Source of the DNA: Aromatoleum aromaticum EbN1 | GTDB taxonomy: Bacteria; Pseudomonadota; Gammaproteobacteria; Burkholderiales; Rhodocyclaceae | DNA: 64,000 bases | Assembly (NCBI RefSeq): GCF_000025965.1 | Contig: NC_006513.1 | Coordinates: 3,224,001 to 3,288,000 of the forward strand | Direction: 5' to 3' | Part shown: piece after piece, positions 1-64,000 of the stretch | How positions within the stretch are numbered: position 1 is the stretch's first letter | Layout of the letters: every line of letters begins with the position of its first letter | Notes under the pieces: model-generated | The model's database searches: none | What the model was told of the DNA's origin: nothing | Seen by the model: only the letters and a program-made list of their open reading frames with translations | Position numbers and translations under genes: made by a program

Positions 1-1342
1 GCGCTATAAGTCCCTCGAAGAGTTCCTGTCCCATGTAGAACAACGCAATCCCGGTCAGCCCGAGTTCATCCAGGCGGTGGCCGAGGTGATGGAAAGCCTC
101 GTGCCGTTCATCACCGAATATCCGCGTTATGCCGAGCACGGCCTGCTTGACCGCCTCATCGAGCCGGAGCGCGCCATCCAGTTCCGTGTGTCGTGGGTCG
201 ACGACCGCGGCGAAGTCCAGGTCAACCGCGGCTACCGCATCCAGCACAGCTCGGCGATCGGGCCGTTCAAGGGGGGCCTGCGCTTCCATCCGTCGGTGAA
301 CCTGTCGGTGCTGAAATTCCTGGCATTCGAGCAGACGTTCAAGAACGCCTTGACGACGCTGCCGATGGGCGGCGGCAAGGGCGGCTCCGACTTCGATCCG
401 AAAGGGCGCAGCCCCGGCGAGGTGATGCGTTTTTGCCAGAGCTTCATGACCGAACTGTATCGGCATGTCGGCTCGGATACCGATGTGCCGGCGGGTGACA
501 TCGGCGTCGGAGGGCGCGAGATCGGCTTTCTCGCCGGCATGATGAAAAAGCTGTCGAACAAGGCGAGCTGCGTATTCACGGGCAAGGGGCTGAGCTTTGG
601 CGGCTCGCTGATCCGTCCGGAAGCGACCGGTTACGGCATGGTGTATTTCGCCGAGGAGATGCTGCGTCACGTCGGCAAGACGATGGCGGGCATGACGGTC
701 TCGGTCTCGGGCTCGGGCAACGTCGCGCAGTACGGCATCGAGAAGGCGATGGCGCTCGGCGCGAAGGTCATCACCGCGTCCGACTCGAGCGGCACCGTCA
801 TCGACGAGGCGGGTTTCACGCCCGAGAAGCTCGCGGTGCTGATGGACGTCAAGAACGTCCATTACGGTCGCGTCAGCGAATACGCCGAGCGACTCGGTCT
901 GCATTTCGAGCCCGGCAGGCGGCCGTGGCACGTGCCGGTCGACATCGCGTTCCCGTGTGCGACGCAGAACGAGCTCGACGGCGACGACGCCGCGGTGCTC
1001 GTGCGCAACGGCGTCAGTTGCGTCGCCGAGGGCGCGAACATGCCGTCCAATGCGGCTGCCGTGCGCGTGTTCGAGAAGAACGGCGTGCTGTATGCGCCAG
1101 GCAAGGCGAGCAATGCCGGTGGGGTGGCCACTTCCGGCCTCGAGATGAGCCAGAACGCGATGCGCCTGTCGTGGACGCGCGAAGAGGTCGATGGGCGCCT
1201 GCTCGAGATCATGCAGGGGATTCACCACATGTGCCTGCAGTACGGCACCAAGCCCGACGGCTCCGTGAATTACTCCGACGGCGCAAACGTCGCAGGTTTC
1301 GTCAAGGTCGCGGACGCGATGCTTTCTCAGGGCGTCATCTGA
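1..1342 (+). CDS. gdhA: NADP-type glutamate dehydrogenase, 5' end outside window
   Basis: Reversible reductive amination of 2-oxoglutarate to glutamate. The frame is open from base 2, and the residues before the first in-window GTG (77) already match the family N-terminus (YKSLEEFLSHV...), so the true start lies upstream of the window and 77 is not the start. The dinucleotide-independent substrate region shows PMGGGKGGSDFDPKG with the catalytic lysine, followed by the GSGNVAQY nucleotide-binding loop and the C-terminal GFVKVADAML. The visible part is about 447 residues, nearly full length for the roughly 450-residue hexameric bacterial enzyme. Identification is secure; only the first few residues are missing. 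Confidence 0.96.
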   Translation, partial: RYKSLEEFLSHVEQRNPGQPEFIQAVAEVMESLVPFITEYPRYAEHGLLDRLIEPERAIQFRVSWVDDRGEVQVNRGYRIQHSSAIGPFKGGLRFHPSVNLSVLKFLAFEQTFKNALTTLPMGGGKGGSDFDPKGRSPGEVMRFCQSFMTELYRHVGSDTDVPAGDIGVGGREIGFLAGMMKKLSNKASCVFTGKGLSFGGSLIRPEATGYGMVYFAEEMLRHVGKTMAGMTVSVSGSGNVAQYGIEKAMALGAKVITASDSSGTVIDEAGFTPEKLAVLMDVKNVHYGRVSEYAERLGLHFEPGRRPWHVPVDIAFPCATQNELDGDDAAVLVRNGVSCVAEGANMPSNAAAVRVFEKNGVLYAPGKASNAGGVATSGLEMSQNAMRLSWTREEVDGRLLEIMQGIHHMCLQYGTKPDGSVNYSDGANVAGFVKVADAMLSQGVI

Positions 1343-1343
1343 A

Positions 1344-1360
1344 GCCTTCGTAACGAAGGC
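1344..1360 (+). other. Stem-loop after gdhA
   Basis: A 7-bp stem (GCCTTCG / CGAAGGC) with a TAA loop starts two bases after the gdhA stop. No T-tract follows, so it is a 3'-end hairpin or weak terminator rather than a canonical intrinsic terminator. Confidence 0.45.
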
Positions 1361-1522
1361 GGCAACACTCTTCACTCGGAGGCCCGGCCTTCCCGGTGGA
1401 ACGGAAGCAATTCGCGGCTGCGACCGAGCAGACGGCGCCCGGGTTCGACGGCCGGCGCCAGGATCATTACACTCGATGTTTTCGCACAACGTCACCGAAA
1501 CCCGGTTCCCAAGGGGGCAGAC

Positions 1523-2695
1523 ATGAGCGTCATCGAATCCATCCGGCCCCGTCTCGCGAAACTCACCGAGATACGCCGCGACCTCCACGCCCATCCCGAG
1601 CTCGCGTTCGCCGAACACCGTACCGCCGAGCTGATCGCGCGCCATCTGGAGACGGCGGGCATCGAAGTCCACCGCGGGCTCGGCAGGACCGGCGTCGTTG
1701 GTGTCGTGCGCGGCGGGCGCGGCCTGCGGGCGATCGGCCTGCGCGCCGATATCGACGCGTTGCCGATGCAGGAGCGCAACGAGTTCGCCCACCGTTCCGT
1801 GCACGAAGGGTGCATGCACGCGTGCGGGCATGACGGACATGCCACGATGCTGCTCGGGGCGGCCGACGCGCTCGCGGCGCGACGCGACTTCGACGGCACG
1901 GTGTACCTGATTTTCCAGCCTGCCGAGGAGGGCGAAGGGGGCGGACTGGCGATGATCGAGGACGGCCTGTTCGAACGTTTCCCGATGGAGTCCGTTTTCG
2001 GCATGCACAACTGGCCCGGCATGCCCGCCGGACAGTTCGGCGTGCGCAGTGGCCCGGTCATGGCGAGCGCGGACCGTTTCGACATCGACGTGCGCGGCCA
2101 CGGCGCCCATGCGGCGATGCCTCATCTGGGCGCCGACCCGGTGACCGCGGGCGCGGCGCTGGTGCAGGCGATCCAGACCATCGTCAGCCGTACCCTCGAT
2201 CCGATCGACTCGGCGGTGGTTTCCGTCACGCGGTTCAATGCCGGCGAGGCATACAACGTGATTCCCGACCGCGCCCGGTTGTGCGGCACTGTGCGCGCCT
2301 TCAGCGAAACCGTTCAGGACCGGATCGAATCGGGGCTGCAGCGCATCTGCGACGGCGTCGCCGCGGCGTTCGATGTCGAGGTTACGCTGGATTACCGCCG
2401 CGGCTATCCGCCGACGATAAACAGCGCGGCGGAAGCTGCCATGTGTGCGGAAGTTGCGAGCGAACTGGTCGGCTCGGTGAATGTCGCGACCGACGCGCGC
2501 CCGAGCATGGGGGCCGAGGACTTCGCGTACTTCCTGCAGCGCAAGCCCGGCTGCTATGTCTGGATCGGCAACGGGGAGGGCGAGGGCGGGTGCATGCTGC
2601 ACAATCCGACTTACGACTTCAACGACGACATCATCGCGACGGGCGTCGCGTACTGGGTCGAACTGGTGCGCAAGGTGCTGGCTCCGGCGCGATGA
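1523..2695 (+). CDS. M20 family amidohydrolase (hippurate/N-acyl amino acid hydrolase type)
   Basis: Zinc-dependent peptidase-family hydrolase expected to cleave N-acylated amino acids in the cytoplasm. It is 390 residues, the usual length. Motifs in order are GLRADIDALPM near residue 75, HACGHDGHATMLLGAA near 100 with metal-ligand histidines, FQPAEEGEGGG with the catalytic glutamates near 135, the GHGAHAAMPHLGADP dimerisation/lid segment near 195, and MGAEDFAYF near 330. A purine-rich GGGGGCAGAC precedes the ATG. The true substrate (hippurate, indole-acetyl amino acid, other) cannot be told from sequence. Its stop lies 28 bp before the permease start, so the two are probably co-transcribed. 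Confidence 0.9.
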   Translation: MSVIESIRPRLAKLTEIRRDLHAHPELAFAEHRTAELIARHLETAGIEVHRGLGRTGVVGVVRGGRGLRAIGLRADIDALPMQERNEFAHRSVHEGCMHACGHDGHATMLLGAADALAARRDFDGTVYLIFQPAEEGEGGGLAMIEDGLFERFPMESVFGMHNWPGMPAGQFGVRSGPVMASADRFDIDVRGHGAHAAMPHLGADPVTAGAALVQAIQTIVSRTLDPIDSAVVSVTRFNAGEAYNVIPDRARLCGTVRAFSETVQDRIESGLQRICDGVAAAFDVEVTLDYRRGYPPTINSAAEAAMCAEVASELVGSVNVATDARPSMGAEDFAYFLQRKPGCYVWIGNGEGEGGCMLHNPTYDFNDDIIATGVAYWVELVRKVLAPAR

Positions 2696-2723
2696 GCGGG
2701 CGCGACAGGACTCTCCGCTCGAC

Positions 2724-5219
2724 ATGAAAACCGTCCGGCTCGCGTGGCGCATGATGTTGCGCGACCTGCGCGCGGGCGAGCTGCTCCTGCTCGGCATCGC
2801 CATCGTCATCGCGGTGGCGAGCCTGACGAGCGTGGGTTTCCTTGCCGACCGCGTGTCACGCGGGCTGGACCGCGAAGCGAACCAGCTGCTCGGGGGCGAC
2901 CTGTTGCTGCGTGCCGACCGGCCGTGGGACCGGCAATTTGCGGACGAAGCACGGCGGCGCGGCCTGCGGACCGCCGAGACGGTGGTATTCACCAGCATGG
3001 TGAGCACGGCAGAGGCGGCCCAGCTTGCCGGCGTCAAGGCGGTCGAGGCGGACTATCCGCTGCGCGGCAGCGTGCGCGTCGCGCCCGGTCCTAACCGGCC
3101 GGATGCGGTCGCCGAACGAATGCCGCAGCATGGCGAAGTCTGGCTCGACGAACGACTTTTCGCCGCGCTCGGCGTCGCCGTCGGCGACAAGGTCGGACTC
3201 GGGCAGCTCGAGTTCCTGGTTGGGGCCATGGTGACGTTCGAGTCTGACCGCGGCGCGAATTTCTTCAGCCTGCTGCCGCGCGCGATCTTCAATGCCGCTG
3301 ACCTGCCCGCAACGGGCCTGTTGATCGCCGGCAGCCGCGCGAGGTGGCGGCTGCACCTGGCGGGCGAGCCGGAGGCCGTCGCGGGTTTCGAACGCTGGGC
3401 GCAGCAGCGGCTCGGGCGCGGTCAGGAGGTCGAAAGCATCGAGAATGCGCGCCCCGAGGTGCGCGGTGCGCTCGACCAGGCGCAGCGCTTCCTGCGGCTC
3501 GCGGCGCTCCTCGCGGTGATCCTCGCCGCGGTCGCAGTCGGCCTCGCGGCGCGCCGCTTCATGCAGCGTCATCTCGATGGCTGCGCGGTGATGCGCTGCC
3601 TCGGCGCGGGCCAGGCGCAGGTGTTGTGGATCGTCATCGGCGAGTTCGTGTTCTTCGGGCTCGTCGCGGCGACGCTCGGCGGTGCGGCCGGGTGGGCGGT
3701 GCAGTTCGGGCTTGCGGCGGTGCTCGCCGAAGTGATGGAGGCGGAGCTGCCAGCGCCGTCGCTGCTGCCGTTTGCGCATGGCGTGGCGGTCGGCATGGTG
3801 CTGCTGGTCGGCTTCGTGCTGCCGCAACTGCTGCGGCTCGGGAACGTATCAACCGTGCGGGTGCTGCGGCGCGAAATGGGCGCGGTCGAGCCGGTCAGCG
3901 GGCTCGCCTGGGCGTGCGGGGCCGGCGCGCTGCTCGCGATCATTTTCTGGATCGCCGGCGACCTGAAGCTCGGCGCGACAGTCGCGGCCGGCTTTGCGGC
4001 GGCGCTCGGCCTGTTTGCGCTCGCAGCCTGGGGCGTACTGCATGCGATTGCCGGGTCCAGGGGCCGCCGCACGATCCGCCAGGGGGGCTGGCGCTACGGC
4101 CTCGCGTCGCTCGCGCGACGGATGACGGGCAGCGTGATCCAGGCGACCGCACTCGGGCTCGGGATGACAGCGCTTCTGCTGCTGACGCTGGTGCGTACCG
4201 ATCTGCTCGAGAACTGGCGCGGGATGACGCCGCCGGACGCGCCGAACCGCTTCATCATCAACATCCAGCCCGATCAGCGCGAACCGCTCGCAGCGTTCTT
4301 CGTGGACCACGGACTCGTTGCCCCCGACATCATGCCGATGATCCGCGGCCGCCTGGTCGCGATCAACGACCGGCCGGTCGACCCGGACGATTTCGTCGAT
4401 CAGCGCACGAAACGGCTCGCCGAACGGGAATTCAACCTGAGCTACGGCGCCATGCTTCCCGACGGAAATCGGGTCGCGGACGGACGCTGGCACGGCGATC
4501 AGCGCGAACCTCAGTTCTCGGTCGAGAAAGGCCTCGCGCAGACTTTCGCGTTGCAGATCGGCGACCGCGTGCGCTTCGATATTGCCGGACGTCTCGTCGA
4601 GGCACCGATCACGAGCGTGCGCGAGCTCGATTGGAATTCGATGCGCGTCAATTTCTTTTTCATCGCCGCGCCCGGCATGCTCGAAGCCGATCCGGCGAGC
4701 CTGATCACGAGCTTTCGTCTGCCGCTTGAAAGCCACGCGTTCACGGCCGCGCTGGTGGCCCGCTTCCCGAACCTGTCCGTCATCGACGTCGGCGCAGTCA
4801 TCGAGCAGGTCCGCTCGATGACCGACAAGCTGGTGCTGATCGTGCAGTTCGTGTTCGGCTTCGCGGTGCTGGCAGGGTTCGTCGTGCTGTACGCGGCGCT
4901 GCAATCGACGCACGACGAGCGCGATTACGAACTCGCGGTGCTGCGCACGCTCGGGGCGCGCAACCGCCAGGTGCGCGACGCGCTGCTCGCCGAATTTCTC
5001 GTGCTCGGCGGCGTCGCCGGGGCGCTCGCCGGTGTCGGTGCGACGGTGATCGGCTGGGCGCTTGCGCATTACGTGTTCAAGATGACGTATGTGCCGGCGC
5101 CGTGGCCGACCTTGCTCGCGATCGTCATCGGCGCGGTCGGTGTCGTCGCCGGGGGCTGGTTCGGCACGCGCAAGCTGCTCGCGCGCCCGCCGCTCGCGAG
5201 CCTGCGGGCAGCGGGGTGA
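2724..5219 (+). CDS. FtsX-like ABC transporter permease (YbbP type)
   Basis: Inner-membrane permease of the MacB/FtsX class, likely part of a lipoprotein- or lipid-related ABC exporter. From the ATG at 2724 it is 831 residues. The N-terminus MKTVRLAWRMMLRDLRAGEL precedes the first membrane segment. A large periplasmic domain follows, then a central block of membrane helices (about residues 255-330 and 400-465), a second periplasmic domain, and three C-terminal helices near 710-820, giving the duplicated FtsX architecture. An in-frame extension upstream to 2481 runs through the amidohydrolase and is not used. No ATPase gene is adjacent, so its nucleotide-binding partner must be encoded elsewhere. 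Confidence 0.88.
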   Translation: MKTVRLAWRMMLRDLRAGELLLLGIAIVIAVASLTSVGFLADRVSRGLDREANQLLGGDLLLRADRPWDRQFADEARRRGLRTAETVVFTSMVSTAEAAQLAGVKAVEADYPLRGSVRVAPGPNRPDAVAERMPQHGEVWLDERLFAALGVAVGDKVGLGQLEFLVGAMVTFESDRGANFFSLLPRAIFNAADLPATGLLIAGSRARWRLHLAGEPEAVAGFERWAQQRLGRGQEVESIENARPEVRGALDQAQRFLRLAALLAVILAAVAVGLAARRFMQRHLDGCAVMRCLGAGQAQVLWIVIGEFVFFGLVAATLGGAAGWAVQFGLAAVLAEVMEAELPAPSLLPFAHGVAVGMVLLVGFVLPQLLRLGNVSTVRVLRREMGAVEPVSGLAWACGAGALLAIIFWIAGDLKLGATVAAGFAAALGLFALAAWGVLHAIAGSRGRRTIRQGGWRYGLASLARRMTGSVIQATALGLGMTALLLLTLVRTDLLENWRGMTPPDAPNRFIINIQPDQREPLAAFFVDHGLVAPDIMPMIRGRLVAINDRPVDPDDFVDQRTKRLAEREFNLSYGAMLPDGNRVADGRWHGDQREPQFSVEKGLAQTFALQIGDRVRFDIAGRLVEAPITSVRELDWNSMRVNFFFIAAPGMLEADPASLITSFRLPLESHAFTAALVARFPNLSVIDVGAVIEQVRSMTDKLVLIVQFVFGFAVLAGFVVLYAALQSTHDERDYELAVLRTLGARNRQVRDALLAEFLVLGGVAGALAGVGATVIGWALAHYVFKMTYVPAPWPTLLAIVIGAVGVVAGGWFGTRKLLARPPLASLRAAG

Positions 5220-5381
5220 TGGCGGCGCGGACCGCCGGCATCCGTGCGACGTCGCGGCCGACTGTGTGCCGCAGTCCGGTGCCTCCGGCCGGTTGCCCCG
5301 CCACGGTAATTGCAATCGGGCGAGGCGCGCCGAATCATCGTCGCTATAATCCGGCACGATTTCGAACGGAGTGGGCTGCGG

Positions 5382-6587
5382 ATGCCTGAATACATGCTGG
5401 CCGGGCTGGTGGCCGGACTGATCGTGATCGTCGTCTGGCTGGCGTGGCGCATGCGTCGGCTCGAACAGGATCTCCCCGACGTGCTCGTCGGCGAAGTCGG
5501 CGCCGCGCTCGCCGGACAGCATCGCGCGATGCTCGGCGACCTGCACGACGGTCTCGCGCGCCAGGCCGACCGGCTGGCGGAACATGCGCGCGCCGACCGC
5601 GACCTGCTGCAGCGCGGCCTTGCGGGCGCCTCGGGCCAGCTCGCCGCGAGCATCGAAGCAATGACGCGCAGCGTCGATCGTCGTCTCGAAACCCTGTCCG
5701 GCCACGTCAACGAGCGCCTCGACGAAGGTTTTCGCAAGACCAACGAGACGTTCACGAACGTCATGGCCAGGCTCGCGACGATCGACGAGGCGCAGAAAAA
5801 GATCGACGGCCTGACCACGAACGTCGTCAGCCTGCAGGAACTGCTCGGCGACAAGCGCGCGCGCGGGGCATTCGGCGAGGTGCAGCTCGAGGCCCTGGTG
5901 CGGAACATGCTGCCGCCCGATTCCTACGAATTCCAGCACACGCTGCCGAACAACACGCGTGTCGATTGCGCGCTGCGCCTGCCCGAGCCGACTGGCCTTG
6001 TCGGCGTCGATTCGAAGTTTCCGCTCGAAAACTACCACCGTATGGTCGGCCAAGGCGTTTCCGACATCGACCGCAAGCTCGCGCAGACGGCATTCCGCGC
6101 GGATATCAGGCGCCATGTGGACGCGATCGCGTCGAAATACATCATCTCCGACGTGACTTCCGACGGCGCGGTGATGTTCGTGCCCGCCGAGGCCGTGTTC
6201 GCGGAGATCCATGCCCATCATCCGGAGGTCGTGGCCTACGCGCAGGGGCGCCGGATATGGATCGTGTCGCCGACCACGCTGATGGCCGTGCTGAACACTG
6301 CGCGCGCGGTATTGAAGGACGTCGAGACGCGCAAGCAGGTGCACGTCATCAAGGATGCGCTCGGCAAGCTGGCGAAGGACTTTGCGCGCTTCGACGAACG
6401 CATGAATGCGCTCGTGCGTCACATCGAGCAGGCAAGCAAGGATGTTCAGGACGTGCAGGTCAGCTCACGCAAGATCACCGCGCATTTCCAGAAGATCGAG
6501 TCGGCGCAGCTCGACCAGGGTGCCAGCGACGAACTGGTTCCGGTGATGGTGGCGCCCGCGAGGCGGGCAGAAGGCGGTGCGGGCTGA
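5382..6587 (+). CDS. rmuC: DNA recombination protein RmuC
   Basis: RmuC-family protein, 401 residues from the ATG at 5382. The family limits recombination at inverted repeats and carries a PD-(D/E)xK-like core. One N-terminal membrane segment (residues about 4-22) is followed by a long coiled coil (about 60-150) and the conserved RmuC domain (about 165-350), including GVDSKFPLENYHRM and YIISDVTSDGAVMFVP. An ATG-less extension to 5310 is unsupported. A TATAAT hexamer lies at 5345-5350 but has no good -35 at normal spacing. The gene converges on moaA, the stops being 33 bp apart. Confidence 0.92.
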   Translation: MPEYMLAGLVAGLIVIVVWLAWRMRRLEQDLPDVLVGEVGAALAGQHRAMLGDLHDGLARQADRLAEHARADRDLLQRGLAGASGQLAASIEAMTRSVDRRLETLSGHVNERLDEGFRKTNETFTNVMARLATIDEAQKKIDGLTTNVVSLQELLGDKRARGAFGEVQLEALVRNMLPPDSYEFQHTLPNNTRVDCALRLPEPTGLVGVDSKFPLENYHRMVGQGVSDIDRKLAQTAFRADIRRHVDAIASKYIISDVTSDGAVMFVPAEAVFAEIHAHHPEVVAYAQGRRIWIVSPTTLMAVLNTARAVLKDVETRKQVHVIKDALGKLAKDFARFDERMNALVRHIEQASKDVQDVQVSSRKITAHFQKIESAQLDQGASDELVPVMVAPARRAEGGAG

Positions 6588-6620
6588 CGGGGAGATGGGT
6601 ATGCGTGTCGCCGGTGTGGC

Positions 6621-7700
6621 TCAGCCGCCGATGTAGGACATCTCGATCTTGCGCAGTCCGGCGGTGTTCGCGGTGCGGATTTCCGAGTAGCGGTCTTCCC
6701 GGTTGTGCCACACGCCGGCGATCGTCTGGTCCAGCTCGGCATCGGAGACGCCCGCGCGCAGCATGTCGCGCAGATCGTGGCCGGTCTGCGCGAACAGGCA
6801 GGTATAGAGTTTTCCTTCGGTCGACAGCCGGATGCGCGAGCAGGTCGAGCAGAACGCCTGCGTCACCGACGAGATGACGCCGATCTCGCCGGCGCCGTCG
6901 CGATAGCGCCAGCGCTCGGCGACTTCGCCGGTGTAGTTGGGATCGACCTGTTCGAGCGGAAAGACCTGGTCGATGCGTTGGATGATTTCACGCGACGGCA
7001 CGACCGAATCCAGCTTCCAGCCGTTCGAGCTGCCGACGTCCATGAACTCGATGAAGCGCAGGATGTGGCCGCTGCCGCGGAAATGACGTGCCATGTCGAG
7101 GATGCCCTGATCATTGACGCCACGCTTGACGACCATGTTCACCTTGATCGGTCCGAGCCCTGCGTCCTTTGCCGCGGCGATGCCTTCGAGCACCGCCGCG
7201 ACCGGGAAATCGGCATCGTTCATGAGCCGGAAAGTCGGGTCGTCGATCGCGTCGAGGCTGATCGTCACGCGATCGAGGCCTGCGTCCTTCAAGGTACGCG
7301 CCATTTTCGGCAGCAGCACGCCGTTGGTCGTGAGCGTCAGTTCGACGTCGGGAATCTGCGCCAGCATTTCGATGAGGTTCTCGACATGCTTGCGCAGCAG
7401 CGGCTCGCCGCCGGTGATGCGGATCTTGCGCACGCCGCGTGTTGCAAAGCGGCGGGCGATCCGGGTGATTTCCTCGAACGACAGCAATTCCTTGCGCGGC
7501 AGGAACGGGTAGTCCGCCCCGAACACCGAGCGCGGCATGCAGTAGATGCAGCGGAAATTGCAGCGGTCGGTGACGGAAATCCTGAGATCCTGCACTGCCC
7601 GGTCCCGGCGATCCTTCAGTGGGCCGTCCGTGGGATAGGCGGTGCCGGCGACGGCTTGCAAGGCGGTCGAAGGATCGGGCTGGATCGGGATGATTTTCAT
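6621..7700 (-). CDS. moaA: GTP 3',8-cyclase MoaA (molybdenum cofactor)
   Basis: Radical-SAM enzyme that converts GTP to 3',8-cyclo-GTP, the first step of molybdopterin synthesis. It is 359 residues. The SAM-cluster motif CNFRCIYC has cysteines 47, 51 and 54; [13 protein letters not shown] binds SAM. The second-cluster cysteines lie in [20 protein letters not shown], and the protein ends in the family's diglycine (YIGG). All catalytic features are present. It stands alone here, with no other moa gene beside it. The 286-bp stretch upstream to the next gene shows no molybdenum-cofactor riboswitch that I can recognise. Confidence 0.96.
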
Positions 7701-7986
7701 GTAAGGCGGTTCGCTGAGAGCTTTTGGCGATTATTGGACGCCGGGCCTGCGGATTCCTTGTCCTGGAGCAAGCAGCCAGGATGGCAGCCAATGGCTTTGT
7801 TCATTATCGGCAGCATCGACAGGGCGCGCAAGGCGCGCGATCCGCTGCCTGAATCCATCGTGTTCCTTCGGCCTGCGCACTGTGTCACGACAGCTTGCTG
7901 GTCTCGGTGGTTCGGAATCGGCTTGTCGGATATAAAAACGAATTCTGGATTTCAACGGCTGTACGAGGCCGGATGGAGTGGTTCCG

Positions 7987-8271
7987 ATGAGGGGAAGAGT
8001 CACCGAGACGCCTACCGAAGTGCTTTACGAGCGGTTTCCGCATCTGCGAAAAATCGACCTGGTATGGGGAAGCCCGGAGTGTCGGAAGTTCCTTTTCATG
8101 CTGATGACCGACACGCGCGGCGGTACCCGACAGGGGTTTCCGCGCGAACACGGCGCAACGATCATGTCGCTGCTTCTCGAGCACGACCGGCGTTTTCCAC
8201 AGTTCGAAAACGAGATCAGCCCCAACAATCACCGCTGGGGGAACGACGTGCGGCGCAGGGATTATGGTTGA
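7987..8271 (+). CDS. Small conserved hypothetical protein, 94 residues
   Basis: I do not recognise the family. The ATG at 7987 is preferred over the GTG at 7978 because GGAG sits about 8 bases before it. The protein is charged and soluble, with RKIDLVWGSPECRKFLFMLM as a likely core strand-helix unit and an Arg/Asn-rich tail (SPNNHRWGNDVRRRDY); no signal peptide or membrane segment is seen. It has its own intrinsic terminator 40 bp downstream, which supports a real monocistronic gene. A TATAAA hexamer lies at 7931-7936 in the upstream region. Confidence 0.7.
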   Translation: MRGRVTETPTEVLYERFPHLRKIDLVWGSPECRKFLFMLMTDTRGGTRQGFPREHGATIMSLLLEHDRRFPQFENEISPNNHRWGNDVRRRDYG

Positions 8272-8310
8272 TCGGCGGCTTGCCGTTCGGGCGGATTGAA
8301 GGGGATCATG

Positions 8311-8356
8311 ACGGGAGCTTCGGGCAGGTGGGCCCGAAGCTCCCGTTTCATTTCGG
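8311..8356 (+). terminator. Intrinsic terminator of the 94-residue gene
   Basis: A perfect 15-bp stem (8311-8325 with 8332-8346) closes a 6-base AGGTGG loop and is followed by TTCATTT. It separates the small gene from the Lon-type gene starting at 8375. Confidence 0.85.
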
Positions 8357-8374
8357 CATCTGGAGAACGACGAT

Positions 8375-10795
8375 ATGGCCGATTTCGAGCCGCTGCCTGC
8401 GGACCGGCTGCGCGTGGTCTGTGCCCCGGACGTATTCGAATTCGATTCGACAGCCGGTCTCCCCGATCTGCCGGGAGGGCTGGGGCAGGCACGGGCCGAG
8501 GACGCGCTGCGTTTCGGTCTTGCGATGCGCCAGCCCGGGTACCATGTTTTCGTTCTCGGTGAATCCGGCACGGGTCGCCATGTCGCGGTGCAGCGGGTGT
8601 TGCGCGAATTCGCGGACCAGGGCGAAGTACCCCGGGACCTGTGCTATCTGCACAACTTCGACGATCCGCTGCGCCCGCGGCTGCTGAACCTGCCGGCGGG
8701 GCGAGGTGCGATGCTGCGTGCCGACATGCAGGCGTTCATCCGCGAATTGCGGCCGGCGATCGACGCCGCCCTCGACAGCGACACTTACAGCAGCCGCAGC
8801 GAATCCTTGCAGGAAGCGCACAAGTCGCGCGAGGAAGCTGCGCTGCGTGAGCTCGGGCAGGCGTGCGCGGCGGAAGGAATTTCCCTGCTCCGAACGCCCG
8901 AAGGCTTCGTCTTTGCACCCATTCGCGACGGGGAAACGATGTCGCCGGAGGGGTTCGAGGCCTTGCAGCAGCCCGAGCGGGATGCGATCGAGGCGAAGGT
9001 CGGCGCCTGGAGCGAGCGGCTCACCGATCTGCTCGAGCAATTTCCCGGCTGGCGGAAGGAACTGCACGAGGCCATGAAGCGGGCCGCGCGCGATGCGCTG
9101 GCGCCGGCTGTGTCGCACCTGATGCGGGGCTTGCGCGAGCGCTATGCGGACCTGGAGCAGGTGGGGAGTTTCCTTTCGGCGATCAGCGCCGAATTGCTCG
9201 ACAGCGGCGACGAGTGGGCCGGCGGCGAAAACGAGGAAGACGCCTCCGAGGACGAAGCACGGACGCGGTTCCACCGTTACCAGATCAACCTCCTCGTCGA
9301 TCACTCGGCGACGCACGGAGCGCCCGTCGTATACGAGGACAATCCGAATTTCGTCAATCTTATCGGCCGCATCGAGCACGTCGCGCAGATGGGCACGCTG
9401 GTGACGCACTTCAACCTGATCCGTGCCGGAGCGTTGCACCGGGCCTGTGGTGGCTATTTGATCATCGATGTCGAGCGCCTGCTCGGGCAACCCTTTGCCT
9501 GGGATGGACTCAAGCGGGTGCTGCGAGGGCGCGAGATCCGCATCGAACCTCCGGCCGAAGCGCAGGGCTGGACCAGCATCGTGACCCTCGAGCCGGAGCC
9601 GGTGCCGTGCGACATCAAGGTCGTGCTGATCGGCGATCGCGAGCTGTTCTTCCTGCTGACCGAGCACGATCCCGATTTCCCCGAGCTCTTCAAGGTGGGC
9701 GCCGACTTCGATGACGATCTGCCGCGGACGGCCGAGAACGTCGTGCGTTACGCACACCTTCTGGCGACGCTGGCACGCTCCGCGGACCTGCTTCCGCTCG
9801 ACCGCAGCGGCATCGCCGGCATGGTCGAACACGGCGCCCGCATCGCCGAAGACGGCGGACGGCTGACGCTGCAGACTCGCCTGCTCGCCGACGTGATGCG
9901 CGAGGCGGACTATCATGCGCGCAACGCGAAGCTGACGATCATCGGGCGTGCACAGGTCGATCTCGCCGTGGCTTCGCGTGCACGCCGTTATGCGCGCTAC
10001 TCCGAGCGGGTGCTCGAAGCGATGGTCGAGGGGACGACACTGATTTCGACGTCGGGCGAGCGTTGCGGCCAGATCAACGGCCTGGTGATCGTCGACCTGG
10101 CGGGAGAGCGTTTCGGCCATCCGGTGCGGATCACCGCGACGGCGCGGCTCGGTGAAGGCGACGTCATCGATATCGAACGCGAAATCGAGCTCGGGGGGGC
10201 GCTTCACTCGAAAGGCGTACTGATTCTCTCGGCTTTCCTCGCATCCCGCTATGCCCGCCATCAGCCGCTGTCGCTGTCGGCGAGTCTCGTGTTCGAGCAG
10301 TCGTACGTGCCGGTCGAAGGCGACTCCGCGTCGCTCGCGGAGCTGTGTGCGCTGCTGTCCGCGCTCGCGCAGCTGCCGATCCGCCAGTCGTTCGGCGTTA
10401 CCGGATCGGTCAATCAGCTCGGCGAGGTCCAGGTGATCGGCGGCGTGAACGAAAAGGTTGAAGGATTCTTCGACCTCTGCGCGATATGCGGACTGACCGG
10501 GGAGCAGGGCGTCGTGATCCCGTCGGCGAGCGTACGTCACCTGATGCTGCGCAATGACGTCGTCGAAGCGGCGCGAAACGGACAATTTCACATCTACAGC
10601 GTCGCAACGGTCGATGAGGCAATGACCGTGCTGACCGGGCTGGCCGCGGGTACGCCCGATGCGAAGGGCGTCCTGCCCAAGGAAAGCATCAATCAACGCG
10701 TCGCTTCGGCGCTCGCCACAATGACGGCAGCGAAGCATGCGTTTGCCGAAGGGCCTGGGCGTACGCATCGCCACCGCCGGCGGAGCGATCATTGA
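8375..10795 (+). CDS. Lon-type ATP-dependent protease (LonB/AAA_32 class)
   Basis: Cytoplasmic ATP-driven protease of the Lon-like group lacking the classical Lon N-domain; 806 residues. An N-terminal P-loop-like segment VLGESGTGRHVAVQ (about 57-70) precedes a long helical insertion (about 130-300) and the AAA+ module with IDVERLLGQPFAWDGLKRVLRG. The C-terminal Lon proteolytic domain has the dyad Ser651 (PVEGDSAS) and Lys694 (GGVNEKVEG), 43 residues apart as in Lon itself. The first lysine of the P-loop is replaced (GTGRH rather than GTGKT), which is common in this group. It is preceded by a terminator and is likely transcribed alone. Confidence 0.88.
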   Translation: MADFEPLPADRLRVVCAPDVFEFDSTAGLPDLPGGLGQARAEDALRFGLAMRQPGYHVFVLGESGTGRHVAVQRVLREFADQGEVPRDLCYLHNFDDPLRPRLLNLPAGRGAMLRADMQAFIRELRPAIDAALDSDTYSSRSESLQEAHKSREEAALRELGQACAAEGISLLRTPEGFVFAPIRDGETMSPEGFEALQQPERDAIEAKVGAWSERLTDLLEQFPGWRKELHEAMKRAARDALAPAVSHLMRGLRERYADLEQVGSFLSAISAELLDSGDEWAGGENEEDASEDEARTRFHRYQINLLVDHSATHGAPVVYEDNPNFVNLIGRIEHVAQMGTLVTHFNLIRAGALHRACGGYLIIDVERLLGQPFAWDGLKRVLRGREIRIEPPAEAQGWTSIVTLEPEPVPCDIKVVLIGDRELFFLLTEHDPDFPELFKVGADFDDDLPRTAENVVRYAHLLATLARSADLLPLDRSGIAGMVEHGARIAEDGGRLTLQTRLLADVMREADYHARNAKLTIIGRAQVDLAVASRARRYARYSERVLEAMVEGTTLISTSGERCGQINGLVIVDLAGERFGHPVRITATARLGEGDVIDIEREIELGGALHSKGVLILSAFLASRYARHQPLSLSASLVFEQSYVPVEGDSASLAELCALLSALAQLPIRQSFGVTGSVNQLGEVQVIGGVNEKVEGFFDLCAICGLTGEQGVVIPSASVRHLMLRNDVVEAARNGQFHIYSVATVDEAMTVLTGLAAGTPDAKGVLPKESINQRVASALATMTAAKHAFAEGPGRTHRHRRRSDH

Positions 10796-10804
10796 GGCAC
10801 GGTC

Positions 10805-10826
10805 CCTGCCTTGGGGGCAAGGCAGG
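10805..10826 (+). other. Stem-loop after the Lon-type gene
   Basis: A 9-bp perfect stem (CCTGCCTTG / CAAGGCAGG) with a GGGG loop lies 9 bp after the protease stop. No T-run follows, so its role as a terminator is unproven. Confidence 0.5.
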
Positions 10827-10873
10827 AGTGGAATTTGCTTCAGGTAGTGTCTCTGCCCATCCTGGAGCCTACG

Positions 10874-11203
10874 ATGATCTCGAGCGCCATTGAATTGTCC
10901 AGGCCGGAACGGGTTCCCCATAGATGGCACGTTCTCAAGATATTGCGGGCGATGCGCTCGGGACATCCGTTCATACGCCTTCTGGACGTGTCGTGCCTGA
11001 TGCACCTCGAAGGGGTTCCGCTGGCGGTGCATTTCTTCGGCTACCTGGAGCGCAACGGTTACATCGCTCCTCGCGCGAGAGTGGGCCTGCTCGCCCACTA
11101 CTACACGCTCACTTCCGACGGCATCACGTTGTACGAGGAAGGGGAGCGCTGGTGGGGTTCGCTGGGGTGGCAGCAAAAGCTCTGGGTGATCTGGCGGGGG
11201 TAG
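10874..11203 (+). CDS. Small hypothetical protein, winged-helix-like
   Basis: About 109 residues from the ATG at 10874, which has GGAG about 8 bases upstream. I do not recognise a named family. The pattern RWHVLKILRAMRSG...LLDVSCLMHLEGVPLAVHFFGYLERNGYI followed by YYTLTSDGITLYEEGERWW resembles a helix-turn-helix with a winged strand pair ending in LTxxGxxL, so a small DNA-binding protein is possible. No membrane segment is present. A longer frame back to 10811 overlaps the stem-loop and is less likely. Confidence 0.55.
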   Translation: MISSAIELSRPERVPHRWHVLKILRAMRSGHPFIRLLDVSCLMHLEGVPLAVHFFGYLERNGYIAPRARVGLLAHYYTLTSDGITLYEEGERWWGSLGWQQKLWVIWRG

Positions 11204-11271
11204 ATCTTGCGCAACCGGTCCCGTTTGCCTGGTCCTCGACGATCGACCCCGTTTCTCCAACAGGCTTGAAT

Positions 11272-14200
11272 TCAGGCTACGGCATAGCGATCCGCGACGA
11301 GCCGGATACGGCCGGTTGCGAGAAGCGTGTCGAGCCGTTCACCCAGGACGCCGGCAATGTTGGCCGAGGCGCGCCCGAAGCCCAGGGCCTCGAGGGCGCT
11401 GGTGATGGCCGCATCCCGATCCATCGAGAAACCGGCCTGGATCGCCTGCAGCAGCGCGGCGTCCAGTTCCTCCGGTGAGACCCATTCGATCCGGCGCTCG
11501 CCCGGCGCGAAGGCACTGCGGCTTCTTGCCTGCACCTCGCCGCGGGGCTCGGTATGGAGGAATCCGCCCGCATGGTTGAACAGCCCGGAACGCACGCCGT
11601 GTTGGACAGCCCTCGAGACCGCTTGCGTAATGCGACTGCCGGCACGGCTCACGCCGAAGGCCTCCATGAGGCGCCGGGTCACCTCGGCTTCATGGACAGG
11701 CGCTTCGATCGCCACAACCTTCTGCATGAGGTCCGCCAGTTGCGGGAGGCCGACCTCATGGATCGCCTCGGTGCCTTTCCAGCGCGGCAGAACGGCTTTG
11801 CGGTAAGTCGCGACGCCGGGCGAAGTCGTTTCCGTGTCCGGCTGCGCACGCTCTATGAGCGGCGCGTTCACGGGCTTGACGGCCGGTTGAACGGGGCGGG
11901 CCGCCTTGCGTAGTGCGCACGCGGCCTCGATCGCGGCGATCGCGCGGTCGAGTTCACGCCCCGGGTCACGAAACCAGTCGGTGCTCCAGATCCGGTGGAA
12001 GATCCAGCCGAGGCCTTCCAGAACGCCCTGGCGCAGGCGGTCCCGGTCGCGAGCCGAACGTGAGCTGTGATAGGCCGCCCCGTCGCATTCGATCGCGAGG
12101 ACGTAACGACCCGGCAGCTCCGGGTCCTTGACCGCCATGTCGATGAAATATCCGGCCGTGCCGACCTGGGGTTCGATCCGGTAGCCGCGCGCCTGCAGCG
12201 CGCTCATCACCTCCAGCTCGAACGGCGAGTCGGGGGTACGCCCCGTTTCCCGCGGGATGTCCAGCACGCGGGTCTCGGCGTACTTGAGGAAGTGCTTGAG
12301 CGCCCGCACGCCGTGACTCGCAGTCTCGTCGAGGTCGAGTTCCTCGCCGCGGAAGTTGCTGAAGACGGTCATGCCCATCTTCGCGCGGCTGATGAGTACG
12401 TTGAGGCGCCGCTCGCCACCTTCGCGGTTCAGCGGACCGAACTCTTTCGCGATACGTCCGGATTCGTTGCGCCCGTACCCGATGCTGATGAAGATGCGGT
12501 CACGCTCGTCGCCCTGCACGTTTTCCAGGTTCTTGACAAAGAACGGCTCGGTCGGATGGGCCTCGGTGAAGAACCGCTCCGGCCCGGGTGATTTGCGTCG
12601 CAACAACTCCAGCTCCACCTGAATCAGGTCGCGCTGCGCGACGCTGAATGCCACGACGCCCAGCGACAGGCCCGGGTGCGTTGTCGCATGGTCCATCACC
12701 GCCTGTGCGACCGCGCGGGCTTCCTCGCGATTGGTGCGCGTGCGCCCCCGGTCGTACAGCGCATGCGGAAGACAAACCATCTCCAAACCCGTAGCCAGCG
12801 CATTCGTGCCCGACGACGGGAAGATCGTGAGCCTGCGCTCGTAGAACTCGACATTGGATACGGCAATCAGCGATTCGTGGCGGCTGCGGTAATGCCAGCT
12901 GAGATAGCGCTCCTGGGCGCCGCGCGCGCGAAAGAGCGACAGCACGCTTTCGATGTCGGCGGTCACGTTGTCCTCTTCGTCGACTTCGACGTCGCGCCCG
13001 AAGAAATCGGTGGGCGGCATCTGGCGCGTGTCGCCGACGACGATCGCCTGCCGCCCCCGCAGCAGCGCGCCGAACGCATCGACCGCTTTCACCTGCGAGG
13101 CTTCGTCGAAGATGACGACGTCGAACTCGACTTTGCCGGGCGGCAGGAAGCTGGCGATGGACATCGGGCTCATCATGAAGACAGGCTTGATCGCCTGCAC
13201 CGCGCGGCCGGCCTGATCCATGAGCTGGCGGATCGGCATGAGGCGCCGCTTCTTGTTGGCCTCGTTGCGCACGACGGCCATCTCTCCCGGATCGGAAAGA
13301 CGCGGCTGGATCTCCCATATCCGCTTGGCGAGGCCGGCCTGCGCGTGGCCCAGGGACAGCTGGTCGAGGTGGCGGAAGCGGTCGATGAGGTGCGCCTGCT
13401 TGATCCGGTCGAACCGGGCGAGCGCAGGCGAGGCGCCGTAGGCCTGGGCGACGAGCCCCGCGTACCAACTGTAGTCGAACGCATGAACGAGGTCGTCCGC
13501 GTCGCGCTCCCAGTCCGCTGCCGCCTGCGCCACCTCGGGCAATCCGAGCGCGGCGAGTTCGTCGTGAAGGGCGTTGAAGCGGATCGTCTCGTAGATCGTC
13601 GGCACCGCCTCGAGCCACGTCGAAAGCTGCTCGCGCAGCTCGGCACAAGGGGAGTCGAGGAGCGTGGACGCCGGCCGGTTCCGGGCGAAACCCAGAAGGG
13701 CGACGATCGTCGTGAGCCGCGTCCGCAAGTCGCTGGCAGCGGCGAGGATCGTTGCGATCGAAGTGCCCGGACTGTCGGCATCGGAGTGGCCGGCAAGGAA
13801 GTCGACGATGCCGGCAGGCAGAAGCCCTTTGCCGATGTCGTCGTGGAGGGCGATGACCCATTCGCTCGACCGCCCGAGGGCTTCCCAGTCGGAACGTTCG
13901 CCCACCCATTGGGCGCCGAAAAGCGTTTCACCGAGCGCGAGATGCTGGTCGTAGCTGCGCTTGCCCAGCTGGTAGCCGAGGATGTGGTCTACCAGTGCGA
14001 GCGCCGAGGCGTTGTCCTTGGGCGGCGGCTTTTTGCACAGGCCCTGAAGGCGGGCACGGGCACGTCGATAGGCGCCCGAGAAAACGCGCCACCACTTTTC
14101 GCCCAGCTGCGCGAGGTGCTGGCGCTCGGTCAGCAGATCCTGCTCCCATGCCTGTTCGATCAGCATCCCGTCGTGCGCGGCGCGCATCGAAGCCATCAGG

Positions 14201-16086
14201 CGGCCAGCCGCGACGAGCGCCCGAATGGACTCCGGCGCCGCCTTCCACGCTGCGCTATCCAGCCGCATGCCGCTGAGCGGGGGCGCTTCGGCCGCACGCC
14301 GCGCCGTGCGACAGATCACGTCGACATCCTGGAGCGTGGCCGGGTGTTCGAGTCCGAAGCGAGCAGCCAGCTGCCCGGCCGACTCCAGCAGGCGCGCCAG
14401 CACCGTGACGATGTGCCGGAGCTCCTCCGTGACCTGCGCCTGCTGGACGGGCGAGAACGTCGTGCACGCAGTCCCGTGGAATGTGTTGAGCGACGGCCGG
14501 CCGTTTTCCCGCACGTGACGCGCCAGCTCCGCGACCTTCTCGCGGGCGCGGGCGTAGTCTCGCTGGGACCAGGCCTTCATCGGCTCGAAGGACCATGCCG
14601 GCAAGCTCTCATGCGTGCGCCTGATGCGCAAATAATGGCCCAGCGCGGTGATGAAGGGGATTGCGCGCGTGCCGGTGGCCGTATTGACTGCTTCGCAATA
14701 CGCATTCAGCTCGTCGCGCACTGTCTTGAGCGCCGCCAGGTCGTCCGCGCCGTCGGCGGCCAGCGGTCGACCTTGCTGCAAAGTGCGTTCGAGCTCCCGA
14801 ATCACCGATTGCTTGGTCGCCTTGTGGCTGTGCAGTTCGAGAACCGCGTCGCCCAGGTGACACTCGTCGAGGCGGCGCTTGACCACTTCGAGCGCCGCCA
14901 TTTTCTCGGCAACGAAAAGCACTTTTTTGCCGCCCGCCAACAGCTCGGCGACGATGTTCGTGATGGTCTGGGATTTCCCTGTGCCCGGTGGCCCCTGGAT
15001 CACCAGGTTGCGGCCTTCCCGCGCCTCGAGGATCGCCATCGTCTGGCTGCTGTCGGCGTCGCGCACGAAGCGCACTTCGCCCGGCTCGATGATCGTGTCG
15101 AGGCGGGTGTCCTCGGCGACGAAAGCCACTTCGTTCGAAAAGCCTTCGCCGAGCAGGCGCCCGAGAACCGGATGTTCGCTGGGCCGCTTGTCCTCGGGCC
15201 AGACTGCCTCGTCGAGGTCGTTGAACATCAGGAATTTGCCGAACGAGAAAAAACCGAGGTGGATCTCGTCGCGTACCACTTTCCAGCGGGGCTGCTTCGA
15301 GATGCACGCGGAAACGGCCTCGTGGAACGATTCGGTGCCCGGCATCTCGGAGGCGTCGGCGTTCGCATCAGCCATGTACTGCGGCAGATCGAGCGCAAAG
15401 TCCGTCTTGAGCTTCGCCGCCAGCGACAGGTTCTGAATGAGGTCGTCGTCGCTGTAGCGCAGCCGGAAGACATCCCGGGTGCCGGTCCGGGACAGCTCGA
15501 CGGGCACGAGCAGCAACGGCGCCTTGCGAAGCTTGTCGGAGGATTCCGCCTCGTACCAATGCAGGAAACCCAGCGCAAGAAAAAGGATGTTTACCCCTTG
15601 CTCCTGGATGAAGGCCTGCGCTTCGGTGTGAATTTTCAGCAGGCTGAGGAATAGCCGTTCCTCGGAAAGAGCCGTCTGCAGCTTGGTATCCGTGTGCTGC
15701 GCGGTGATACTGCCGGCGACGTCCTCATCCGGCCAATCGACGCCGTCGAGTTCTGCGACGAGGGCCATCGTCGCCGCGTCCGGGGCCGGCGCATCGACTT
15801 CCTCGCGCTCTTCACCCGACTCCACGGCCGGGCCCTGAACGGAGTCTGTCCTGACGACGCTGTTCCCGGTCTCTTTCCCGCCCTTCGTTTTTTTCTCGGG
15901 TGCGGGCACGAACGTCATGGCCTTGTTCTGCCGGTACAGGAGCTGAAGGATCTGCTCGGAGCGCTCACCGATGATCGCCAGGCTCCTGGGGCCGCTGCGA
16001 AAATTGATCATCGTGTTGCGCAGCCCAATGTCGAGGAGGTCCTTTCGACTACTGGCAAGCTTTCTTTTAATCTCTGCGTGCGACAT
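11272..16086 (-). CDS. DUF4011-helicase-Vsr nuclease-DUF3320 protein, Hhe-type antiphage candidate
   Basis: A 1604-residue protein. The N-terminal DUF4011 region opens with RKDLLDIGLRNTMINF. A split superfamily-1 helicase follows: Walker A in QGPPGTGKSQT near residue 365, Walker B in DVVIFDEASQ near 990, then GDTRQMPPTDFF and the C-terminal motifs ERYLSWHYRSRHESL and NVQGDERDRIFISIGYG. A Vsr/PD-(D/E)xK-like nuclease near 1285-1390 shows FELEVMSAL, IDMAV, IECDGAAYHSS and LGWIFHRIWSTDW. DUF3320 repeats fill about 1440-1600. This fusion is the architecture reported for the single-gene Hhe antiphage system. Neighbours are housekeeping genes, and it lies just downstream of tRNA-Asn 3' ends, a typical island position. 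Activity here is inferred. Confidence 0.85.
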   Translation of the reverse strand: MSHAEIKRKLASSRKDLLDIGLRNTMINFRSGPRSLAIIGERSEQILQLLYRQNKAMTFVPAPEKKTKGGKETGNSVVRTDSVQGPAVESGEEREEVDAPAPDAATMALVAELDGVDWPDEDVAGSITAQHTDTKLQTALSEERLFLSLLKIHTEAQAFIQEQGVNILFLALGFLHWYEAESSDKLRKAPLLLVPVELSRTGTRDVFRLRYSDDDLIQNLSLAAKLKTDFALDLPQYMADANADASEMPGTESFHEAVSACISKQPRWKVVRDEIHLGFFSFGKFLMFNDLDEAVWPEDKRPSEHPVLGRLLGEGFSNEVAFVAEDTRLDTIIEPGEVRFVRDADSSQTMAILEAREGRNLVIQGPPGTGKSQTITNIVAELLAGGKKVLFVAEKMAALEVVKRRLDECHLGDAVLELHSHKATKQSVIRELERTLQQGRPLAADGADDLAALKTVRDELNAYCEAVNTATGTRAIPFITALGHYLRIRRTHESLPAWSFEPMKAWSQRDYARAREKVAELARHVRENGRPSLNTFHGTACTTFSPVQQAQVTEELRHIVTVLARLLESAGQLAARFGLEHPATLQDVDVICRTARRAAEAPPLSGMRLDSAAWKAAPESIRALVAAGRLMASMRAAHDGMLIEQAWEQDLLTERQHLAQLGEKWWRVFSGAYRRARARLQGLCKKPPPKDNASALALVDHILGYQLGKRSYDQHLALGETLFGAQWVGERSDWEALGRSSEWVIALHDDIGKGLLPAGIVDFLAGHSDADSPGTSIATILAAASDLRTRLTTIVALLGFARNRPASTLLDSPCAELREQLSTWLEAVPTIYETIRFNALHDELAALGLPEVAQAAADWERDADDLVHAFDYSWYAGLVAQAYGASPALARFDRIKQAHLIDRFRHLDQLSLGHAQAGLAKRIWEIQPRLSDPGEMAVVRNEANKKRRLMPIRQLMDQAGRAVQAIKPVFMMSPMSIASFLPPGKVEFDVVIFDEASQVKAVDAFGALLRGRQAIVVGDTRQMPPTDFFGRDVEVDEEDNVTADIESVLSLFRARGAQERYLSWHYRSRHESLIAVSNVEFYERRLTIFPSSGTNALATGLEMVCLPHALYDRGRTRTNREEARAVAQAVMDHATTHPGLSLGVVAFSVAQRDLIQVELELLRRKSPGPERFFTEAHPTEPFFVKNLENVQGDERDRIFISIGYGRNESGRIAKEFGPLNREGGERRLNVLISRAKMGMTVFSNFRGEELDLDETASHGVRALKHFLKYAETRVLDIPRETGRTPDSPFELEVMSALQARGYRIEPQVGTAGYFIDMAVKDPELPGRYVLAIECDGAAYHSSRSARDRDRLRQGVLEGLGWIFHRIWSTDWFRDPGRELDRAIAAIEAACALRKAARPVQPAVKPVNAPLIERAQPDTETTSPGVATYRKAVLPRWKGTEAIHEVGLPQLADLMQKVVAIEAPVHEAEVTRRLMEAFGVSRAGSRITQAVSRAVQHGVRSGLFNHAGGFLHTEPRGEVQARSRSAFAPGERRIEWVSPEELDAALLQAIQAGFSMDRDAAITSALEALGFGRASANIAGVLGERLDTLLATGRIRLVADRYAVA

Positions 16087-16267
16087 TTCACGTTACCTAT
16101 TCACCGTCAGCCCGGGCACAGGATACCGGACCCATAAAGCCGATCAATGGTAAGCGAATACGCGCTGTCTCCGAGGTCCGCTGCCGAAGTCCGGACGACC
16201 CCGAAGCCATCGATCGGGCGAAGCCGCGGCAGCATATCAACGTGAGTCGGCCGGAAACGGGCCGCGG

Positions 16268-16302
16268 AAAAAGAAAAAGGCCAACCGGTGAAGGCTGGCC
16301 TT
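16268..16302 (-). terminator. Intrinsic terminator after the tRNA-Asn pair
   Basis: On the minus strand a 10-bp stem with one G-T type mismatch pair (16302-16293 with 16286-16277) and a 6-base loop is followed by a T-rich tail, the complement of the A-run 16268-16278. It lies 14 bp beyond the 3' end of the second tRNA. Confidence 0.8.
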
Positions 16303-16315
16303 GTCCTGCTTTTTC

Positions 16316-16391
16316 TGGCTCCCCGACCTGGGCTCGAACCAGGGACACACGGATTAACAGTCCGTTGCTCTACCGACTGAGCTATCGGGGA
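16316..16391 (-). tRNA. tRNA-Asn (GTT), distal copy
   Basis: 76 nt including an encoded CCA 3' end. The minus-strand sequence starts TCCCCGATAGCTCAGTCGGT, has anticodon loop CTGTTAA (GTT, asparagine), the T-arm GGTTCGAGCC and a 7-bp acceptor stem TCCCCGA/TCGGGGA. Identical to the copy at 16431-16506. Confidence 0.97.
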
Positions 16392-16430
16392 TCGGTAAGG
16401 TGTCCGGCGAAAACCGCCGGACCGAATTTT

Positions 16431-16506
16431 TGGCTCCCCGACCTGGGCTCGAACCAGGGACACACGGATTAACAGTCCGTTGCTCTACCGACTGAGCTAT
16501 CGGGGA
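16431..16506 (-). tRNA. tRNA-Asn (GTT), promoter-proximal copy
   Basis: 76 nt with encoded CCA, identical over its full length to the copy at 16316-16391 and 39 bp upstream of it in transcription order. Anticodon GTT. The two are evidently processed from one transcript between the promoter at 16519-16547 and the terminator at 16268-16302. Confidence 0.97.
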
Positions 16507-16518
16507 ATTGAGCGGCGC

Positions 16519-16547
16519 AGTATAGATATCCGACGCGGACCCGTCAA
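16519..16547 (-). promoter_or_regulatory. Sigma-70 promoter of the tRNA-Asn pair
   Basis: On the minus strand TTGACG (16547-16542), exactly 17 bp, then TATACT (16524-16519). The predicted transcription start is near 16512, a few bases before the first tRNA 5' end at 16506. Confidence 0.85.
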
Positions 16548-16566
16548 TATTTGACCAGGAGGATTT

Positions 16567-17772
16567 TCACGCCTTCGCGACCGACGCGATCGCCTTCGCG
16601 ACGTAGCCGATATTGCGCGAGTTCAGCGCCGCGAGGCAGATCCGTCCCGTCGACACCGCGTAGATGCCGAACTCGTTCTTCAGCTGCTCGACCTGAGCGG
16701 CGGACAGGCCGGTGTAGGAGAACATGCCGCGCTGCTCGATGACGAAAGAGAAATCCTGGGCGACGCCGGCGCCTTTGAGGCTCTCGACCAGGCCAACGCG
16801 CATCGCGCGGATGCGATCGCGCATGCCGGCGAGCTCGTCTTCCCACATCTGGCGCAGTTCGGGGGCGTTGAGCACGGCAGCGACGACTGCGCCGCCGTGG
16901 GTAGGCGGGTTCGAGTAGTTCGTGCGGATGACGCGCTTGACCTGCGACAGGACGCGACCGGCTTCGTCCTTGTCCGCAGTGACGATCGACAGCGCGCCGA
17001 CGCGCTCGCCGTACAGCGAGAACGACTTCGAGAACGAACTGGAGACGAAGAACTGCAGGCCGCTGGCGGAGAACAGGCGCACCGCGACTGCATCCGGCTC
17101 GATGCCGTCGGCGAAACCCTGATACGCCATGTCGAGGAAGGGCACGAGGCCGCGCGCGCGGCAGGCCTCGACCACTTCGCCCCACTGCGCTTCGGTGAGG
17201 TCGGCGCCGGTCGGGTTATGGCAGCACGCGTGCAGCACGACGACGGCGCCGGCAGCCAGTTCGCCGAGCTTCGCTTTCATGCCCGCGAAGTTCACGCCGC
17301 GCGTCGCCGGATCGTAGTACGGGTAGGTGTCGACCGCGAAACCGGCGGACTCGAAGATCGCGCGGTGGTTTTCCCAGCTGGGATCGGAAATGTAGACGGT
17401 TGCAGCCGGATTCAGCCGCTTCAGGTAGTCGCCGCCGACTTTCAGCGCCCCGGTGCCGCCGAGCGCCTGTATCGTCACCACCTGACCGTTTGCAATCAGT
17501 GCGGAATCCTTGCCGAACAGCAGGTTCTGCACCGCGTTGTTGTAGGCCGGAGCGCCTTCGATCGGCTGGTAGCCACGCGGCGGCATGGCCTCGAGGCGCG
17601 CCTTTTCGGCAGCCTTCACTGCGGCCAGCAGCGGAATCTTGCCGTTGTCGTCGTAATAGACGCCGACACCAAGGTTGACCTTGTCGGTGCGGGTGTCGGT
17701 GTTGAAGGCCTCGTTCAGGCCGAGAATCGGGTCACGAGGCGCCATCTCGACGGCGGCGAAGATCGAAGGCAT
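16567..17772 (-). CDS. Aspartate/aromatic amino acid aminotransferase
   Basis: PLP-dependent class I aminotransferase that interconverts aspartate/2-oxoglutarate or tyrosine with their keto acids. 401 residues from the ATG at 17772, which has GGAG about 8 bases upstream; this start gives the family N-terminus ([19 protein letters not shown]). The PLP lysine is K249 in [23 protein letters not shown] and LDMAYQGF are the cofactor-binding loops, and the C-terminal arginine motif is in GRICLAALN. The sequence resembles both AspC and TyrB, so substrate preference is left open. It is divergent from uvrB. Confidence 0.93.
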
Positions 17773-17944
17773 ATACAACTCCAGGTTGGGCGGGCGCGCG
17801 GTCCGGCCCGAAGCCTCGTCTCGAGATCCGGGTCCAGTGTGCCGTGCTTTGAGCCGCGTTTTGGGAAATAATAGGCCTCTTGTCGCGGCCATTCCGTCCT
17901 GGACGGCAACCCGGCAAGCGCCTGAAACAGCCGGAAATTTTAGC

Positions 17945-20002
17945 ATGACGAGTTCGACCGACAGCGTTCCGGTGATCACTTTCGCGGATAGCCCGTTCCG
18001 CCTTCACCAGCCATTCCCGCCCGCCGGTGACCAGCCTGCGGCGATCGAGCTGCTCACCGAGGGCATCGGCGACGGACTGATGTACCAGACCCTGCTCGGC
18101 GTCACCGGCTCGGGCAAGACGTACACGATGGCGAACGTCATCGCCCGTTGCGGCAGGCCGGCGCTCGTGCTCGCGCCGAACAAGACGCTGGCCGCGCAGC
18201 TCTACGCGGAATTCCGCGAGTTCTTCCCCGAAAACGCCGTCGAGTATTTCGTCTCGTACTACGACTATTACCAGCCCGAAGCCTACGTGCCGTCGCGCGA
18301 CCTCTTCATCGAGAAGGATTCGAGCATCAACGAGCACATCGAGCAGATGCGCCTGTCGGCGACGAAAAGCCTGATGGAACGGCGCGATGTCGTCATCGTC
18401 GCGACCGTGTCGTGCATTTACGGCATCGGCGACCCCGTTGACTATCACGCGATGATCCTGCACTTGCGCGAAGGCGAGCGCATCGCGCATCGCGACCTCG
18501 TGCAGCGTCTCGTCGCGATGCAGTATACGCGGTCGGACATCGATTTTCGCCGCGGCACTTTCCGCGTGCGCGGCGACGTCATCGACGTATTTCCGGCCGA
18601 GAACGCCGAACTTGCGGTGCGCATCGAGATGTTCGACGACGAAGTCGAGCACCTGACGCTGTTCGACCCGCTCACCGGGCACCTGAAGCAGAAGCTCGTG
18701 CGCTTCACGGTGTATCCGTCCAGCCACTACGTGACGCCGCGCGCGACGGTGCTGAAGGCGATCGAGGCGATCAAGGACGAACTGCGGGACCGGTCGGCCT
18801 GGTTCCAGACTTCGGGCAAGCTCGTCGAAGCGCAGCGCATCGAGCAGCGCACCCGCTTCGATCTCGAAATGCTCAACGAGATGGGCTTCTGCAAGGGCAT
18901 CGAGAACTACTCGCGTCACCTCTCGGGACGCGGGCAGGGCGAGCCGCCGCCGACGCTGATCGACTATCTGCCGTCGGATGCGCTGCTGTTCGTCGACGAG
19001 TCGCACGTGTCGATTCCGCAAGTCGGCGGCATGTACAAGGGGGATCGTTCGCGCAAGGAAAACCTCGTCGGCTACGGTTTCCGGCTGCCGTCCGCGCTCG
19101 ATAACCGTCCGCTCAAATTCGAGGAATTCGAGCGCCTGATGCCGCAGACGATTTTCGTCTCGGCGACGCCCTCGACCTATGAAGCCGAACACCAGGGACA
19201 GGTGGTGGAGCAGGTCGTGCGTCCGACCGGGCTGATCGACCCGGCGATCGACGTGCGGCCGGCGACCACCCAGGTCGACGACCTGCTGTCCGAAGCGAAG
19301 CGCCGCATCGCAGTCGGCGAGCGCGTGCTGGTCACGACGCTGACCAAGCGCATGGCGGAGGATCTGACCGACTATCTCGCCGAGAACGGAATTCGCGTCC
19401 GCTACCTGCACTCCGACATCGACACGGTCGAGCGCGTCGAGATCATCCGCGACCTGCGCCTCGGAAAGTTCGATGTGCTCGTCGGCATCAACCTGTTGCG
19501 CGAGGGGCTGGACATCCCTGAGGTGTCGCTGGTCGCGATCCTCGACGCCGACAAGGAAGGCTTTCTGCGCTCGGAACGCTCGCTGATCCAGACGATCGGG
19601 CGGGCCGCGCGGCACATCAACGGCCGTGCCATCCTCTACGCGGATGTCGTGACTCGGTCGATGCGCGCGGCAATCGACGAGACCGAACGACGGCGAGTCA
19701 AGCAGATCGCGTTCAACCAGGCAAACGGCATCGTGCCGAAGACAGTGAGCAAGCGGATCAAGGACATCATCGACGGTGTCTATGGAGGTGACGTGGAGCG
19801 CGACGGGCGGAGCGTGGCCGAACCGCCGCCCGAGTACTTTTCGATGAACGAGAAGACCGTGGCAAAATCGATCCGTAAACTGGAAAAGGAAATGCAGGAG
19901 CACGCCCGCAACCTGGAGTTCGAGAAAGCGGCCGCCGCACGCGATGAGCTGTTCCGCCTGCGGCAGCGGACGTTCGGTGCCGACCAGCACGGCACCCCAT
20001 GA
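17945..20002 (+). CDS. uvrB: Excinuclease ABC subunit B
   Basis: Damage-verifying helicase of nucleotide excision repair, working with UvrA and UvrC. 685 residues from the ATG at 17945. Walker A is [14 protein letters not shown]. The beta-hairpin [15 protein letters not shown] inserts at the lesion. DEAD-like DESH ([11 protein letters not shown]) and helicase motif VI ([15 protein letters not shown]) follow. The C-terminal UVR domain contacting UvrC is [25 protein letters not shown]. In-frame codons upstream to 17675 overlap the divergent aminotransferase and are excluded. I see no LexA-type box in the 172-bp intergenic region. Confidence 0.97.
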
Positions 20003-20013
20003 AGGAGAAAAGA

Positions 20014-20481
20014 TTGACGAAAGTCCTGTTTGTCTGCACGGGCAATATCTGCCGGTCTCCGACCGCCGAAGGCATAGCCCGTCACCGGATCGAAGCTGCC
20101 GGACTGTCCGCGACAATCATGGTGGACTCCGCCGGAACCTACGGCGCCCATGTCGGGGAGCTTCCCGACCCGCGCGCCCGAAAAGCCGCAGGAAAGCGCG
20201 GCTACGATCTTTCCTCGCTGCGGGCGCGAAAACTGGAGATGGCCGATTTCCAGAATTTCGACCTGCTTTTGGCAATGGATGCGGCCCATCTGGAGACCAT
20301 GCGCGGCCTCTGCCCGGAAGTTTATCGGCCGAAACTGCAGCTGTTCATGGACTACGCCCGCAAGCACCAGCTGAGCGAAGTGCCCGATCCCTACTTCGGG
20401 GGCGAGAACGGTTTCGAGGCGGTGCTGAATTACTGCGAGGATGCCGTCGAAGGTCTGCTCGAGGAGATTGTCGGGCGTTGA
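20014..20481 (+). CDS. Low-molecular-weight protein-tyrosine phosphatase
   Basis: Cysteine phosphatase of about 155 residues. The P-loop VCTGNICRSPTAEG carries the catalytic Cys and Arg, and the general acid lies in VPDPYFGG. Two starts compete. The ATG at 19999 overlaps the uvrB stop by 4 bp. The TTG at 20014 has a perfect AAGGAG (20002-20007) 6 bases upstream and yields the normal N-terminus (MTKVLFVCTGN). I choose the TTG. Close coupling suggests co-transcription with uvrB. Confidence 0.88.
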   Translation: MTKVLFVCTGNICRSPTAEGIARHRIEAAGLSATIMVDSAGTYGAHVGELPDPRARKAAGKRGYDLSSLRARKLEMADFQNFDLLLAMDAAHLETMRGLCPEVYRPKLQLFMDYARKHQLSEVPDPYFGGENGFEAVLNYCEDAVEGLLEEIVGR

Positions 20482-20542
20482 GGTGAATCAGAGCCCGCCT
20501 GCCGCTTCCGGCATTGCGGTATTCCCGGGCTGCAGCGCGAAA

Positions 20543-20574
20543 AAATGGGGCCGTCCGCGAGGAGGGCCCCATTT
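20543..20574 (-). terminator. Intrinsic terminator of rne
   Basis: A 10-bp stem (GGCCCC-containing; 20574-20565 with 20552-20543) and 12-base loop lie 20 bp beyond the rne stop. On the minus strand the stem runs into six T residues. Read on the plus strand only three T follow, so it mainly serves rne. Confidence 0.85.
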
Positions 20575-20593
20575 GCGCCAAACGCCGCAAGGC

Positions 20594-23500
20594 TTATTTG
20601 GAGTGGGTTTCGACCTGCTGCAGCGGTTCGTTGACGATGACCGGTGCCGGACGCGGGCGGCGTCCCAGCGGCCGGGCAGGCGTCTCGTCCGCCGTGCTCG
20701 CCAGCTCCTGGACCTTGTCGCGGCTGGTCTCGATCATCACCAGGCCGCTTTCGGCCAGGTTCACCCCCAGGTCGATCGGAGCGGAGGACAACCGGGACTC
20801 GGCCGTCCTGACTTCGGCTTCGGTCACGGCGACTTCGGTTTCCGGCGCGACGACATTTTGCGCGGGAGCCGCAGTAGGCGCCTGCTCGGCCTCGGCCTCG
20901 GCCTCGGCCTCGACCAATTCCTCGCCCGCGGATACCTGTACCGGTTCGGTGTCTGCATGGACGAGAGGTTCCATGAGGCCGGCCTGCAGCGATTCGCGCG
21001 CACGCTCGGCAGCTTCGATCGCTGCTTCCGGTGCAATTTTCGCTTCGAGTGCCGGTTCAATTGCAGCTTCTCTTTCGGCGACCGGTTCTGCGGCAGTTTC
21101 CAGCGTCACCGGCTCGGCTTCCGCCGGCGATTCAGCCTCGATGCTGGTTGCCGGATGCAACGAGACAGGCAACGGTGCAGCTTCGGCGGTGACCGCAATG
21201 GATTCCGGCGAGGTGACGGCGACAGGCAGCGGGGCGGTAGTTTCCGCGGCAGCCAAGGGCAGCTCGGCAGCCACTTCGGCAACCGGCTCGGCACTGGTGG
21301 CTTGTGTCGTTTCCGGTGCTGTTTCGATGCTCGGCACAGCCGTTTCGGCCCAGGTATCTCCGGTTTCATCGCCCGATGCAGCGACTTCTGCCTGCTGTTC
21401 AGTCCCGCGCCGGTCGCGGCGGCCACGGCTGCGGCGACGGCGCTTCTCGGGGGTGCCGTCTTCGGCTGCGGGAACGATGGCGGCAGCCTCCATCTGTGCG
21501 AGCGGGGCGGGGGCGATTGTGATAGTACTGGCCGGCGATTCCACGACGTTGTCCACTACCGCGGCCTCACCCTGCTTCGGCTGGGTGCGCTGACCACGGC
21601 CCTGGCGTGTACGCCCGCCGTTGTCACGCTCCGGACGTGCCGGCCTGTCGCCGCGGTCGACGCCGGTGTCGGATCGTTCCGTACGCTCGGACCGTTCGGG
21701 CCGCTCCGCGCGTTCGCCGCGCACCGGCCCTCTTGCAGTTTGGGCGGCCGATGTCGACTCGTCACGCTCACCCCGTTCGGTGCGTTGCTGGCCGTCGCGA
21801 CGGTTGCGATTGTTGCCGCGGCGAGTATCGCTGCGCTCAGCCCGCGGACGGGACTCCGGCTTCGGGGCAATTTCCGGAGCCATTTGCGGCGTCACAGCAG
21901 GCTTCTCGCTGCGCAGCCAGCCGAACAGCCGCTGGAACAGTCCGGCGGGCTTTGGGGCGAGGCCGGGCGCCACCACCGGCTCGGTTTTCGGTTCGACGAT
22001 CGGGGCAGGCTGGGCCGGCGAGATTCCCTTCACGACCGCTTCCGCGCGGGGCGGCTTGGTGTCCTCCTTCGACGGCAGCCGCAGATCGATTTCCGCAGGT
22101 TTGCCGACCATCTGGTAGCTCGCCAGCGCGACCTCTTCCTGGTTCAGCTGGTCATGGCGCAGACGAATGATTTCGTGGTGCGGTGTTTCCAGGTGGCGGT
22201 TCGGGATGATGATCAGCTGGATCTTGTGGCGAACCTCGATATGAGCGATGTCCACGCGCTTCTCGTTGAGCAGGAAGGTCGCGACGTCGACCGGGACCTG
22301 CAGATGCACGGCGCCGGTGTTTTCCTTCATCGCCTCCTCTTCCAGGATACGCAGGATGTGCAGTGCCGACGATTCCGTGCTGCGGATGTGGCCGGTGCCG
22401 TTGCAGCGCGGGCACGGGATATAGCTGGTTTCGGCAAGCGCCGGGCGCAGGCGCTGGCGCGACAGTTCGAGCAGGCCGAAGCGGCTGATCTTGCCAGTCT
22501 GGACGCGCGCGCGATCGTGCCGCAGCGCGTCCCGCAGCAGGCCTTCGACTTCGCGCTGGTTCTTTTGCGACTCCATGTCGATGAAGTCGATGACGATCAG
22601 GCCGCCGAGGTCGCGCAAACGCAGCTGGCGCGCGATTTCCTCGGCCGCTTCGAGGTTGGTTCGAAACGCGGTTTCCTCGATGTCCGCGCCTTTGGTCGAG
22701 CGCCCGGAGTTCACGTCGATCGATACCAGCGCCTCGGTGTGGTCGATGACGACTGCTCCGCCGCTTGGCAAGGTGACCTGGCGCGAGTACGCGGATTCGA
22801 TCTGGTGCTCGATCTGGAAGCGCGAGAACAGCGGCACGTCATCGCTGTAGCGCTTGACGCGGTTTACGTTGGCCGGCATCACGTGTGACATGAACTGCCG
22901 CGCCTGTTCATACACGTCGTCGGTGTCGATCAGGATTTCGCCGATCTCGGGCTGGAAATAGTCGCGGATCGCGCGGATCACGAGGCTGCCTTCCTGGTAG
23001 ATCAGGAACGCGCCGGATTGTGACTGTGCTGCGCCATCGATCGCGCGCCACAGTTGCAGCAGGTAGTTCAGGTCCCACTGCAGCTCTTCGGCATTGCGCC
23101 CGATCGCGGCCGTGCGTGCGATCAGGCTCATGCCGGAAGGAATCTCGAGCTGATCCATGACGTCACGCAGCTCGGTGCGCTCGTCACCCTCGACGCGGCG
23201 CGATACGCCGCCGCCGCGCGGGTTGTTCGGCATCAGGACAAGGTAACGGCCCGCCAGCGAGATGTAGGTGGTGAGCGCCGCGCCCTTGTTGCCCCGTTCG
23301 TCCTTTTCGACCTGGACGATGAGTTCCTGCCCTTCCTTCAGGGCCTCCTGGATTCGGACCTTGCCAGCATCGGCACCGGGGGCAAAATAGGTGCGGGAAA
23401 TTTCCTTGAACGGCAGAAATCCGTGTCGTTCGCCGCCATAATCGACGAATGCCGCTTCAAGACTCGGTTCGATGCGGGTGATGACGGCCTTGTAGATGTT

Positions 23501-23617
23501 GCTCTTGCGTTGCTCCTTCGCGGCCGATTCGATATCGAGGTCGATCAGTTTCTGACCGTCCACGATCGCGACGCGCAATTCCTCGGCCTGCGTCGCGTTG
23601 AAAAGCATGCGCTTCAT
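20594..23617 (-). CDS. rne: Ribonuclease E
   Basis: Single-strand endoribonuclease that starts mRNA decay and processes rRNA and tRNA; scaffold of the degradosome. 1007 residues. An S1 domain sits near 35-120. The catalytic Mg ligands are D301 (SIDVNSG) and D344 (IVIDFID), 43 apart as in E. coli, and the Zn-link cysteines are C402 and C405 (CPRCNGTG). After about residue 515 comes a disordered Arg-rich stretch, then an Ala/Glu/Pro-rich tail ending in a short conserved-looking [16 protein letters not shown] segment. The tail DNA includes four tandem CTCGGC hexamers (20885-20908), coding for EAEA. Divergent from rluC, as in many proteobacteria. Confidence 0.97.
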
Positions 23618-23998
23618 TTATGTCGTTCCCCCGCGCGGAACCCACGGGCAGGACGAACGGCGCGCACCATCGCGCTTACTACGAGATCAGGAGCGGGTAG
23701 TGATGCCTACTTTTTTCTGGTCGGTAATGGGCAGTGATGGGTCGGCTGGTCGAATTCTCGCGTGTTCCCGCCGAAGGCCGGAACCCTTGATCCTGCGTGT
23801 GCGTTACGCGTCTAGATTCAATCAAATGGATCGAAGTTTGTCGATTGCGTTACCATCAATGCCTTTTTTGGCAGCGCTGGCACGTTTTGGTTGCCCGGGA
23901 GCTCGCATTCGGGCTCGTTGTCGTCCGTCCGCATCCGCTTTCGTGCGCGAGGGACTTCGACTGCAACCGGGGCTAACCGGGACCAAGTATATTTCAGG
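23618..23998. other. rne-rluC divergent intergenic region
   Basis: 381 bp between the two divergent starts, holding the leaders of both genes. It contains a T-run (TTTTTT) at about 23711-23716 and is otherwise unstructured to the eye. I could not identify a convincing -35/-10 pair on either strand. A long rne leader would fit the autoregulation known for RNase E, but the E. coli hairpins are not recognisable here. Confidence 0.5.
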
Positions 23999-24958
23999 AT
24001 GATGGAACAAGGCAAAGCGATTGCGGTGCGGCGCGAGCGGGTGGACGAGGCAGCTGCCGGCCAGCGTATTGACAACTACTTGTTGCGGATCTGCAAAGGC
24101 GTGCCGAAGAGCCACGTCTATCGCATCCTGCGCAGCGGCGAGGTCAGGGTGAACGGCGGGCGAGTCGCCCCGACGTACCGTCTCGCGGAGAACGACGAAA
24201 TCCGTATTCCTCCGATCCGTCTCGCGGAGAAGACGACAAGCGGGCCCGCTCCGGCCGGAGAACCGCTGCCGGTTGTATTCGAGGATGAAGCGCTGCTGGT
24301 GGTCGATAAACCGTCGGGCAAGGCGGTGCATGGCGGCAGCGGCGTGAGCTTCGGCGTCATCGAGCAGCTGCGCAGCCAGCGCCCCGACGCGCGGCTGCTC
24401 GAACTCGCGCATCGCATCGACCGCGAGACCTCCGGTTTGCTGGTGATCGCGAAGAAACGCTCGGCGCTGACCGCCCTGCACGACATGATGCGCGAGGGGC
24501 GCGTCGAAAAGCGTTACCTGACGCTCGTCCCCGGCCGCTGGGCGAACCCGCTGCAGCACATCAAGGAACCGCTGTTCAAGTACCTCACCGCCGAAGGCGA
24601 ACGGCGCGTGAGGGTGAGCGGCGACGGAAAGGCCTCGCACAGCATCGTGCGGTTGGTCCGGCGGTGGTCGCGGTTCAGCCTCCTCGAAGTCGAACTCAAG
24701 ACCGGACGCACGCACCAGATCAGGGTCCACCTCGCCCATCTGGGTTTTCCGCTGTGCGGCGACGACAAGTACGGGGATTTTGCGCTGAACAAGTCCCTCG
24801 AAGCCGAAGGCCTGAAGCGGATGTTCCTGCACGCCGCACGGCTGTCCTTCGCCCACCCGCTGACGGGCGAGGCGATCACGCTGACAGCTGATCTGCCCGC
24901 CGAATTGCAGTCCTTCCTCGTCCACCTCGACACCACGGAGCCGCGCAAGCATGCCTGA
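23999..24958 (+). CDS. rluC: 23S rRNA pseudouridine synthase RluC
   Basis: RluA-family enzyme making pseudouridines in 23S rRNA. An S4 RNA-binding domain (QRIDNYLLRICKGVPKSHVYRILRSGEVRVNGG) near residues 18-60 precedes the catalytic motif HRIDRETSGLL with its essential Asp near 140, and GRTHQIRVHLAHLGFPLCGD. It is about 319 residues with the start at 23999 or the adjacent ATG at 24002. The upstream in-frame codons to 23891 do not resemble the family. Its end overlaps the next gene by 8 bp. Confidence 0.94.
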   Translation: MMEQGKAIAVRRERVDEAAAGQRIDNYLLRICKGVPKSHVYRILRSGEVRVNGGRVAPTYRLAENDEIRIPPIRLAEKTTSGPAPAGEPLPVVFEDEALLVVDKPSGKAVHGGSGVSFGVIEQLRSQRPDARLLELAHRIDRETSGLLVIAKKRSALTALHDMMREGRVEKRYLTLVPGRWANPLQHIKEPLFKYLTAEGERRVRVSGDGKASHSIVRLVRRWSRFSLLEVELKTGRTHQIRVHLAHLGFPLCGDDKYGDFALNKSLEAEGLKRMFLHAARLSFAHPLTGEAITLTADLPAELQSFLVHLDTTEPRKHA

Positions 24959-25607
24959 CCGCTACGACCTCATCGTTTTCGACTGGGATGGTACGTTGAT
25001 GGATTCGGCGGCGGCGATCGTCGCGGCAATCCTGGCCGCATCGCGCGACCTGAACCTGCCCGAGCCGTCGGAAGAGCGTGCACGCCACGTGATCGGCCTC
25101 GGTCTGTCGGACGCGTTGCGCCATGCGGTGCCTGAACTGGCCGAAAGCGACTATCCGCTGATGGTCGAACGTTATCGCTTTCATTACCTGTCACGCGATC
25201 ACGAGCTGACGCTTTTCCCCGGCGCCGCCGCGATGATTGCGCAGCTTGCGGCGATGGGACGCAGCCTTGCGGTTGCAACCGGCAAAAGCCGGCTCGGGCT
25301 CGGGCGGGCGCTGGAGCAGACCGGCTTGGGACCGTATTTCCACACCACGCGTTGCGCCGACGAATGTTTTTCGAAGCCTCATCCGGCAATGCTCGAAGAG
25401 ATCATGGACGAACTCGGAATTGCGAAGCACCGCACGCTGATGGTGGGCGACACCACGCACGACCTGCAGATGGCGAAAAATGCCGGCGTCCAGTCGCTGG
25501 CGGTGGCGTTCGGCGCCCATCCGCGCGCGGCACTCGAGGCGGAGGCGCCCGTCGAGGTCCTCGCGACTCCCGAAGAGCTGGCAGCATGGCTGCGGGACAA
25601 CGCCTGA
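24951..25607 (+). CDS. HAD-family phosphatase (phosphoglycolate phosphatase-like)
   Basis: Mg-dependent phosphatase of 218 residues. Motif I is VFDWDGTLMDS with the nucleophile Asp, motif II VATGKS, motif III lysine in FSKPHP and motif IV MVGDTTHDLQMA. A helical cap domain lies at about 18-85 (subclass I). It overlaps rluC by 8 bp, so the pair is translationally coupled. In related genomes such a gene beside rluC is usually called gph-like, but the substrate is not shown. Confidence 0.88.
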   Translation: MPDRYDLIVFDWDGTLMDSAAAIVAAILAASRDLNLPEPSEERARHVIGLGLSDALRHAVPELAESDYPLMVERYRFHYLSRDHELTLFPGAAAMIAQLAAMGRSLAVATGKSRLGLGRALEQTGLGPYFHTTRCADECFSKPHPAMLEEIMDELGIAKHRTLMVGDTTHDLQMAKNAGVQSLAVAFGAHPRAALEAEAPVEVLATPEELAAWLRDNA

Positions 25608-25651
25608 TTTACTGATCCATGCGTCGGCGGAGTTGCTCGAAGGGGGGCGGA

Positions 25652-26371
25652 TCAGCGGGCCAGAATGAGGAAGAGAGCAGGGCGCCGCGCAAGATCCGGC
25701 TTCGGCGCGCGCTGCCATTCAGCGATGCTGCGGGTGCGGATCCATTCGTCGTCGGTCGTCAGGTTGCGTGCGACACAGAGGCGCGAAGTGGGGTGGCAGA
25801 CCGCGAGCAGCGCTTCATGGAGCCGCTCGTTGCGGTAGGGCGTCTCGATGAAGATGTGCGTGCGCTGCAGCCGGCGTGACTCGTCTTCGAGTTGGCGAAT
25901 GCTCCGGTCGCGCTCGCCTTCGGCCACCGGGAGATAGCCGTTGAACGCGAAGCTCTGGCCATTGAGCCCCGAGGCCATCAGCGCGAGCAGGATCGACGAA
26001 GGCCCAACCAGCGGACGGACCGGGATCTCGAGCGCATGCGCGCGGGCCACGAGCCGCGCTCCCGGATCGGCAACGGCCGGGCAGCCGGCTTCGGACATCA
26101 GCCCGATGTGTTCCCCGGCAAGCGCCGGCTGGAGCAGCGCGTCGAGCTCGGCGTCGCTGTCCCGCTCGGGCAGGACGCGGATGTCGAGCTCGCGCAATGG
26201 TGTCGGATGTTCGAGGCGCTTGAGTTCGGCTCTCGCCGTCTTGGCGTTTTCGACGACGAAGTGACGGATGCCTGTCGCGATGCGCTGCGCTTCGGCCGGC
26301 AGGAAGCGCGTCCACGACGTGTCGCCGAGGCTCACGGGCACCAGGAACAACGTTCCCGATGGCGGCTTCAT
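25652..26371 (-). CDS. Tetrapyrrole-methylase-fold SAM methyltransferase (RsmI-like paralogue)
   Basis: 239 residues. The fold's N-terminal GTLFLVPVSLGD and the SAM-loop MSEAGCPAVADPGARLVARA near 95-115, followed by VRPLVGPSSILLALMASG, place it in the RsmI/precorrin methylase superfamily. It lacks the longer C-terminus of true RsmI, so it is a shorter paralogue, commonly found next to maf. Its ATG overlaps the maf stop by 4 bp (ATGA). The target is unknown. Confidence 0.85.
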   Translation of the reverse strand: MKPPSGTLFLVPVSLGDTSWTRFLPAEAQRIATGIRHFVVENAKTARAELKRLEHPTPLRELDIRVLPERDSDAELDALLQPALAGEHIGLMSEAGCPAVADPGARLVARAHALEIPVRPLVGPSSILLALMASGLNGQSFAFNGYLPVAEGERDRSIRQLEDESRRLQRTHIFIETPYRNERLHEALLAVCHPTSRLCVARNLTTDDEWIRTRSIAEWQRAPKPDLARRPALFLILAR

Positions 26372-26952
26372 GGCAGCAGGAGGCCTTCGGCCCGCAGCAT
26401 GCGCGACAGCGCGATCAGCGGCAGGCCGACCAGCGCCGTCGGATCGTCGCCGGACAGCGAGTCGAGCAGCGTGATTCCCAGCGCTTCGGACTTCGCGCTG
26501 CCGGCGCAGTCGAGCGGACGCTCCTTGTCGACGTAACGAACGATCTCGTCGTCGGACAGCTCGCGAAACTTCACCCGCGTCGGCACGTTCTCGCAGCGGA
26601 CCTGTCCAGTGCGTGCGTTGACCACGGCCACTGCGGTATGGAATATCACCGTCGCCCCGCGCATGCGCTGCAGCTGTCCGATGGCGGCCGCGACCGTTCC
26701 GGGCTTGCCGAAGATTTCGCCGTTCAGGGCGGCGACCTGGTCACTGCCGATGACCAGCGCATCCGGATGGCGCACCGCGACCGCGCGCGCTTTCTCGACG
26801 GCGAGGCGATTCGCAGTATCCGGCGGCATCTCGTTGGGCAAGGGCGTTTCATCGACGTCGGGGCGGGCCGTCTCGAACGGTAGCTGGAAGCGCTCGAGCA
26901 GCAGGCGCCGGTACGCGGAGGTCGAGGCGAGGACGAGTTTCGAATATCGCAC
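26368..26952 (-). CDS. Maf family nucleotide pyrophosphatase
   Basis: House-cleaning dNTP/NTP pyrophosphatase (YceF-type) of 194 residues from the GTG at 26952. Key motifs are LVLASTSAYRR at the N-terminus, RPDVDETPLP, VIGSDQVA with the catalytic Asp, and KPGTVAAAIGQL. An alternative ATG at 26997 would add 15 residues unlike the family, and its DNA overlaps a strong promoter pointing the other way (26969-26997). The GTG is therefore preferred, although its ribosome-binding site is poor. Confidence 0.9.
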   Translation of the reverse strand: MRYSKLVLASTSAYRRLLLERFQLPFETARPDVDETPLPNEMPPDTANRLAVEKARAVAVRHPDALVIGSDQVAALNGEIFGKPGTVAAAIGQLQRMRGATVIFHTAVAVVNARTGQVRCENVPTRVKFRELSDDEIVRYVDKERPLDCAGSAKSEALGITLLDSLSGDDPTALVGLPLIALSRMLRAEGLLLP

Positions 26953-26968
26953 GGCTGCGTCAGCTATT

Positions 26969-26997
26969 TTGACAGGGCAAGCCGAAAATAATATCAT
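26969..26997 (+). promoter_or_regulatory. Sigma-70 promoter of the DUF177-rpmF operon
   Basis: TTGACA (26969-26974), 17 bp, TATCAT (26992-26997). The predicted start is near 27004, only about three bases before the ATG at 27007, implying a leaderless or nearly leaderless mRNA. Confidence 0.75.
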
Positions 26998-27006
26998 GCG
27001 CGCCTT

Positions 27007-27510
27007 ATGTCGCAACGATGCCTTATCCCGGATCCGTTCAAGTTTGCCGCCGAGGGGCGCAAGCTGTCCGGCACAATCCCGTCTGCGGATCTGGAGCGGC
27101 TCGTGGATGTGATCGTCGACACCTCCGGGGAAGTCGCCTATGAACTGTCCGGGGAGCTGGGAGTGGATCGCAAGTCGCGCCTCAGGCTGCGCGCGAGCGG
27201 TGTGTTCCCGTTGCGGTGTCAGCGGTGCCTGGGGCGGATGGATTGGCCGTTGAACGTCGAGACGCTGCTCGAACTGGTCAGGCCGGGGCAGGCGATCCCG
27301 GAAGGCGAGCTGGAAAACGATGAATTCGATGCGATCGAAGCGACGCCGGATCTGGATGTCCTGGCGCTCGTCGAGGACGAAATCGTACTCGCGGTGCCCA
27401 TAGCGCCGCGGCATGAAAAGTGTGACGTGCCACGTCCGTCGGACGGGGCGGAAAAGAAATCGCCTTTTGCTGCGCTCGAGAAGCTTCGCAAGAGCGATAG
27501 CGCAACTTAG
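27007..27510 (+). CDS. yceD: DUF177 (YceD) protein
   Basis: 167 residues; the family is linked to 23S rRNA metabolism and is nearly always encoded just before rpmF. The conserved LRCQRCLGRM cysteine pair near residue 73 and the acidic ...DLDVLALVEDEIVLAVPIAPRHEKC segment near 115-140 are diagnostic. It ends in a basic NPFA-like tail (KSPFAALEKLRK). It is followed by rpmF 27 bp downstream. Confidence 0.92.
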   Translation: MSQRCLIPDPFKFAAEGRKLSGTIPSADLERLVDVIVDTSGEVAYELSGELGVDRKSRLRLRASGVFPLRCQRCLGRMDWPLNVETLLELVRPGQAIPEGELENDEFDAIEATPDLDVLALVEDEIVLAVPIAPRHEKCDVPRPSDGAEKKSPFAALEKLRKSDSAT

Positions 27511-27537
27511 GCGCGATATTTGTATTAGGAGCGTTTC

Positions 27538-27717
27538 ATGGCTGTTCAGCAGAACAAGAAGTCCCCTTCGAAGCGTGGCATGCACCGTGCGCACGATTTT
27601 CTGACCGATCCGCCGCTGGCGGTCGAGCCGACCACCGGTGAAGTGCATCTGCGTCACCATATCAGCCCGAGCGGCGTGTATCGCGGCAAAAAGGTCGTCA
27701 AGGCCAAGGGCGAATAA
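27538..27717 (+). CDS. rpmF: 50S ribosomal protein L32
   Basis: 59-residue ribosomal protein beginning [20 protein letters not shown], the classic L32 N-terminus, and ending in [14 protein letters not shown] ribosome-binding site AGGAG lies 7 bases before the ATG. A strong terminator follows at once. Confidence 0.97.
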
Positions 27718-27730
27718 GTCCGGTCACCGG

Positions 27731-27767
27731 AAACGGCGCGGCGCCTTGTGCGCCTGCGCCGTTTTTT
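27731..27767 (+). terminator. Intrinsic terminator after rpmF
   Basis: Stem AACGGCGC / GCGCCGTT (27732-27739 with 27756-27763), with an internal GGCGCC..GCGCC pairing, runs into six T residues (27762-27767). It partly separates rpmF from plsX. Confidence 0.88.
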
Positions 27768-27803
27768 CATCCGAATCAATTGTTTGAGCCACGCGAGAAG
27801 CCG

Positions 27804-28817
27804 ATGGGTGTCACCGTTGCGATCGACTGCATGGGTGGCGATCATGGCCCGGCCGTGACCGTTCCTGCTGCGCGGGCGTTTCTGCGCAATCATCCCGAAG
27901 CCCGCATCGTCCTCGTCGGGCGCCAGGATGCGCTCGAGCAGGCGATGGGCGCCATCGGGAACGGATTCGGCGAGCGGCTTTCGCTCCGTGCCGCGTCGGA
28001 AGTCATCGCAATGGATGATCCTCCAGCCATTGCGATGCGCTCGAAGAAGGATTCGTCGATGCGCGTCGCGATCGACCTCGTCAAGTCCGGCGAGGCGCAG
28101 GCTGCAGTGTCGGCCGGCAACACCGGCGCGTTGATGGCGATTTCGCGCTTCGTGCTGAAAACCTTGCCGGGAATCGACAGGCCGGCGATCGCGACGATTC
28201 TGCCGACGCGCAAGGGACAGACGTACGTCCTCGATCTGGGTGCCAACGTCGACTGCCTGCCCGAGCATCTGCTCCAGTTCGGCATCATGGGCGCAATGCT
28301 GGTGTCGGCTGTCGAGCATCTCGACCGGCCAACAGTTGGCCTCCTCAATATTGGCGAGGAAGCGATCAAGGGCAACGAGGTGGTGAAGCGGGCCGCGGAG
28401 TTGCTGAAGACGAGCGGCCTGAATTTCTACGGCAACGTCGAAGGTGACGACATCTACAAGGGTACGACCGACGTCGTGGTGTGCGACGGATTCGTCGGCA
28501 ATGTCGCGTTGAAGACCTCCGAAGGCCTGGCGCAGATGCTCGCGACTTTTCTGCGCGAGGAATTCAGTCGCAATCTCCTCAGCAAGGCGATGGCACTGAT
28601 CGCGATGCCGGCGCTCAAGCGCTTCAAGCATCGTGTCGATCACCGCCGGTACAACGGGGCGGCGCTGCTCGGATTGCGCGGCGTAGTCGTCAAGAGTCAC
28701 GGCTCGGCCGATGCGTTCGCGTTCGAGCAGGCAATCCACCGCGCCGCCGAAGCGGCATCGAACCGCTTGATCGAGCGCATTACCGAACGGATGACGGCTA
28801 TGGGGGTAGCAGCATGA
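27804..28817 (+). CDS. plsX: Phosphate acyltransferase PlsX
   Basis: Makes acyl-phosphate from acyl-ACP for phospholipid synthesis. 337 residues from the ATG at 27804 ([16 protein letters not shown]), the family N-terminus. [10 protein letters not shown] and [16 protein letters not shown] are the nucleotide-like binding loops, and [14 protein letters not shown] is conserved. The upstream TTG at 27780 is not needed. It overlaps fabH by 4 bp (ATGA). Confidence 0.96.
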
Positions 28818-29779
28818 TCTACGCACGGATCGCCGGAACTGGCAGCTTTCTGCCGGGCGAGCCGATAACCAACGATGACCTGGTGGCGCGCGGTATCGAT
28901 ACGTCGGACCAATGGATCATCGAACGGACCGGAATCCGCAGCCGACATCTGGCGTCGGCGGAAATGTCGTCGAGCGATCTGGCCAAGACGGCGAGCGAGC
29001 GCGCCCTCGACGCGGCAGGAGTGCGGCCCGACGACATCGACCTGATCATCGTCGCGACCTCCACGCCCGACTGCATCTTTCCCAGCACCGCCGCACTGCT
29101 CCAGTCGAAGCTCGGCATTCGCAATGGCGCTGCCGCGTTCGACGTGCAGGCGGTTTGCAGCGGTTTTGTCTATGGGCTGACGATCGCCGAGAAGTTCATC
29201 CGCTCCGGTAGCCACAAGCGCGCGCTGGTCGTCGGCGCCGAAGTGTTCTCGCGCATTCTCGACTGGTCGGATCGCGGCACCTGCGTCCTGTTCGGTGACG
29301 GCGCCGGCGCGGTCGTGCTCGAAGCGGCCGAGGCGCCGGGAATCCTCGCGAGCGCGCTGCATGCCGACGGAAGCCATCATCCGATTCTCTGCGTTCCGGG
29401 TGCGGTGGCGGCCGGCCAGGTCGTCGGCGACCCGTTCCTGCGCATGGACGGCCAGGCCGTGTTCAAGTTCGCGGTCCGGGTGCTGGGCGACGTCGCGCTG
29501 GAAGTGCTCGATCAGGCAGGTGTCACGGTGGACTCCGTGGACTGGCTGATTCCCCATCAGGCGAATATCCGCATCCTGCAGGCGACTGCGCGCCGTCTCG
29601 GCGTTTCGATGGACAAAGTGATCACGACCGTCGATCACCACGGCAACACTTCCGCGGCATCGATTCCGCTGGCGCTCGACCTCGCCGTCCGCGATGGCCG
29701 TATCCGGCCGGGGCACCGCTTCATCATCGAAGGGGTAGGCGGGGGCTTCACGTGGGGCGCGGCGCTGCTCCAATTCTGA
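28814..29779 (+). CDS. fabH: 3-oxoacyl-ACP synthase III
   Basis: Condenses acetyl-CoA with malonyl-ACP to start fatty-acid synthesis. 321 residues. The catalytic triad is visible: C115 (QAVCSGF), H248 (IPHQAN) and N278 (HHGNTSA). The start ATG shares bases with the plsX stop. The gene heads the fabH-fabD-fabG series. Confidence 0.97.
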
Positions 29780-29794
29780 TACAGGACGGATACG

Positions 29795-30724
29795 ATGGTT
29801 TTTGCGCTGGTTTTTCCGGGACAGGGGTCGCAATCGGTCGGCATGATGTCGGCCTACGGTGAGCGGGCCGAGATTCGCGACACCTTTGCCGAAGCATCGG
29901 ATGCTCTCGGCGAGGATTTGTGGCAGATGGTGAGCGAGGGGCCGGCAGAGCGGCTCGCGCTGACGGTGAATACCCAGCCGCTGATGCTCACCGCCGGGGT
30001 CGCCGCGTACCGCGCGTGGCTGGCCGCCGGCGGGCCGAAGCCCTCGCTCGTCGCCGGCCACAGCCTCGGCGAATATTCCGCGCTGGTCGCCGCCGGAGCG
30101 CTGAGCTTCAAGGACGCTGTGCCGCTGGTGCGCTTTCGCGCGCAGGCGATGCAGGAGGCGGTTCCGGCAGGCGAAGGGGCAATGGCAGCGCTGCTCGGCC
30201 TCGACGTCGATGCGGTCCGCGAAGCATGCGCCGAGGCCTCCCGCGGCGAGGTCGTCGAAGCGGCGAACCTGAACGCGCCGGGGCAGATCGTCATCGCCGG
30301 AGCGAAAGGTGCAGTCGAACGCGCGATCGAGGCAGCGAAGGGGCGCGGCGCGAAGCGCGCGATGCTGTTGCCGGTCAGCGCTCCGTTCCACTGCGCGCTG
30401 ATGAGGCCGGCAGCCGAGCGGTTGGCCGAGCGCCTCGCGACGGTCGCGATCGCGTCGCCCGAGATCGCGGTGCTGAACAACGTCGATGTCGCAGTGTGCA
30501 ACGATCCGGCAGCAATCCGCGACGCGCTGGTCAGGCAGGCGTTCTCGCCGGTGCGCTGGATCGAGATCGTGCAGGAAATTTCCCGTCGTGGCGTCGGCCA
30601 CGTCTTCGAATGCGGCCCCGGCAAAGTGCTCGCGGGGATGACCAAGCGGATCGCAGGCGATCTCCAGGGCGGCTCGATTCACGACGCCGCCAGTCTCGAA
30701 CTCTCGATCGCGGCGGTCAAATGA
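29795..30724 (+). CDS. fabD: Malonyl-CoA:ACP transacylase
   Basis: Transfers malonyl groups to ACP. 309 residues. FPGQGSQ near residue 7, the nucleophile S90 in GHSLGEYSAL and H199 in SAPFHCALM form the catalytic set. It ends in an ATGA overlap with fabG. Confidence 0.97.
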   Translation: MVFALVFPGQGSQSVGMMSAYGERAEIRDTFAEASDALGEDLWQMVSEGPAERLALTVNTQPLMLTAGVAAYRAWLAAGGPKPSLVAGHSLGEYSALVAAGALSFKDAVPLVRFRAQAMQEAVPAGEGAMAALLGLDVDAVREACAEASRGEVVEAANLNAPGQIVIAGAKGAVERAIEAAKGRGAKRAMLLPVSAPFHCALMRPAAERLAERLATVAIASPEIAVLNNVDVAVCNDPAAIRDALVRQAFSPVRWIEIVQEISRRGVGHVFECGPGKVLAGMTKRIAGDLQGGSIHDAASLELSIAAVK

Positions 30725-31479
30725 GCGCAACAAATTCAACCCTGAACGGGGCAGTGGCGCTGGTCACGGGCGCTTCACGCGGTATCGGCCGCGCAGTCGC
30801 GCTCGAACTCGGTCGTCTCGGCGCCACGGTCGTCGGGACCGCGACTTCGGAAGCGGGCGCGGCGGAAATCGGCAAAAGTCTGCGCGAAGCCGGCACCGAA
30901 GGCTGCGGTCTGGCGCTCGATGTGACCGACGGCGCTGCCTGCGAGGCAGCGGTCAGAGAGGTCGAAAAGCGTTTTGGCGCGATCGGCATTCTCGTGAACA
31001 ATGCGGGCATCACGCGCGACAATCTCGCGCTGCGCATGAAGGACGATGAATGGGAGGTGGTGATCGACACCAATCTCAAGTCCGTTTTCCGTATGTCACG
31101 CCTGGTCATGCGCGGGATGATGAAGGCGCGCGGCGGGCGCATCATCAACATCACTTCGGTGGTCGGCAGCGCCGGCAATCCGGGACAGGCAAACTATGCG
31201 GCAGCAAAGGCCGGAGTGGCCGGCATGAGCCGCGCACTCGCGCGCGAACTGGGCAGTCGCAACATCACAGTCAATTGTGTTGCCCCCGGATTCATCGACA
31301 CCGACATGACCCGGGCACTGCCAGAAGCCGCGCGCGACGCGCTGTTGGGCAACATTGCGCTCGGTCGTCTGGGCCGACCGGAGGAGATCGCCGCGGCGGT
31401 CGCCTTCCTCGCTTCACCCGCCGCTGCTTACGTTACCGGGACGACCCTGCACGTGAATGGTGGTATGTACATGTCGTGA
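30721..31479 (+). CDS. fabG: 3-oxoacyl-ACP reductase
   Basis: NADPH-dependent short-chain dehydrogenase of 252 residues. The dinucleotide loop is TGASRGIG. Catalytic S146, Y159 and K163 (YAAAK) are present, as are NNAGITRD and the C-terminal tetramer segment VTGTTLHVNGGMYM. It is translationally coupled to fabD. Confidence 0.97.
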   Translation: MSATNSTLNGAVALVTGASRGIGRAVALELGRLGATVVGTATSEAGAAEIGKSLREAGTEGCGLALDVTDGAACEAAVREVEKRFGAIGILVNNAGITRDNLALRMKDDEWEVVIDTNLKSVFRMSRLVMRGMMKARGGRIINITSVVGSAGNPGQANYAAAKAGVAGMSRALARELGSRNITVNCVAPGFIDTDMTRALPEAARDALLGNIALGRLGRPEEIAAAVAFLASPAAAYVTGTTLHVNGGMYMS

Positions 31480-31570
31480 GCGCCGGCCGCGATAGCGGTT
31501 GCCATCCTTTTTGGTAGAATACGCCGGCTTTTTTATTCATATCTGGATCATTCAGGGAAGGAGTTTGTTC

Positions 31571-31810
31571 ATGGAGAACATCGAACAGCGCGTCAAGAAG
31601 ATTGTCGCCGAGCAGCTTGGCGTGAACGAATCGGAGATCAAGACCGAGTCGTCTTTCGTCGACGATCTGGGCGCGGATTCGCTGGACACCGTGGAACTGG
31701 TCATGGCGCTGGAAGAAGAATTCGAGTGCGAAATCCCGGACGAAGAGGCCGAGAAGATCACCACGGTTCAGCAGGCGATTGACTACGTCACCGCTCATCT
31801 GAAGAAATAA
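31571..31810 (+). CDS. acpP: Acyl carrier protein
   Basis: 79-residue acidic carrier; S37 in [10 protein letters not shown] takes the phosphopantetheine arm. The start is the ATG at 31571, preceded by GGAAGGAG. A TAGAAT hexamer at 31515-31520 may be part of an acpP promoter, but no -35 lies at correct spacing. Confidence 0.98.
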
Positions 31811-31831
31811 ATCTGATTACCGGAGCGAACA

Positions 31832-33070
31832 TTGACCCGTCGCAGAGTCGTCATTACCGGTCTCGGAATCATCTCGCCGGTCGGTAATACCGTTCCGGAG
31901 GCCTGGGACAACATTGTCAACGGCCGCTCCGGCATCGGCGAAATCACGCGTTTCGATGCTTCCAGCTTCCCGGTCAGGATCGCCGGCGAAGTGAGGGGTT
32001 TCGACATTGGCGCCTACCTGTCTCCGAAGGAGGCGCGTCGTATGGATGTTTTCATCCACTACGGCCTGGCCGCAGGCATCCAGGCGTTCAGGGATGCCGG
32101 GCTGGACGTTACCGCCTCCAATGCGGAACGCATAGGGGTCAACCTCGGGTCGGGAATCGGCGGCTTGCCGATGATCGAAGCGACCCACGACGATTTCCTC
32201 AAGGGCGGGGCACGCAAGATTTCCCCTTTCTTCATTCCCGGCACGATCATCAACATGATCGCCGGCAACCTGTCGATCATGCTCGGACTGAAGGGTCCGT
32301 GCCTGGCGATGGTTACCGCATGCACCACGGCGACGCACTGCATCGGCGAGGCAGCGCGGCTCATCCAGTACGGGGATGTCGATGTGATGGTGGCCGGCGG
32401 CGCGGAATCCACCGTCACTCCGCTCGCCGTTGGCGGCTTCGCCTCCGCGAAGGCGTTGTCGACGCGCAACGATGATCCGCTTACTGCCAGCCGTCCATGG
32501 GACAAGGGGCGCGACGGTTTCGTGCTCGGCGAAGGGGCCGGCGTGCTGGTCCTCGAAGAGTACGAGCACGCGAAGGCGCGGGGCGCCCGGATCTACGCCG
32601 AAATATCCGGCTACGGCATGAGCGCCGATGCCTATCACATGACTGCACCGGCCGAGGACGGTGACGGCGCCGCGCGCTGCATGGCGAACGCGATGCGCGA
32701 TGCGCGCATGACGGTCGAGGAGATCGACTACGTCAACGCCCACGGCACTTCGACGCCCCTTGGAGACTTGGCCGAAACGACCGCGGTAAAGCGCTGTTTC
32801 GGCGATCGGGCAAGATCGATCGTGGTGAACTCCACCAAGTCGATGACCGGCCATCTGCTCGGCGCCGCGGGAGGTGTCGAAGCGGTGTTCACCGCGCTGG
32901 CCCTGCACAACCAGATCGCTCCGCCGACGATCAACATTTTCGAGCAGGACGAGCGGTGCGACCTTGATTACGTCGCGAACAAGGCGCGTCCGATGGAGAT
33001 CCGGGCAGCGCTTTCGAATTCGTTCGGCTTCGGTGGCACGAACGGCACGCTGGCGTTTCGTCGCATCTGA
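31832..33070 (+). CDS. fabF: 3-oxoacyl-ACP synthase II
   Basis: Chain-elongating condensing enzyme of 412 residues. It has nucleophile C164 ([12 protein letters not shown]), [12 protein letters not shown] and [12 protein letters not shown] with the two active-site histidines, and the C-terminal [10 protein letters not shown]. The start is a TTG at 31832, with GGAG 8 bases upstream and 21 bp after acpP. Confidence 0.97.
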
Positions 33071-33091
33071 ACGGACGGGATAGCGCTGCGC

Positions 33092-33562
33092 ATGCGCTAT
33101 CCGCTCGAACTGCCGCTCAGGCCATCCCGGCAGGCACTGGTCATGATCGCCGCGATCCATACGATCGCGGCGATCGCGTTTCTGCGTTCATCGCTTTCGG
33201 CGCTGGCTCTCTATCCTGTTCTTTTCGTGCTTGCCGTATCGCTCTTCGCCGGCCTGCGCGTCGAGTGGCGCAAAACGGGCCGAGTGCTGACCCTCGAGAA
33301 CGATGGAACGCTTCGCGACGGCTGCGAAGTGGCGACGCTGGCGCCGGAGACAGGCTGCACCGATTTCGGATGGGCAGTGTGGCTGCAGTGGCGACGCGAC
33401 GAGGCGGAGGGGGTCGGTTCGCGCTGTCGCGGGTCGATCATGCTGCTACCTGATAACCTGCCTCGTGGACACTGGCGTGGGCTGCGTATCTGGTTGCGGC
33501 AGAAGATTCGCGCCGCCCCGGAAGGGGCGCAGGTGCGCGAAAACCCGAGCGGTCGATCGTAG
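33092..33562 (+). CDS. YgfX-like membrane protein
   Basis: 156 residues. A basic N-terminus (LELPLRPSRQ) is followed by two close membrane segments (about 15-32 and 37-54) and a soluble domain with LENDGTLRDG and IMLLPDNLPRGHWRGLRIWLRQKI, the layout of the YgfX/CptA family. It converges with nadB, two bases separating the stops. The function in this lineage is unproven. Confidence 0.75.
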   Translation: MRYPLELPLRPSRQALVMIAAIHTIAAIAFLRSSLSALALYPVLFVLAVSLFAGLRVEWRKTGRVLTLENDGTLRDGCEVATLAPETGCTDFGWAVWLQWRRDEAEGVGSRCRGSIMLLPDNLPRGHWRGLRIWLRQKIRAAPEGAQVRENPSGRS

Positions 33563-33564
33563 GA

Positions 33565-35160
33565 TCAGGTTTTCTGGGGCTGCAGGATCGTCGGGAGAGC
33601 CTCGTCGAGCATTTCCGGATAGTCGCGCGAGAAGTGCAGGCCGCGGCTTTCCTTGCGCTCGAGCGCGCAGCGCACGATGAGATCGGAAGTGACGACCAGA
33701 TTGCGCAGTTCGATGAGATCGTTGGTCACGCGGAAGTTCGAGTAGAACTCATTGATCTCGCTCGTCAGCAGGCGGATCCGGTGCTGAGCGCGCTGCAGGC
33801 GCTTCGTTGTCCTGACGATGCCGACGTAGTCCCACATCGCTCGCCGCAGTTCTGCCCAGTTGTGGGCAATCACGACCTCTTCATCGACGTCGGTGACCCG
33901 GCTCTCGTCCCACTCGGGCAGTGCCGCGATCGGGTCGCGGGGACGCGCCTGGATGTCTTTCGCGGCAGCTTCCCCGAATACCAGGCATTCGAGCAGCGAG
34001 TTGCTCGCGAGCCGGTTCGCGCCGTGCAGGCCGGTGCACGCTGATTCGCCCACGCAATAGAGGCCGGCGACGTCGGTACGAGCGGCGAGGTCCGTGACGA
34101 CGCCGCCGCAGGTGTAATGGGCCGCCGGGACGACGGGAATGCCTTCGTGCGTCATGTCGATGCCGAGTTCGAGGCAGCGCGCGTGGATATTCGGGAAATG
34201 TTCCCGCAGCCAGTCGGCCGGCTTGTGGCTGATATCGAGATAGACGCAGTCGAGGCCGCGTTTCTTCATCTCGAAGTCGATTGCGCGGGCCACGACGTCG
34301 CGCGGGGCAAGCTCCGCCCGAGGGTCGTGCTCCGGCATGAAGCGTGTGCCATCAGGGAGCCTCAGGATCCCCCCTTCGCCGCGGACAGCCTCCGAAATCA
34401 GGAACGACTTGGCTTGGGGATGGTAGAGGCAGGTCGGATGAAACTGGATGAACTCGAGGTTCGCGACGCGACAGCCGGCGCGCCAGGCCATCGCGATCCC
34501 GTCGCCGGTGGCGACGTCCGGATTCGTCGTGTAGAGGTAGGCCTTGCCGGCGCCTCCGGTCGCGAGTACCGTGCTGCGCGCCGCGATCGTGATCACGCGT
34601 CCGTCGGCGATGTCGAGCACGTACGCCCCGAGACAGCCTTCGCCACTGCGTCCGACCTTGTCGCCGAGGATCAGGTCGATCGCGATATGGTTTTCGAGGA
34701 TGTGGATGTTCGGATGGGCGCAGACGCGTTCGGTGAGCGTGGCCTGGACGGCGGCTCCGGTGGCATCGGCAGCATGGATGATGCGGCGATGGGAGTGCCC
34801 GCCTTCGCGCGTCAGGTGGTATCCGATCGCGGACTGGTCTTCCCGGGTGAAGGGAACGCCCCAGCGTATGAGCCATTCGATCGCAGCTTTGCCGTGTTCC
34901 ACGACAAAGCGGGTCGCAGCCGGGTCGCAAAGGCCTGCGCCCGCCGTGAAGGTGTCCTGTATATGAGCTTCGATGCTGTCGGTGGCGTCGAGTACCGCCG
35001 CAATGCCGCCCTGGGCCCAGGAACTCGCGCTATCCGCGATGGAACGTTTGGTCACCAGCGCAACGCGCAGGTGGTCCGCAAGGCGCAGCGCCAGCGATTG
35101 GCCGGCAGCGCCACTGCCGAGAATGAGTACGTCGTATTGTATTGACAAGGTCGTGAGCAT
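33565..35160 (-). CDS. nadB: L-aspartate oxidase
   Basis: FAD enzyme oxidising aspartate to iminoaspartate for NAD synthesis. 531 residues. The FAD-binding [14 protein letters not shown] at the N-terminus, [26 protein letters not shown] with the substrate Arg/His, [16 protein letters not shown], and [17 protein letters not shown] are all present. The gene is divergent from rpoE. Confidence 0.96.
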
Positions 35161-35260
35161 CCAGGATCGGTCGCGCGCCGAAATATAGCACGTCGCAGGC
35201 AGAGGCCGGAATCCGCGCTTACATCGGATCCGCCCGAATCACAAGACCCCTTCACCGTCT

Positions 35261-35287
35261 GAACTATTCCTGGAAGGCTGTGTCTCT
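35261..35287 (+). promoter_or_regulatory. Candidate sigma-E promoter of rpoE
   Basis: GAACTA (35261-35266), 16 bp, TCTCT (35283-35287) resembles the sigma-E consensus GAACTT-N16-TCTGA. It would fit the usual autoregulation of rpoE. The -10 match is imperfect. Confidence 0.45.
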
Positions 35288-35303
35288 TGCAATAGCTTCG
35301 GCT

Positions 35304-35332
35304 TTGCCGGACTCATGGGCGGTCGTTATACT
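35304..35332 (+). promoter_or_regulatory. Sigma-70 promoter of rpoE operon
   Basis: TTGCCG (35304-35309), 17 bp, TATACT (35327-35332), placing a start near 35339 and a leader of about 30 bases before the rpoE ATG. Confidence 0.65.
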
Positions 35333-35370
35333 GGCGCGGATTTTGCCCAACCTAGAGAAACGACCCGCTC

Positions 35371-35970
35371 ATGAGCGATCGCGAAATTGATCAGCAGCTT
35401 GTCGAACGCGTTCAGCGCGGCGACAAGCAAGCCTTCGGCTTGCTGGTAACAAAATACCAACGCAAGCTGCACAGGCTGCTTTCGCGGTTGATTCGCGATT
35501 CTGCCGAGGTGGAGGACGTCGCCCAGGAGACGTTCATCAAGGCTTACCGGGCCTTGGGTTCTTTCAGGGGCGACAGTGCTTTTTACACTTGGCTTTACCG
35601 GATCGGAATCAACACCGCTAAGAACTACCTGGTCTCCCAGAGCCGTCGTGCCCCGACTTCGACCGGATTCGATTCGGAAGAGGCGGAAACCTTCGAGGAA
35701 GGCGACAACCTGCGCGACATCAATACGCCCGAACGGCTGATGATGACGCGCCAGATCGGGCAGACGGTGGACGAGGCGATGGAGGCGCTGCCCGAGGAAC
35801 TGCGCACCGCGATCATGCTGAGAGAACTGGAAGGCCTTAGCTACGAAGAGATCGCGAGCATCATGGACTGTCCCATCGGGACGGTTCGGTCCCGGATTTT
35901 CCGGGCGCGCGAGGCAATTGCTGAACGACTGCGGCCGCTGCTGGATACGGCTCCTGACAAACGTTGGTAG
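35371..35970 (+). CDS. rpoE: RNA polymerase sigma factor RpoE (sigma-E/AlgU)
   Basis: Extracytoplasmic-function sigma factor for envelope stress, 199 residues. Region 2 is AEVEDVAQETFIKAYRALGSFRGDSAFYTWLYRIGINTAKN (about 47-87). Region 4 carries the helix-turn-helix LEGLSYEEIASIMDCPIGTVRSRIFRAR (about 150-177). It is followed by its own anti-sigma factor, so control is by regulated release. Confidence 0.96.
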   Translation: MSDREIDQQLVERVQRGDKQAFGLLVTKYQRKLHRLLSRLIRDSAEVEDVAQETFIKAYRALGSFRGDSAFYTWLYRIGINTAKNYLVSQSRRAPTSTGFDSEEAETFEEGDNLRDINTPERLMMTRQIGQTVDEAMEALPEELRTAIMLRELEGLSYEEIASIMDCPIGTVRSRIFRAREAIAERLRPLLDTAPDKRW

Positions 35971-35983
35971 GTGGGTGGTACTC

Positions 35984-36547
35984 ATGAAGGACAAACTGTC
36001 GGCACTGCTGGATGGCGATCTGGACGAACAGGCGATGAGCCCGGTGTTTGACTCGATTCGTCGAGATCGGTCTTTGCGCTCCGACTGGGAAACATACTGC
36101 CTCATAGGCGACGTCCTGCGCGGGGACCGGAACACTTCTCCGGGCCTGGTCGCCCGGGTGATGGCCGGGATCGAAGCTGAGCCGACCGTGCTTGCCCCTC
36201 CCGCTTCCGGCTCCGCCAGTGCGCCGCCGGGGGCTGCACAGCCTCGGGCGGGACGGTCGCTGATGCCGCTTGCCGCGTCGATCATGGGCGTCGCCGTTGT
36301 CGGGTGGGTCGCCTACACACTGAATGCCGAGCCCGAAGGAGACGTCCGCACGGCGAGCGCCGCCAGCGGCCTTCAGGCAGTGGAGAAGGTTTCCGTTCCG
36401 GGGGGGGCCACAGCTCCCTCACCCCAGGTCGACCGCCAGCGCGAATATCTCTTCGCGCATCAGGCGATGACTTCCGGCGGACCGCTTTCGGGCGTCATTC
36501 AGCACGTCCGGACAGTTTCGGATGTGAGACAGGACGTCAATCGATGA
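35984..36547 (+). CDS. rseA: Anti-sigma-E factor RseA
   Basis: 187 residues. The cytoplasmic N-domain MKDKLSALLDGDLDEQAM...SDWETYCLIGDVLRG binds sigma-E. One membrane segment lies near 97-113 (MPLAASIMGVAVVGWVAY), and a periplasmic tail is presumably cut by site-1 protease. The start is the ATG at 35984, 13 bp after rpoE. It ends in an ATGA overlap with rseB. Confidence 0.93.
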   Translation: MKDKLSALLDGDLDEQAMSPVFDSIRRDRSLRSDWETYCLIGDVLRGDRNTSPGLVARVMAGIEAEPTVLAPPASGSASAPPGAAQPRAGRSLMPLAASIMGVAVVGWVAYTLNAEPEGDVRTASAASGLQAVEKVSVPGGATAPSPQVDRQREYLFAHQAMTSGGPLSGVIQHVRTVSDVRQDVNR

Positions 36548-37521
36548 GAGGTTTTGCCGCTGCGTTGAGTCTGTGTCTGCTGTTCGCCCAGACCCAGGTT
36601 CTGGCGCAGGCACCGAGTGACCCGGTGTCCTGGCTCGAGCGCATCGCCACGGCGGGACAACGTCTGACCTACTCCGGGACTTTCATTTATCAGTCGGGCA
36701 AGAATTTCGAAACTTCCCGGATCTCGCACATGGTCGACGCAGGCGGGACGGAGCACGAGCGGCTCGAAGTACTCGACGGAAGTCCTCGTGAGGTGATCCG
36801 GACCAACAGCGAAGTGCGGTGCGTCCTGCCCGATCAGAAGATCGTCATAATCGATCAGCCGGGCGGACAGCGCGCGTTTCCGGCCCGGCTTCCCGCGTCG
36901 TTCGGCAGCCTCACCGAAAATTACCGCATCCGCAAGGGCGAACCGAGCCGCGTGGCGGGACTCGACGCGCAGCTCATCATCCTGGAGCCGAAGGACGACC
37001 TGCGCTACGGCCATCTGCTGTGGGCCGAAGTCCAGTCCGGCCTGTTGCTCAAGGCTCGCACGGTTGACGAGCGCGGCGAGATCATCGAGCAGTTCACTTT
37101 CAGCGATGTGAAGATCGGCGGCGAGATTGCGACTGAGGCCTTCAAGCCGCGCTATGTCAAGGACGACCGATGGCGCGTCGTCCGTGCCCATGGGGTCGAG
37201 GTGGGAAAGGAAGAGAGCGGCTGGGTGTTGACGACGCCGTTGCCCGGGTACTCGATGATGTCGATCGTGCGACGCCCGATAGGGCGTGACCGCGCTGAAG
37301 TTCTCCATCTCGTATTCAGTGACGGCCTTGCCGCGATCTCGGTATTCGTCGAACCGCTGCCTCCCAATGATGCTGTCAACAGCGCGGGGCCGCTGGCACC
37401 GAGCGGGGCGATCAACACGTACAAGCGCGTCGTTGCCGGCCATCTGGTCACGACGCTCGGCGAGGTTCCTCTGCGGGCAGTCCAGAGGGTGGGCGACGGG
37501 ATCGAGCCGGTCGCACGATGA
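36544..37521 (+). CDS. rseB: Periplasmic sigma-E regulator RseB/MucB
   Basis: 325 residues. A signal peptide (cleavage expected after VLA, about residue 21) is followed by the LolA-like fold (SWLERIATAGQRLTYSGTFIYQSG...) and a smaller C-terminal domain (VEVGKEESGWVLTTPLPGYSM). It protects RseA from proteolysis and senses mislocalised lipoproteins or LPS. Coupled by 4-bp overlaps on both sides. Confidence 0.94.
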   Translation: MRGFAAALSLCLLFAQTQVLAQAPSDPVSWLERIATAGQRLTYSGTFIYQSGKNFETSRISHMVDAGGTEHERLEVLDGSPREVIRTNSEVRCVLPDQKIVIIDQPGGQRAFPARLPASFGSLTENYRIRKGEPSRVAGLDAQLIILEPKDDLRYGHLLWAEVQSGLLLKARTVDERGEIIEQFTFSDVKIGGEIATEAFKPRYVKDDRWRVVRAHGVEVGKEESGWVLTTPLPGYSMMSIVRRPIGRDRAEVLHLVFSDGLAAISVFVEPLPPNDAVNSAGPLAPSGAINTYKRVVAGHLVTTLGEVPLRAVQRVGDGIEPVAR

Positions 37522-37987
37522 TCGAAGCCAAGGCTGTGGTAACCCGCGCGGAAAGTGGCGAGGCGTGGGTGCGCATCGATGATCGTCCGGGAGGATGCGG
37601 TCGCTGTGACGAACCGGGCGGGTGCCGCTCGACCGGGCTTGCCTATGCGCTGAAAGCGCCTGACAAAGTGTTCAGGCTGCCGAACCGGATCGGTGCCGAA
37701 GCGGGCGACGCCGTACGCCTGCGTATCGACGACGCTGCTCCCCTGCGCGGTGCCTTGCTCGGCTATGGCCTGGGCGTCGTGCTGCTGATCGCCGGTGCGG
37801 CGCTCGGGACAGGCCTGGCGGCCGAAGGGCAGGGCGATCTGTTCGCGCTGACTGGAGGCCTCGGCGGTCTCGCTGCCGCCGTGGGGTTGAATCGCTTCGT
37901 GCTGCGCAGTTCTAGGTTGCGCGAGGCGTTCGACGTCGAGATGGTGCATGAGCCGGCGTCCTGCAGGCACTCGGCGGGAACGTCCTC

Positions 37988-37991
<4 letters not shown>
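37518..37991 (+). CDS. rseC: RseC/MucC family membrane protein
   Basis: 157 residues. An N-terminal Cys-rich soluble part (GGCGRCDEPGGCRST, four cysteines) is followed by two membrane helices (about 78-97 and 104-124). The family modulates sigma-E and is annotated as SoxR-reducing in E. coli. It overlaps rseB and the downstream protease by 4 bp each. Confidence 0.92.
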
Positions 37992-39396
<1,405 letters not shown>

Positions 39397-39400
<4 letters not shown>

Positions 39401-39660
39401 GCGTGCGCGAGCTCGTGGTCATGAGCCGCGAGTGGTGCCACCTGTGCCACGATCTGCTCGATGAGCTCCGGCCGCTGGCGGCGGAGCTCGGCTGGACGCT
39501 GCGCGTTCTCGACGTCGATGCCGACCCCGAACTCGAGGCACGCTGGAACGAACTGGTCCCGGTAGTGCTGGGCGGCAACACCGAACTGTGCCGCTACCGG
39601 CTCGACGCAGCGGCCGTTCGTGCCTATTGCCGACGTTTTCCGCTAGAATCCGCGCCTTAG
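39397..39660 (+). CDS. Glutaredoxin-family protein
   Basis: 87-residue thioredoxin-fold protein. A CxxC-type active site, CHLC, lies at about residues 14-17, and the cis-proline loop in ELVPVVLGGNTELCRYRLD. The GTG start at 39397 overlaps the mucD stop (GTGA), so it is the last gene of the stress operon. It is followed by a terminator, then phage DNA. Confidence 0.88.
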
Positions 39661-39680
39661 CCAGGTCAACCAATTCATTC

Positions 39681-39709
39681 AAGGTGCCGCACGGCACCTT
39701 TCTTTTGTT
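39681..39709 (+). terminator. Intrinsic terminator of the rpoE operon
   Basis: An 8-bp stem AAGGTGCC / GGCACCTT (39681-39688 with 39693-39700) and GCAC loop are followed by TCTTTTGTT. Confidence 0.88.
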
Positions 39710-39847
39710 GTCGCTGCAACATATCCGAAATTTCGTCAAGCACGTTCAGCAGGGGCGCGGGTTCTAGCCCGATTTCGGAAGTTGCGAGTTCCAGGATACC
39801 CGCAAATCTACCCGCATTCGCGGGCGCTACCCGCAGCCCTCAAGCCC

Positions 39848-42800
39848 TCAACCCACCTCAGAATCCAGGGCGCGACTGATGCCGGCAAGAGAGGCTGAAG
39901 CGTTCTGCAGTTGCATGCTGGCCATGCCCAGCCCGCTTACGTCCCCGGACAGCTCCGAGAGCAGGGTTCCTAACTGCTTCACTGCCGCGCTCAGATCGAC
40001 GGCCGCTTGCTTCTGCGCGGCGACGGTGGACTCCGCCGAAGCCTCGACGGACGGCAACGGTGCGACGCTCAGACGGGCCTGCGCCCGTGCTTCGGCCTCA
40101 TACAAGCGATTAATGAACCCCGTGGCCTTGGCCTTCTGCCCGTCCGCGTCGAGCAGGTTGAAGGCCTGCATGGTCTTGCTGTTGATCTGCTCGAACAGCC
40201 CTTGCACAGTCGCCGGGTCGAACGATTCGTTGAGTTGCGTCAACAACGACTCAATCTCGTTGTCGAGGTAGTCGTACTTGCCCGCGTCGTCCAGTATCGA
40301 CATCTCGATATCGCGCACGGACGCTGCCGTGGTCTTGCTGATCGAGGCGAAAGTTTGCTCGACAGCGCCGGCAACGGACAAGAAGGCGGGGGCGATGTTG
40401 AGCAGGCCGTTGTACAGCGTCGCCCCGGCGTCGGTCGTCGCGTCGATACCGGAGAGCAGCGAGACGAATGCATCCGTGCTGCCGGGCATCGCCACGCCGA
40501 GCTTGGCGAACTGTTCCTGTAGCGACTTCTGCGCAAGCCCGAACCGCTCGCTCTCGTCAATCGACGCAGCGAGGACCGTGTTCAGGCCGGCGACGACGCC
40601 CTCCCAGGTGCCGGACTGGTCTACGAGCTTCGCAATGGTTTCAGCGGTCAGGCCGAGTTCAGGCCCGGCGACCTTCGCCGCGTCCTTGATCGCGCCCATT
40701 GCCCTAGCCGCAGCGTCGAGCGCCTGCATGCTGGGCTTGTCGCCCAGGCTTGTAAGGATGTTGTCAGCCCAGCCCGGCAGGTCGGCAGCGACGAGGGCAT
40801 CACGCAGTTCTGGAGCCACGTCCGCAGCAAAGTCCGCAAAGCCCTTTTGCGCATCCTTGGAGAACTTGCGGACGAACTCGTTGACCTCGTCCCCGGCGTT
40901 GTCGAGGATCGACAGGCGCCCCCGCGATTTGTCGGTCCCATCCGCCGAGAAGGCCATCCCGACTTGATAGCGCGCCTCTTGCCCGAAGTCGGCAAGGATG
41001 CCGTTGAGCATCCCCGCTGCGCCTTCGGCGAGCGGTGCGAGCGCATCCGCCGTACCTTGTTGCCGGCGCCGATAAAAATCCTTTGCACCGAAGCCGTTCG
41101 CGTCGAGCGGGTCAGCATAGATCGCTTGAGTCTCTTCCCACGACTTGGGTTGCTTGACACCATCTGGCCCGCCAAACACTGCGGCCCCGGCGTGCGGCGT
41201 CCCTGCTCCGCCCGCTGCCGTCTTGTCGACCCAGCCGCCGACCTCGCCCCCGACCCAGCCGCCGACCGGCCCACCGAAATACGTGCCGACAGCCGTACCA
41301 ATTGCCCGTGCCCATTGCCCTTCGGTCGCGGCATAGAGCGCGTTGGCGTAGGACATGTAGGTGCCGGCGGTGTTCAGCGTGCTACCCATGCTGTTACCGG
41401 CGTTGATGCTGCTACCGATGTCGGTGTATCCGGCAGCGTTGTACGCGTTCGCGGCGGCCGTGGCTTCGGCTGAGGTCATCGTCATGCCCGAGCCGTAGGC
41501 GCTCATCGTGGCCGATCCGGTCACGTTGCCGAATGCCGAAATGTAGGAGCCGCCCGAGCTCAGGTTGTACTGTTGCAAGCTGCCGAAGCCGGGACCGTTG
41601 CTTGGTCCGTTCATGCCGAAAGCGTTCGTTACCGTGCCCGCTGCGCTCTGCGCGACGGTGCGAATCATCGGTTCGAGCACAAGAGCCTTGAACGTGCGCT
41701 TGAGCACGTCCCCGGCGTCTTCACCGCCCGAGACGATCGCGTCATAAATCGACTGCTCGATGAACTTTGAGGTGTCTTCCCAATCGCGTTGCGCTTGCTC
41801 TGCTGCGGCTTGGTTCGCTTCGAGCGATTCCATGCCTCGTGACGCTTCGGCGATACGGCGACGCTGTACGACTTCCTGCTCCAGGGCCTCGATATAGGCC
41901 TTCTCCACGCCCGTGGATTTGGCGACCTGCAGGCGCTCTTCGGCGCGGGCAAGGGAGAGCCGCGCGAGCTGCGCGTCGCTTTTGCCGAACAGCTTTACTT
42001 GATTCTCCAGCGCTTCGGCTTGGTCCCACAGCGTATCAAGGTGCGTTGCCCACGCGTCGTTGTACGCGTCGACAGCCTTTGCCGCTTCCTCAAGTTCCTT
42101 GGCTTCCAGCTTCTCGATCAGGTCGCCGATGGCGTCCCCGGCCTGCTTCGCCCTCTTGCCCGTCTTCTCTAGCGCTTGATTCAGCGGGGTCAGCGTCGGC
42201 GTGGTCGCCGTAACGGCGACGGCAAGCGGGCGTATCGTTTCCCCAGCCTTGCCGACGCGCTCCATCGATGCGGCGGCGGAGAGCGCGATACGGTCCAGGT
42301 CATCGACCAGCATGCTGATGATGTCCTTGGCCTGTCCCAGTTCTCCACTTGCGACGGCGGCAGCGGCAGCGGCCACGCCCCCGATAGCGGTGCCTGTGAG
42401 CTTGAACGCGGTCGCTGCGCCGAGCGCAGTGTTGAACACGCCGACGAGGGCGGAGTTAAGGCCATCGGCGATGCCGGCGAACCCTTCGGCCTCTTGCGAC
42501 GCGCGCAGGATCTCGCCCGCCATCGCGGACACGGTCGGAATAACGGCGTTGCCCAAGGTCACGCCCAAACCTTGCGACACGGCATTGAGCTGCTTCACGT
42601 TCCGATCAAGCTCGGCGGTCGCAGCGAGCAGGGTGTCGTTCATGACGAGGCCCAGCCGCTCCGCTTCCTCGCCCGCTTCCTTGAAGCCCTTGGCGTTGTC
42701 GCGCAAGAGCGGGACCAGCAAGCTCGCGTCGCTCGCCAGCGCTTCCATATAGAACGTCGTCTCGGCGTGCGAGAGGTTCGCTTTCTGCAAGGTCGAGTGG

Positions 42801-43306
42801 TACAGGCCCAGGGCTTGCGGCCCGGAGAGGTTGCGGAAGGCTTCGGCGGTCACGCCGACTTTCGGGGCGACCTTCTCGAAGAAGTCCTTCATCTCGCCCC
42901 CGCCCGTTGCGGCGAATTCGCCGAAACGCTCGTTAACGTCCTTCATGATGCCGGCGAACTTGTCGGTCTCCAAGCCCGCTTTCGTCGCGCCGTAGGCGTA
43001 CTTCTGGAACTCTTGCGCGTTGCTGCCGGCCATCTTGGCGAAGCGGTCGACTTCGACGGCGGCGGTGCGGATGTGCTGGACAAATCCGGTGACTGCAGCC
43101 ACGGAGAAGGCGGCGGCGATGGGCGCGGCGATCGACGAGGCCATGTTGCTGAACGCGTCCTCGATTGCTTTCGTGCGCTGCTTCGCGGCGAACTCGATGG
43201 CGCGTAGCTTCTTGTCGGCTACGCGCTCGGCCTTGGTCATGCCGTCTTCGAATCCGCCGACGTTGGCGACGATGTCAAGGGTCAGTTGACCCAACGATGA
43301 ACTCAT
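39848..43306 (-). CDS. Phage tail tape measure protein
   Basis: 1152 residues. It sets tail length and aids DNA entry. The N-terminus resembles lambda-type tape measures (LGQLTLDIVANVGGFEDGMTKAERVADKKLRAIEF). An Ala-rich hydrophobic stretch lies near 265-325, a long coiled coil near 370-500, then a Gly/Ser/Asn-rich stretch around 560-660. It starts 4 bases beyond the stop of the frameshifted chaperone. It is the last phage gene before host DNA, where tail-tip genes should follow. Confidence 0.92.
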   Translation of the reverse strand: MSSSLGQLTLDIVANVGGFEDGMTKAERVADKKLRAIEFAAKQRTKAIEDAFSNMASSIAAPIAAAFSVAAVTGFVQHIRTAAVEVDRFAKMAGSNAQEFQKYAYGATKAGLETDKFAGIMKDVNERFGEFAATGGGEMKDFFEKVAPKVGVTAEAFRNLSGPQALGLYHSTLQKANLSHAETTFYMEALASDASLLVPLLRDNAKGFKEAGEEAERLGLVMNDTLLAATAELDRNVKQLNAVSQGLGVTLGNAVIPTVSAMAGEILRASQEAEGFAGIADGLNSALVGVFNTALGAATAFKLTGTAIGGVAAAAAAVASGELGQAKDIISMLVDDLDRIALSAAASMERVGKAGETIRPLAVAVTATTPTLTPLNQALEKTGKRAKQAGDAIGDLIEKLEAKELEEAAKAVDAYNDAWATHLDTLWDQAEALENQVKLFGKSDAQLARLSLARAEERLQVAKSTGVEKAYIEALEQEVVQRRRIAEASRGMESLEANQAAAEQAQRDWEDTSKFIEQSIYDAIVSGGEDAGDVLKRTFKALVLEPMIRTVAQSAAGTVTNAFGMNGPSNGPGFGSLQQYNLSSGGSYISAFGNVTGSATMSAYGSGMTMTSAEATAAANAYNAAGYTDIGSSINAGNSMGSTLNTAGTYMSYANALYAATEGQWARAIGTAVGTYFGGPVGGWVGGEVGGWVDKTAAGGAGTPHAGAAVFGGPDGVKQPKSWEETQAIYADPLDANGFGAKDFYRRRQQGTADALAPLAEGAAGMLNGILADFGQEARYQVGMAFSADGTDKSRGRLSILDNAGDEVNEFVRKFSKDAQKGFADFAADVAPELRDALVAADLPGWADNILTSLGDKPSMQALDAAARAMGAIKDAAKVAGPELGLTAETIAKLVDQSGTWEGVVAGLNTVLAASIDESERFGLAQKSLQEQFAKLGVAMPGSTDAFVSLLSGIDATTDAGATLYNGLLNIAPAFLSVAGAVEQTFASISKTTAASVRDIEMSILDDAGKYDYLDNEIESLLTQLNESFDPATVQGLFEQINSKTMQAFNLLDADGQKAKATGFINRLYEAEARAQARLSVAPLPSVEASAESTVAAQKQAAVDLSAAVKQLGTLLSELSGDVSGLGMASMQLQNASASLAGISRALDSEVG

Positions 43307-43309
43307 TTC

Positions 43310-43591
43310 CTAATCCCTCTTGAACAGAGCCATCAGCTCATCCATGAACTGCTCCTCGCTCATGGGTTTTTCTTCTACCGGGATGAAGTCGGAGAGCTTC
43401 GCTTTGCCGCCCGTGGCCCGATTGACTTGCACGCACAAGGTCGCTAACAAGCGGTCCGTGTGACGTAGTCCCTTGCGGCTCAGGTAGTCGAACCAGCGCA
43501 GCGCCTCTGGATAGCTCAGATTCGCTTTGGCTTCTGCGATGGTTCGACCCCCGACACCAGCTAGAACTAGTTCGTGCCAGAGGTCGTCGCT
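43310..43591 (-). CDS. Tail assembly chaperone, -1 frameshift extension (T part)
   Basis: Read in the -1 frame from the slip site at 43597-43591, 93 codons continue to a TAG at 43312-43310. The product begins SDDLWHELVLAGVGGRTIAEAK and includes LSYPEALRWFDYLSRKGLRHTDRLL. There is no start codon of its own near the 5' end, and it is clearly coding. Fused to the first 100 codons of the upstream gene it gives a 193-residue G-T type protein that would recruit tail-tube subunits to the tape measure. It ends 3 bases before the tape-measure ATG. Confidence 0.88.
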   Translation of the reverse strand, partial: SDDLWHELVLAGVGGRTIAEAKANLSYPEALRWFDYLSRKGLRHTDRLLATLCVQVNRATGGKAKLSDFIPVEEKPMSEEQFMDELMALFKRD

Positions 43592-43890
43592 TTTGGGTCG
43601 GCGGCGTCCCCCTCTTGCGCGCGCATCACGGCGGCATACAGCGCGTTGGCCAGGGCAGGGTCCAGCTTGAACGCGTCGTCAAAGCTCAATTGGCCGTCGC
43701 TGAACAGCACGCATTCGGCGATCAGGCGCGTATTGAACGCTTGGCTACCGGCCTTGTGCAGGGTCTCGATGGCGCCATAGGACAGGCGCTTGATCTGTAC
43801 TTCAAAGGTCTGCTCTTTCCACTCGATTTGCGCGGGGACGGGCTCGTTGTTGACGATGCCGCCTTGGCTCTTGATGGTGTAGATGTTCAT
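43567..43890 (-). CDS. Tail assembly chaperone (G part)
   Basis: 107 residues when read without frameshift. The layout is a small beta-rich N-terminus (MNIYTIKSQGGIVNNEP...), RLSYGAIETLHKAGSQAF, and an acidic tail ending before the slip site CCCAAAA at codons 99-100. Its ATG overlaps the stop of the upstream tail-completion gene by 4 bp. Normal phages of this type have the tail-tube gene at that junction; here there is none. Confidence 0.85.
   Translation of the reverse strand: MNIYTIKSQGGIVNNEPVPAQIEWKEQTFEVQIKRLSYGAIETLHKAGSQAFNTRLIAECVLFSDGQLSFDDAFKLDPALANALYAAVMRAQEGDAADPKATTSGTN
43591..43597 (-). promoter_or_regulatory. Programmed -1 ribosomal slippery site CCCAAAA
   Basis: The heptamer reads C CCA AAA in the frame of the G part, the canonical X XXY YYZ pattern. 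Slipping by -1 enters the open frame that ends at 43310. Such sites are conserved in tail chaperone genes of long-tailed phages. Confidence 0.88.
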
Positions 43891-44249
43891 GGTTCAATCC
43901 TTTCTAGTTGGTGGTAGTGCAAGGTGATGCGGTACAGCCGGGCTTCGTGATCGAACGTGTTCTGAAAGAACGTCACGATGCCTACGGAATCAATGGCGCG
44001 GCGAATGGCTTTCCCAAGTGCTCGGGCTTCAGTCGCCGTCGTGCTCCAGAGGTCGATCTGGTACTTGACGTGATCGGTGCTCGGCGCGCCTTCCAGCACG
44101 TTGGCAGGGCGCACGTAGAGTTCCTGATACGTGGCGTAGGGCAGGGTCTGGAGTTCGGGCGCGGTGCCGAACTCGAACAGCCGGACCGGGTTCGCGCCGA
44201 GCAGGGCCGTGCAGGCGGGCGAGGCTTTGACAAGGGCGAAGAGGCTCAT
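43887..44249 (-). CDS. Tail completion protein (DUF3168/gp17-like)
   Basis: 120 residues. The pattern LFALVKASPACTALLG near the N-terminus, YATYQELYVRPANVLEG, and KYQIDLWSTTATEARALGKAIRRAID followed by ITLHYHQLERIEP fits the DUF3168 tail-completion family that caps the connector. It overlaps the gp10-like gene upstream and the chaperone downstream by 4 bp each. Confidence 0.82.
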   Translation of the reverse strand: MSLFALVKASPACTALLGANPVRLFEFGTAPELQTLPYATYQELYVRPANVLEGAPSTDHVKYQIDLWSTTATEARALGKAIRRAIDSVGIVTFFQNTFDHEARLYRITLHYHQLERIEP

Positions 44250-44692
44250 AGCTTTTCCAGCCTTTTCTTGAGTTCAGCAGTGATCGCGTCGAACACTTCC
44301 TGAGCGTTGGATTCGAGGGCGGGTCCCATGAACGGGCGGGCGGCGGTGTCCTTCGAGCCGAACTCGACGAAGCGCCAATGGGCCGTGCCCTTGCCGGGGT
44401 TCTTCTCGTCGCCGGGGTCTTTCTTCGCGCCGCCACGGATGCCGACGCGGTACATGATTTCGCCCGTGGCCTTGTAGCGTTTCGGGCTGAAGCGCACGGC
44501 GACGTTCTTCTCGATGTCGCTCGGGGTCGCTTCGTCATCGATGGCGGCGGCGCCTTCCTTGATGGCGTCCGCGACGATAACCGCGCCCTTGCGCACGGCG
44601 CCCATCACGGCTTTCTTGCCGACCTTCTCTTTGAGCACGTCGAGCTTCGTCTTCAGTGCGGCGAGTTCGACGGGGTTGAACTTGACGGCCAT
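44246..44692 (-). CDS. HK97 gp10-like head-tail protein
   Basis: 148 residues from the ATG at 44692 (MAVKFNPVELAALKTKLD). The family pattern is a helical start, KKAVMGAVRKGAVIVADAIKEGA, and a C-terminal GTAHWRFVEFGSKDTAARPFMGPALE, the usual gp10 signature. Codons upstream to 44935 lie inside the neighbour and are ignored. Its role is tail or head-tail joining. Confidence 0.87.
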   Translation of the reverse strand: MAVKFNPVELAALKTKLDVLKEKVGKKAVMGAVRKGAVIVADAIKEGAAAIDDEATPSDIEKNVAVRFSPKRYKATGEIMYRVGIRGGAKKDPGDEKNPGKGTAHWRFVEFGSKDTAARPFMGPALESNAQEVFDAITAELKKRLEKL

Positions 44693-44694
44693 GT

Positions 44695-45027
44695 TCAAGC
44701 CTCCACGCTGCAAGGGATGGTCAGCCACTCTTTGCCGCTGTTCGGGTCGGGCAGGAAGCCTTGCGGGATGTAGAGGGTTCCGTCCGGGCCGATCAAGCGC
44801 ATGTCGTGCTTGAGGTCGGCGCGGTAGCGGATGACGATTCTCACAGCGACCTTGCTTTTCAAAGTCTGCGCGGCGATGTAGTCTTTGACGCTCAGCGGTT
44901 CGATTGCAGCGGCGACCGTGGCAAGGGCCGTCCACGTCGTCGTCATGGCGCCGGTCTCCGGGTCTTGCGTGCGGGTCGGGGCTTGGATGGTGACGCGATG
45001 GCGCAGGCGTCCGGCGTTCAGGCCCAT
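44695..45027 (-). CDS. Phage head closure/head-tail adaptor protein
   Basis: 110 residues (MGLNAGRLRHRVTIQAPT...). The short beta-rich pattern with DPETGAMTTTWTALATVAAAIEPLS and IVIRYRADLKHDMRLI is the SPP1 gp16-like head-closure family. The start overlaps the connector gene by 10 bp. Confidence 0.87.
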   Translation of the reverse strand: MGLNAGRLRHRVTIQAPTRTQDPETGAMTTTWTALATVAAAIEPLSVKDYIAAQTLKSKVAVRIVIRYRADLKHDMRLIGPDGTLYIPQGFLPDPNSGKEWLTIPCSVEA

Positions 45028-45296
45028 GACGGCCCCCGGATCGTGTCGAGGATATTGCGCACGGACGGGCTCAGCGGGTTCCCGGTGCTGCTCTCGCGGT
45101 TCGCCCACAGTTCGCCGAGCACGAGCAAGGTAGCGGCGTCGCGGATCGGGTCTTCCGTCGACGGGTAGGCGTCGACGAATCCGCGATACGTCCTCACGAT
45201 CATCTCGGCGTGGTTCAGCTTCGTGTTCACCTCGGCGTCTTGCTCGCTGCCGTCGATTCGGAGGTGATACTTCGCGTCTGCAAGGCTGATAGTCAT
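45018..45296 (-). CDS. Phage head-tail connector (gp6-like)
   Basis: 92 residues. The helical pattern SLADAKYHLRIDGSEQDAEVNTKLNHAEMIVRTYRG and DAATLLVLGELWANRESST is typical of HK97 gp6-like connectors that sit under the portal. The ATG overlaps the portal stop by 4 bp. Confidence 0.87.
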   Translation of the reverse strand: MTISLADAKYHLRIDGSEQDAEVNTKLNHAEMIVRTYRGFVDAYPSTEDPIRDAATLLVLGELWANRESSTGNPLSPSVRNILDTIRGPSWA

Positions 45297-46507
45297 TGCG
45301 CGTCCTCCTTGAGGTCAGCGTCCGGGGCAAGCGGTACGTCTTGCATCTGGCGGAAGATTTCGTCCCCGCCATCAACCGGGGCAAGGTTCAGCTCGGCACG
45401 CGCTTCGTTGATCGTCCGCAGGCCGGATTTGACGGCGGTGCTCAGGACGTTGATGCGGGTCGCGCTGTCGAGACGGAGCAGCGAGCTTTCGTCGAACTCA
45501 GTCCGCACGTCGGGGGGCAGGTCCAGGCCATCGTCGAGGGCGAGTTCCAGCGATTCGATATGGACTTGCAGGCAGTCGCTCAGGTACTGCAGGTTCGTCG
45601 CTTCGGACGACGTGTAGGGCGCGGTCGGGCCGGCGCCGATTTTCCACGCCGGAACGTGGAATGCTCGGGCCACGTCTTGGGCGCTGAACGCCAGTTGCTC
45701 GATCAGTTGCGAGTCGACGGGCGTTGTGCTCATCGCCTCATAGCGCAGGCCGTCGCCGAGCACGGCGGTCTTGCCTGCGTTCGCTCCGGTATAGTTGGCG
45801 TCCCAGTGCGCTTTGAGGCGTTCGGCAGTCTCGGGGCTGATTGCGCCGGGTGCCGTCAGGATGCCGCCCGGCTGTGCGCCGTTCTGGAAGAACTTGGCGC
45901 TGTTGTGCTGGATCGCAAGCCCTTGGGTCGTGGCAGCGGCGGCGGCTTGCAACGGGCTCAGGCCAATCAGCGGATGGAACGGGGCGATGCCTCGATCATG
46001 GATGATCTCGCGAGCGGGAACCGTGACATCAGCGGCGATGCCCGACAGTTGCGACGCCTTCAGTTCGTAGAAGACCGCGCCATCGTCCGCGATCATCGGG
46101 CGGACGGTCTTCGCGTCCAGGACGTGGAGTGCGGTAATGCGGCCTCGGTTGTCCCGGACCTTGAGCACGTAGGTGTTGCCGAAAATCAGTTTCGACGCGA
46201 TCCACTGGCTTATAAATTGAACGCGATTTTGGAAGCCGTTCGGCTTCCGCAAGAGGCGCGAATATTCGTGCGTGATCGGCGACCAGTAGTCTGTGCGCCG
46301 GCTGATGCTGATAGGCAGCTTCGCCACGTCGGACGCGATCAAGTTCACGCACGCGAACACGGCGCTATGTGCAAGCGCGGTCTCGACAACGATAGGCTCA
46401 GAGCGTTGCCATGCGCCCGAAGTCGGCTCAGCGACGATCGGAAACCAGCCCCGATTGCTTACGGGCTGCAAGGCCTTCTTGGTGATCTCGAATCCGAATA
46501 GCTTCAT
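45293..46507 (-). CDS. Phage portal protein (HK97 family)
   Basis: 404 residues. The portal forms the dodecameric DNA entry ring. Recognisable segments are ALAHSAVFACVNLIASDVAKLPI, NTYVLKVRDNRGRITALHVLDAKTV, and ARAFHVPAWKIGAGPTAPYTSSEATNLQYLSDCLQVHIESLE, the conserved C-terminal helix. It lies in the normal order between capsid and connector. Confidence 0.93.
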   Translation of the reverse strand: MKLFGFEITKKALQPVSNRGWFPIVAEPTSGAWQRSEPIVVETALAHSAVFACVNLIASDVAKLPISISRRTDYWSPITHEYSRLLRKPNGFQNRVQFISQWIASKLIFGNTYVLKVRDNRGRITALHVLDAKTVRPMIADDGAVFYELKASQLSGIAADVTVPAREIIHDRGIAPFHPLIGLSPLQAAAAATTQGLAIQHNSAKFFQNGAQPGGILTAPGAISPETAERLKAHWDANYTGANAGKTAVLGDGLRYEAMSTTPVDSQLIEQLAFSAQDVARAFHVPAWKIGAGPTAPYTSSEATNLQYLSDCLQVHIESLELALDDGLDLPPDVRTEFDESSLLRLDSATRINVLSTAVKSGLRTINEARAELNLAPVDGGDEIFRQMQDVPLAPDADLKEDAQ

Positions 46508-46571
46508 AGTGCTGCCTCTTCTTGTTCTAGTTGGCGCCCGCCTCGTGAGCGGGCGCCCGCACTACGCCGGG

Positions 46572-48410
46572 TTAGGCGTATTTCGCAGCGGAGATGCGGT
46601 AGACGGCGGTCGGGCGGCGGGTGGTCCAGGTGATGCCACGGATCACGCGAATTGCGACACTGCCGGTCTGCCACAGCGAGACCAGCGAGGCAGCGGTCGG
46701 CGTCTTCGAGTCATGAACCGGTGCTCCATCCATTTCGAGCGAGGCCTCGCGCGATGCGTCGATAGCAAGGCCGCCTTCGGCAAGTAGGATTTCGTTCTGC
46801 ACCGCGAGGACCAGGTCGTATCCGGCGGTCGCGTCGCCCGGAACGTTGGTGCTCAGGACAACGGGCAGGCCTTCGAAGGTGCCCCCGTTCATCGAAATGC
46901 CGGGGAATTCGCGCTGGCCCGACGTGATGGTGGTGACGTCTTGAGTCACCGAATCAACGTTGGTGGTGAAGCTGAACGGCACAACCATCATCGACAGCGA
47001 CAGGGCGGTGCTCGGGTGCATAATCCAAGCCGCAGAAGCGAGCGGCTGATTTGCGAGCACGGCGTTTGCATAGGCCTTCTTCACGTCGGCGCGCACGGCA
47101 TCTGCCGAAGTGCCCGAAGCGGCGGCAGTGGTCGCGCCATTGGCGATCGATGCGGGCTTGACGCCAGCCACGCCGGCGTTCGTCGAGGTGATGAATGCCA
47201 CGTCGATGGCGTTGGCCGTGACCGCGATCAGGTCATCGCGCACGAGGTTTTCAGCGGCGGGTTCCGAGCGACGCAAGAGCTGCTCAGTGAAGACTGCGAT
47301 TGCGCCCAGCTTGTGATCGCCCAACTCCAGGTCACCGAACGCTGCGTTGGTGACCGCAGCAGGGCGGCCTTCCCCAATCCAGGACGCCGACGTGCCGGTG
47401 GTCTGGCGCGGGATGCGGATGTTCGAGGGGACGTGGCGCACTTGCGTCAGCTTCGACACGATGAGCGACGGGCGCAGCAAGTCGATGAATTCTGCAGTCA
47501 TCATCTGCGGTTCGATCAGCGAGGCGAAGTCCGCGCTCGTGGTCGTGCCGGCAGCGACAGCCGCTTTCAGGACGGTCTCGACGCGGTTACCGTAGCCCAG
47601 GTGCTTGGCCATTTCCACGGCCTGCATCGGGTTGCCACGGGCAAGGGCAAGCGCCTTGGTGAAGCGGACGAAGTCCGAGCCCTTCGGCGCGTTGTCTTGC
47701 ACGGTCACGTTCACGCCTTGGACCGGGCGAGCCGATTTCGCTTGACGCGCTTCGGCGGCTTTCAGTCGTTCGATGTGTTGATCCAGCGAAGCGACTTCCG
47801 TTTCGGCGGCCTTGTATTGCGTGTCCTCGTCCTGCGACAGGGTCGCGCCCTTGGTCACGAGAGCGTCCATCTTGCCCAGGGCTTCGGCGCGGGCGGACTC
47901 AAACTGCTTCAGTTGTTCAGCGATGGTCATGGTGTTTCCTTCAATGTGAATAACGGGATTTGCTGCTTGGTGCTGCTTCGTGGTCAGGATTCGTGCATCC
48001 TGATGTGCTGGAACAGTCACCAGTGACAATTCCAAAAGCTCGACTTGCTTGTAGTGATACCCACCGGCAGCAAGTGGGGCGTATTCGAGTGGGCGGAATC
48101 CGATGGACAGGGACACGGCGCCCGCCTTGACGAACTCCCAATAGCTCTTTACTTCGGCGCTCGCGTCCTTCAGGACACGACACACCACAACAAGGCCCTT
48201 GGCGGTCGGGGTCATGCTCTCGACGATGCCGGCGGGTTTATCGTGGTCGTGCTGCCACAGGAGCGGGACGGGTAGGTGCTTTGCCGTAATGCCTGCGGTC
48301 TCGACGATGTCGCCGACTCGGTCCGTAGACGGCGTCGAGGCGATGCCCGTAAAGACGCCTTCGTCCTCGTCGAAACTCTTTACCGTCAGGGTGCTGAATA
48401 GCTTGTTCAT
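46572..48410 (-). CDS. Fused prohead protease and HK97-fold major capsid protein
   Basis: 612 residues as one frame. Residues about 1-150 are an S78 prohead protease with a catalytic histidine in LLWQHDHDKPAG and serine in GAVSLSIGF. From about 160 a coiled-coil delta/scaffold region leads into the HK97 capsid fold, with TSADFASLIEPQMMTAEFIDLL, IRIPRQTTGTSASWIGEGRP and the C-terminal ASLVSLWQTGSVAIRVIRG. In most relatives these are two genes; the fusion implies that the protease cuts itself from the capsid during maturation. Confidence 0.92.
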   Translation of the reverse strand: MNKLFSTLTVKSFDEDEGVFTGIASTPSTDRVGDIVETAGITAKHLPVPLLWQHDHDKPAGIVESMTPTAKGLVVVCRVLKDASAEVKSYWEFVKAGAVSLSIGFRPLEYAPLAAGGYHYKQVELLELSLVTVPAHQDARILTTKQHQAANPVIHIEGNTMTIAEQLKQFESARAEALGKMDALVTKGATLSQDEDTQYKAAETEVASLDQHIERLKAAEARQAKSARPVQGVNVTVQDNAPKGSDFVRFTKALALARGNPMQAVEMAKHLGYGNRVETVLKAAVAAGTTTSADFASLIEPQMMTAEFIDLLRPSLIVSKLTQVRHVPSNIRIPRQTTGTSASWIGEGRPAAVTNAAFGDLELGDHKLGAIAVFTEQLLRRSEPAAENLVRDDLIAVTANAIDVAFITSTNAGVAGVKPASIANGATTAAASGTSADAVRADVKKAYANAVLANQPLASAAWIMHPSTALSLSMMVVPFSFTTNVDSVTQDVTTITSGQREFPGISMNGGTFEGLPVVLSTNVPGDATAGYDLVLAVQNEILLAEGGLAIDASREASLEMDGAPVHDSKTPTAASLVSLWQTGSVAIRVIRGITWTTRRPTAVYRISAAKYA

Positions 48411-48420
48411 GTTGTTGTTC

Positions 48421-49932
48421 TCAGAGAAAGATCATCTGGTATTCGGGTTCGCGCTCTTCTTCTTCAACCTTGAACGCGGCGCTGAAGCACATCGCAAGGG
48501 AGACAATTCCGTCTATTCGGGCCGTGGCTTTCCGCTTCGAGAAGCGGCGCTGCCCTTCGGAGTTGATCTCGGTCACCGCGCCCGCTGCGGCCATCGTCAG
48601 AACCGGGTGCATTCCGTGGCGCAGGCGCTTGTTCAATAGCTCGGCCTCAAGGTTGCAGATGCCCGGATTCACGCCGTTGAACCCTTGGTGACACATCAGC
48701 AAGGGGACGGAGCAGCCGATCCGCTCGAACTCTTTTTTCAGGAAGTCGATACGGTGCGGGTCAAAGGCAATGGCCTTGATGTCGAGCCCGTCGCAAATCT
48801 CGGCGATGTCGCGGGCCACATATTCGTAATCGACCGTCTTGCCCGGTGTCGCGCGCAGGAAGCCTTGGTCGCGCCAGAGGTCATACGCGACGCGGTCGAC
48901 GCGGGCCCGGTCCATGATTCCCTCTGCCGGGGTCCAGAAGAAACTCTTGACGTGCCAGATCCCGGACGAATCGCGGCCGGTAAGCACAAGGCTCGTGAGG
49001 TCCGTACGCGTCGATAGGTCGAGCCCGCCCCACACTTCCAGGCCTTCGAGGCTATCGGGCATGGCGCCGCAGGACTCCCACACGGAGCGCGACACGAACG
49101 GGTTGCCGACTTCACAGCGCTGGTTCAGGCGGAAATTCCGGTGCGCAGGCTCGGCAGAGGGCATGCGCATGGCCTCTTCCGCCGAGTGCTTCAGGTCGTC
49201 GAAACTGGAAAACACGCCGGCTGCAGGGTTGGCGGCGCGCATCGCGTCTTCGTCATCAAGCGTGCAGTCTTTCGGCGCTTGATGGACGTGGCAGACTACG
49301 CGCGGGTCTTGGCTCTTTTCGGCGTCGTCGATGATGATTGAGAGCAAGTCAGCGTCGCTTGCCGCTTGCGTACTGATGATGAACGTGAGCGGGTTCTCGT
49401 ACGCGGCTTGAGCAGAGAAAAGGGCTTCGGCAAATTCGGAGCGGGGTCCGCGCACGCTGCCCAATTCATCGAACAGGACGAATACCGGGGACAGGCCCAG
49501 GGCGGTCGAGCCGACAGCGGCCAAGGCCTTGAAATGGGTTCCCATCGGCAAGCCGAAGAGTTCCTTGGTCGAGTCCTTGATGCGGACGAGGGCCGCCAGT
49601 TCGGGATTCAGCCGGACCATTTTGGCGGCGAGCTTGAAGACTAGCGACGCTTGATCGCGCGAGAGAGCGCCCGACACCAGTTGGGAATTTTGGACTGCTT
49701 CAGGTCCCACCAGATGCACCAGAATAAGAGCAGCCACCAGCGCAGATTTCCCATTCTTTCTCCCAACACTTAGGATCGCGCGGCGGGTTCCTACCGGATT
49801 GTCATAAACGGCCCTTACCCAGGCGGTCTGGAAAGGTTGAAGTTCCAGGCGATTGCCCACCAACGAACCCTCGGGCACGCGAATGTGTTTCTCGATGAAT
49901 GCAATGGCGAGGTCGGCGCGAGTCATGGTCAA
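48421..49932 (-). CDS. Terminase large subunit
   Basis: 503 residues. The packaging ATPase has a Walker-A-like SVGRKNGKSALVAAL near 55-69, Walker B VFVLFDELGS near 155, and a coupling motif FIISTQAA. The nuclease domain begins with WGGLDLSTRTDLTSLVL, continues AIAFDPHRIDF, and ends KATARIDGIVSLAMCFSAA with acidic metal ligands. Its ATG overlaps the terS stop by 4 bp. Intact, although its small-subunit partner is split. Confidence 0.93.
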   Translation of the reverse strand: MTMTRADLAIAFIEKHIRVPEGSLVGNRLELQPFQTAWVRAVYDNPVGTRRAILSVGRKNGKSALVAALILVHLVGPEAVQNSQLVSGALSRDQASLVFKLAAKMVRLNPELAALVRIKDSTKELFGLPMGTHFKALAAVGSTALGLSPVFVLFDELGSVRGPRSEFAEALFSAQAAYENPLTFIISTQAASDADLLSIIIDDAEKSQDPRVVCHVHQAPKDCTLDDEDAMRAANPAAGVFSSFDDLKHSAEEAMRMPSAEPAHRNFRLNQRCEVGNPFVSRSVWESCGAMPDSLEGLEVWGGLDLSTRTDLTSLVLTGRDSSGIWHVKSFFWTPAEGIMDRARVDRVAYDLWRDQGFLRATPGKTVDYEYVARDIAEICDGLDIKAIAFDPHRIDFLKKEFERIGCSVPLLMCHQGFNGVNPGICNLEAELLNKRLRHGMHPVLTMAAAGAVTEINSEGQRRFSKRKATARIDGIVSLAMCFSAAFKVEEEEREPEYQMIFL

Positions 49933-50186
49933 TGTCTCGGACGGGCAAACAGCGGGTCGGCCGCTTCAAGTTGCGCGGCGATCTCTCGGGCCTTTTCGTT
50001 CTTCTGGCCTTGGTGATCGCTCTTGCCTTGGGTGGCCACGCTATGGATCTGGAGACCGCGCGTTGCAGCCAGAATGCGGCGCTGTGCTTGGTCGAGCAGG
50101 TTGTACGCGGGGTTGCTGTAGCGGCGGTTCTTGTCCCCGACCAGGACCGGGCCGTGGTCCGCGATTTCCTTCTGCAGCACTTCGAC
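49929..50186 (-). pseudogene. Terminase small subunit, C-terminal piece
   Basis: The 3' 84 codons (VLQKEIADHGPVLVGDKNRR... to a stop at 49931-49929) of a P27-type small terminase gene. The 5' piece is at 55374-55580, 5.2 kb away, with an IS21-family element between them. Bases 50181-50186 (TTCGAC) are the target duplication. Removing the element and one duplication joins the pieces in frame to 152 residues. Confidence 0.93.
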
Positions 50187-50191
50187 TGCGG

Positions 50192-50286
50192 ATTCCGACC
50201 CAACGTGACCGCTGACTCCGAAATAGTGTGACCGGTGAATCCGCGGTCGTGACCGCGGATTCCGATTTGATCGTGACCGATTTCGG
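50192..50286 (+). repeat. Short tandem repeats in left end of IS21 element A
   Basis: Units starting with A-T/C/A-TCCG or ATTTCG at 50192, 50215, 50238, 50259 and 50280, most carrying GTGACCG at the end, spaced 21-23 bp. Inverted versions (CGGTCACG...TCGGAAT) follow to about 50345. They are probable transposase binding sites. Confidence 0.7.
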
Positions 50287-50420
50287 CGAGTTGTCGGAAT
50301 GGGCGGTCACGATGTCGGAATCAATGGTCACGATCAAATCGGAACGGGTTTGTGAGGCCAAGCGTGGCAACGTCGTTTGTCAGGCCGGCTACCCTCGCGC
50401 GCTTTGCGCGGAGACCGAGG

Positions 50421-50571
50421 ATGCCGGCGGAGCGGATTGCCATGCACAAGATCAGGGAGCTGTTACGGCTCAAATACGACTGCGCGCTGTCGCATGAGCG
50501 CATTGCCCGCGCGCTGTCGATTTCCAAAGGCGTGGTCGCCAAGTATGTGAAGGCGGCCGAGGAGTGCGGCC
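50421..50571 (+). pseudogene. istA: IS21 istA (element A), N-terminal piece
   Basis: 50 codons (MPAERIAMHKIRELLRLKYD... to VKAAEEC) of an IstA transposase, including its helix-turn-helix (SHERIARALSISKGVVAKYVK). It is cut by the IS66 element at 50572. Joined at the duplication GTGCGGCC to 53003-54411 it makes a 519-residue frame. Confidence 0.92.
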
Positions 50572-50599
50572 GTAAGCGGTAACTGACGAGCGTTCTTGA

Positions 50600-52216
50600 C
50601 TACTTCGAGATCCCGAAGAGATCGGATCGCAGCGGGTTGGCAGCGAAGTGCTGCTTCCACAGACGGGGGGTGAGTTGCGCGACGTCGGCAGCGGGGTGTT
50701 GGCCGACACGCTGCAGCACATCGACCAAATATTCGTACGGATCGATGTCGTGCAGCCGGCAGGTGGCGATCAGGCTCTGCGCGATGCCGACGTATTTGGC
50801 GCCGACCTCGGTCCAGCAAAAGAGCCAGTTGCGACGTCCCATGGGCACCACGCGCAACGCCCGCTCGAGATGGTTTGTGTCGATCGACACTTCGGGGTCG
50901 CGCAGGTACACCTCGAGGGCGGCACGGCGCTCCCGCACATAAGCCATGGCGGTGGTGAGCGGCGAACTGGGCAGCAAGCCGTGGGTGTCGAACTGGGCAT
51001 CGACCCAGGCGAAGAACTCGTGGACCACGGGCTGTGCATGCTCGATCCGGTACGCCCGGCTCGCCTCGCCGACGAGCGTGGCCTCGCGGATGCGTTTCTC
51101 GACTGCATAGAGCTTGCCGATCATCTCCAGCGCCCGGCCCGCACGCTCGGGCTCGACCGACTGGGCGTCGAAGAACTTCCTCCTCGAATGCGCCCAGCAT
51201 TGAGCGTGCGTGAGTCCGCACTTCTCGGCATAGCGTTCGTAGACTCCATAGCCATCGGTGAGGAGCACCGCCCCCTCGGGGGGCGGGTCAGTGCCCAGGA
51301 TCTGCTCGATGTGCTGCGCCTTGCGGCTCTCGTGATAGACGAAACAGATCTCGTCACGTTCGCCATAGACCGGCCAGAAATAGCCGCCTTTCATCTTGCC
51401 GGGGCCAGCACGGCCGGCCTTGATCGGGGTCTCGTCCATCGCCTTGACCCGCGACAGCCGAATCGAGCCGAGCTGTGCGGTGAAGACGGGTTCGAGCAGC
51501 GCGAGCGCGCTATGGGTGAGCTGCGTGAGCCACGGGCGCGACACCCTGATGCCATTGTCCCCCAGTCGCTGGTGCTGGCGGTAGAGCGGCTGGTGATAGC
51601 AGAACTTGTCCGTGATGAGCCCGACGACAAAGCTCACATCAGCGCGGCTACCCTCGATGACACCCCTGGGCGCCGCGGGGCAGGAGATGAGCTGCGTGTT
51701 GCGAAGCTTGATCACCGGGCGCACGTATTTGAGGATGACGTAGCTGCCCGGGCGCTGCGCGAGCCGGAAACTCGTCTTCTCACCGATCACCTCGAACTGA
51801 CCGGGAGCGAGCCCCTCGGCCTCGGGGTTGGGCACCTCGATCGTCTCGACCGGCACCCGGGCCTCGTCGAAGAACAGCGCCGACTCGTCGCCCTTGGCGC
51901 AGTCGCTGGTCCGGGCCCGTCGGGTATGGGCGGCAATGTCCTGGGCGGGGGGCGGCGGCGAGGATCCGGGCACCGGCAACTCGCCCAGACTCATCTGATG
52001 TGGGTTGGCGTCCACGATGCGCTTCTCGCTCTTCTGGCCGAAGAGCTGCCGACGGAACCAGTCGAGCTGGTGGCGCATCGCCTCGAATTCGCCTTTGATG
52101 ACCTCGAACTGGCGCTGCTGCGCCAAGTGCGCGCCCGCCAGTTCGACGACCTGATCGGCCGTCCACTGGGCGGCTTCTTCACGGGTCGGCAGCTGCGTCA
52201 AAGGCGTCTGAGGCAT
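50600..52216 (-). CDS. tnpC: IS66 transposase TnpC
   Basis: 538 residues. The N-terminal leucine-zipper/HTH region (about 20-90) ends in FRRQLFGQKSEKR. Next come the zinc-binding ISCPAAP region and a DDE domain with Asp in KAMDETPIKA, Asp in LLTDGYGVYE and Glu in DTNHLERALRVVPMGRRNW, and the C-terminal IDPYEYLVDVLQRV segment common to the family. Intact. Confidence 0.95.
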   Translation of the reverse strand: MPQTPLTQLPTREEAAQWTADQVVELAGAHLAQQRQFEVIKGEFEAMRHQLDWFRRQLFGQKSEKRIVDANPHQMSLGELPVPGSSPPPPAQDIAAHTRRARTSDCAKGDESALFFDEARVPVETIEVPNPEAEGLAPGQFEVIGEKTSFRLAQRPGSYVILKYVRPVIKLRNTQLISCPAAPRGVIEGSRADVSFVVGLITDKFCYHQPLYRQHQRLGDNGIRVSRPWLTQLTHSALALLEPVFTAQLGSIRLSRVKAMDETPIKAGRAGPGKMKGGYFWPVYGERDEICFVYHESRKAQHIEQILGTDPPPEGAVLLTDGYGVYERYAEKCGLTHAQCWAHSRRKFFDAQSVEPERAGRALEMIGKLYAVEKRIREATLVGEASRAYRIEHAQPVVHEFFAWVDAQFDTHGLLPSSPLTTAMAYVRERRAALEVYLRDPEVSIDTNHLERALRVVPMGRRNWLFCWTEVGAKYVGIAQSLIATCRLHDIDPYEYLVDVLQRVGQHPAADVAQLTPRLWKQHFAANPLRSDLFGISK

Positions 52217-52244
52217 GGCGTCATTTTACCAAAAACGCCAGCAT

Positions 52245-52604
52245 TCATACGGGTTTGCGGTTACTTTCTGGAAGCGCAAAGCGCTTTTTGAAGCGTGCCG
52301 GCTCGATGCCCTCGAGCAGCAGTTTCAGCCCCGTCCAGTCCATCTCGCGGGTGGCCACCCGCGACCAATCCGACACGAAACGGCCCGACTCGAGCCGCTT
52401 GGCCCAGATGCAAAAGCCGCTGCGATCCCAGTACAGGACCTTCATCTGGGTCGCGCGGCGGCTGATGAACACGAACAGATGCCCCGACAACGGATCCTGT
52501 CCCACGCCGTGGCGGGCGAGCGCATACAAACCGTCGAAGGATTTGCGCATATCGACCGGGCGCCCGTACAGATGCACCCGCACCGCGCCTTCGGGAAAGA
52601 ACAT
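52245..52604 (-). CDS. tnpB: IS66 accessory protein TnpB
   Basis: 119 residues. VRVHLYGRPVDMRKSFDGLYALARHGVGQDPLSGHLFVFISRRATQMKVLYWDRSGF is the family signature (IS66 Orf2). Required for transposition in the family; its biochemical role is not settled. Coupled to tnpA by a one-base overlap at 52604. Confidence 0.95.
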   Translation of the reverse strand: MFFPEGAVRVHLYGRPVDMRKSFDGLYALARHGVGQDPLSGHLFVFISRRATQMKVLYWDRSGFCIWAKRLESGRFVSDWSRVATREMDWTGLKLLLEGIEPARFKKRFALPESNRKPV

Positions 52605-52909
52605 CAGCCGCGCACCAGATGCAGCACGACGCCGTCACCCAGATCAAGCTTCAACTCCCAGCGCGAAGTACCGCCCGACCCCAGCACTCCCAGATCAACG
52701 AAGGCCTCTTTCCGAGTCGCCCCGCCAGCGACTGCCTTACCGCACACCGGACCGACCGTCGCTCGCCAGCGCTGAAAGCTCGAGACGCTGATCGACTCGC
52801 GCGCGCAGAATGCCGTGACGCTCAGCCCACTCGAACCGTGTCGGGCGAAAACCTCCTGCCACTCCTCTCGGCTGCGCCGGCGCCAATTGCGCTTGAGCAC
52901 TCCTGCCAT
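52604..52909 (-). CDS. tnpA: IS66 accessory protein TnpA
   Basis: 101 residues from the ATG at 52909, which has GGAGG 7 bases upstream; the in-frame codon further up (52942) lacks this. The N-terminus RNWRRRSREEWQEVFARHGSSGLSVTAFCARESISVSSFQRWRA is a helix-turn-helix typical of IS66 Orf1. Confidence 0.9.
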   Translation of the reverse strand: MAGVLKRNWRRRSREEWQEVFARHGSSGLSVTAFCARESISVSSFQRWRATVGPVCGKAVAGGATRKEAFVDLGVLGSGGTSRWELKLDLGDGVVLHLVRG

Positions 52910-53002
52910 GAACGATCCCTCCATTGCTGAGCCTGGAGGCAATTGTCCACGTCGATCACGGGCCCAGGAATAACGCCGGTCAGTTACCGCTTACGTGCGG
53001 CC

Positions 53003-54411
53003 GGCCGTGGGCCGAGTTGTCGGCGGCCGACGAGGCCGAGTTGCGCCGGGTGCTGGGGGTCGCCCGGCGTGGACGTGGCGCGAGCGTCGCGAATGTGCCG
53101 CCGGATCTGGCGGCGGTGCATCAGGGGCTCAAGCGAAAGAACGTCACGCTGGCGCTGCTGTGGGAAGAGTACGTGCAGACGGCCGACGGGCCGAGCTATC
53201 AGTACTCGCGCTTTTGCGACCTGTACCGCGCGTTCGCCCGCACGCTCAAGCGCTCGATGCGCCAGGTGCACCGCGCCGGCGAGAAACTCTTCATCGATTA
53301 CGCGGGCGACACGGTGCCGATCGTCGACGCCGACACGGGCGAGATTTCGCGCGCGCAGATCTTCGTCGCGGTGCTCGGCGCCTCGAGCTATACGTTCGCC
53401 TGCGCCACGGCGACGCAGTCGCAGGCCGACTGGCTGGGCTCGCTCGCGAAGGCGCTCAGCTTCATCGGCGGCGTGCCCGAGCTCGTGGTGCCCGACAATA
53501 CGCGCTCGCTCATCGGTCAAGCCGACCGCTACGAGCCGCAACTGCAGCGCACCACCGCCGAGTTCGCCGCGCACTACGGCGTGGCGATCCTGCCCGCGCG
53601 CCCCTACAAGCCGCAGGACAAGGCCAAGGTCGAAGTCGGCGTACAGATCGTGCAGCGCTGGATTCTGGCGCGGCTGCGGCATCAGCGTTTCTTCTCGCTG
53701 GGAGAGTTGAACGAGGCGATCGCCGCGTTACTCGAGCCGCTGAACACGCGTGCCTTCCGGCGCCTGCCAGGCTCGCGCCACGAAGCGTTCGAGACGCTCG
53801 ATCGGCCGGCGCTGCGCCCGTTGCCCGCCACCGCGTTCCAGTTCGCCCAGTGGAAACGGGCCAAGCCCAATATCGATTACCACGTCGAGTTCGACGGGCA
53901 TTACTACAGCGTGCCGTATGCGCTCGCCGGCCAAGCGGTGGAGTTGCGCATCACCGCGAGCAGCATCGAATGCTTTGCCGCGGGCCGTCGCGTCGCGGTG
54001 CATGCGAGAAGCCACCGGCCCGGCGTCTACTCCACGCTCACCGAGCACATGCCCGCATCGCATCAGGCGCACCGTCAGTGGTCCCCGGGCAAACTCATCG
54101 CCTGGGGCGCCACGGTCGGGCCTCACACCGAGCAGGTGGTCAGCCACCAACTCGAACGCATGCCGCACCCCGAGCAGGGCTACCGGGCGTGCCTCGGGCT
54201 GATGCGCCTCGGTCGTCAATACGGCAACGAACGCCTCGAAGCCGCGGCGACCCGCGCCGTCACCCTCGGGGCGATGCGTTACCGCAACGTCGCCTCGATC
54301 CTCAAGAGCGGGCTCGACCGCGCGCCGCTCCCCGCATCCACTGCGCAGCAAAGCGAGCTCGCGCTACCGGCCGCTCACGAGAACCTGCGCGGGGCGCGCT
54401 ACTACCACTGA
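53003..54411 (+). pseudogene. istA: IS21 istA (element A), main piece
   Basis: 469 codons resuming in the same frame as 50421-50571. The DDE catalytic core shows FIDYAGDTVPIVD, PELVVPDNTRSLI and a Glu-bearing KAKVEVGVQIVQRW. Alone it lacks the DNA-binding N-terminus, so the element should be immobile unless supplied in trans. An accidental start at 52924 gives a longer but spurious frame through the IS66 end. Confidence 0.92.
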
Positions 54412-54433
54412 TTCCACCCACCGGAGAACATCG

Positions 54434-55168
54434 ATGCTGATGCAACACAGCCTGCAACAACTGCGCACCCTGCGCCTGGAAGGCATGGCCCGCGCCTTCG
54501 AGGAGCAGCTCACCCAGCCCGCCATCACCGCGCTCAGCTTCGAGGAGCGTTTCGCCCAGCTCATCGATCGCGAGATCCTGCTGCGCGACGGCAAACGCAT
54601 CGATCGGCTGCTCAAGGCCGCCCGCATCAAAGCCGCTGCCGCCTGCCTGGAGGACGTCGACTACCGCGCCGGCCGGGGCCTCGAGCGCAGTCAGATCGCC
54701 GCGCTCGGAACCGGCCAGTGGATTCGCCACCACCAGAACTGCCTCATCACGGGCCCCACCGGCAGCGGCAAGACGTGGCTCGCCTGCGCGCTCGCCAACG
54801 CGGCGTGCCGGCAGGGCCTCGCGGCCTACTACGTGCGTCTGCCGCGGCTCTTCGAAGAGCTGCGCATCGCGCATGCCGATGGCAGCTTCAGCCGACGCCT
54901 GATGCAGCTCGCGCGCATGGATCTCATCGTCATCGACGATTGGGGCCTGGCCGCGCCGTCGGCGCAGGAGCGAAGCGACCTGCTGGAGCTGCTCGACGAC
55001 CGCGTCGGCACGCGTTCGACCGTGATCACCAGCCAGCTGCCGATCGAGCACTGGCACACCTACCTGGGCGACCCGACCTTCGCCGATGCGATCCTCGATC
55101 GCGTCGTGCACGCCGCGCACAAGCTCGCCCTCAAGGGCGAGTCGATGAGGAGAAAGGAAAAGGCATGA
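54434..55168 (+). CDS. istB: IstB helper ATPase (IS21 element A)
   Basis: 244 residues. AAA+ ATPase with Walker [15 protein letters not shown] near 101-114 and Walker [11 protein letters not shown] near 160, C-terminal to a helical IstB N-domain. It selects target DNA for IstA. Intact, 22 bp after istA. Confidence 0.95.
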
Positions 55169-55373
55169 GGCCGTGCGCGCGAGACGCCTTACCCACAGGC
55201 GCCCGCCCGCCAGCGTATGAGGCGCGCTGGCGGCCGCCTGTGGATAAGCCTGCGCCGTGCCCCGAATTGACCGTGATCGTGACCGACACGGTTAGAATCT
55301 GAACCCCACGCTTGCGCGCGCCCCCCCCGGTCACGTTCGTCGGTGCAGGCGGTCACGTTCGTCGGAATGCGCA

Positions 55374-55580
55374 TTCGACTGCAGCAAGGTCGCGGCAGAG
55401 CGCAGCGGCGATATACAGGTCGCTCGGCGTCCAGGCCGTGGCGCGCTTGGAGCGGATGACGTCATCCCAGAAGAGGAGGGCATCGTCATCGAGCGGGACC
55501 GGCGACACGGGCAGGGGCAAGCTCGCTTCCTGCGCGGCGGCAGCGGCGAACTTCAGCGAGTTGGCGTCAACCTTGCTCAT
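55374..55580 (-). pseudogene. Terminase small subunit, N-terminal piece
   Basis: 69 codons (MSKVDANSLKFAAAAAQE... ALCRDLAAVE) up to the IS21 duplication TTCGAC. Continuation is at 50180-49929. WTPSDLYIAAALCRDLAAVE fits the P27 small-terminase helix. A purine-rich site precedes the ATG. Confidence 0.9.
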
Positions 55581-55637
55581 TTTTTCAGCCTTTTTTTCCG
55601 AACGAAGAAAAAGACGACTCCGGGCGCGCTTGACAAA

Positions 55638-55982
55638 TCATAAAAAGTGTGGAACATTTTTCGCCCCCCTAGGAGCGGACACGTCGGCCACGCGCAGGTT
55701 CTCGATGCGGTCGTCAAGTACATCGTCATTCCGGCGACCGAGCACGCGGTCAGGCCATACGCCGTAGTGCCAAGCCCAGGTCAGTTGTCCGCGTGTGTAG
55801 CGCACGCGCTTGTACTGAATGACGTGCTGCTCGCGGCCTCGATCGCACGGGCGGCGACGTTGAACTGCTCCGGCAAGGGTTCCCGCGCGGGTGCCCTTGC
55901 TCGGCTGGATGCGCCAGTACAGGGCGCCGTCGCGATAGTCGAAGATGTCGCGCACTTCGGCGGCGTTCAGGGCATAGCTCAT
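55638..55982 (-). CDS. Degenerate HNH-type phage protein
   Basis: 114 residues from the ATG at 55982, which overlaps the preceding gene's stop (ATGA). The body FDYRDGALYWRIQPSKGTRAGTLAG... YKRVRYTRGQLTWAWHYGVWPDRV...DDRIENLR is that of phage HNH endonucleases. The usual Asp-His-Ile segment before the DDRIENLR motif is instead VLGRRNDD, so a catalytic histidine appears lost. Possibly inactive or repurposed. Confidence 0.75.
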   Translation of the reverse strand: MSYALNAAEVRDIFDYRDGALYWRIQPSKGTRAGTLAGAVQRRRPCDRGREQHVIQYKRVRYTRGQLTWAWHYGVWPDRVLGRRNDDVLDDRIENLRVADVSAPRGAKNVPHFL

Positions 55983-56264
55983 TCCCATCCCCTTTCCGCG
56001 CCATGCGGTGCGGTCCACGCAAGGTTGCCGGCAGTGAATGACGGCTCGCGCTTGACGATGCTCACGGCCTCGTCCGCGCCGGGCCACTTGATCGGATGCC
56101 CGAGCTGGCGCTCAGCGATCCCGCGCAGGTGCGCGAGCTTGTCGGCGTCGCTCTTACCTTCGAGTCCGGGCAGTGCAGCTTCCAGGCGCTCGGCAAGGGC
56201 CCGCAGGCGGGACTGGCCGGTGCGGGCCTCATCACGTCGCTGCGCAATGCGCGTGCGCTGGTAG
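55979..56264 (-). pseudogene. Cys-rich phage protein, C-terminal piece
   Basis: About 93 codons (RTRIAQRRDEARTGQSRLRA... to APHGAERGWE) of a gene whose first 24 codons are at 62276-62348. The IS21-family element B sits between them. Bases 56260-56264 (GGTAG) are the target duplication. Rejoined frame: 117 residues. The family was not recognised. Confidence 0.88.
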
Positions 56265-56271
56265 TGTCACC

Positions 56272-56415
56272 GATCGCCGTAATGGCGCCAAAGCGGGATC
56301 GGCGTAAAGGCGCCACGTGGTGATCGGCGTTATGGCGCCAGTGCCGGATCGGCGTAAAGGCGCCAGCCGGTGATCGCCGTATAGGCGCCACCGCAAGATC
56401 GCCGTAAAGGCGCCA
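56272..56415 (+). repeat. Six direct repeats, exact 25-bp period
   Basis: The 19-bp unit GATCGSCGTWAWGGCGCCA occurs at 56272, 56297, 56322, 56347, 56372 and 56397. Two inverted copies lie at the right end (62226-62244 and 62250-62268). Each unit faces the same DNA side after roughly 2.4 turns. They are probable IstA binding sites. Confidence 0.88.
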
Positions 56416-56502
56416 GGAGGCGGCGCCGAGAGGAAGAAGTCAGCGTTTCGAACGTCCACCCACCGGGCTTAACCTGCCGAGTTTTTTCGGCCGGAAGAGT
56501 CC

Positions 56503-57120
56503 ATGAGCAAACGGAGGTTCGAGATGTATCAATACCGACAGGTCCTGGTGCGCATGCGCCAGGGAGACGCCGACCGCGACATCGAGCGCTCGGGGCTGAT
56601 GGGGCGCAAGAAGCTCTCACGACTACGCAAGACCGCGCAGGATCACGACTGGCTGGCGGCGGAGCGTCCGCTCCCCGAGGACGCCGAGCTGGCGGCGGTG
56701 TTCCAGGAACGGCCGCTACCGGCGAGCTGCGTATCGAGTCTGGTCGATCACCGCGAGCGGATCACCGCATGGGTCGAGGCTGGCGTTGCCGGCACTGCGA
56801 TTCATGCCGCATTGGTCAGGAACCACGGTTACGCGGGGAGCTACTCCTCGGTCCGCCGCCTGCTTCAGTCGATCGACGCGAGCACGCCGCCGGCCTCGAC
56901 TTGTCGCCTCGATTTCGAAGCGGGTGAGGCCGGCCAGGTCGATTTCGGCGCCGGCCCGGTGATGACCGACGTGATGACTGGGGCCAGCTTCAAGACCTGG
57001 TTCTTCGTCATGACACTTGCCTGGAGTCGCCACCAGTACGTCGAGTTCGTCCGCGACCAGACGGTCGAGACCTGGCTGGCCTGCCACCGCAATGCGTTCC
57101 AGTGGTTCAACGGCGTCGTC
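56503..57120 (+). pseudogene. istA: IS21 istA (element B), N-terminal piece
   Basis: 206 codons (MSKRRFEMYQYRQVLVRMRQ... FQWFNGVV). The HTH region is followed by the start of the catalytic domain (GQVDFGAGPVMTD). It is cut by the IS3-family element after a GTC that is duplicated at 60079-60081. Joined to 60082-61005 it gives 513 residues in frame. Confidence 0.92.
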
Positions 57121-57210
57121 AGAGCGGGCCCCGGAAATTCGGACAGCCGGATAGGTGGTAGCCTTGCCCCAGCGATGGCCGCGTGAGCGGCCCTGAAATG
57201 GAGCAAGAGC

Positions 57211-57516
57211 ATGACGAGAAGGAAACGGCGAAACCACTCGCCGGCGTTCAAGGCGCAAGTGGCGGTGGCCGCGCTCAAAGGAGACAAGACGCTGGCCGAG
57301 CTGGCGCAGCAGTTCGACGTCCATCCGAACCAGATCGCCGACTGGAAGAGCCAGTTGATGGAGCGCGCCGCGCACGTGTTCGGTGACGCCTCGGCGACCG
57401 CGACCGCCGCACCGGATCTGACGAAGCTGCACGCCAAGATCGGGCAGCTGACGCTGGAGAATGATTTTTTAGAAAGCGCGCTCACCAAGGCGGGCCTGCT
57501 GAGCGCAAGAAAATGA
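57211..57516 (+). CDS. IS3-family OrfA (transposase HTH subunit)
   Basis: 101 residues. NHSPAFKAQVAVAALKGDKTLAELAQQFDVHPNQIADWKSQLM is the helix-turn-helix, followed by a leucine zipper (LTKLHAKIGQLTLENDFLESAL). Its 3' part contains the frameshift signal TTTTTTA and overlaps orfB by 4 bp. Confidence 0.93.
   Translation: MTRRKRRNHSPAFKAQVAVAALKGDKTLAELAQQFDVHPNQIADWKSQLMERAAHVFGDASATATAAPDLTKLHAKIGQLTLENDFLESALTKAGLLSARK
57465..57471 (+). promoter_or_regulatory. Slippery heptamer TTTTTTA for OrfAB fusion
   Basis: Read T TTT TTA in the orfA frame; slipping -1 enters the orfB frame upstream of its ATG (57513). This is the usual way IS3-family elements make the fused OrfAB transposase. Confidence 0.85.
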
Positions 57517-57987
57517 TCGACCGCACCCATGAACTGCCGCTGACGCAGCAATGCCGGATTCTGCGTCTGGCGCGCTCGTCGATGTACTACACGCCGCGAG
57601 AAGTGTCGGCGCACGATCTGGCGCTGATGCGCCGGATGGACGAACTGCATCTCGAGCACCCGTTTGCCGGAGCGCGGATGCTGCGGGATTTGCTGCGCGC
57701 CGAGGGGCATGCGATCGGGCGCAAGCACGTCGGCACGCTGATGCGCCGCATGGGCATCGAGGCGCTCTATCGCAAGCCCAACACGTCCCGGCGCCGCCGC
57801 GGTGACGAGATCTATCCGTACCTGCTGCGGGATCTGAAGATCGAACGCCCCAACCAGGCGTGGGCCGCCGACATCACCTACATCCCGATGCGCAAGGGTT
57901 TCGTGTATCTGTTCGCCATCATCGATTGGTCCTCGCGCCGAGTGCTGGCGTGGCGGCTGTCGAACACGCTGACCACCGACTTCTGCC
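57513..57987 (+). pseudogene. IS3-family orfB, N-terminal piece
   Basis: Starts in the -1 frame relative to orfA. It carries the HTH_21 region (HPFAGARMLRDLLRAEGHAIGRKHVGTLMRRMGIEALYRKPN) and the first catalytic Asp in [26 protein letters not shown]. It is cut in the middle of the catalytic core by the IS4-family element. Bases 57979-57987 (ACTTCTGCC) are the target duplication. Confidence 0.92.
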
Positions 57988-59465
57988 CATGTCGTTATAC
58001 ACAACTCAGGCCGCCTCATCGCGTAGCGCCTGTATGGTGGCGGCGGCATCCATGACGCGCTGCAAGCCCAGCCAGATGGTCTTCACACCCGGCTCGCCGT
58101 CGCCCTTGCGCGCCAGGAAGCCGCCGAGGGTGGCGATCAGGCGCAGCACTTCGTTGATGGTGGGCGGGGTGGCGGGCGGTTTCTTCTTCGTGAGCAGATA
58201 CGCGCCGCGGATCTCGTCGGGGTCGAAGAAGAGCGTGGCATCCAGCTCGGGGCAGGTTCGGCCGGTGCGCATCAGATGCGCGATGCGCCAGGCGACGACC
58301 ATGAACAACGCCAGCGCGCGCTCCAGGCGCTCGATGGCGGACAGTTGCAGCGCTTCGATCCGACAGCCGTTCTTGAGCACGTGAAAGAAAGTCTCGATCT
58401 CCCAGCGCGCCCGATACCAGTCGATCAGCTCGACCACGTCGGCAGCCGTCGCAGCTTCCCGGTTGGTGAGCAGGCGCCACTCCACGGGCTTGGTGCCGGC
58501 CGGCGCGCCGATCTCGCGCGCCACGATGCAGGTGGCCGATACCGTGCCCGCCTTGCCCGCAGGCAGGCTGACCCGTCGGGCCCACAGTTGCTGGCGCACC
58601 TCGCGCGCCTTCTGGCCGTGGCGCGAGCCCATCGTGAACACGATCTCGCCCAGCGGCTCGCCTGCGCAGGTGTGCGACCACAGCTTCGCGCCCTCTGGCA
58701 AGCAACGGTTGTGCTTGGCCCGCACCAGCCAGTCGGCCGGCGTGCCCAGCGTCTGGGCGCGCAGCATCATTTCCATCAGATCCGCTTCGCGGTCGGCTAC
58801 ATACACCAGGCGGGTGGTCGCCATCCCCGTGGCCAACTCCGCGACCCGCTCGTAGCCTTCGGGCCAGCGCGCGCTCTCCTTGATGCTGGTGCGCTCGCCT
58901 GGTTCATCGACATCCTCGCGCGCCCACATCCACGCATCGAGCACGCCCAGCGGTTCGCGCTCGGGCGTCACCGCATAGGTCGGGTGCAGGTACATGCCGC
59001 GGCGCGCCTCGTAGTTCAGCCGCCCCAGACCCGCGATGCCCTGCCCGTTGAAGTCCAGCTCGGTCGTGTCCTGCAGGCACAACACCACCGGATGGGCACG
59101 CATGCGGCTGCGGGTGCGCTCCCAATGCGGCGCCAGGATCGCCTGCCAGTCGACCTCGTCGTTGCCCAGGAAGCGGTACGCGCCAACCGTCTCGCCCCAG
59201 CCCCGGCACGCCATCGGAATGCCCGCCGTCGGCTTCGCCGACAACCGCTCCATCAGCACCTTCGCCCGCTTGTTCAGTCTCTCGTCGCCCAGCGCCATCC
59301 CCGCAAACTCCTCCACCACCCAGCTCTTCGTCGCCAACAGGTCACCCAAATTGCAAAAGTAGACGCGTTTTTATATGGGTTTACAAGCACTTCGTGTAAG
59401 TCATTGAAGGTCAACGATTATTCAGATCGGCGTGCCGGCGGTGCGGAGTTGTGTATAACGAGATG
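57988..59465 (-). mobile_element. IS4-family element inside IS3 orfB
   Basis: 1478 bp. 20-bp inverted repeats with one mismatch: CATGTCGTTATACACAACTC on the left and CATCTCGTTATACACAACTC on the right. 9-bp duplications ACTTCTGCC lie at 57979-57987 and 59466-59474. It contains one complete transposase gene and is the innermost, youngest insertion of this nest. Confidence 0.95.
58006..59349 (-). CDS. IS4-family (Tn5/IS50 type) transposase
   Basis: 447 residues. The N-terminal domain (GDERLNKRAKVLMERLSAKPTAGIPMACRGWGETVGAYRFLGNDEVDW) matches Tn5-type transposases. Catalytic residues are an Asp in CLQDTTELDFNGQ, an Asp in YVADREADLMEM and the YREK-type motif in WYRARWEIETFFHVLKNGCRIE. Intact, with its stop inside the left inverted repeat region. 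Confidence 0.95.
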   Translation of the reverse strand: MGDLLATKSWVVEEFAGMALGDERLNKRAKVLMERLSAKPTAGIPMACRGWGETVGAYRFLGNDEVDWQAILAPHWERTRSRMRAHPVVLCLQDTTELDFNGQGIAGLGRLNYEARRGMYLHPTYAVTPEREPLGVLDAWMWAREDVDEPGERTSIKESARWPEGYERVAELATGMATTRLVYVADREADLMEMMLRAQTLGTPADWLVRAKHNRCLPEGAKLWSHTCAGEPLGEIVFTMGSRHGQKAREVRQQLWARRVSLPAGKAGTVSATCIVAREIGAPAGTKPVEWRLLTNREAATAADVVELIDWYRARWEIETFFHVLKNGCRIEALQLSAIERLERALALFMVVAWRIAHLMRTGRTCPELDATLFFDPDEIRGAYLLTKKKPPATPPTINEVLRLIATLGGFLARKGDGEPGVKTIWLGLQRVMDAAATIQALRDEAA

Positions 59466-59474
59466 ACTTCTGCC

Positions 59475-59833
59475 TCGATGCGGTGCGCGAAGCGCTGCAT
59501 CGCTACGGCCGCCCGGAGATCTTCAACACCGATCAGGGATGCCAGTTCACCAGCACCGATTTCACCGACCTGCTCAAAGACAACGGCATCCAGATCAGCA
59601 TGGACGGCAAGGGCTGCTGGCGCGACAACGTCTTCGTCGAGCGGCTGTGGAAGAGCGTGAAATACGAAGAGGTGTACCTCAAGGCCTATGACAGCGTCGC
59701 CGAGGCCAAGGCCCACCTGGGCGCCTACCTGCGCTTCTACAACGAACGCCGGCCGCACCGCGCTCACGACGGGCGCACCCCCGACCAGGCGTACTTCGGC
59801 GCGCTCCGCGATGAGACGCCGCTGGCGGCATGA
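59475..59833 (+). pseudogene. IS3-family orfB, C-terminal piece
   Basis: Continues orfB (LDAVREALHRYGRPEIFNTDQGCQFTS...) with the second Asp in NTDQGCQFTS and the Glu in CWRDNVFVERLWKSVKYEEVYL. Joined to 57513-57987 it makes 277 codons in frame. Ends DETPLAA. Confidence 0.92.
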
Positions 59834-60081
59834 CGGCACAAAGGCTGGCTCCGTGGATTTATGGACGATGCGCTTCGCGCACCGGGCCGCTTGCCGTGGA
59901 AAAGTCTGACGACTTTCCCACCGCGCAGCCCTTCGCCCACAAGCTCCACCGAGCTCGAACCGATTTTTATAAAATATGAGAAAGTCAAAACCAACCCAGA
60001 CCTCGGGCCCCCGGCCCTAACCGGCAAGGCTCCACTTATCGAACCGGATTCCCTGTCCAGACAATCGGGGCCACCTCTGTC

Positions 60082-61005
60082 GCCCGGGTCATCATCGACA
60101 ACCCCAAGTGCGCGATCACCCGCGCCTGCACCCGCGACCCGCAGGTGCAGCGCGCCTACGCCGAGTGTGCCGAAGGATTCGGTTTCAGGATCTCCCCGTG
60201 TCCGCCGGCCGATCCCCGTAAAAAAGGGATCGTCGAGTCGGGAGTAAAATATGTCAAACGCAACTTTTTGCCGCTGCGCGAGTTCAGGAGCCTCGCCGAC
60301 GCCAACCGGCAGGTGGCCGACTGGGTCATGGGCGAGGCCGGCAACCGCTGCCACGGGACGACGCGCGAGAAGCCGCTGACGCGCTTTGCCTCGGTCGAGA
60401 AGGCGCTCCTGCTGCCGCTGCCGACGGTGCCGCCGGTCCTGGCCACTTGGGTGAAGGTGACGGTCCATCCCGATACGCACGTCAAATTCGGACTCTGCCT
60501 CTACTCGGTGCCGTTCCGCCTCGTCGGGCAGGAACTGTGGCTACGGGCGACGCACACCTCGGTACAGGTGTTCCACGAGCACCAGCTCATCGCCAGTCAT
60601 CCGCGGCTCAAGGATCCGGGGCGCCGCTCGACGGTGCGCGACCATCAGCCGCTCGAGGCGCAGGCCTATCAGCTGCGCGATCCGCAGTGGTGCCTCGAGG
60701 CCGCGACCCGGATCGGTTCGGCCTGCGCGGCGCTGATCGAGGCGCTCTTCGCCGACCGCGTCCTCGACAACCTGCGGGCCGCCCAGGGCATCGTCCGCCT
60801 GGCCAAGACCTACGGCAGCGCGCGCCTGGAGGCCGCCTGTGTCCGGGCGCTGTCCTTCGGCAGCCCGCGCTACCGCACGGTCAAGACGATCCTTGCCAAG
60901 GGGCTCGACCAACAGGCGGCGCAGAGCTCGTTCGATGCGCTGGCCGAGACCTATACCCGCGGCGGGCGCTTCTGCCGCGATACCAAATCCCTGCTGACCC
61001 ACTAA
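60082..61005 (+). pseudogene. istA: IS21 istA (element B), C-terminal piece
   Basis: 307 codons (ARVIIDNPKCAITRAC... DTKSLLTH) continuing from 57120. It contains the second catalytic Asp (IIDNPKCA) and Glu (KKGIVESGVKYVKRNFLP). The C-terminal beta-barrel is complete. istB follows 12 bp downstream. Confidence 0.92.
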
Positions 61006-61017
61006 AGGCGCATCATC

Positions 61018-61806
61018 ATGAATCCGATTCCCGAACTCACTGCGTTCCTCAAGCAACTGCGCCTGTCCGGCATCCTCGATTCGCTCGATCTGCGGAACCG
61101 CCAGGCGATCGAGGGCAAACTCGCCTACACCGAATTCCTCTCCATCCTGATCGGCGACGAGGTCGCCCGGCGCGACCAGAAGAAGGTGGCGATGCGCCTG
61201 CGGCGCGCCAATTTCCGCGGCGAGAAGACGATCGAGGCGTTCGACTTCGACCGCCTGCCGAACCTCAATCGCAGCCTGATCCAGGATCTGGCGACCGGCC
61301 GCTACCTGAGCGAGAAGGTGGCCATCCTGATCGCCGGCCCGTGCGGCACGGGCAAGAGCCATCTGGCGCAGGCGCTCGGCCATTGCGCCGTGCGCCAGGG
61401 GCATGACGTCGTGTTCACGATGCAGACGCAACTCGTCGGCTCGCTGCACGCCGCGCGCGCCATCGGCAGCTTCGAGCGGCGCTTCCAGCAATTGGCTCGT
61501 GTGCCACTCCTGGTGATCGACGATTTTGGTCTGAAACCCCTTCGTCCACCGCACGACGAAGATTTCCACGACCTCGTCGCCGAGCGCTACGAGCGCGCAT
61601 CAACGATCGTGACGAGCAACCTGGACTATGACGAATGGGGCGATGCCTTCCCGGCCAACCGCATGCTCGGCGCCGCCACCCTCGATCGGCTGCGGCATGG
61701 CGCCTACCGCGTCGTCCTCGACGGTGAGAGCTACCGCGCGCCGAAGCCATCGCCGGACTCGACCAGGGCGCCCGCGCGCTCGCCGGCGGCGGCCAAGGCG
61801 CGCTGA
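61018..61806 (+). CDS. istB: IstB helper ATPase (IS21 element B)
   Basis: 262 residues. Walker A is IAGPCGTGKSHLAQAL near residues 103-118 and Walker B VPLLVIDDFGLKPL near 163-176. Intact. It differs clearly in sequence from the istB of element A, so the two IS21 elements are different species of the family. Confidence 0.95.
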   Translation: MNPIPELTAFLKQLRLSGILDSLDLRNRQAIEGKLAYTEFLSILIGDEVARRDQKKVAMRLRRANFRGEKTIEAFDFDRLPNLNRSLIQDLATGRYLSEKVAILIAGPCGTGKSHLAQALGHCAVRQGHDVVFTMQTQLVGSLHAARAIGSFERRFQQLARVPLLVIDDFGLKPLRPPHDEDFHDLVAERYERASTIVTSNLDYDEWGDAFPANRMLGAATLDRLRHGAYRVVLDGESYRAPKPSPDSTRAPARSPAAAKAR

Positions 61807-62275
61807 GGACGCCAGCCGTTTGCAGCGCCGTCCTCGGCGCTGCAAACCCCTTCAGCGGCGATCCCGCGGCCTCAACCCCCTGGGGCTCCGCCCCACACCC
61901 CGCGCTCGCCGCGGGGCAGCCGCCGGGGATGAAAAACATCCCCGGCACCTCCCCGGAGCATTGGCCACCCTCCACGGCGTCAAGGGGCTTTCGCGGCATA
62001 AACGGGCCGATGAAACCGGCCCATTTATTCCACGGTCCCCGTGACCCCGTTCCAGGCGAAAAGCCGGCCCCGCATCGTCCCGCTTTCGCCGGCGTCCGCC
62101 GGGTCCGTCCGCCCCTTTCTGAGCCTTCCATAACGCATATTTCGGTCCAATTCGACCCTTGCGCTTATGAGCGTTTTACCCCATCCTCCGCACCGTTCGA
62201 AACGCCACTTTCAAACCCCTCCAAGTGGCGCCATTACGCCGATCATGCCCGGCGCCTTTATGCCGATCCGTGACA
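61807..62275. other. Non-coding 3' end of IS21 element B
   Basis: 469 bp from the istB stop to the element end. It holds a perfect 13-bp hairpin (61818-61830 with 61835-61847, loop TCCT) 11 bp after istB without a T-tract, and the two right-end transposase repeats. I see no gene in it. Confidence 0.75.
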
Positions 62276-62348
62276 GGTAGTGCACGCTGCAGAGGTCCTT
62301 GCAGTACACGGGGCGGTCACAGCCCGGTTCCGAGCAGGTGCGGGTCAT
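62276..62348 (-). pseudogene. Cys-rich phage protein, N-terminal piece
   Basis: 24 codons starting at the ATG 62348 (MTRTCSEPGCDRPVYCKDLCSVHY), which overlaps the upstream HNH stop (ATGA). The four-cysteine pattern C-x4-C-x5-C-x3-C followed by H suggests a small zinc-binding module. The rest of the gene is at 56259-55979 beyond IS21 element B. Too short to appear as a gene by itself. Confidence 0.88.
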
Positions 62349-62653
62349 TCGTCCACCTCACGCAGCCAAGGGTGGCGTGGGTCCAGGGGGAAGCCCTCAA
62401 GGGAGCTGCCGCGCAGGTGGCCCGACTTCTCGTAGGCTTGTTTACAAGACGAATGGCATGTAGCACAGAGAGACTGCAAGGCTCCCGTCCAGAAGCTGCG
62501 AATCGGGTCCTCGGCCTTGCGCCAGGGCTCGACGTGATCGGCGACAGTCGCAGGCTCGATACGTCCGGCAGCGCGGCAAAACGCGCACAGCGGGTGCAGC
62601 GCTAGCTGCGCTGCTCGTCGGCGTTGCCAGGCTCTGCTCGCGTAAAAGGCCAC
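62345..62653 (-). CDS. Phage HNH endonuclease (packaging-associated)
   Basis: 102 residues from the GTG at 62653, preceded by GAGAG. A TTG further up (62671) would sit within about eight bases of the predicted mRNA start without a ribosome-binding site. Two CxxC zinc pairs (CAFC, CATC) flank VADHVEPWR with the catalytic His, and ALQSLCATCHSSC replaces the common NLQSLC asparagine. HNH proteins beside the terminase are known to assist packaging-end cutting in HK97-like phages. Confidence 0.88.
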   Translation of the reverse strand: MAFYASRAWQRRRAAQLALHPLCAFCRAAGRIEPATVADHVEPWRKAEDPIRSFWTGALQSLCATCHSSCKQAYEKSGHLRGSSLEGFPLDPRHPWLREVDE

Positions 62654-62666
62654 GTGGTCTCTCAAA

Positions 62667-62681
62667 TGCAACTAAGTTGCA
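62667..62681. promoter_or_regulatory. Palindromic operator-like site
   Basis: TGCAACTAAGTTGCA is a perfect 15-bp dyad covering the predicted transcription start (about 62678) of the packaging operon. This is where a repressor would block polymerase. Confidence 0.6.
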
Positions 62682-62684
62682 CTA

Positions 62685-62712
62685 AGAATACCTGATATAC
62701 GGTAGATGTCAA
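62685..62712 (-). promoter_or_regulatory. Promoter of the phage packaging/head operon
   Basis: On the minus strand TTGACA (62712-62707), 16 bp, TATTCT (62690-62685), pointing into the HNH-terminase-capsid genes, which are largely coupled by 4-bp overlaps. Confidence 0.65.
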
Positions 62713-62784
62713 GCGCAAGGGCTTGAAATTGCTGATTATTTTGCTTGGGGTGGGGTCGAGGTCGAGGTCGAGGGCACACTCCCG

Positions 62785-62847
62785 CAGCGTTCCCAGCGTT
62801 CCCAGCGTTCCCAGCGTTCCCAGCGTTCCCAGCGTTCCCAGCGTTCC
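62785..62847 (+). repeat. Seven perfect tandem copies of CAGCGTTCC
   Basis: A 9-bp unit starts at 62785 and repeats without error seven times. An eighth copy at 62850 pairs with an inverted one to form the 17-bp palindrome AGCGTTCCGGGAACGCT (62851-62867). Another single copy begins at 62908. Confidence 0.95.
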
Positions 62848-63020
62848 CGCAGCGTTCCGGGAACGCTCAAACCCGCGCCAGCAAAGGGATTCAGCCCGAT
62901 TTTGCCCAGCGTTCCGGGGGAGACACGTGTACACAAGGAATTGCCCACAAGGGTGCTCTAACAAGGTGTGCTTTTGTTGGGAGGGTGTGTGTGTCTATAT
63001 ATATAGGTAAAAACAGCCTA

Positions 63021-63149
63021 GAACCCTTGTGGCTACTGGGGTTGAGCGTTCCCGGAACGCTCGGGAACGCTAGAGGGCAAATCGGCCTGAAACCCTTGTG
63101 GTTACTGGGTTTCAGCGTTCCCGTGAATTCCGGGAACGCTCGGAACGCT
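63021..63149 (+). repeat. Duplicated module with AGCGTTCC/GGAACGCT palindromes
   Basis: A 34-bp segment at 63021-63054 recurs at 63090-63123 with a few mismatches (69-bp offset), both containing CCCTTGTGG and ending in AGCGTTCCCG. Palindrome AGCGTTCCCGGAACGCT lies at 63045-63061. AGCGTTCCCG and CGGGAACGCT face each other at 63114-63140, with further GGAACGCT copies at 63064 and 63142. Confidence 0.9.
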
Positions 63150-63163
63150 GGATGCGACCCCTC

Positions 63164-63190
63164 AAAGAAAAAGCGCCCCGAAGGGCGCCT
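63164..63190 (-). terminator. Intrinsic terminator of the DUF3987-type gene
   Basis: Minus-strand stem GGCGCCC / GGGCGCT around a TTCG tetraloop (63189-63183, 63178-63172), followed by a T-rich tail (complement of the A-run 63164-63172). Confidence 0.85.
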
Positions 63191-63208
63191 TGTTGGGCTC
63201 GGACTCGA

Positions 63209-64000
63209 TCAGAGCAGGTGTAACAGGCGGATGGACTTGTTCGGACCGGGCACGTCGTCCACCTCGTGGGCCAGCTCATCGAGAGCGACAAGGTGCTCGA
63301 CAGCAGCATCGAACTCGCGTGCGGCCAACTTCGTGCGACGCAGCGCGGCGCTGCGTGTTACGCGGCTGGCAGGCTGGTACTTCGCCTCCTGCTTGCTCAG
63401 CGTGGCGGCGGGGCGCTCCAGCAACTCGGCGAGGGCCCTGCGCACCTTGGCAGCATTGGCCTGAACCTCGCCCTCGTGCATGTGCTCGCTCACGAACGCG
63501 AGCATCGTGCGGTCGGACGCTTCAACGAGCTTGTTTGCCCATAGTACGTGCTCGGCGCGAATTTCGGGCGCTTCAGGGTGATCCCACACTGCCAGGACGC
63601 CCGCCACGCGGAACGTCTTCTCGAAGCTGCGAACGAGCAGCGCCTTGCCGGTCGGGTCCGCTGCATCCGCCTTGTGGGAGCAGGCGATCTGACGCTCCTT
63701 GAGCATCGCCACCGCCTTGTGATGAATCGCGATGCCCATCGGGTTGCGGCCCGCTTCGCTGATGCGCTCGGCTCGGCGCTCCACCTCCCACGGCATGTCG
63801 GGTGCGCTCATTGTCCACTGCGGCACGACGTTGTCCCGGCCTCGGGCCATCAGGAAGCGCCCCAGCAGGCCGTCCGTGATGTTGCCCGCCTTGAGCTTTT
63901 CGCCGAGCGTGTGCGGGGTGCTGAACCCGATGATGTTCATGCACGGGTTCTGCAGGCTTCGCGCCTCGCGCCCCTTCACCCGGGCAAGTGCTCTGGTTGT
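63209..64000 (-). CDS. Phage replication protein, DUF3987-type, 5' end outside window
   Basis: At least 263 residues, open through the window edge; the GTG at 63979 is not a credible start because the frame continues beyond it. NPCMNIIGFSTPHTLGEKLKAGNITDGLLGRFLMARGRDN is the conserved core of DUF3987 proteins, which are fused or linked to phage/plasmid primase-helicase ATPases. The C-terminal half is helical (VLWANKLVEASDRTMLAFVSEHMHEGE). The ATPase part would lie to the right of the window. It ends in its own terminator. Confidence 0.75.
   Translation of the reverse strand, partial: TTRALARVKGREARSLQNPCMNIIGFSTPHTLGEKLKAGNITDGLLGRFLMARGRDNVVPQWTMSAPDMPWEVERRAERISEAGRNPMGIAIHHKAVAMLKERQIACSHKADAADPTGKALLVRSFEKTFRVAGVLAVWDHPEAPEIRAEHVLWANKLVEASDRTMLAFVSEHMHEGEVQANAAKVRRALAELLERPAATLSKQEAKYQPASRVTRSAALRRTKLAAREFDAAVEHLVALDELAHEVDDVPGPNKSIRLLHLL

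What the first reader, a model, noticed from the sequence alone, without database searches (positions are those of the whole stretch)
62713..63163. Iteron-like 9-bp array and palindromes beside a phage replication gene
About 450 bp without a gene contains the word AGCGTTCC at least 11 times forward and GGAACGCT 5 times inverted: seven perfect tandem 9-mers, three inverted pairs, and a duplicated 34-bp module. AT-rich and alternating TA/GT DNA lies alongside. The array sits between a DUF3987-type replication gene with its own terminator and the packaging promoter. Iterons plus an AT-rich element next to a replication gene is the design of a theta origin. The palindromes could instead be operators for an unknown phage regulator, or a partition site.
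Basis: partly seen in the sequence, partly recalled or inferred. Interest (0 to 1): 0.8.

Follow-up and report, generated by a model that had tools for sequence, protein, structure and literature searches.

The report
Phage replication origin with repeated words
A short cluster of one repeated eight-letter DNA word just behind a viral DNA-copying gene looks like the spot where that virus began copying its genome, and related viruses suggest that the tail end of the copying protein reads the word.

Summary
The array is real: 16 exact AGCGTTCC words (11 forward, 5 inverted) at window 62786-63149, against 3.4 expected in the whole 64 kb. It lies in a degraded prophage between the terminator of a phage primase/helicase gene and a promoter-like site before HNH and terminase genes. 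Just outside the window an IS66 copy interrupts that helicase gene.

Best reading: the iteron cluster of the phage's replication origin, built like SaPI/PICI and P4 origins. In relatives of two other helicases, each phage has its own word at the same place: of 53 loci not chosen for the word, 27 had a top 7-mer of six or more copies, and in 25 of these it lay at the helicase stop (3.9 expected; none at the start). In the window's own distant helicase family the excess is weaker (16 of 38 against 4.8).

In one prim-pol/D5 family word and C-terminal 71 residues change together in all 28 pairs, while terminase and the next gene do not follow. So the C-terminal winged helix probably reads the word; for the window's helicase this is inferred. 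The kind is known; a non-D5 helicase in a phage with head and tail genes is the variant.

The parts
62786..62867 (.). First iteron set: seven AGCGTTCC at 9-bp steps, then a facing pair (62851 forward, 62860 inverted)
62908..62915 (+). Single AGCGTTCC between the two sets
62925..63024 (.). Less GC-rich stretch between the sets (GC 0.40-0.48) with TGTGTGTGTCTATATATATA; candidate unwinding element
   Evidence: composition, sequence; the role is inferred
63045..63149 (.). Second iteron set: six words in both orientations (63045, 63114 forward; 63054, 63064, 63133, 63142 inverted)
63002..63139 (.). Duplicated 69-bp module (63002-63070, 63071-63139, 77% identical) that carries most of the second set
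62945..63101 (.). Second repeated word CCCTTGTGG: 62945-62953 (inverted), 63024-63032, 63093-63101; function unknown
   Evidence: pair I14, family D2
63170..63191 (-). Terminator-like stem-loop of the primase/helicase gene
63209..64000 (-). 3' part of the phage primase/helicase gene; continues beyond the window to the IS66 insertion (L008 5091)
   Evidence: phrog_3022 7.6e-52 for L008 3209-5095; no Pfam hit
62685..62712 (-). Promoter-like site (TTGACA, 16, TATTCT) before the HNH gene
62345..62671 (-). HNH endonuclease gene, first gene of the packaging side
   Evidence: phrog_2323 2.8e-30; Pfam HNH below its cut-off
48421..49932 (-). Terminase large subunit of the same prophage, beyond a nest of transposase genes
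   Evidence: phrog_9 1.4e-111
39848..48410 (-). Protease/capsid (46572-48410), portal (45293-46507), tail assembly chaperone (43567-43890), tape measure (39848-43306)
   Evidence: phrogs matches

Best explanation
The array is the iteron cluster of a temperate phage's replication origin, placed directly behind the gene of its own initiator, a primase/helicase. Copies of that helicase bind the words through a C-terminal DNA-binding domain, gather on the two iteron sets, open the AT-richer DNA between them and load there for unwinding and priming. Shown here: the array, its place, its two-set layout, recurrence of such arrays behind helicase genes, and, in another family, joint change of word and C-terminal domain. 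Inferred: binding by this helicase, strand opening, and start of replication here. Since an IS66 copy interrupts the helicase gene, the origin is probably a relic with well-preserved words.
For: Place: array directly 3' of the helicase terminator, before the packaging genes. Recurrence: 31 of 33 loci with a top word of six or more copies have it at the helicase stop, among 59 examined (4.1 expected; one of 295 shuffles reached six); 25 of 27 among 53 after removing loci chosen for the word (3.9 expected, 0 at the start). Window's own distant family: 16 of 38 (4.8 expected) at five copies, 7 of 15 (1.9 expected) at six. P4 control: the same scan returns the annotated crr (4314-4584) and ori (9310-9412) words. 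Reader of the word: in family A2, 11 same-word pairs have C-domain identity 0.73-1.00 and 17 different-word pairs 0.44-0.51, whatever the rest of the protein shows (0.67-0.97). L260 and L264: spacers 74% identical, word columns 46%; L260 and L259: spacers 53%, words 100%. Terminase (99%) and the next ORF (96% across different words, 82% within the same word) do not follow the word. The A2 C-domain is modelled as a winged helix with block means of pLDDT 81-92; best fold match RFX DNA-binding domain, E 1.8e-3.
Against: No binding or replication data. The coupling of word and domain was seen in another helicase family, in few independent lineages (L260/L261 and L264/L265 are near-duplicates). The window's C-terminal fragment gave an unusable model (pLDDT 41) and has no Pfam hit. 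In the window's own family more than half of the loci with a five-copy word have it elsewhere (22 of 38 by the strict count). Of five named phages with distant relatives, two (PaMx42, RcSpartan) show no such array, and in Halfdan it is not the strongest repeat of the stretch. L184's array is on the other side of its helicase-like gene.
Confidence: 0.72

Rival explanations
1. The array is an accessory cis site like P4 crr: the helicase binds it, but DNA synthesis starts at a second array elsewhere, now lost from this degraded prophage.
For: P4 has crr directly 3' of alpha and its ori about 5 kb away, with the same word. L012 has two arrays of the word (1520-1651 and 10026-10198); L211 has seven copies upstream and four at the 3' end of its helicase.
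Against: No second array in the 20 kb of L008 around the array nor elsewhere in the window. In PICIs the region 3' of rep is the origin, and a rep-ori fragment replicates (PMC6092414 passages).
Confidence: 0.13
2. The words are operators: a phage regulator binds the array to control the packaging promoter beside it.
For: A promoter-like site lies 73 bp from the first word; facing pairs resemble operators of dimers.
Against: Sixteen words in two sets around AT-rich DNA is more than an operator needs; in family A2 the next ORF does not follow the word while the helicase C-domain does. The regulators of those phages were not compared.
Confidence: 0.07
3. The array is a packaging (cos/pac) site read by the terminase.
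For: It lies between replication and packaging genes here and in L012, L052 and the A2 phages.
Against: L261 and L264 have 99% identical large terminases but different words; a small terminase was not identified and so not compared.
Confidence: 0.03
4. The array is a partition site (parS).
For: L012 has a ParA-like gene near its second array.
Against: No ParA-like gene was seen among the prophage genes named (not every ORF was searched).
Confidence: 0.03
5. Neutral repeat growth by slippage, without function.
For: Seven perfect 9-mers in tandem.
Against: Nine further copies are dispersed and in both orientations, and comparable arrays recur at the same place with other words.
Confidence: 0.02

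Closest known systems
SaPI / PICI replication origins (pri-rep-ori)
   Same: Immediately 3' of the initiator gene; short repeats in two sets flanking an AT-rich region; int, AlpA, primase, origin order as in the window (PMC6092414 passages; AlpA Pfam hit). For SaPIs the Rep C-terminal domain is said to recognise the iterons (PMC7581432 passages).
   Different: The window element has terminase, capsid, portal and tape-measure genes, and its helicase shows no D5, DUF5906 or DUF927 domain by Pfam.
Phage P4 ori and crr with the alpha protein
   Same: crr lies behind the terminator of alpha, has words in both orientations and a duplicated 120-bp unit, much like the array and its 69-bp duplicate.
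   Different: Another word; P4 alpha is Toprim/D5_N/DUF5906 with a Pox_D5 C-terminus, not found in the window's helicase; P4 also has a separate ori.
SCCmec Cch2 direct-repeat origin (putative)
   Same: Repeats downstream of a self-loading helicase gene; the isolated C-terminal domain binds them (PMC7581432 passages).
   Different: Three 5-nt iterons, another element type and helicase.
pRN1 (archaeal plasmid) origin
   Same: Downstream of the replication gene; replication protein ends in a winged helix (PMC4234260 passages).
   Different: A large stem-loop without iterons.

Membership tests
SaPI/PICI-type origin | Region immediately 3' of the initiator (primase/helicase) gene | tested here: met
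   Gene stop at 63209, terminator 63191-63170, words from 63149
[quoted passage not shown]
   Sets 62786-62867 and 63045-63149; GC down to 0.40 between them, one more word at 62908
SaPI/PICI-type origin | Initiator of the known helicase types (D5/Primase_Cterm-like or DUF927) | tested here: not met
   No Pfam hit at E<=0.1 for the fragment; phrog_3022 instead. The two pieces of the gene were searched apart only
SaPI/PICI-type origin | Element is a satellite without its own structural genes | tested here: not met
   Terminase, capsid, portal, tail chaperone and tape measure
SaPI/PICI-type origin | Initiator plus array replicates a plasmid | not testable with these tools
   Experiment needed
SaPI/PICI-type origin | Initiator C-terminal domain binds the iterons | tested here: inconclusive
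   Joint change of word and C-domain in family A2, not in the window's own family; the model of the window's fragment is unusable
P4 crr/ori | Type 1 word GGTGAACA-like in crr and ori | tested here: not met
   Word AGCGTTCC; P4's words are GTGAACA/GGTGAAC
P4 crr/ori | Initiator with Pox_D5-type C-terminal winged helix | tested here: not met
   P4 alpha matches PF03288 at 670-768; the window fragment has no Pfam hit
P4 crr/ori | Second array with the same word elsewhere in the element | tested here: not met
   No second cluster in the window or L008; part of the phage may be lost

The most novel reading that the evidence does not exclude
The satellite-type origin is not special to satellites: it is a widespread origin class of tailed phages with several helicase types, in which the iteron word and the helicase's C-terminal winged helix switch together while the rest of the replicon stays nearly identical. 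The recurring theme of the words (GCGTTCC, CGTCACC, CGTCCGC, GTTCACC, TGTGTCA) may reflect one RFX-like way of reading DNA, and switching would keep co-resident phages from firing each other's origins; the window's genome itself holds a second element with another word, AGCGAACCCC.
Probability: 0.5. Interest if true: 0.78.

Novelty: new variant of a known kind. Interest (0 to 1): 0.6.

Why it matters
It places a phage origin by sequence alone and gives a simple rule, look behind the helicase gene, that held for 25 of 27 strong arrays in relatives of two other helicases and more weakly in the window's own family. The A2 phages are a natural experiment: three words on almost the same replicon, from which a winged-helix recognition code could be worked out. 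[quoted passage not shown] phages with terminase, capsid and tail genes show it here. For DUF3987-related domains, predicted to be helicases (PMC5862659 passage), it suggests where the origin lies.

Tried and rejected
DNA similarity of array and flank to named phages: no match. Close relatives of the window's helicase: none in viral contigs; in 300 genomes of the order only the own genome and one weak partial match (37%, L011); phrog_3022 in 3 of 274 genomes of the class, own genome included. The array pattern: own genome only, in 17 genomes of the genus and in 398 of the phylum. Structure of the window's C-terminal fragment alone: unusable. P4's C-terminus gave no match to the window's. A label-permutation test in family A1 gave 0 of 2000 (35 loci), but it ignores relatedness and I assigned the words by hand, so I give it little weight. 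NCBIfam: no hit for five proteins.

Of those 12, eight have the array at the 3' end of a primase/helicase gene (L025 and L029 are near-identical phages), L184 has it on the other side, and L192, L193 and L021 show no helicase gene next to it.

Rows dropped before counts: three of 54 (L225, L243 near-duplicates; L256 cut short); eight of 15 (L260, L262 near-duplicates of L261; L266, L268-L272 cut short or distant); L091 was added, giving 59. For L239 the end of the match was used instead of the stop. One search drops six more that were chosen for the word. From (80 kept of 421 relatives) 11 had under 400 bp beyond the stop. The loci are related to each other, so the binomial values printed overstate certainty.

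In print: nine searches (open-licence PMC only) showed satellites, P4, SCCmec and pRN1, not this class in phages; absence elsewhere is not claimed. Papers were seen as passages only.

Recalled, from no call: that PDB 7ola (helicase match of family A2) is the SaPI5 protein; the X-box preference of RFX; general lore on IS21 ends.

Full report
What is there. Window 62786-63149 holds 16 exact AGCGTTCC words, 11 forward and 5 inverted; whole-window shuffles give 3.4 on average and 9 at most for the 19 found in all 64 kb. Seven copies stand at exact 9-bp steps, then come a facing pair, a single word, a less GC-rich stretch with alternating GT and TA, and a second cluster of six in both orientations, most of it carried by a duplicated 69-bp module. 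A second word, CCCTTGTGG, occurs three times in the middle.

Surroundings. The window is position 3224001-3288000 of contig 1 of its genome. On the minus strand the order is: tyrosine integrase (L008 9483-10691), an AlpA-family gene (L008 9023-9262), primase/helicase, terminator-like site, array, promoter-like site, HNH gene, about 12 kb with IS66, IS21-type, Tn5-type and other transposase genes, then terminase, protease/capsid, portal, tail chaperone and tape measure. LepA lies beyond the integrase and a trypsin/PDZ protease gene beyond the tape measure. So this is a degraded prophage with head and tail genes. An IS66 copy with an 8-bp duplication sits in the helicase gene (L008 5091-7531). 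Both pieces of that gene, searched apart, match phage primases.

The same word elsewhere. A 22-base pattern found one viral contig, L012; wider patterns gave 60 viral and at least 119 genome stretches, most of them one-way repeats. Of 12 loci mapped because words stand in both orientations or close pairs, eight have the array at the 3' end of a primase/helicase gene; L184 has it on the other side, between helicase-like gene and integrase, and three show no helicase gene nearby. L012 has a second array beside its integrase and a ParA-like gene.

The rule is the place, not the word. Relatives of two of these helicase families were fetched by protein. A scan for the most clustered 7-mer in each locus, blind to the word, puts it at the helicase stop in 31 of 33 loci with six or more copies, of 59 examined (4.1 expected; one of 295 shuffled sequences reached six). 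Without the six loci chosen for the word it is 25 of 27, of 53 (3.9 expected, none at the start of the match; exceptions L211 and L257); with five or more copies 32 of 39 (5.4 expected). Loci are related to each other, so the certainty is less than the binomial values suggest. Twenty of the 53 had no word of six copies in a way that this exact-match scan could not judge further, or lower counts. The words differ from phage to phage: GCGTTCC, CGTCCCC, CGTCCGC, CCGTCAG, CGTCACC, GGTGAAC, TGACACA, GTGACAC and more. GGTGAAC is also what the scan returns for P4's ori, where the annotated type 1 repeats lie.

The window's own helicase family. Of 421 relatives in viral contigs the best 80 were kept (24-31% identity) and 69 had enough sequence. 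Of 38 with a top word of five or more copies, 16 had all top words at the stop and 21 had some (4.8 expected); of 15 with six or more, 7 (1.9 expected). So the rule holds there more weakly. Arrays read by eye in L323, L315 and L355 have two sets around AT-rich DNA. Of five named phages with distant relatives, three show an array behind the gene (Halfdan, Ssp-JY40, Birtae; within about 650 bp) and two do not (PaMx42, RcSpartan); in Halfdan a repeat inside another stretch is stronger. The window's genome holds a second integrated element with its own word, AGCGAACCCC, at the end of its primase gene (L273 5874-6010).

Who reads the word. Family A2 (Prim-Pol, D5_N, DUF5906) gives the best evidence. 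Eight proteins make 28 pairs. All 11 same-word pairs have identity 0.73-1.00 over the last 71 residues; all 17 different-word pairs have 0.44-0.51; the rest of the protein is 0.67-0.97 identical in both groups. L260/L261 and L264/L265 are near-duplicates, so there are fewer independent cases than pairs. L260 and L264 are 97% identical before the C-domain and 51% in it; each array has nine copies in the same order, GCGTTCC in one and TGTGTCA in the other; 50 word columns align, with 46% identity, while spacers are 74% identical. L260 and L259 share the word: spacers 53%, words 100%. L263 has a third word, CCGTGYC, in the same layout about 540 bp further downstream. The terminase is 99% identical between L261 and L264; the next ORF is 96% identical between L260 and L264 (different words) and 82% between L260 and L261 (same word), so neither follows the word. 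The C-domain is modelled as a winged helix with good confidence; the rest of that model is poor. The best fold match is the RFX DNA-binding domain, E 1.8e-3, which a paper describes as similar to P4's origin-binding domain (PMC10516667 passage).

Comparison with the known, from passages only. SaPI and PICI origins lie immediately 3' of the rep gene, with two iteron sets around an AT-rich region, and a PICI rep-ori fragment replicates (PMC6092414). SaPI Rep is said to recognise its iterons by its C-terminal domain, and the Cch2 C-terminal domain binds such repeats (PMC7581432). pRN1 has its origin in the same place without iterons (PMC4234260). DUF3987 domains are predicted helicases (PMC5862659). 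The window array works like these; it is not filed as a member, because the helicase type and the presence of structural genes were tested and differ.

Limits. No binding or replication was measured. Coupling of word and domain was not tested in the window's own family, for want of close relatives. The scan uses exact 7-mers and misses degenerate iterons. The start of synthesis could lie elsewhere, as in P4. The origin's helicase gene is interrupted, so the array is probably a relic.

Noticed in passing
L008 5091-7531 (own genome, just right of the window): IS66 copy with 8-bp duplication TGTACTGG inside the phage primase/helicase gene; three further copies with identical DNA over the compared stretch lie elsewhere in the genome.
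   Followed up: partly
window 50200-62275: About 12 kb of transposase genes of several types (IS66, IS21, Tn5-like and others) that splits the prophage between HNH and terminase; IS21-type end repeats at 56272-56414 and 62227-62268.
   Followed up: partly
window 63086-63117 and L004-L007: A 32-nt stretch of the array module (CCTGAAACCC..GGGTTTCAGCG) is 91% identical to a stretch in front of the IS66 transposase gene, at four places in the genome. Unexplained; may be chance.
   Followed up: no
L273 5874-6010 (own genome C1 428000-440000): Second integrated element with integrase and a RecA-like (AAA_25) primase/helicase; seven AGCGAACCCC-type words at the end of that gene.
   Followed up: partly
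L012 1520-1651: Second AGCGTTCC array beside the integrase and near a ParA-like gene in a viral contig that has another array behind its helicase.
   Followed up: no
L328, L335, L342, about 1.0-1.4 kb beyond the helicase stop: Six or seven copies of GTTCGCA in three related loci, not at the stop but at a constant place further downstream.
   Followed up: no
L159 6065-6449: Nine tandem GGAACGCT and two inverted copies among degenerate 8-bp repeats in a Gemmatimonadaceae genome; looks like a different kind of repeat.
   Followed up: no
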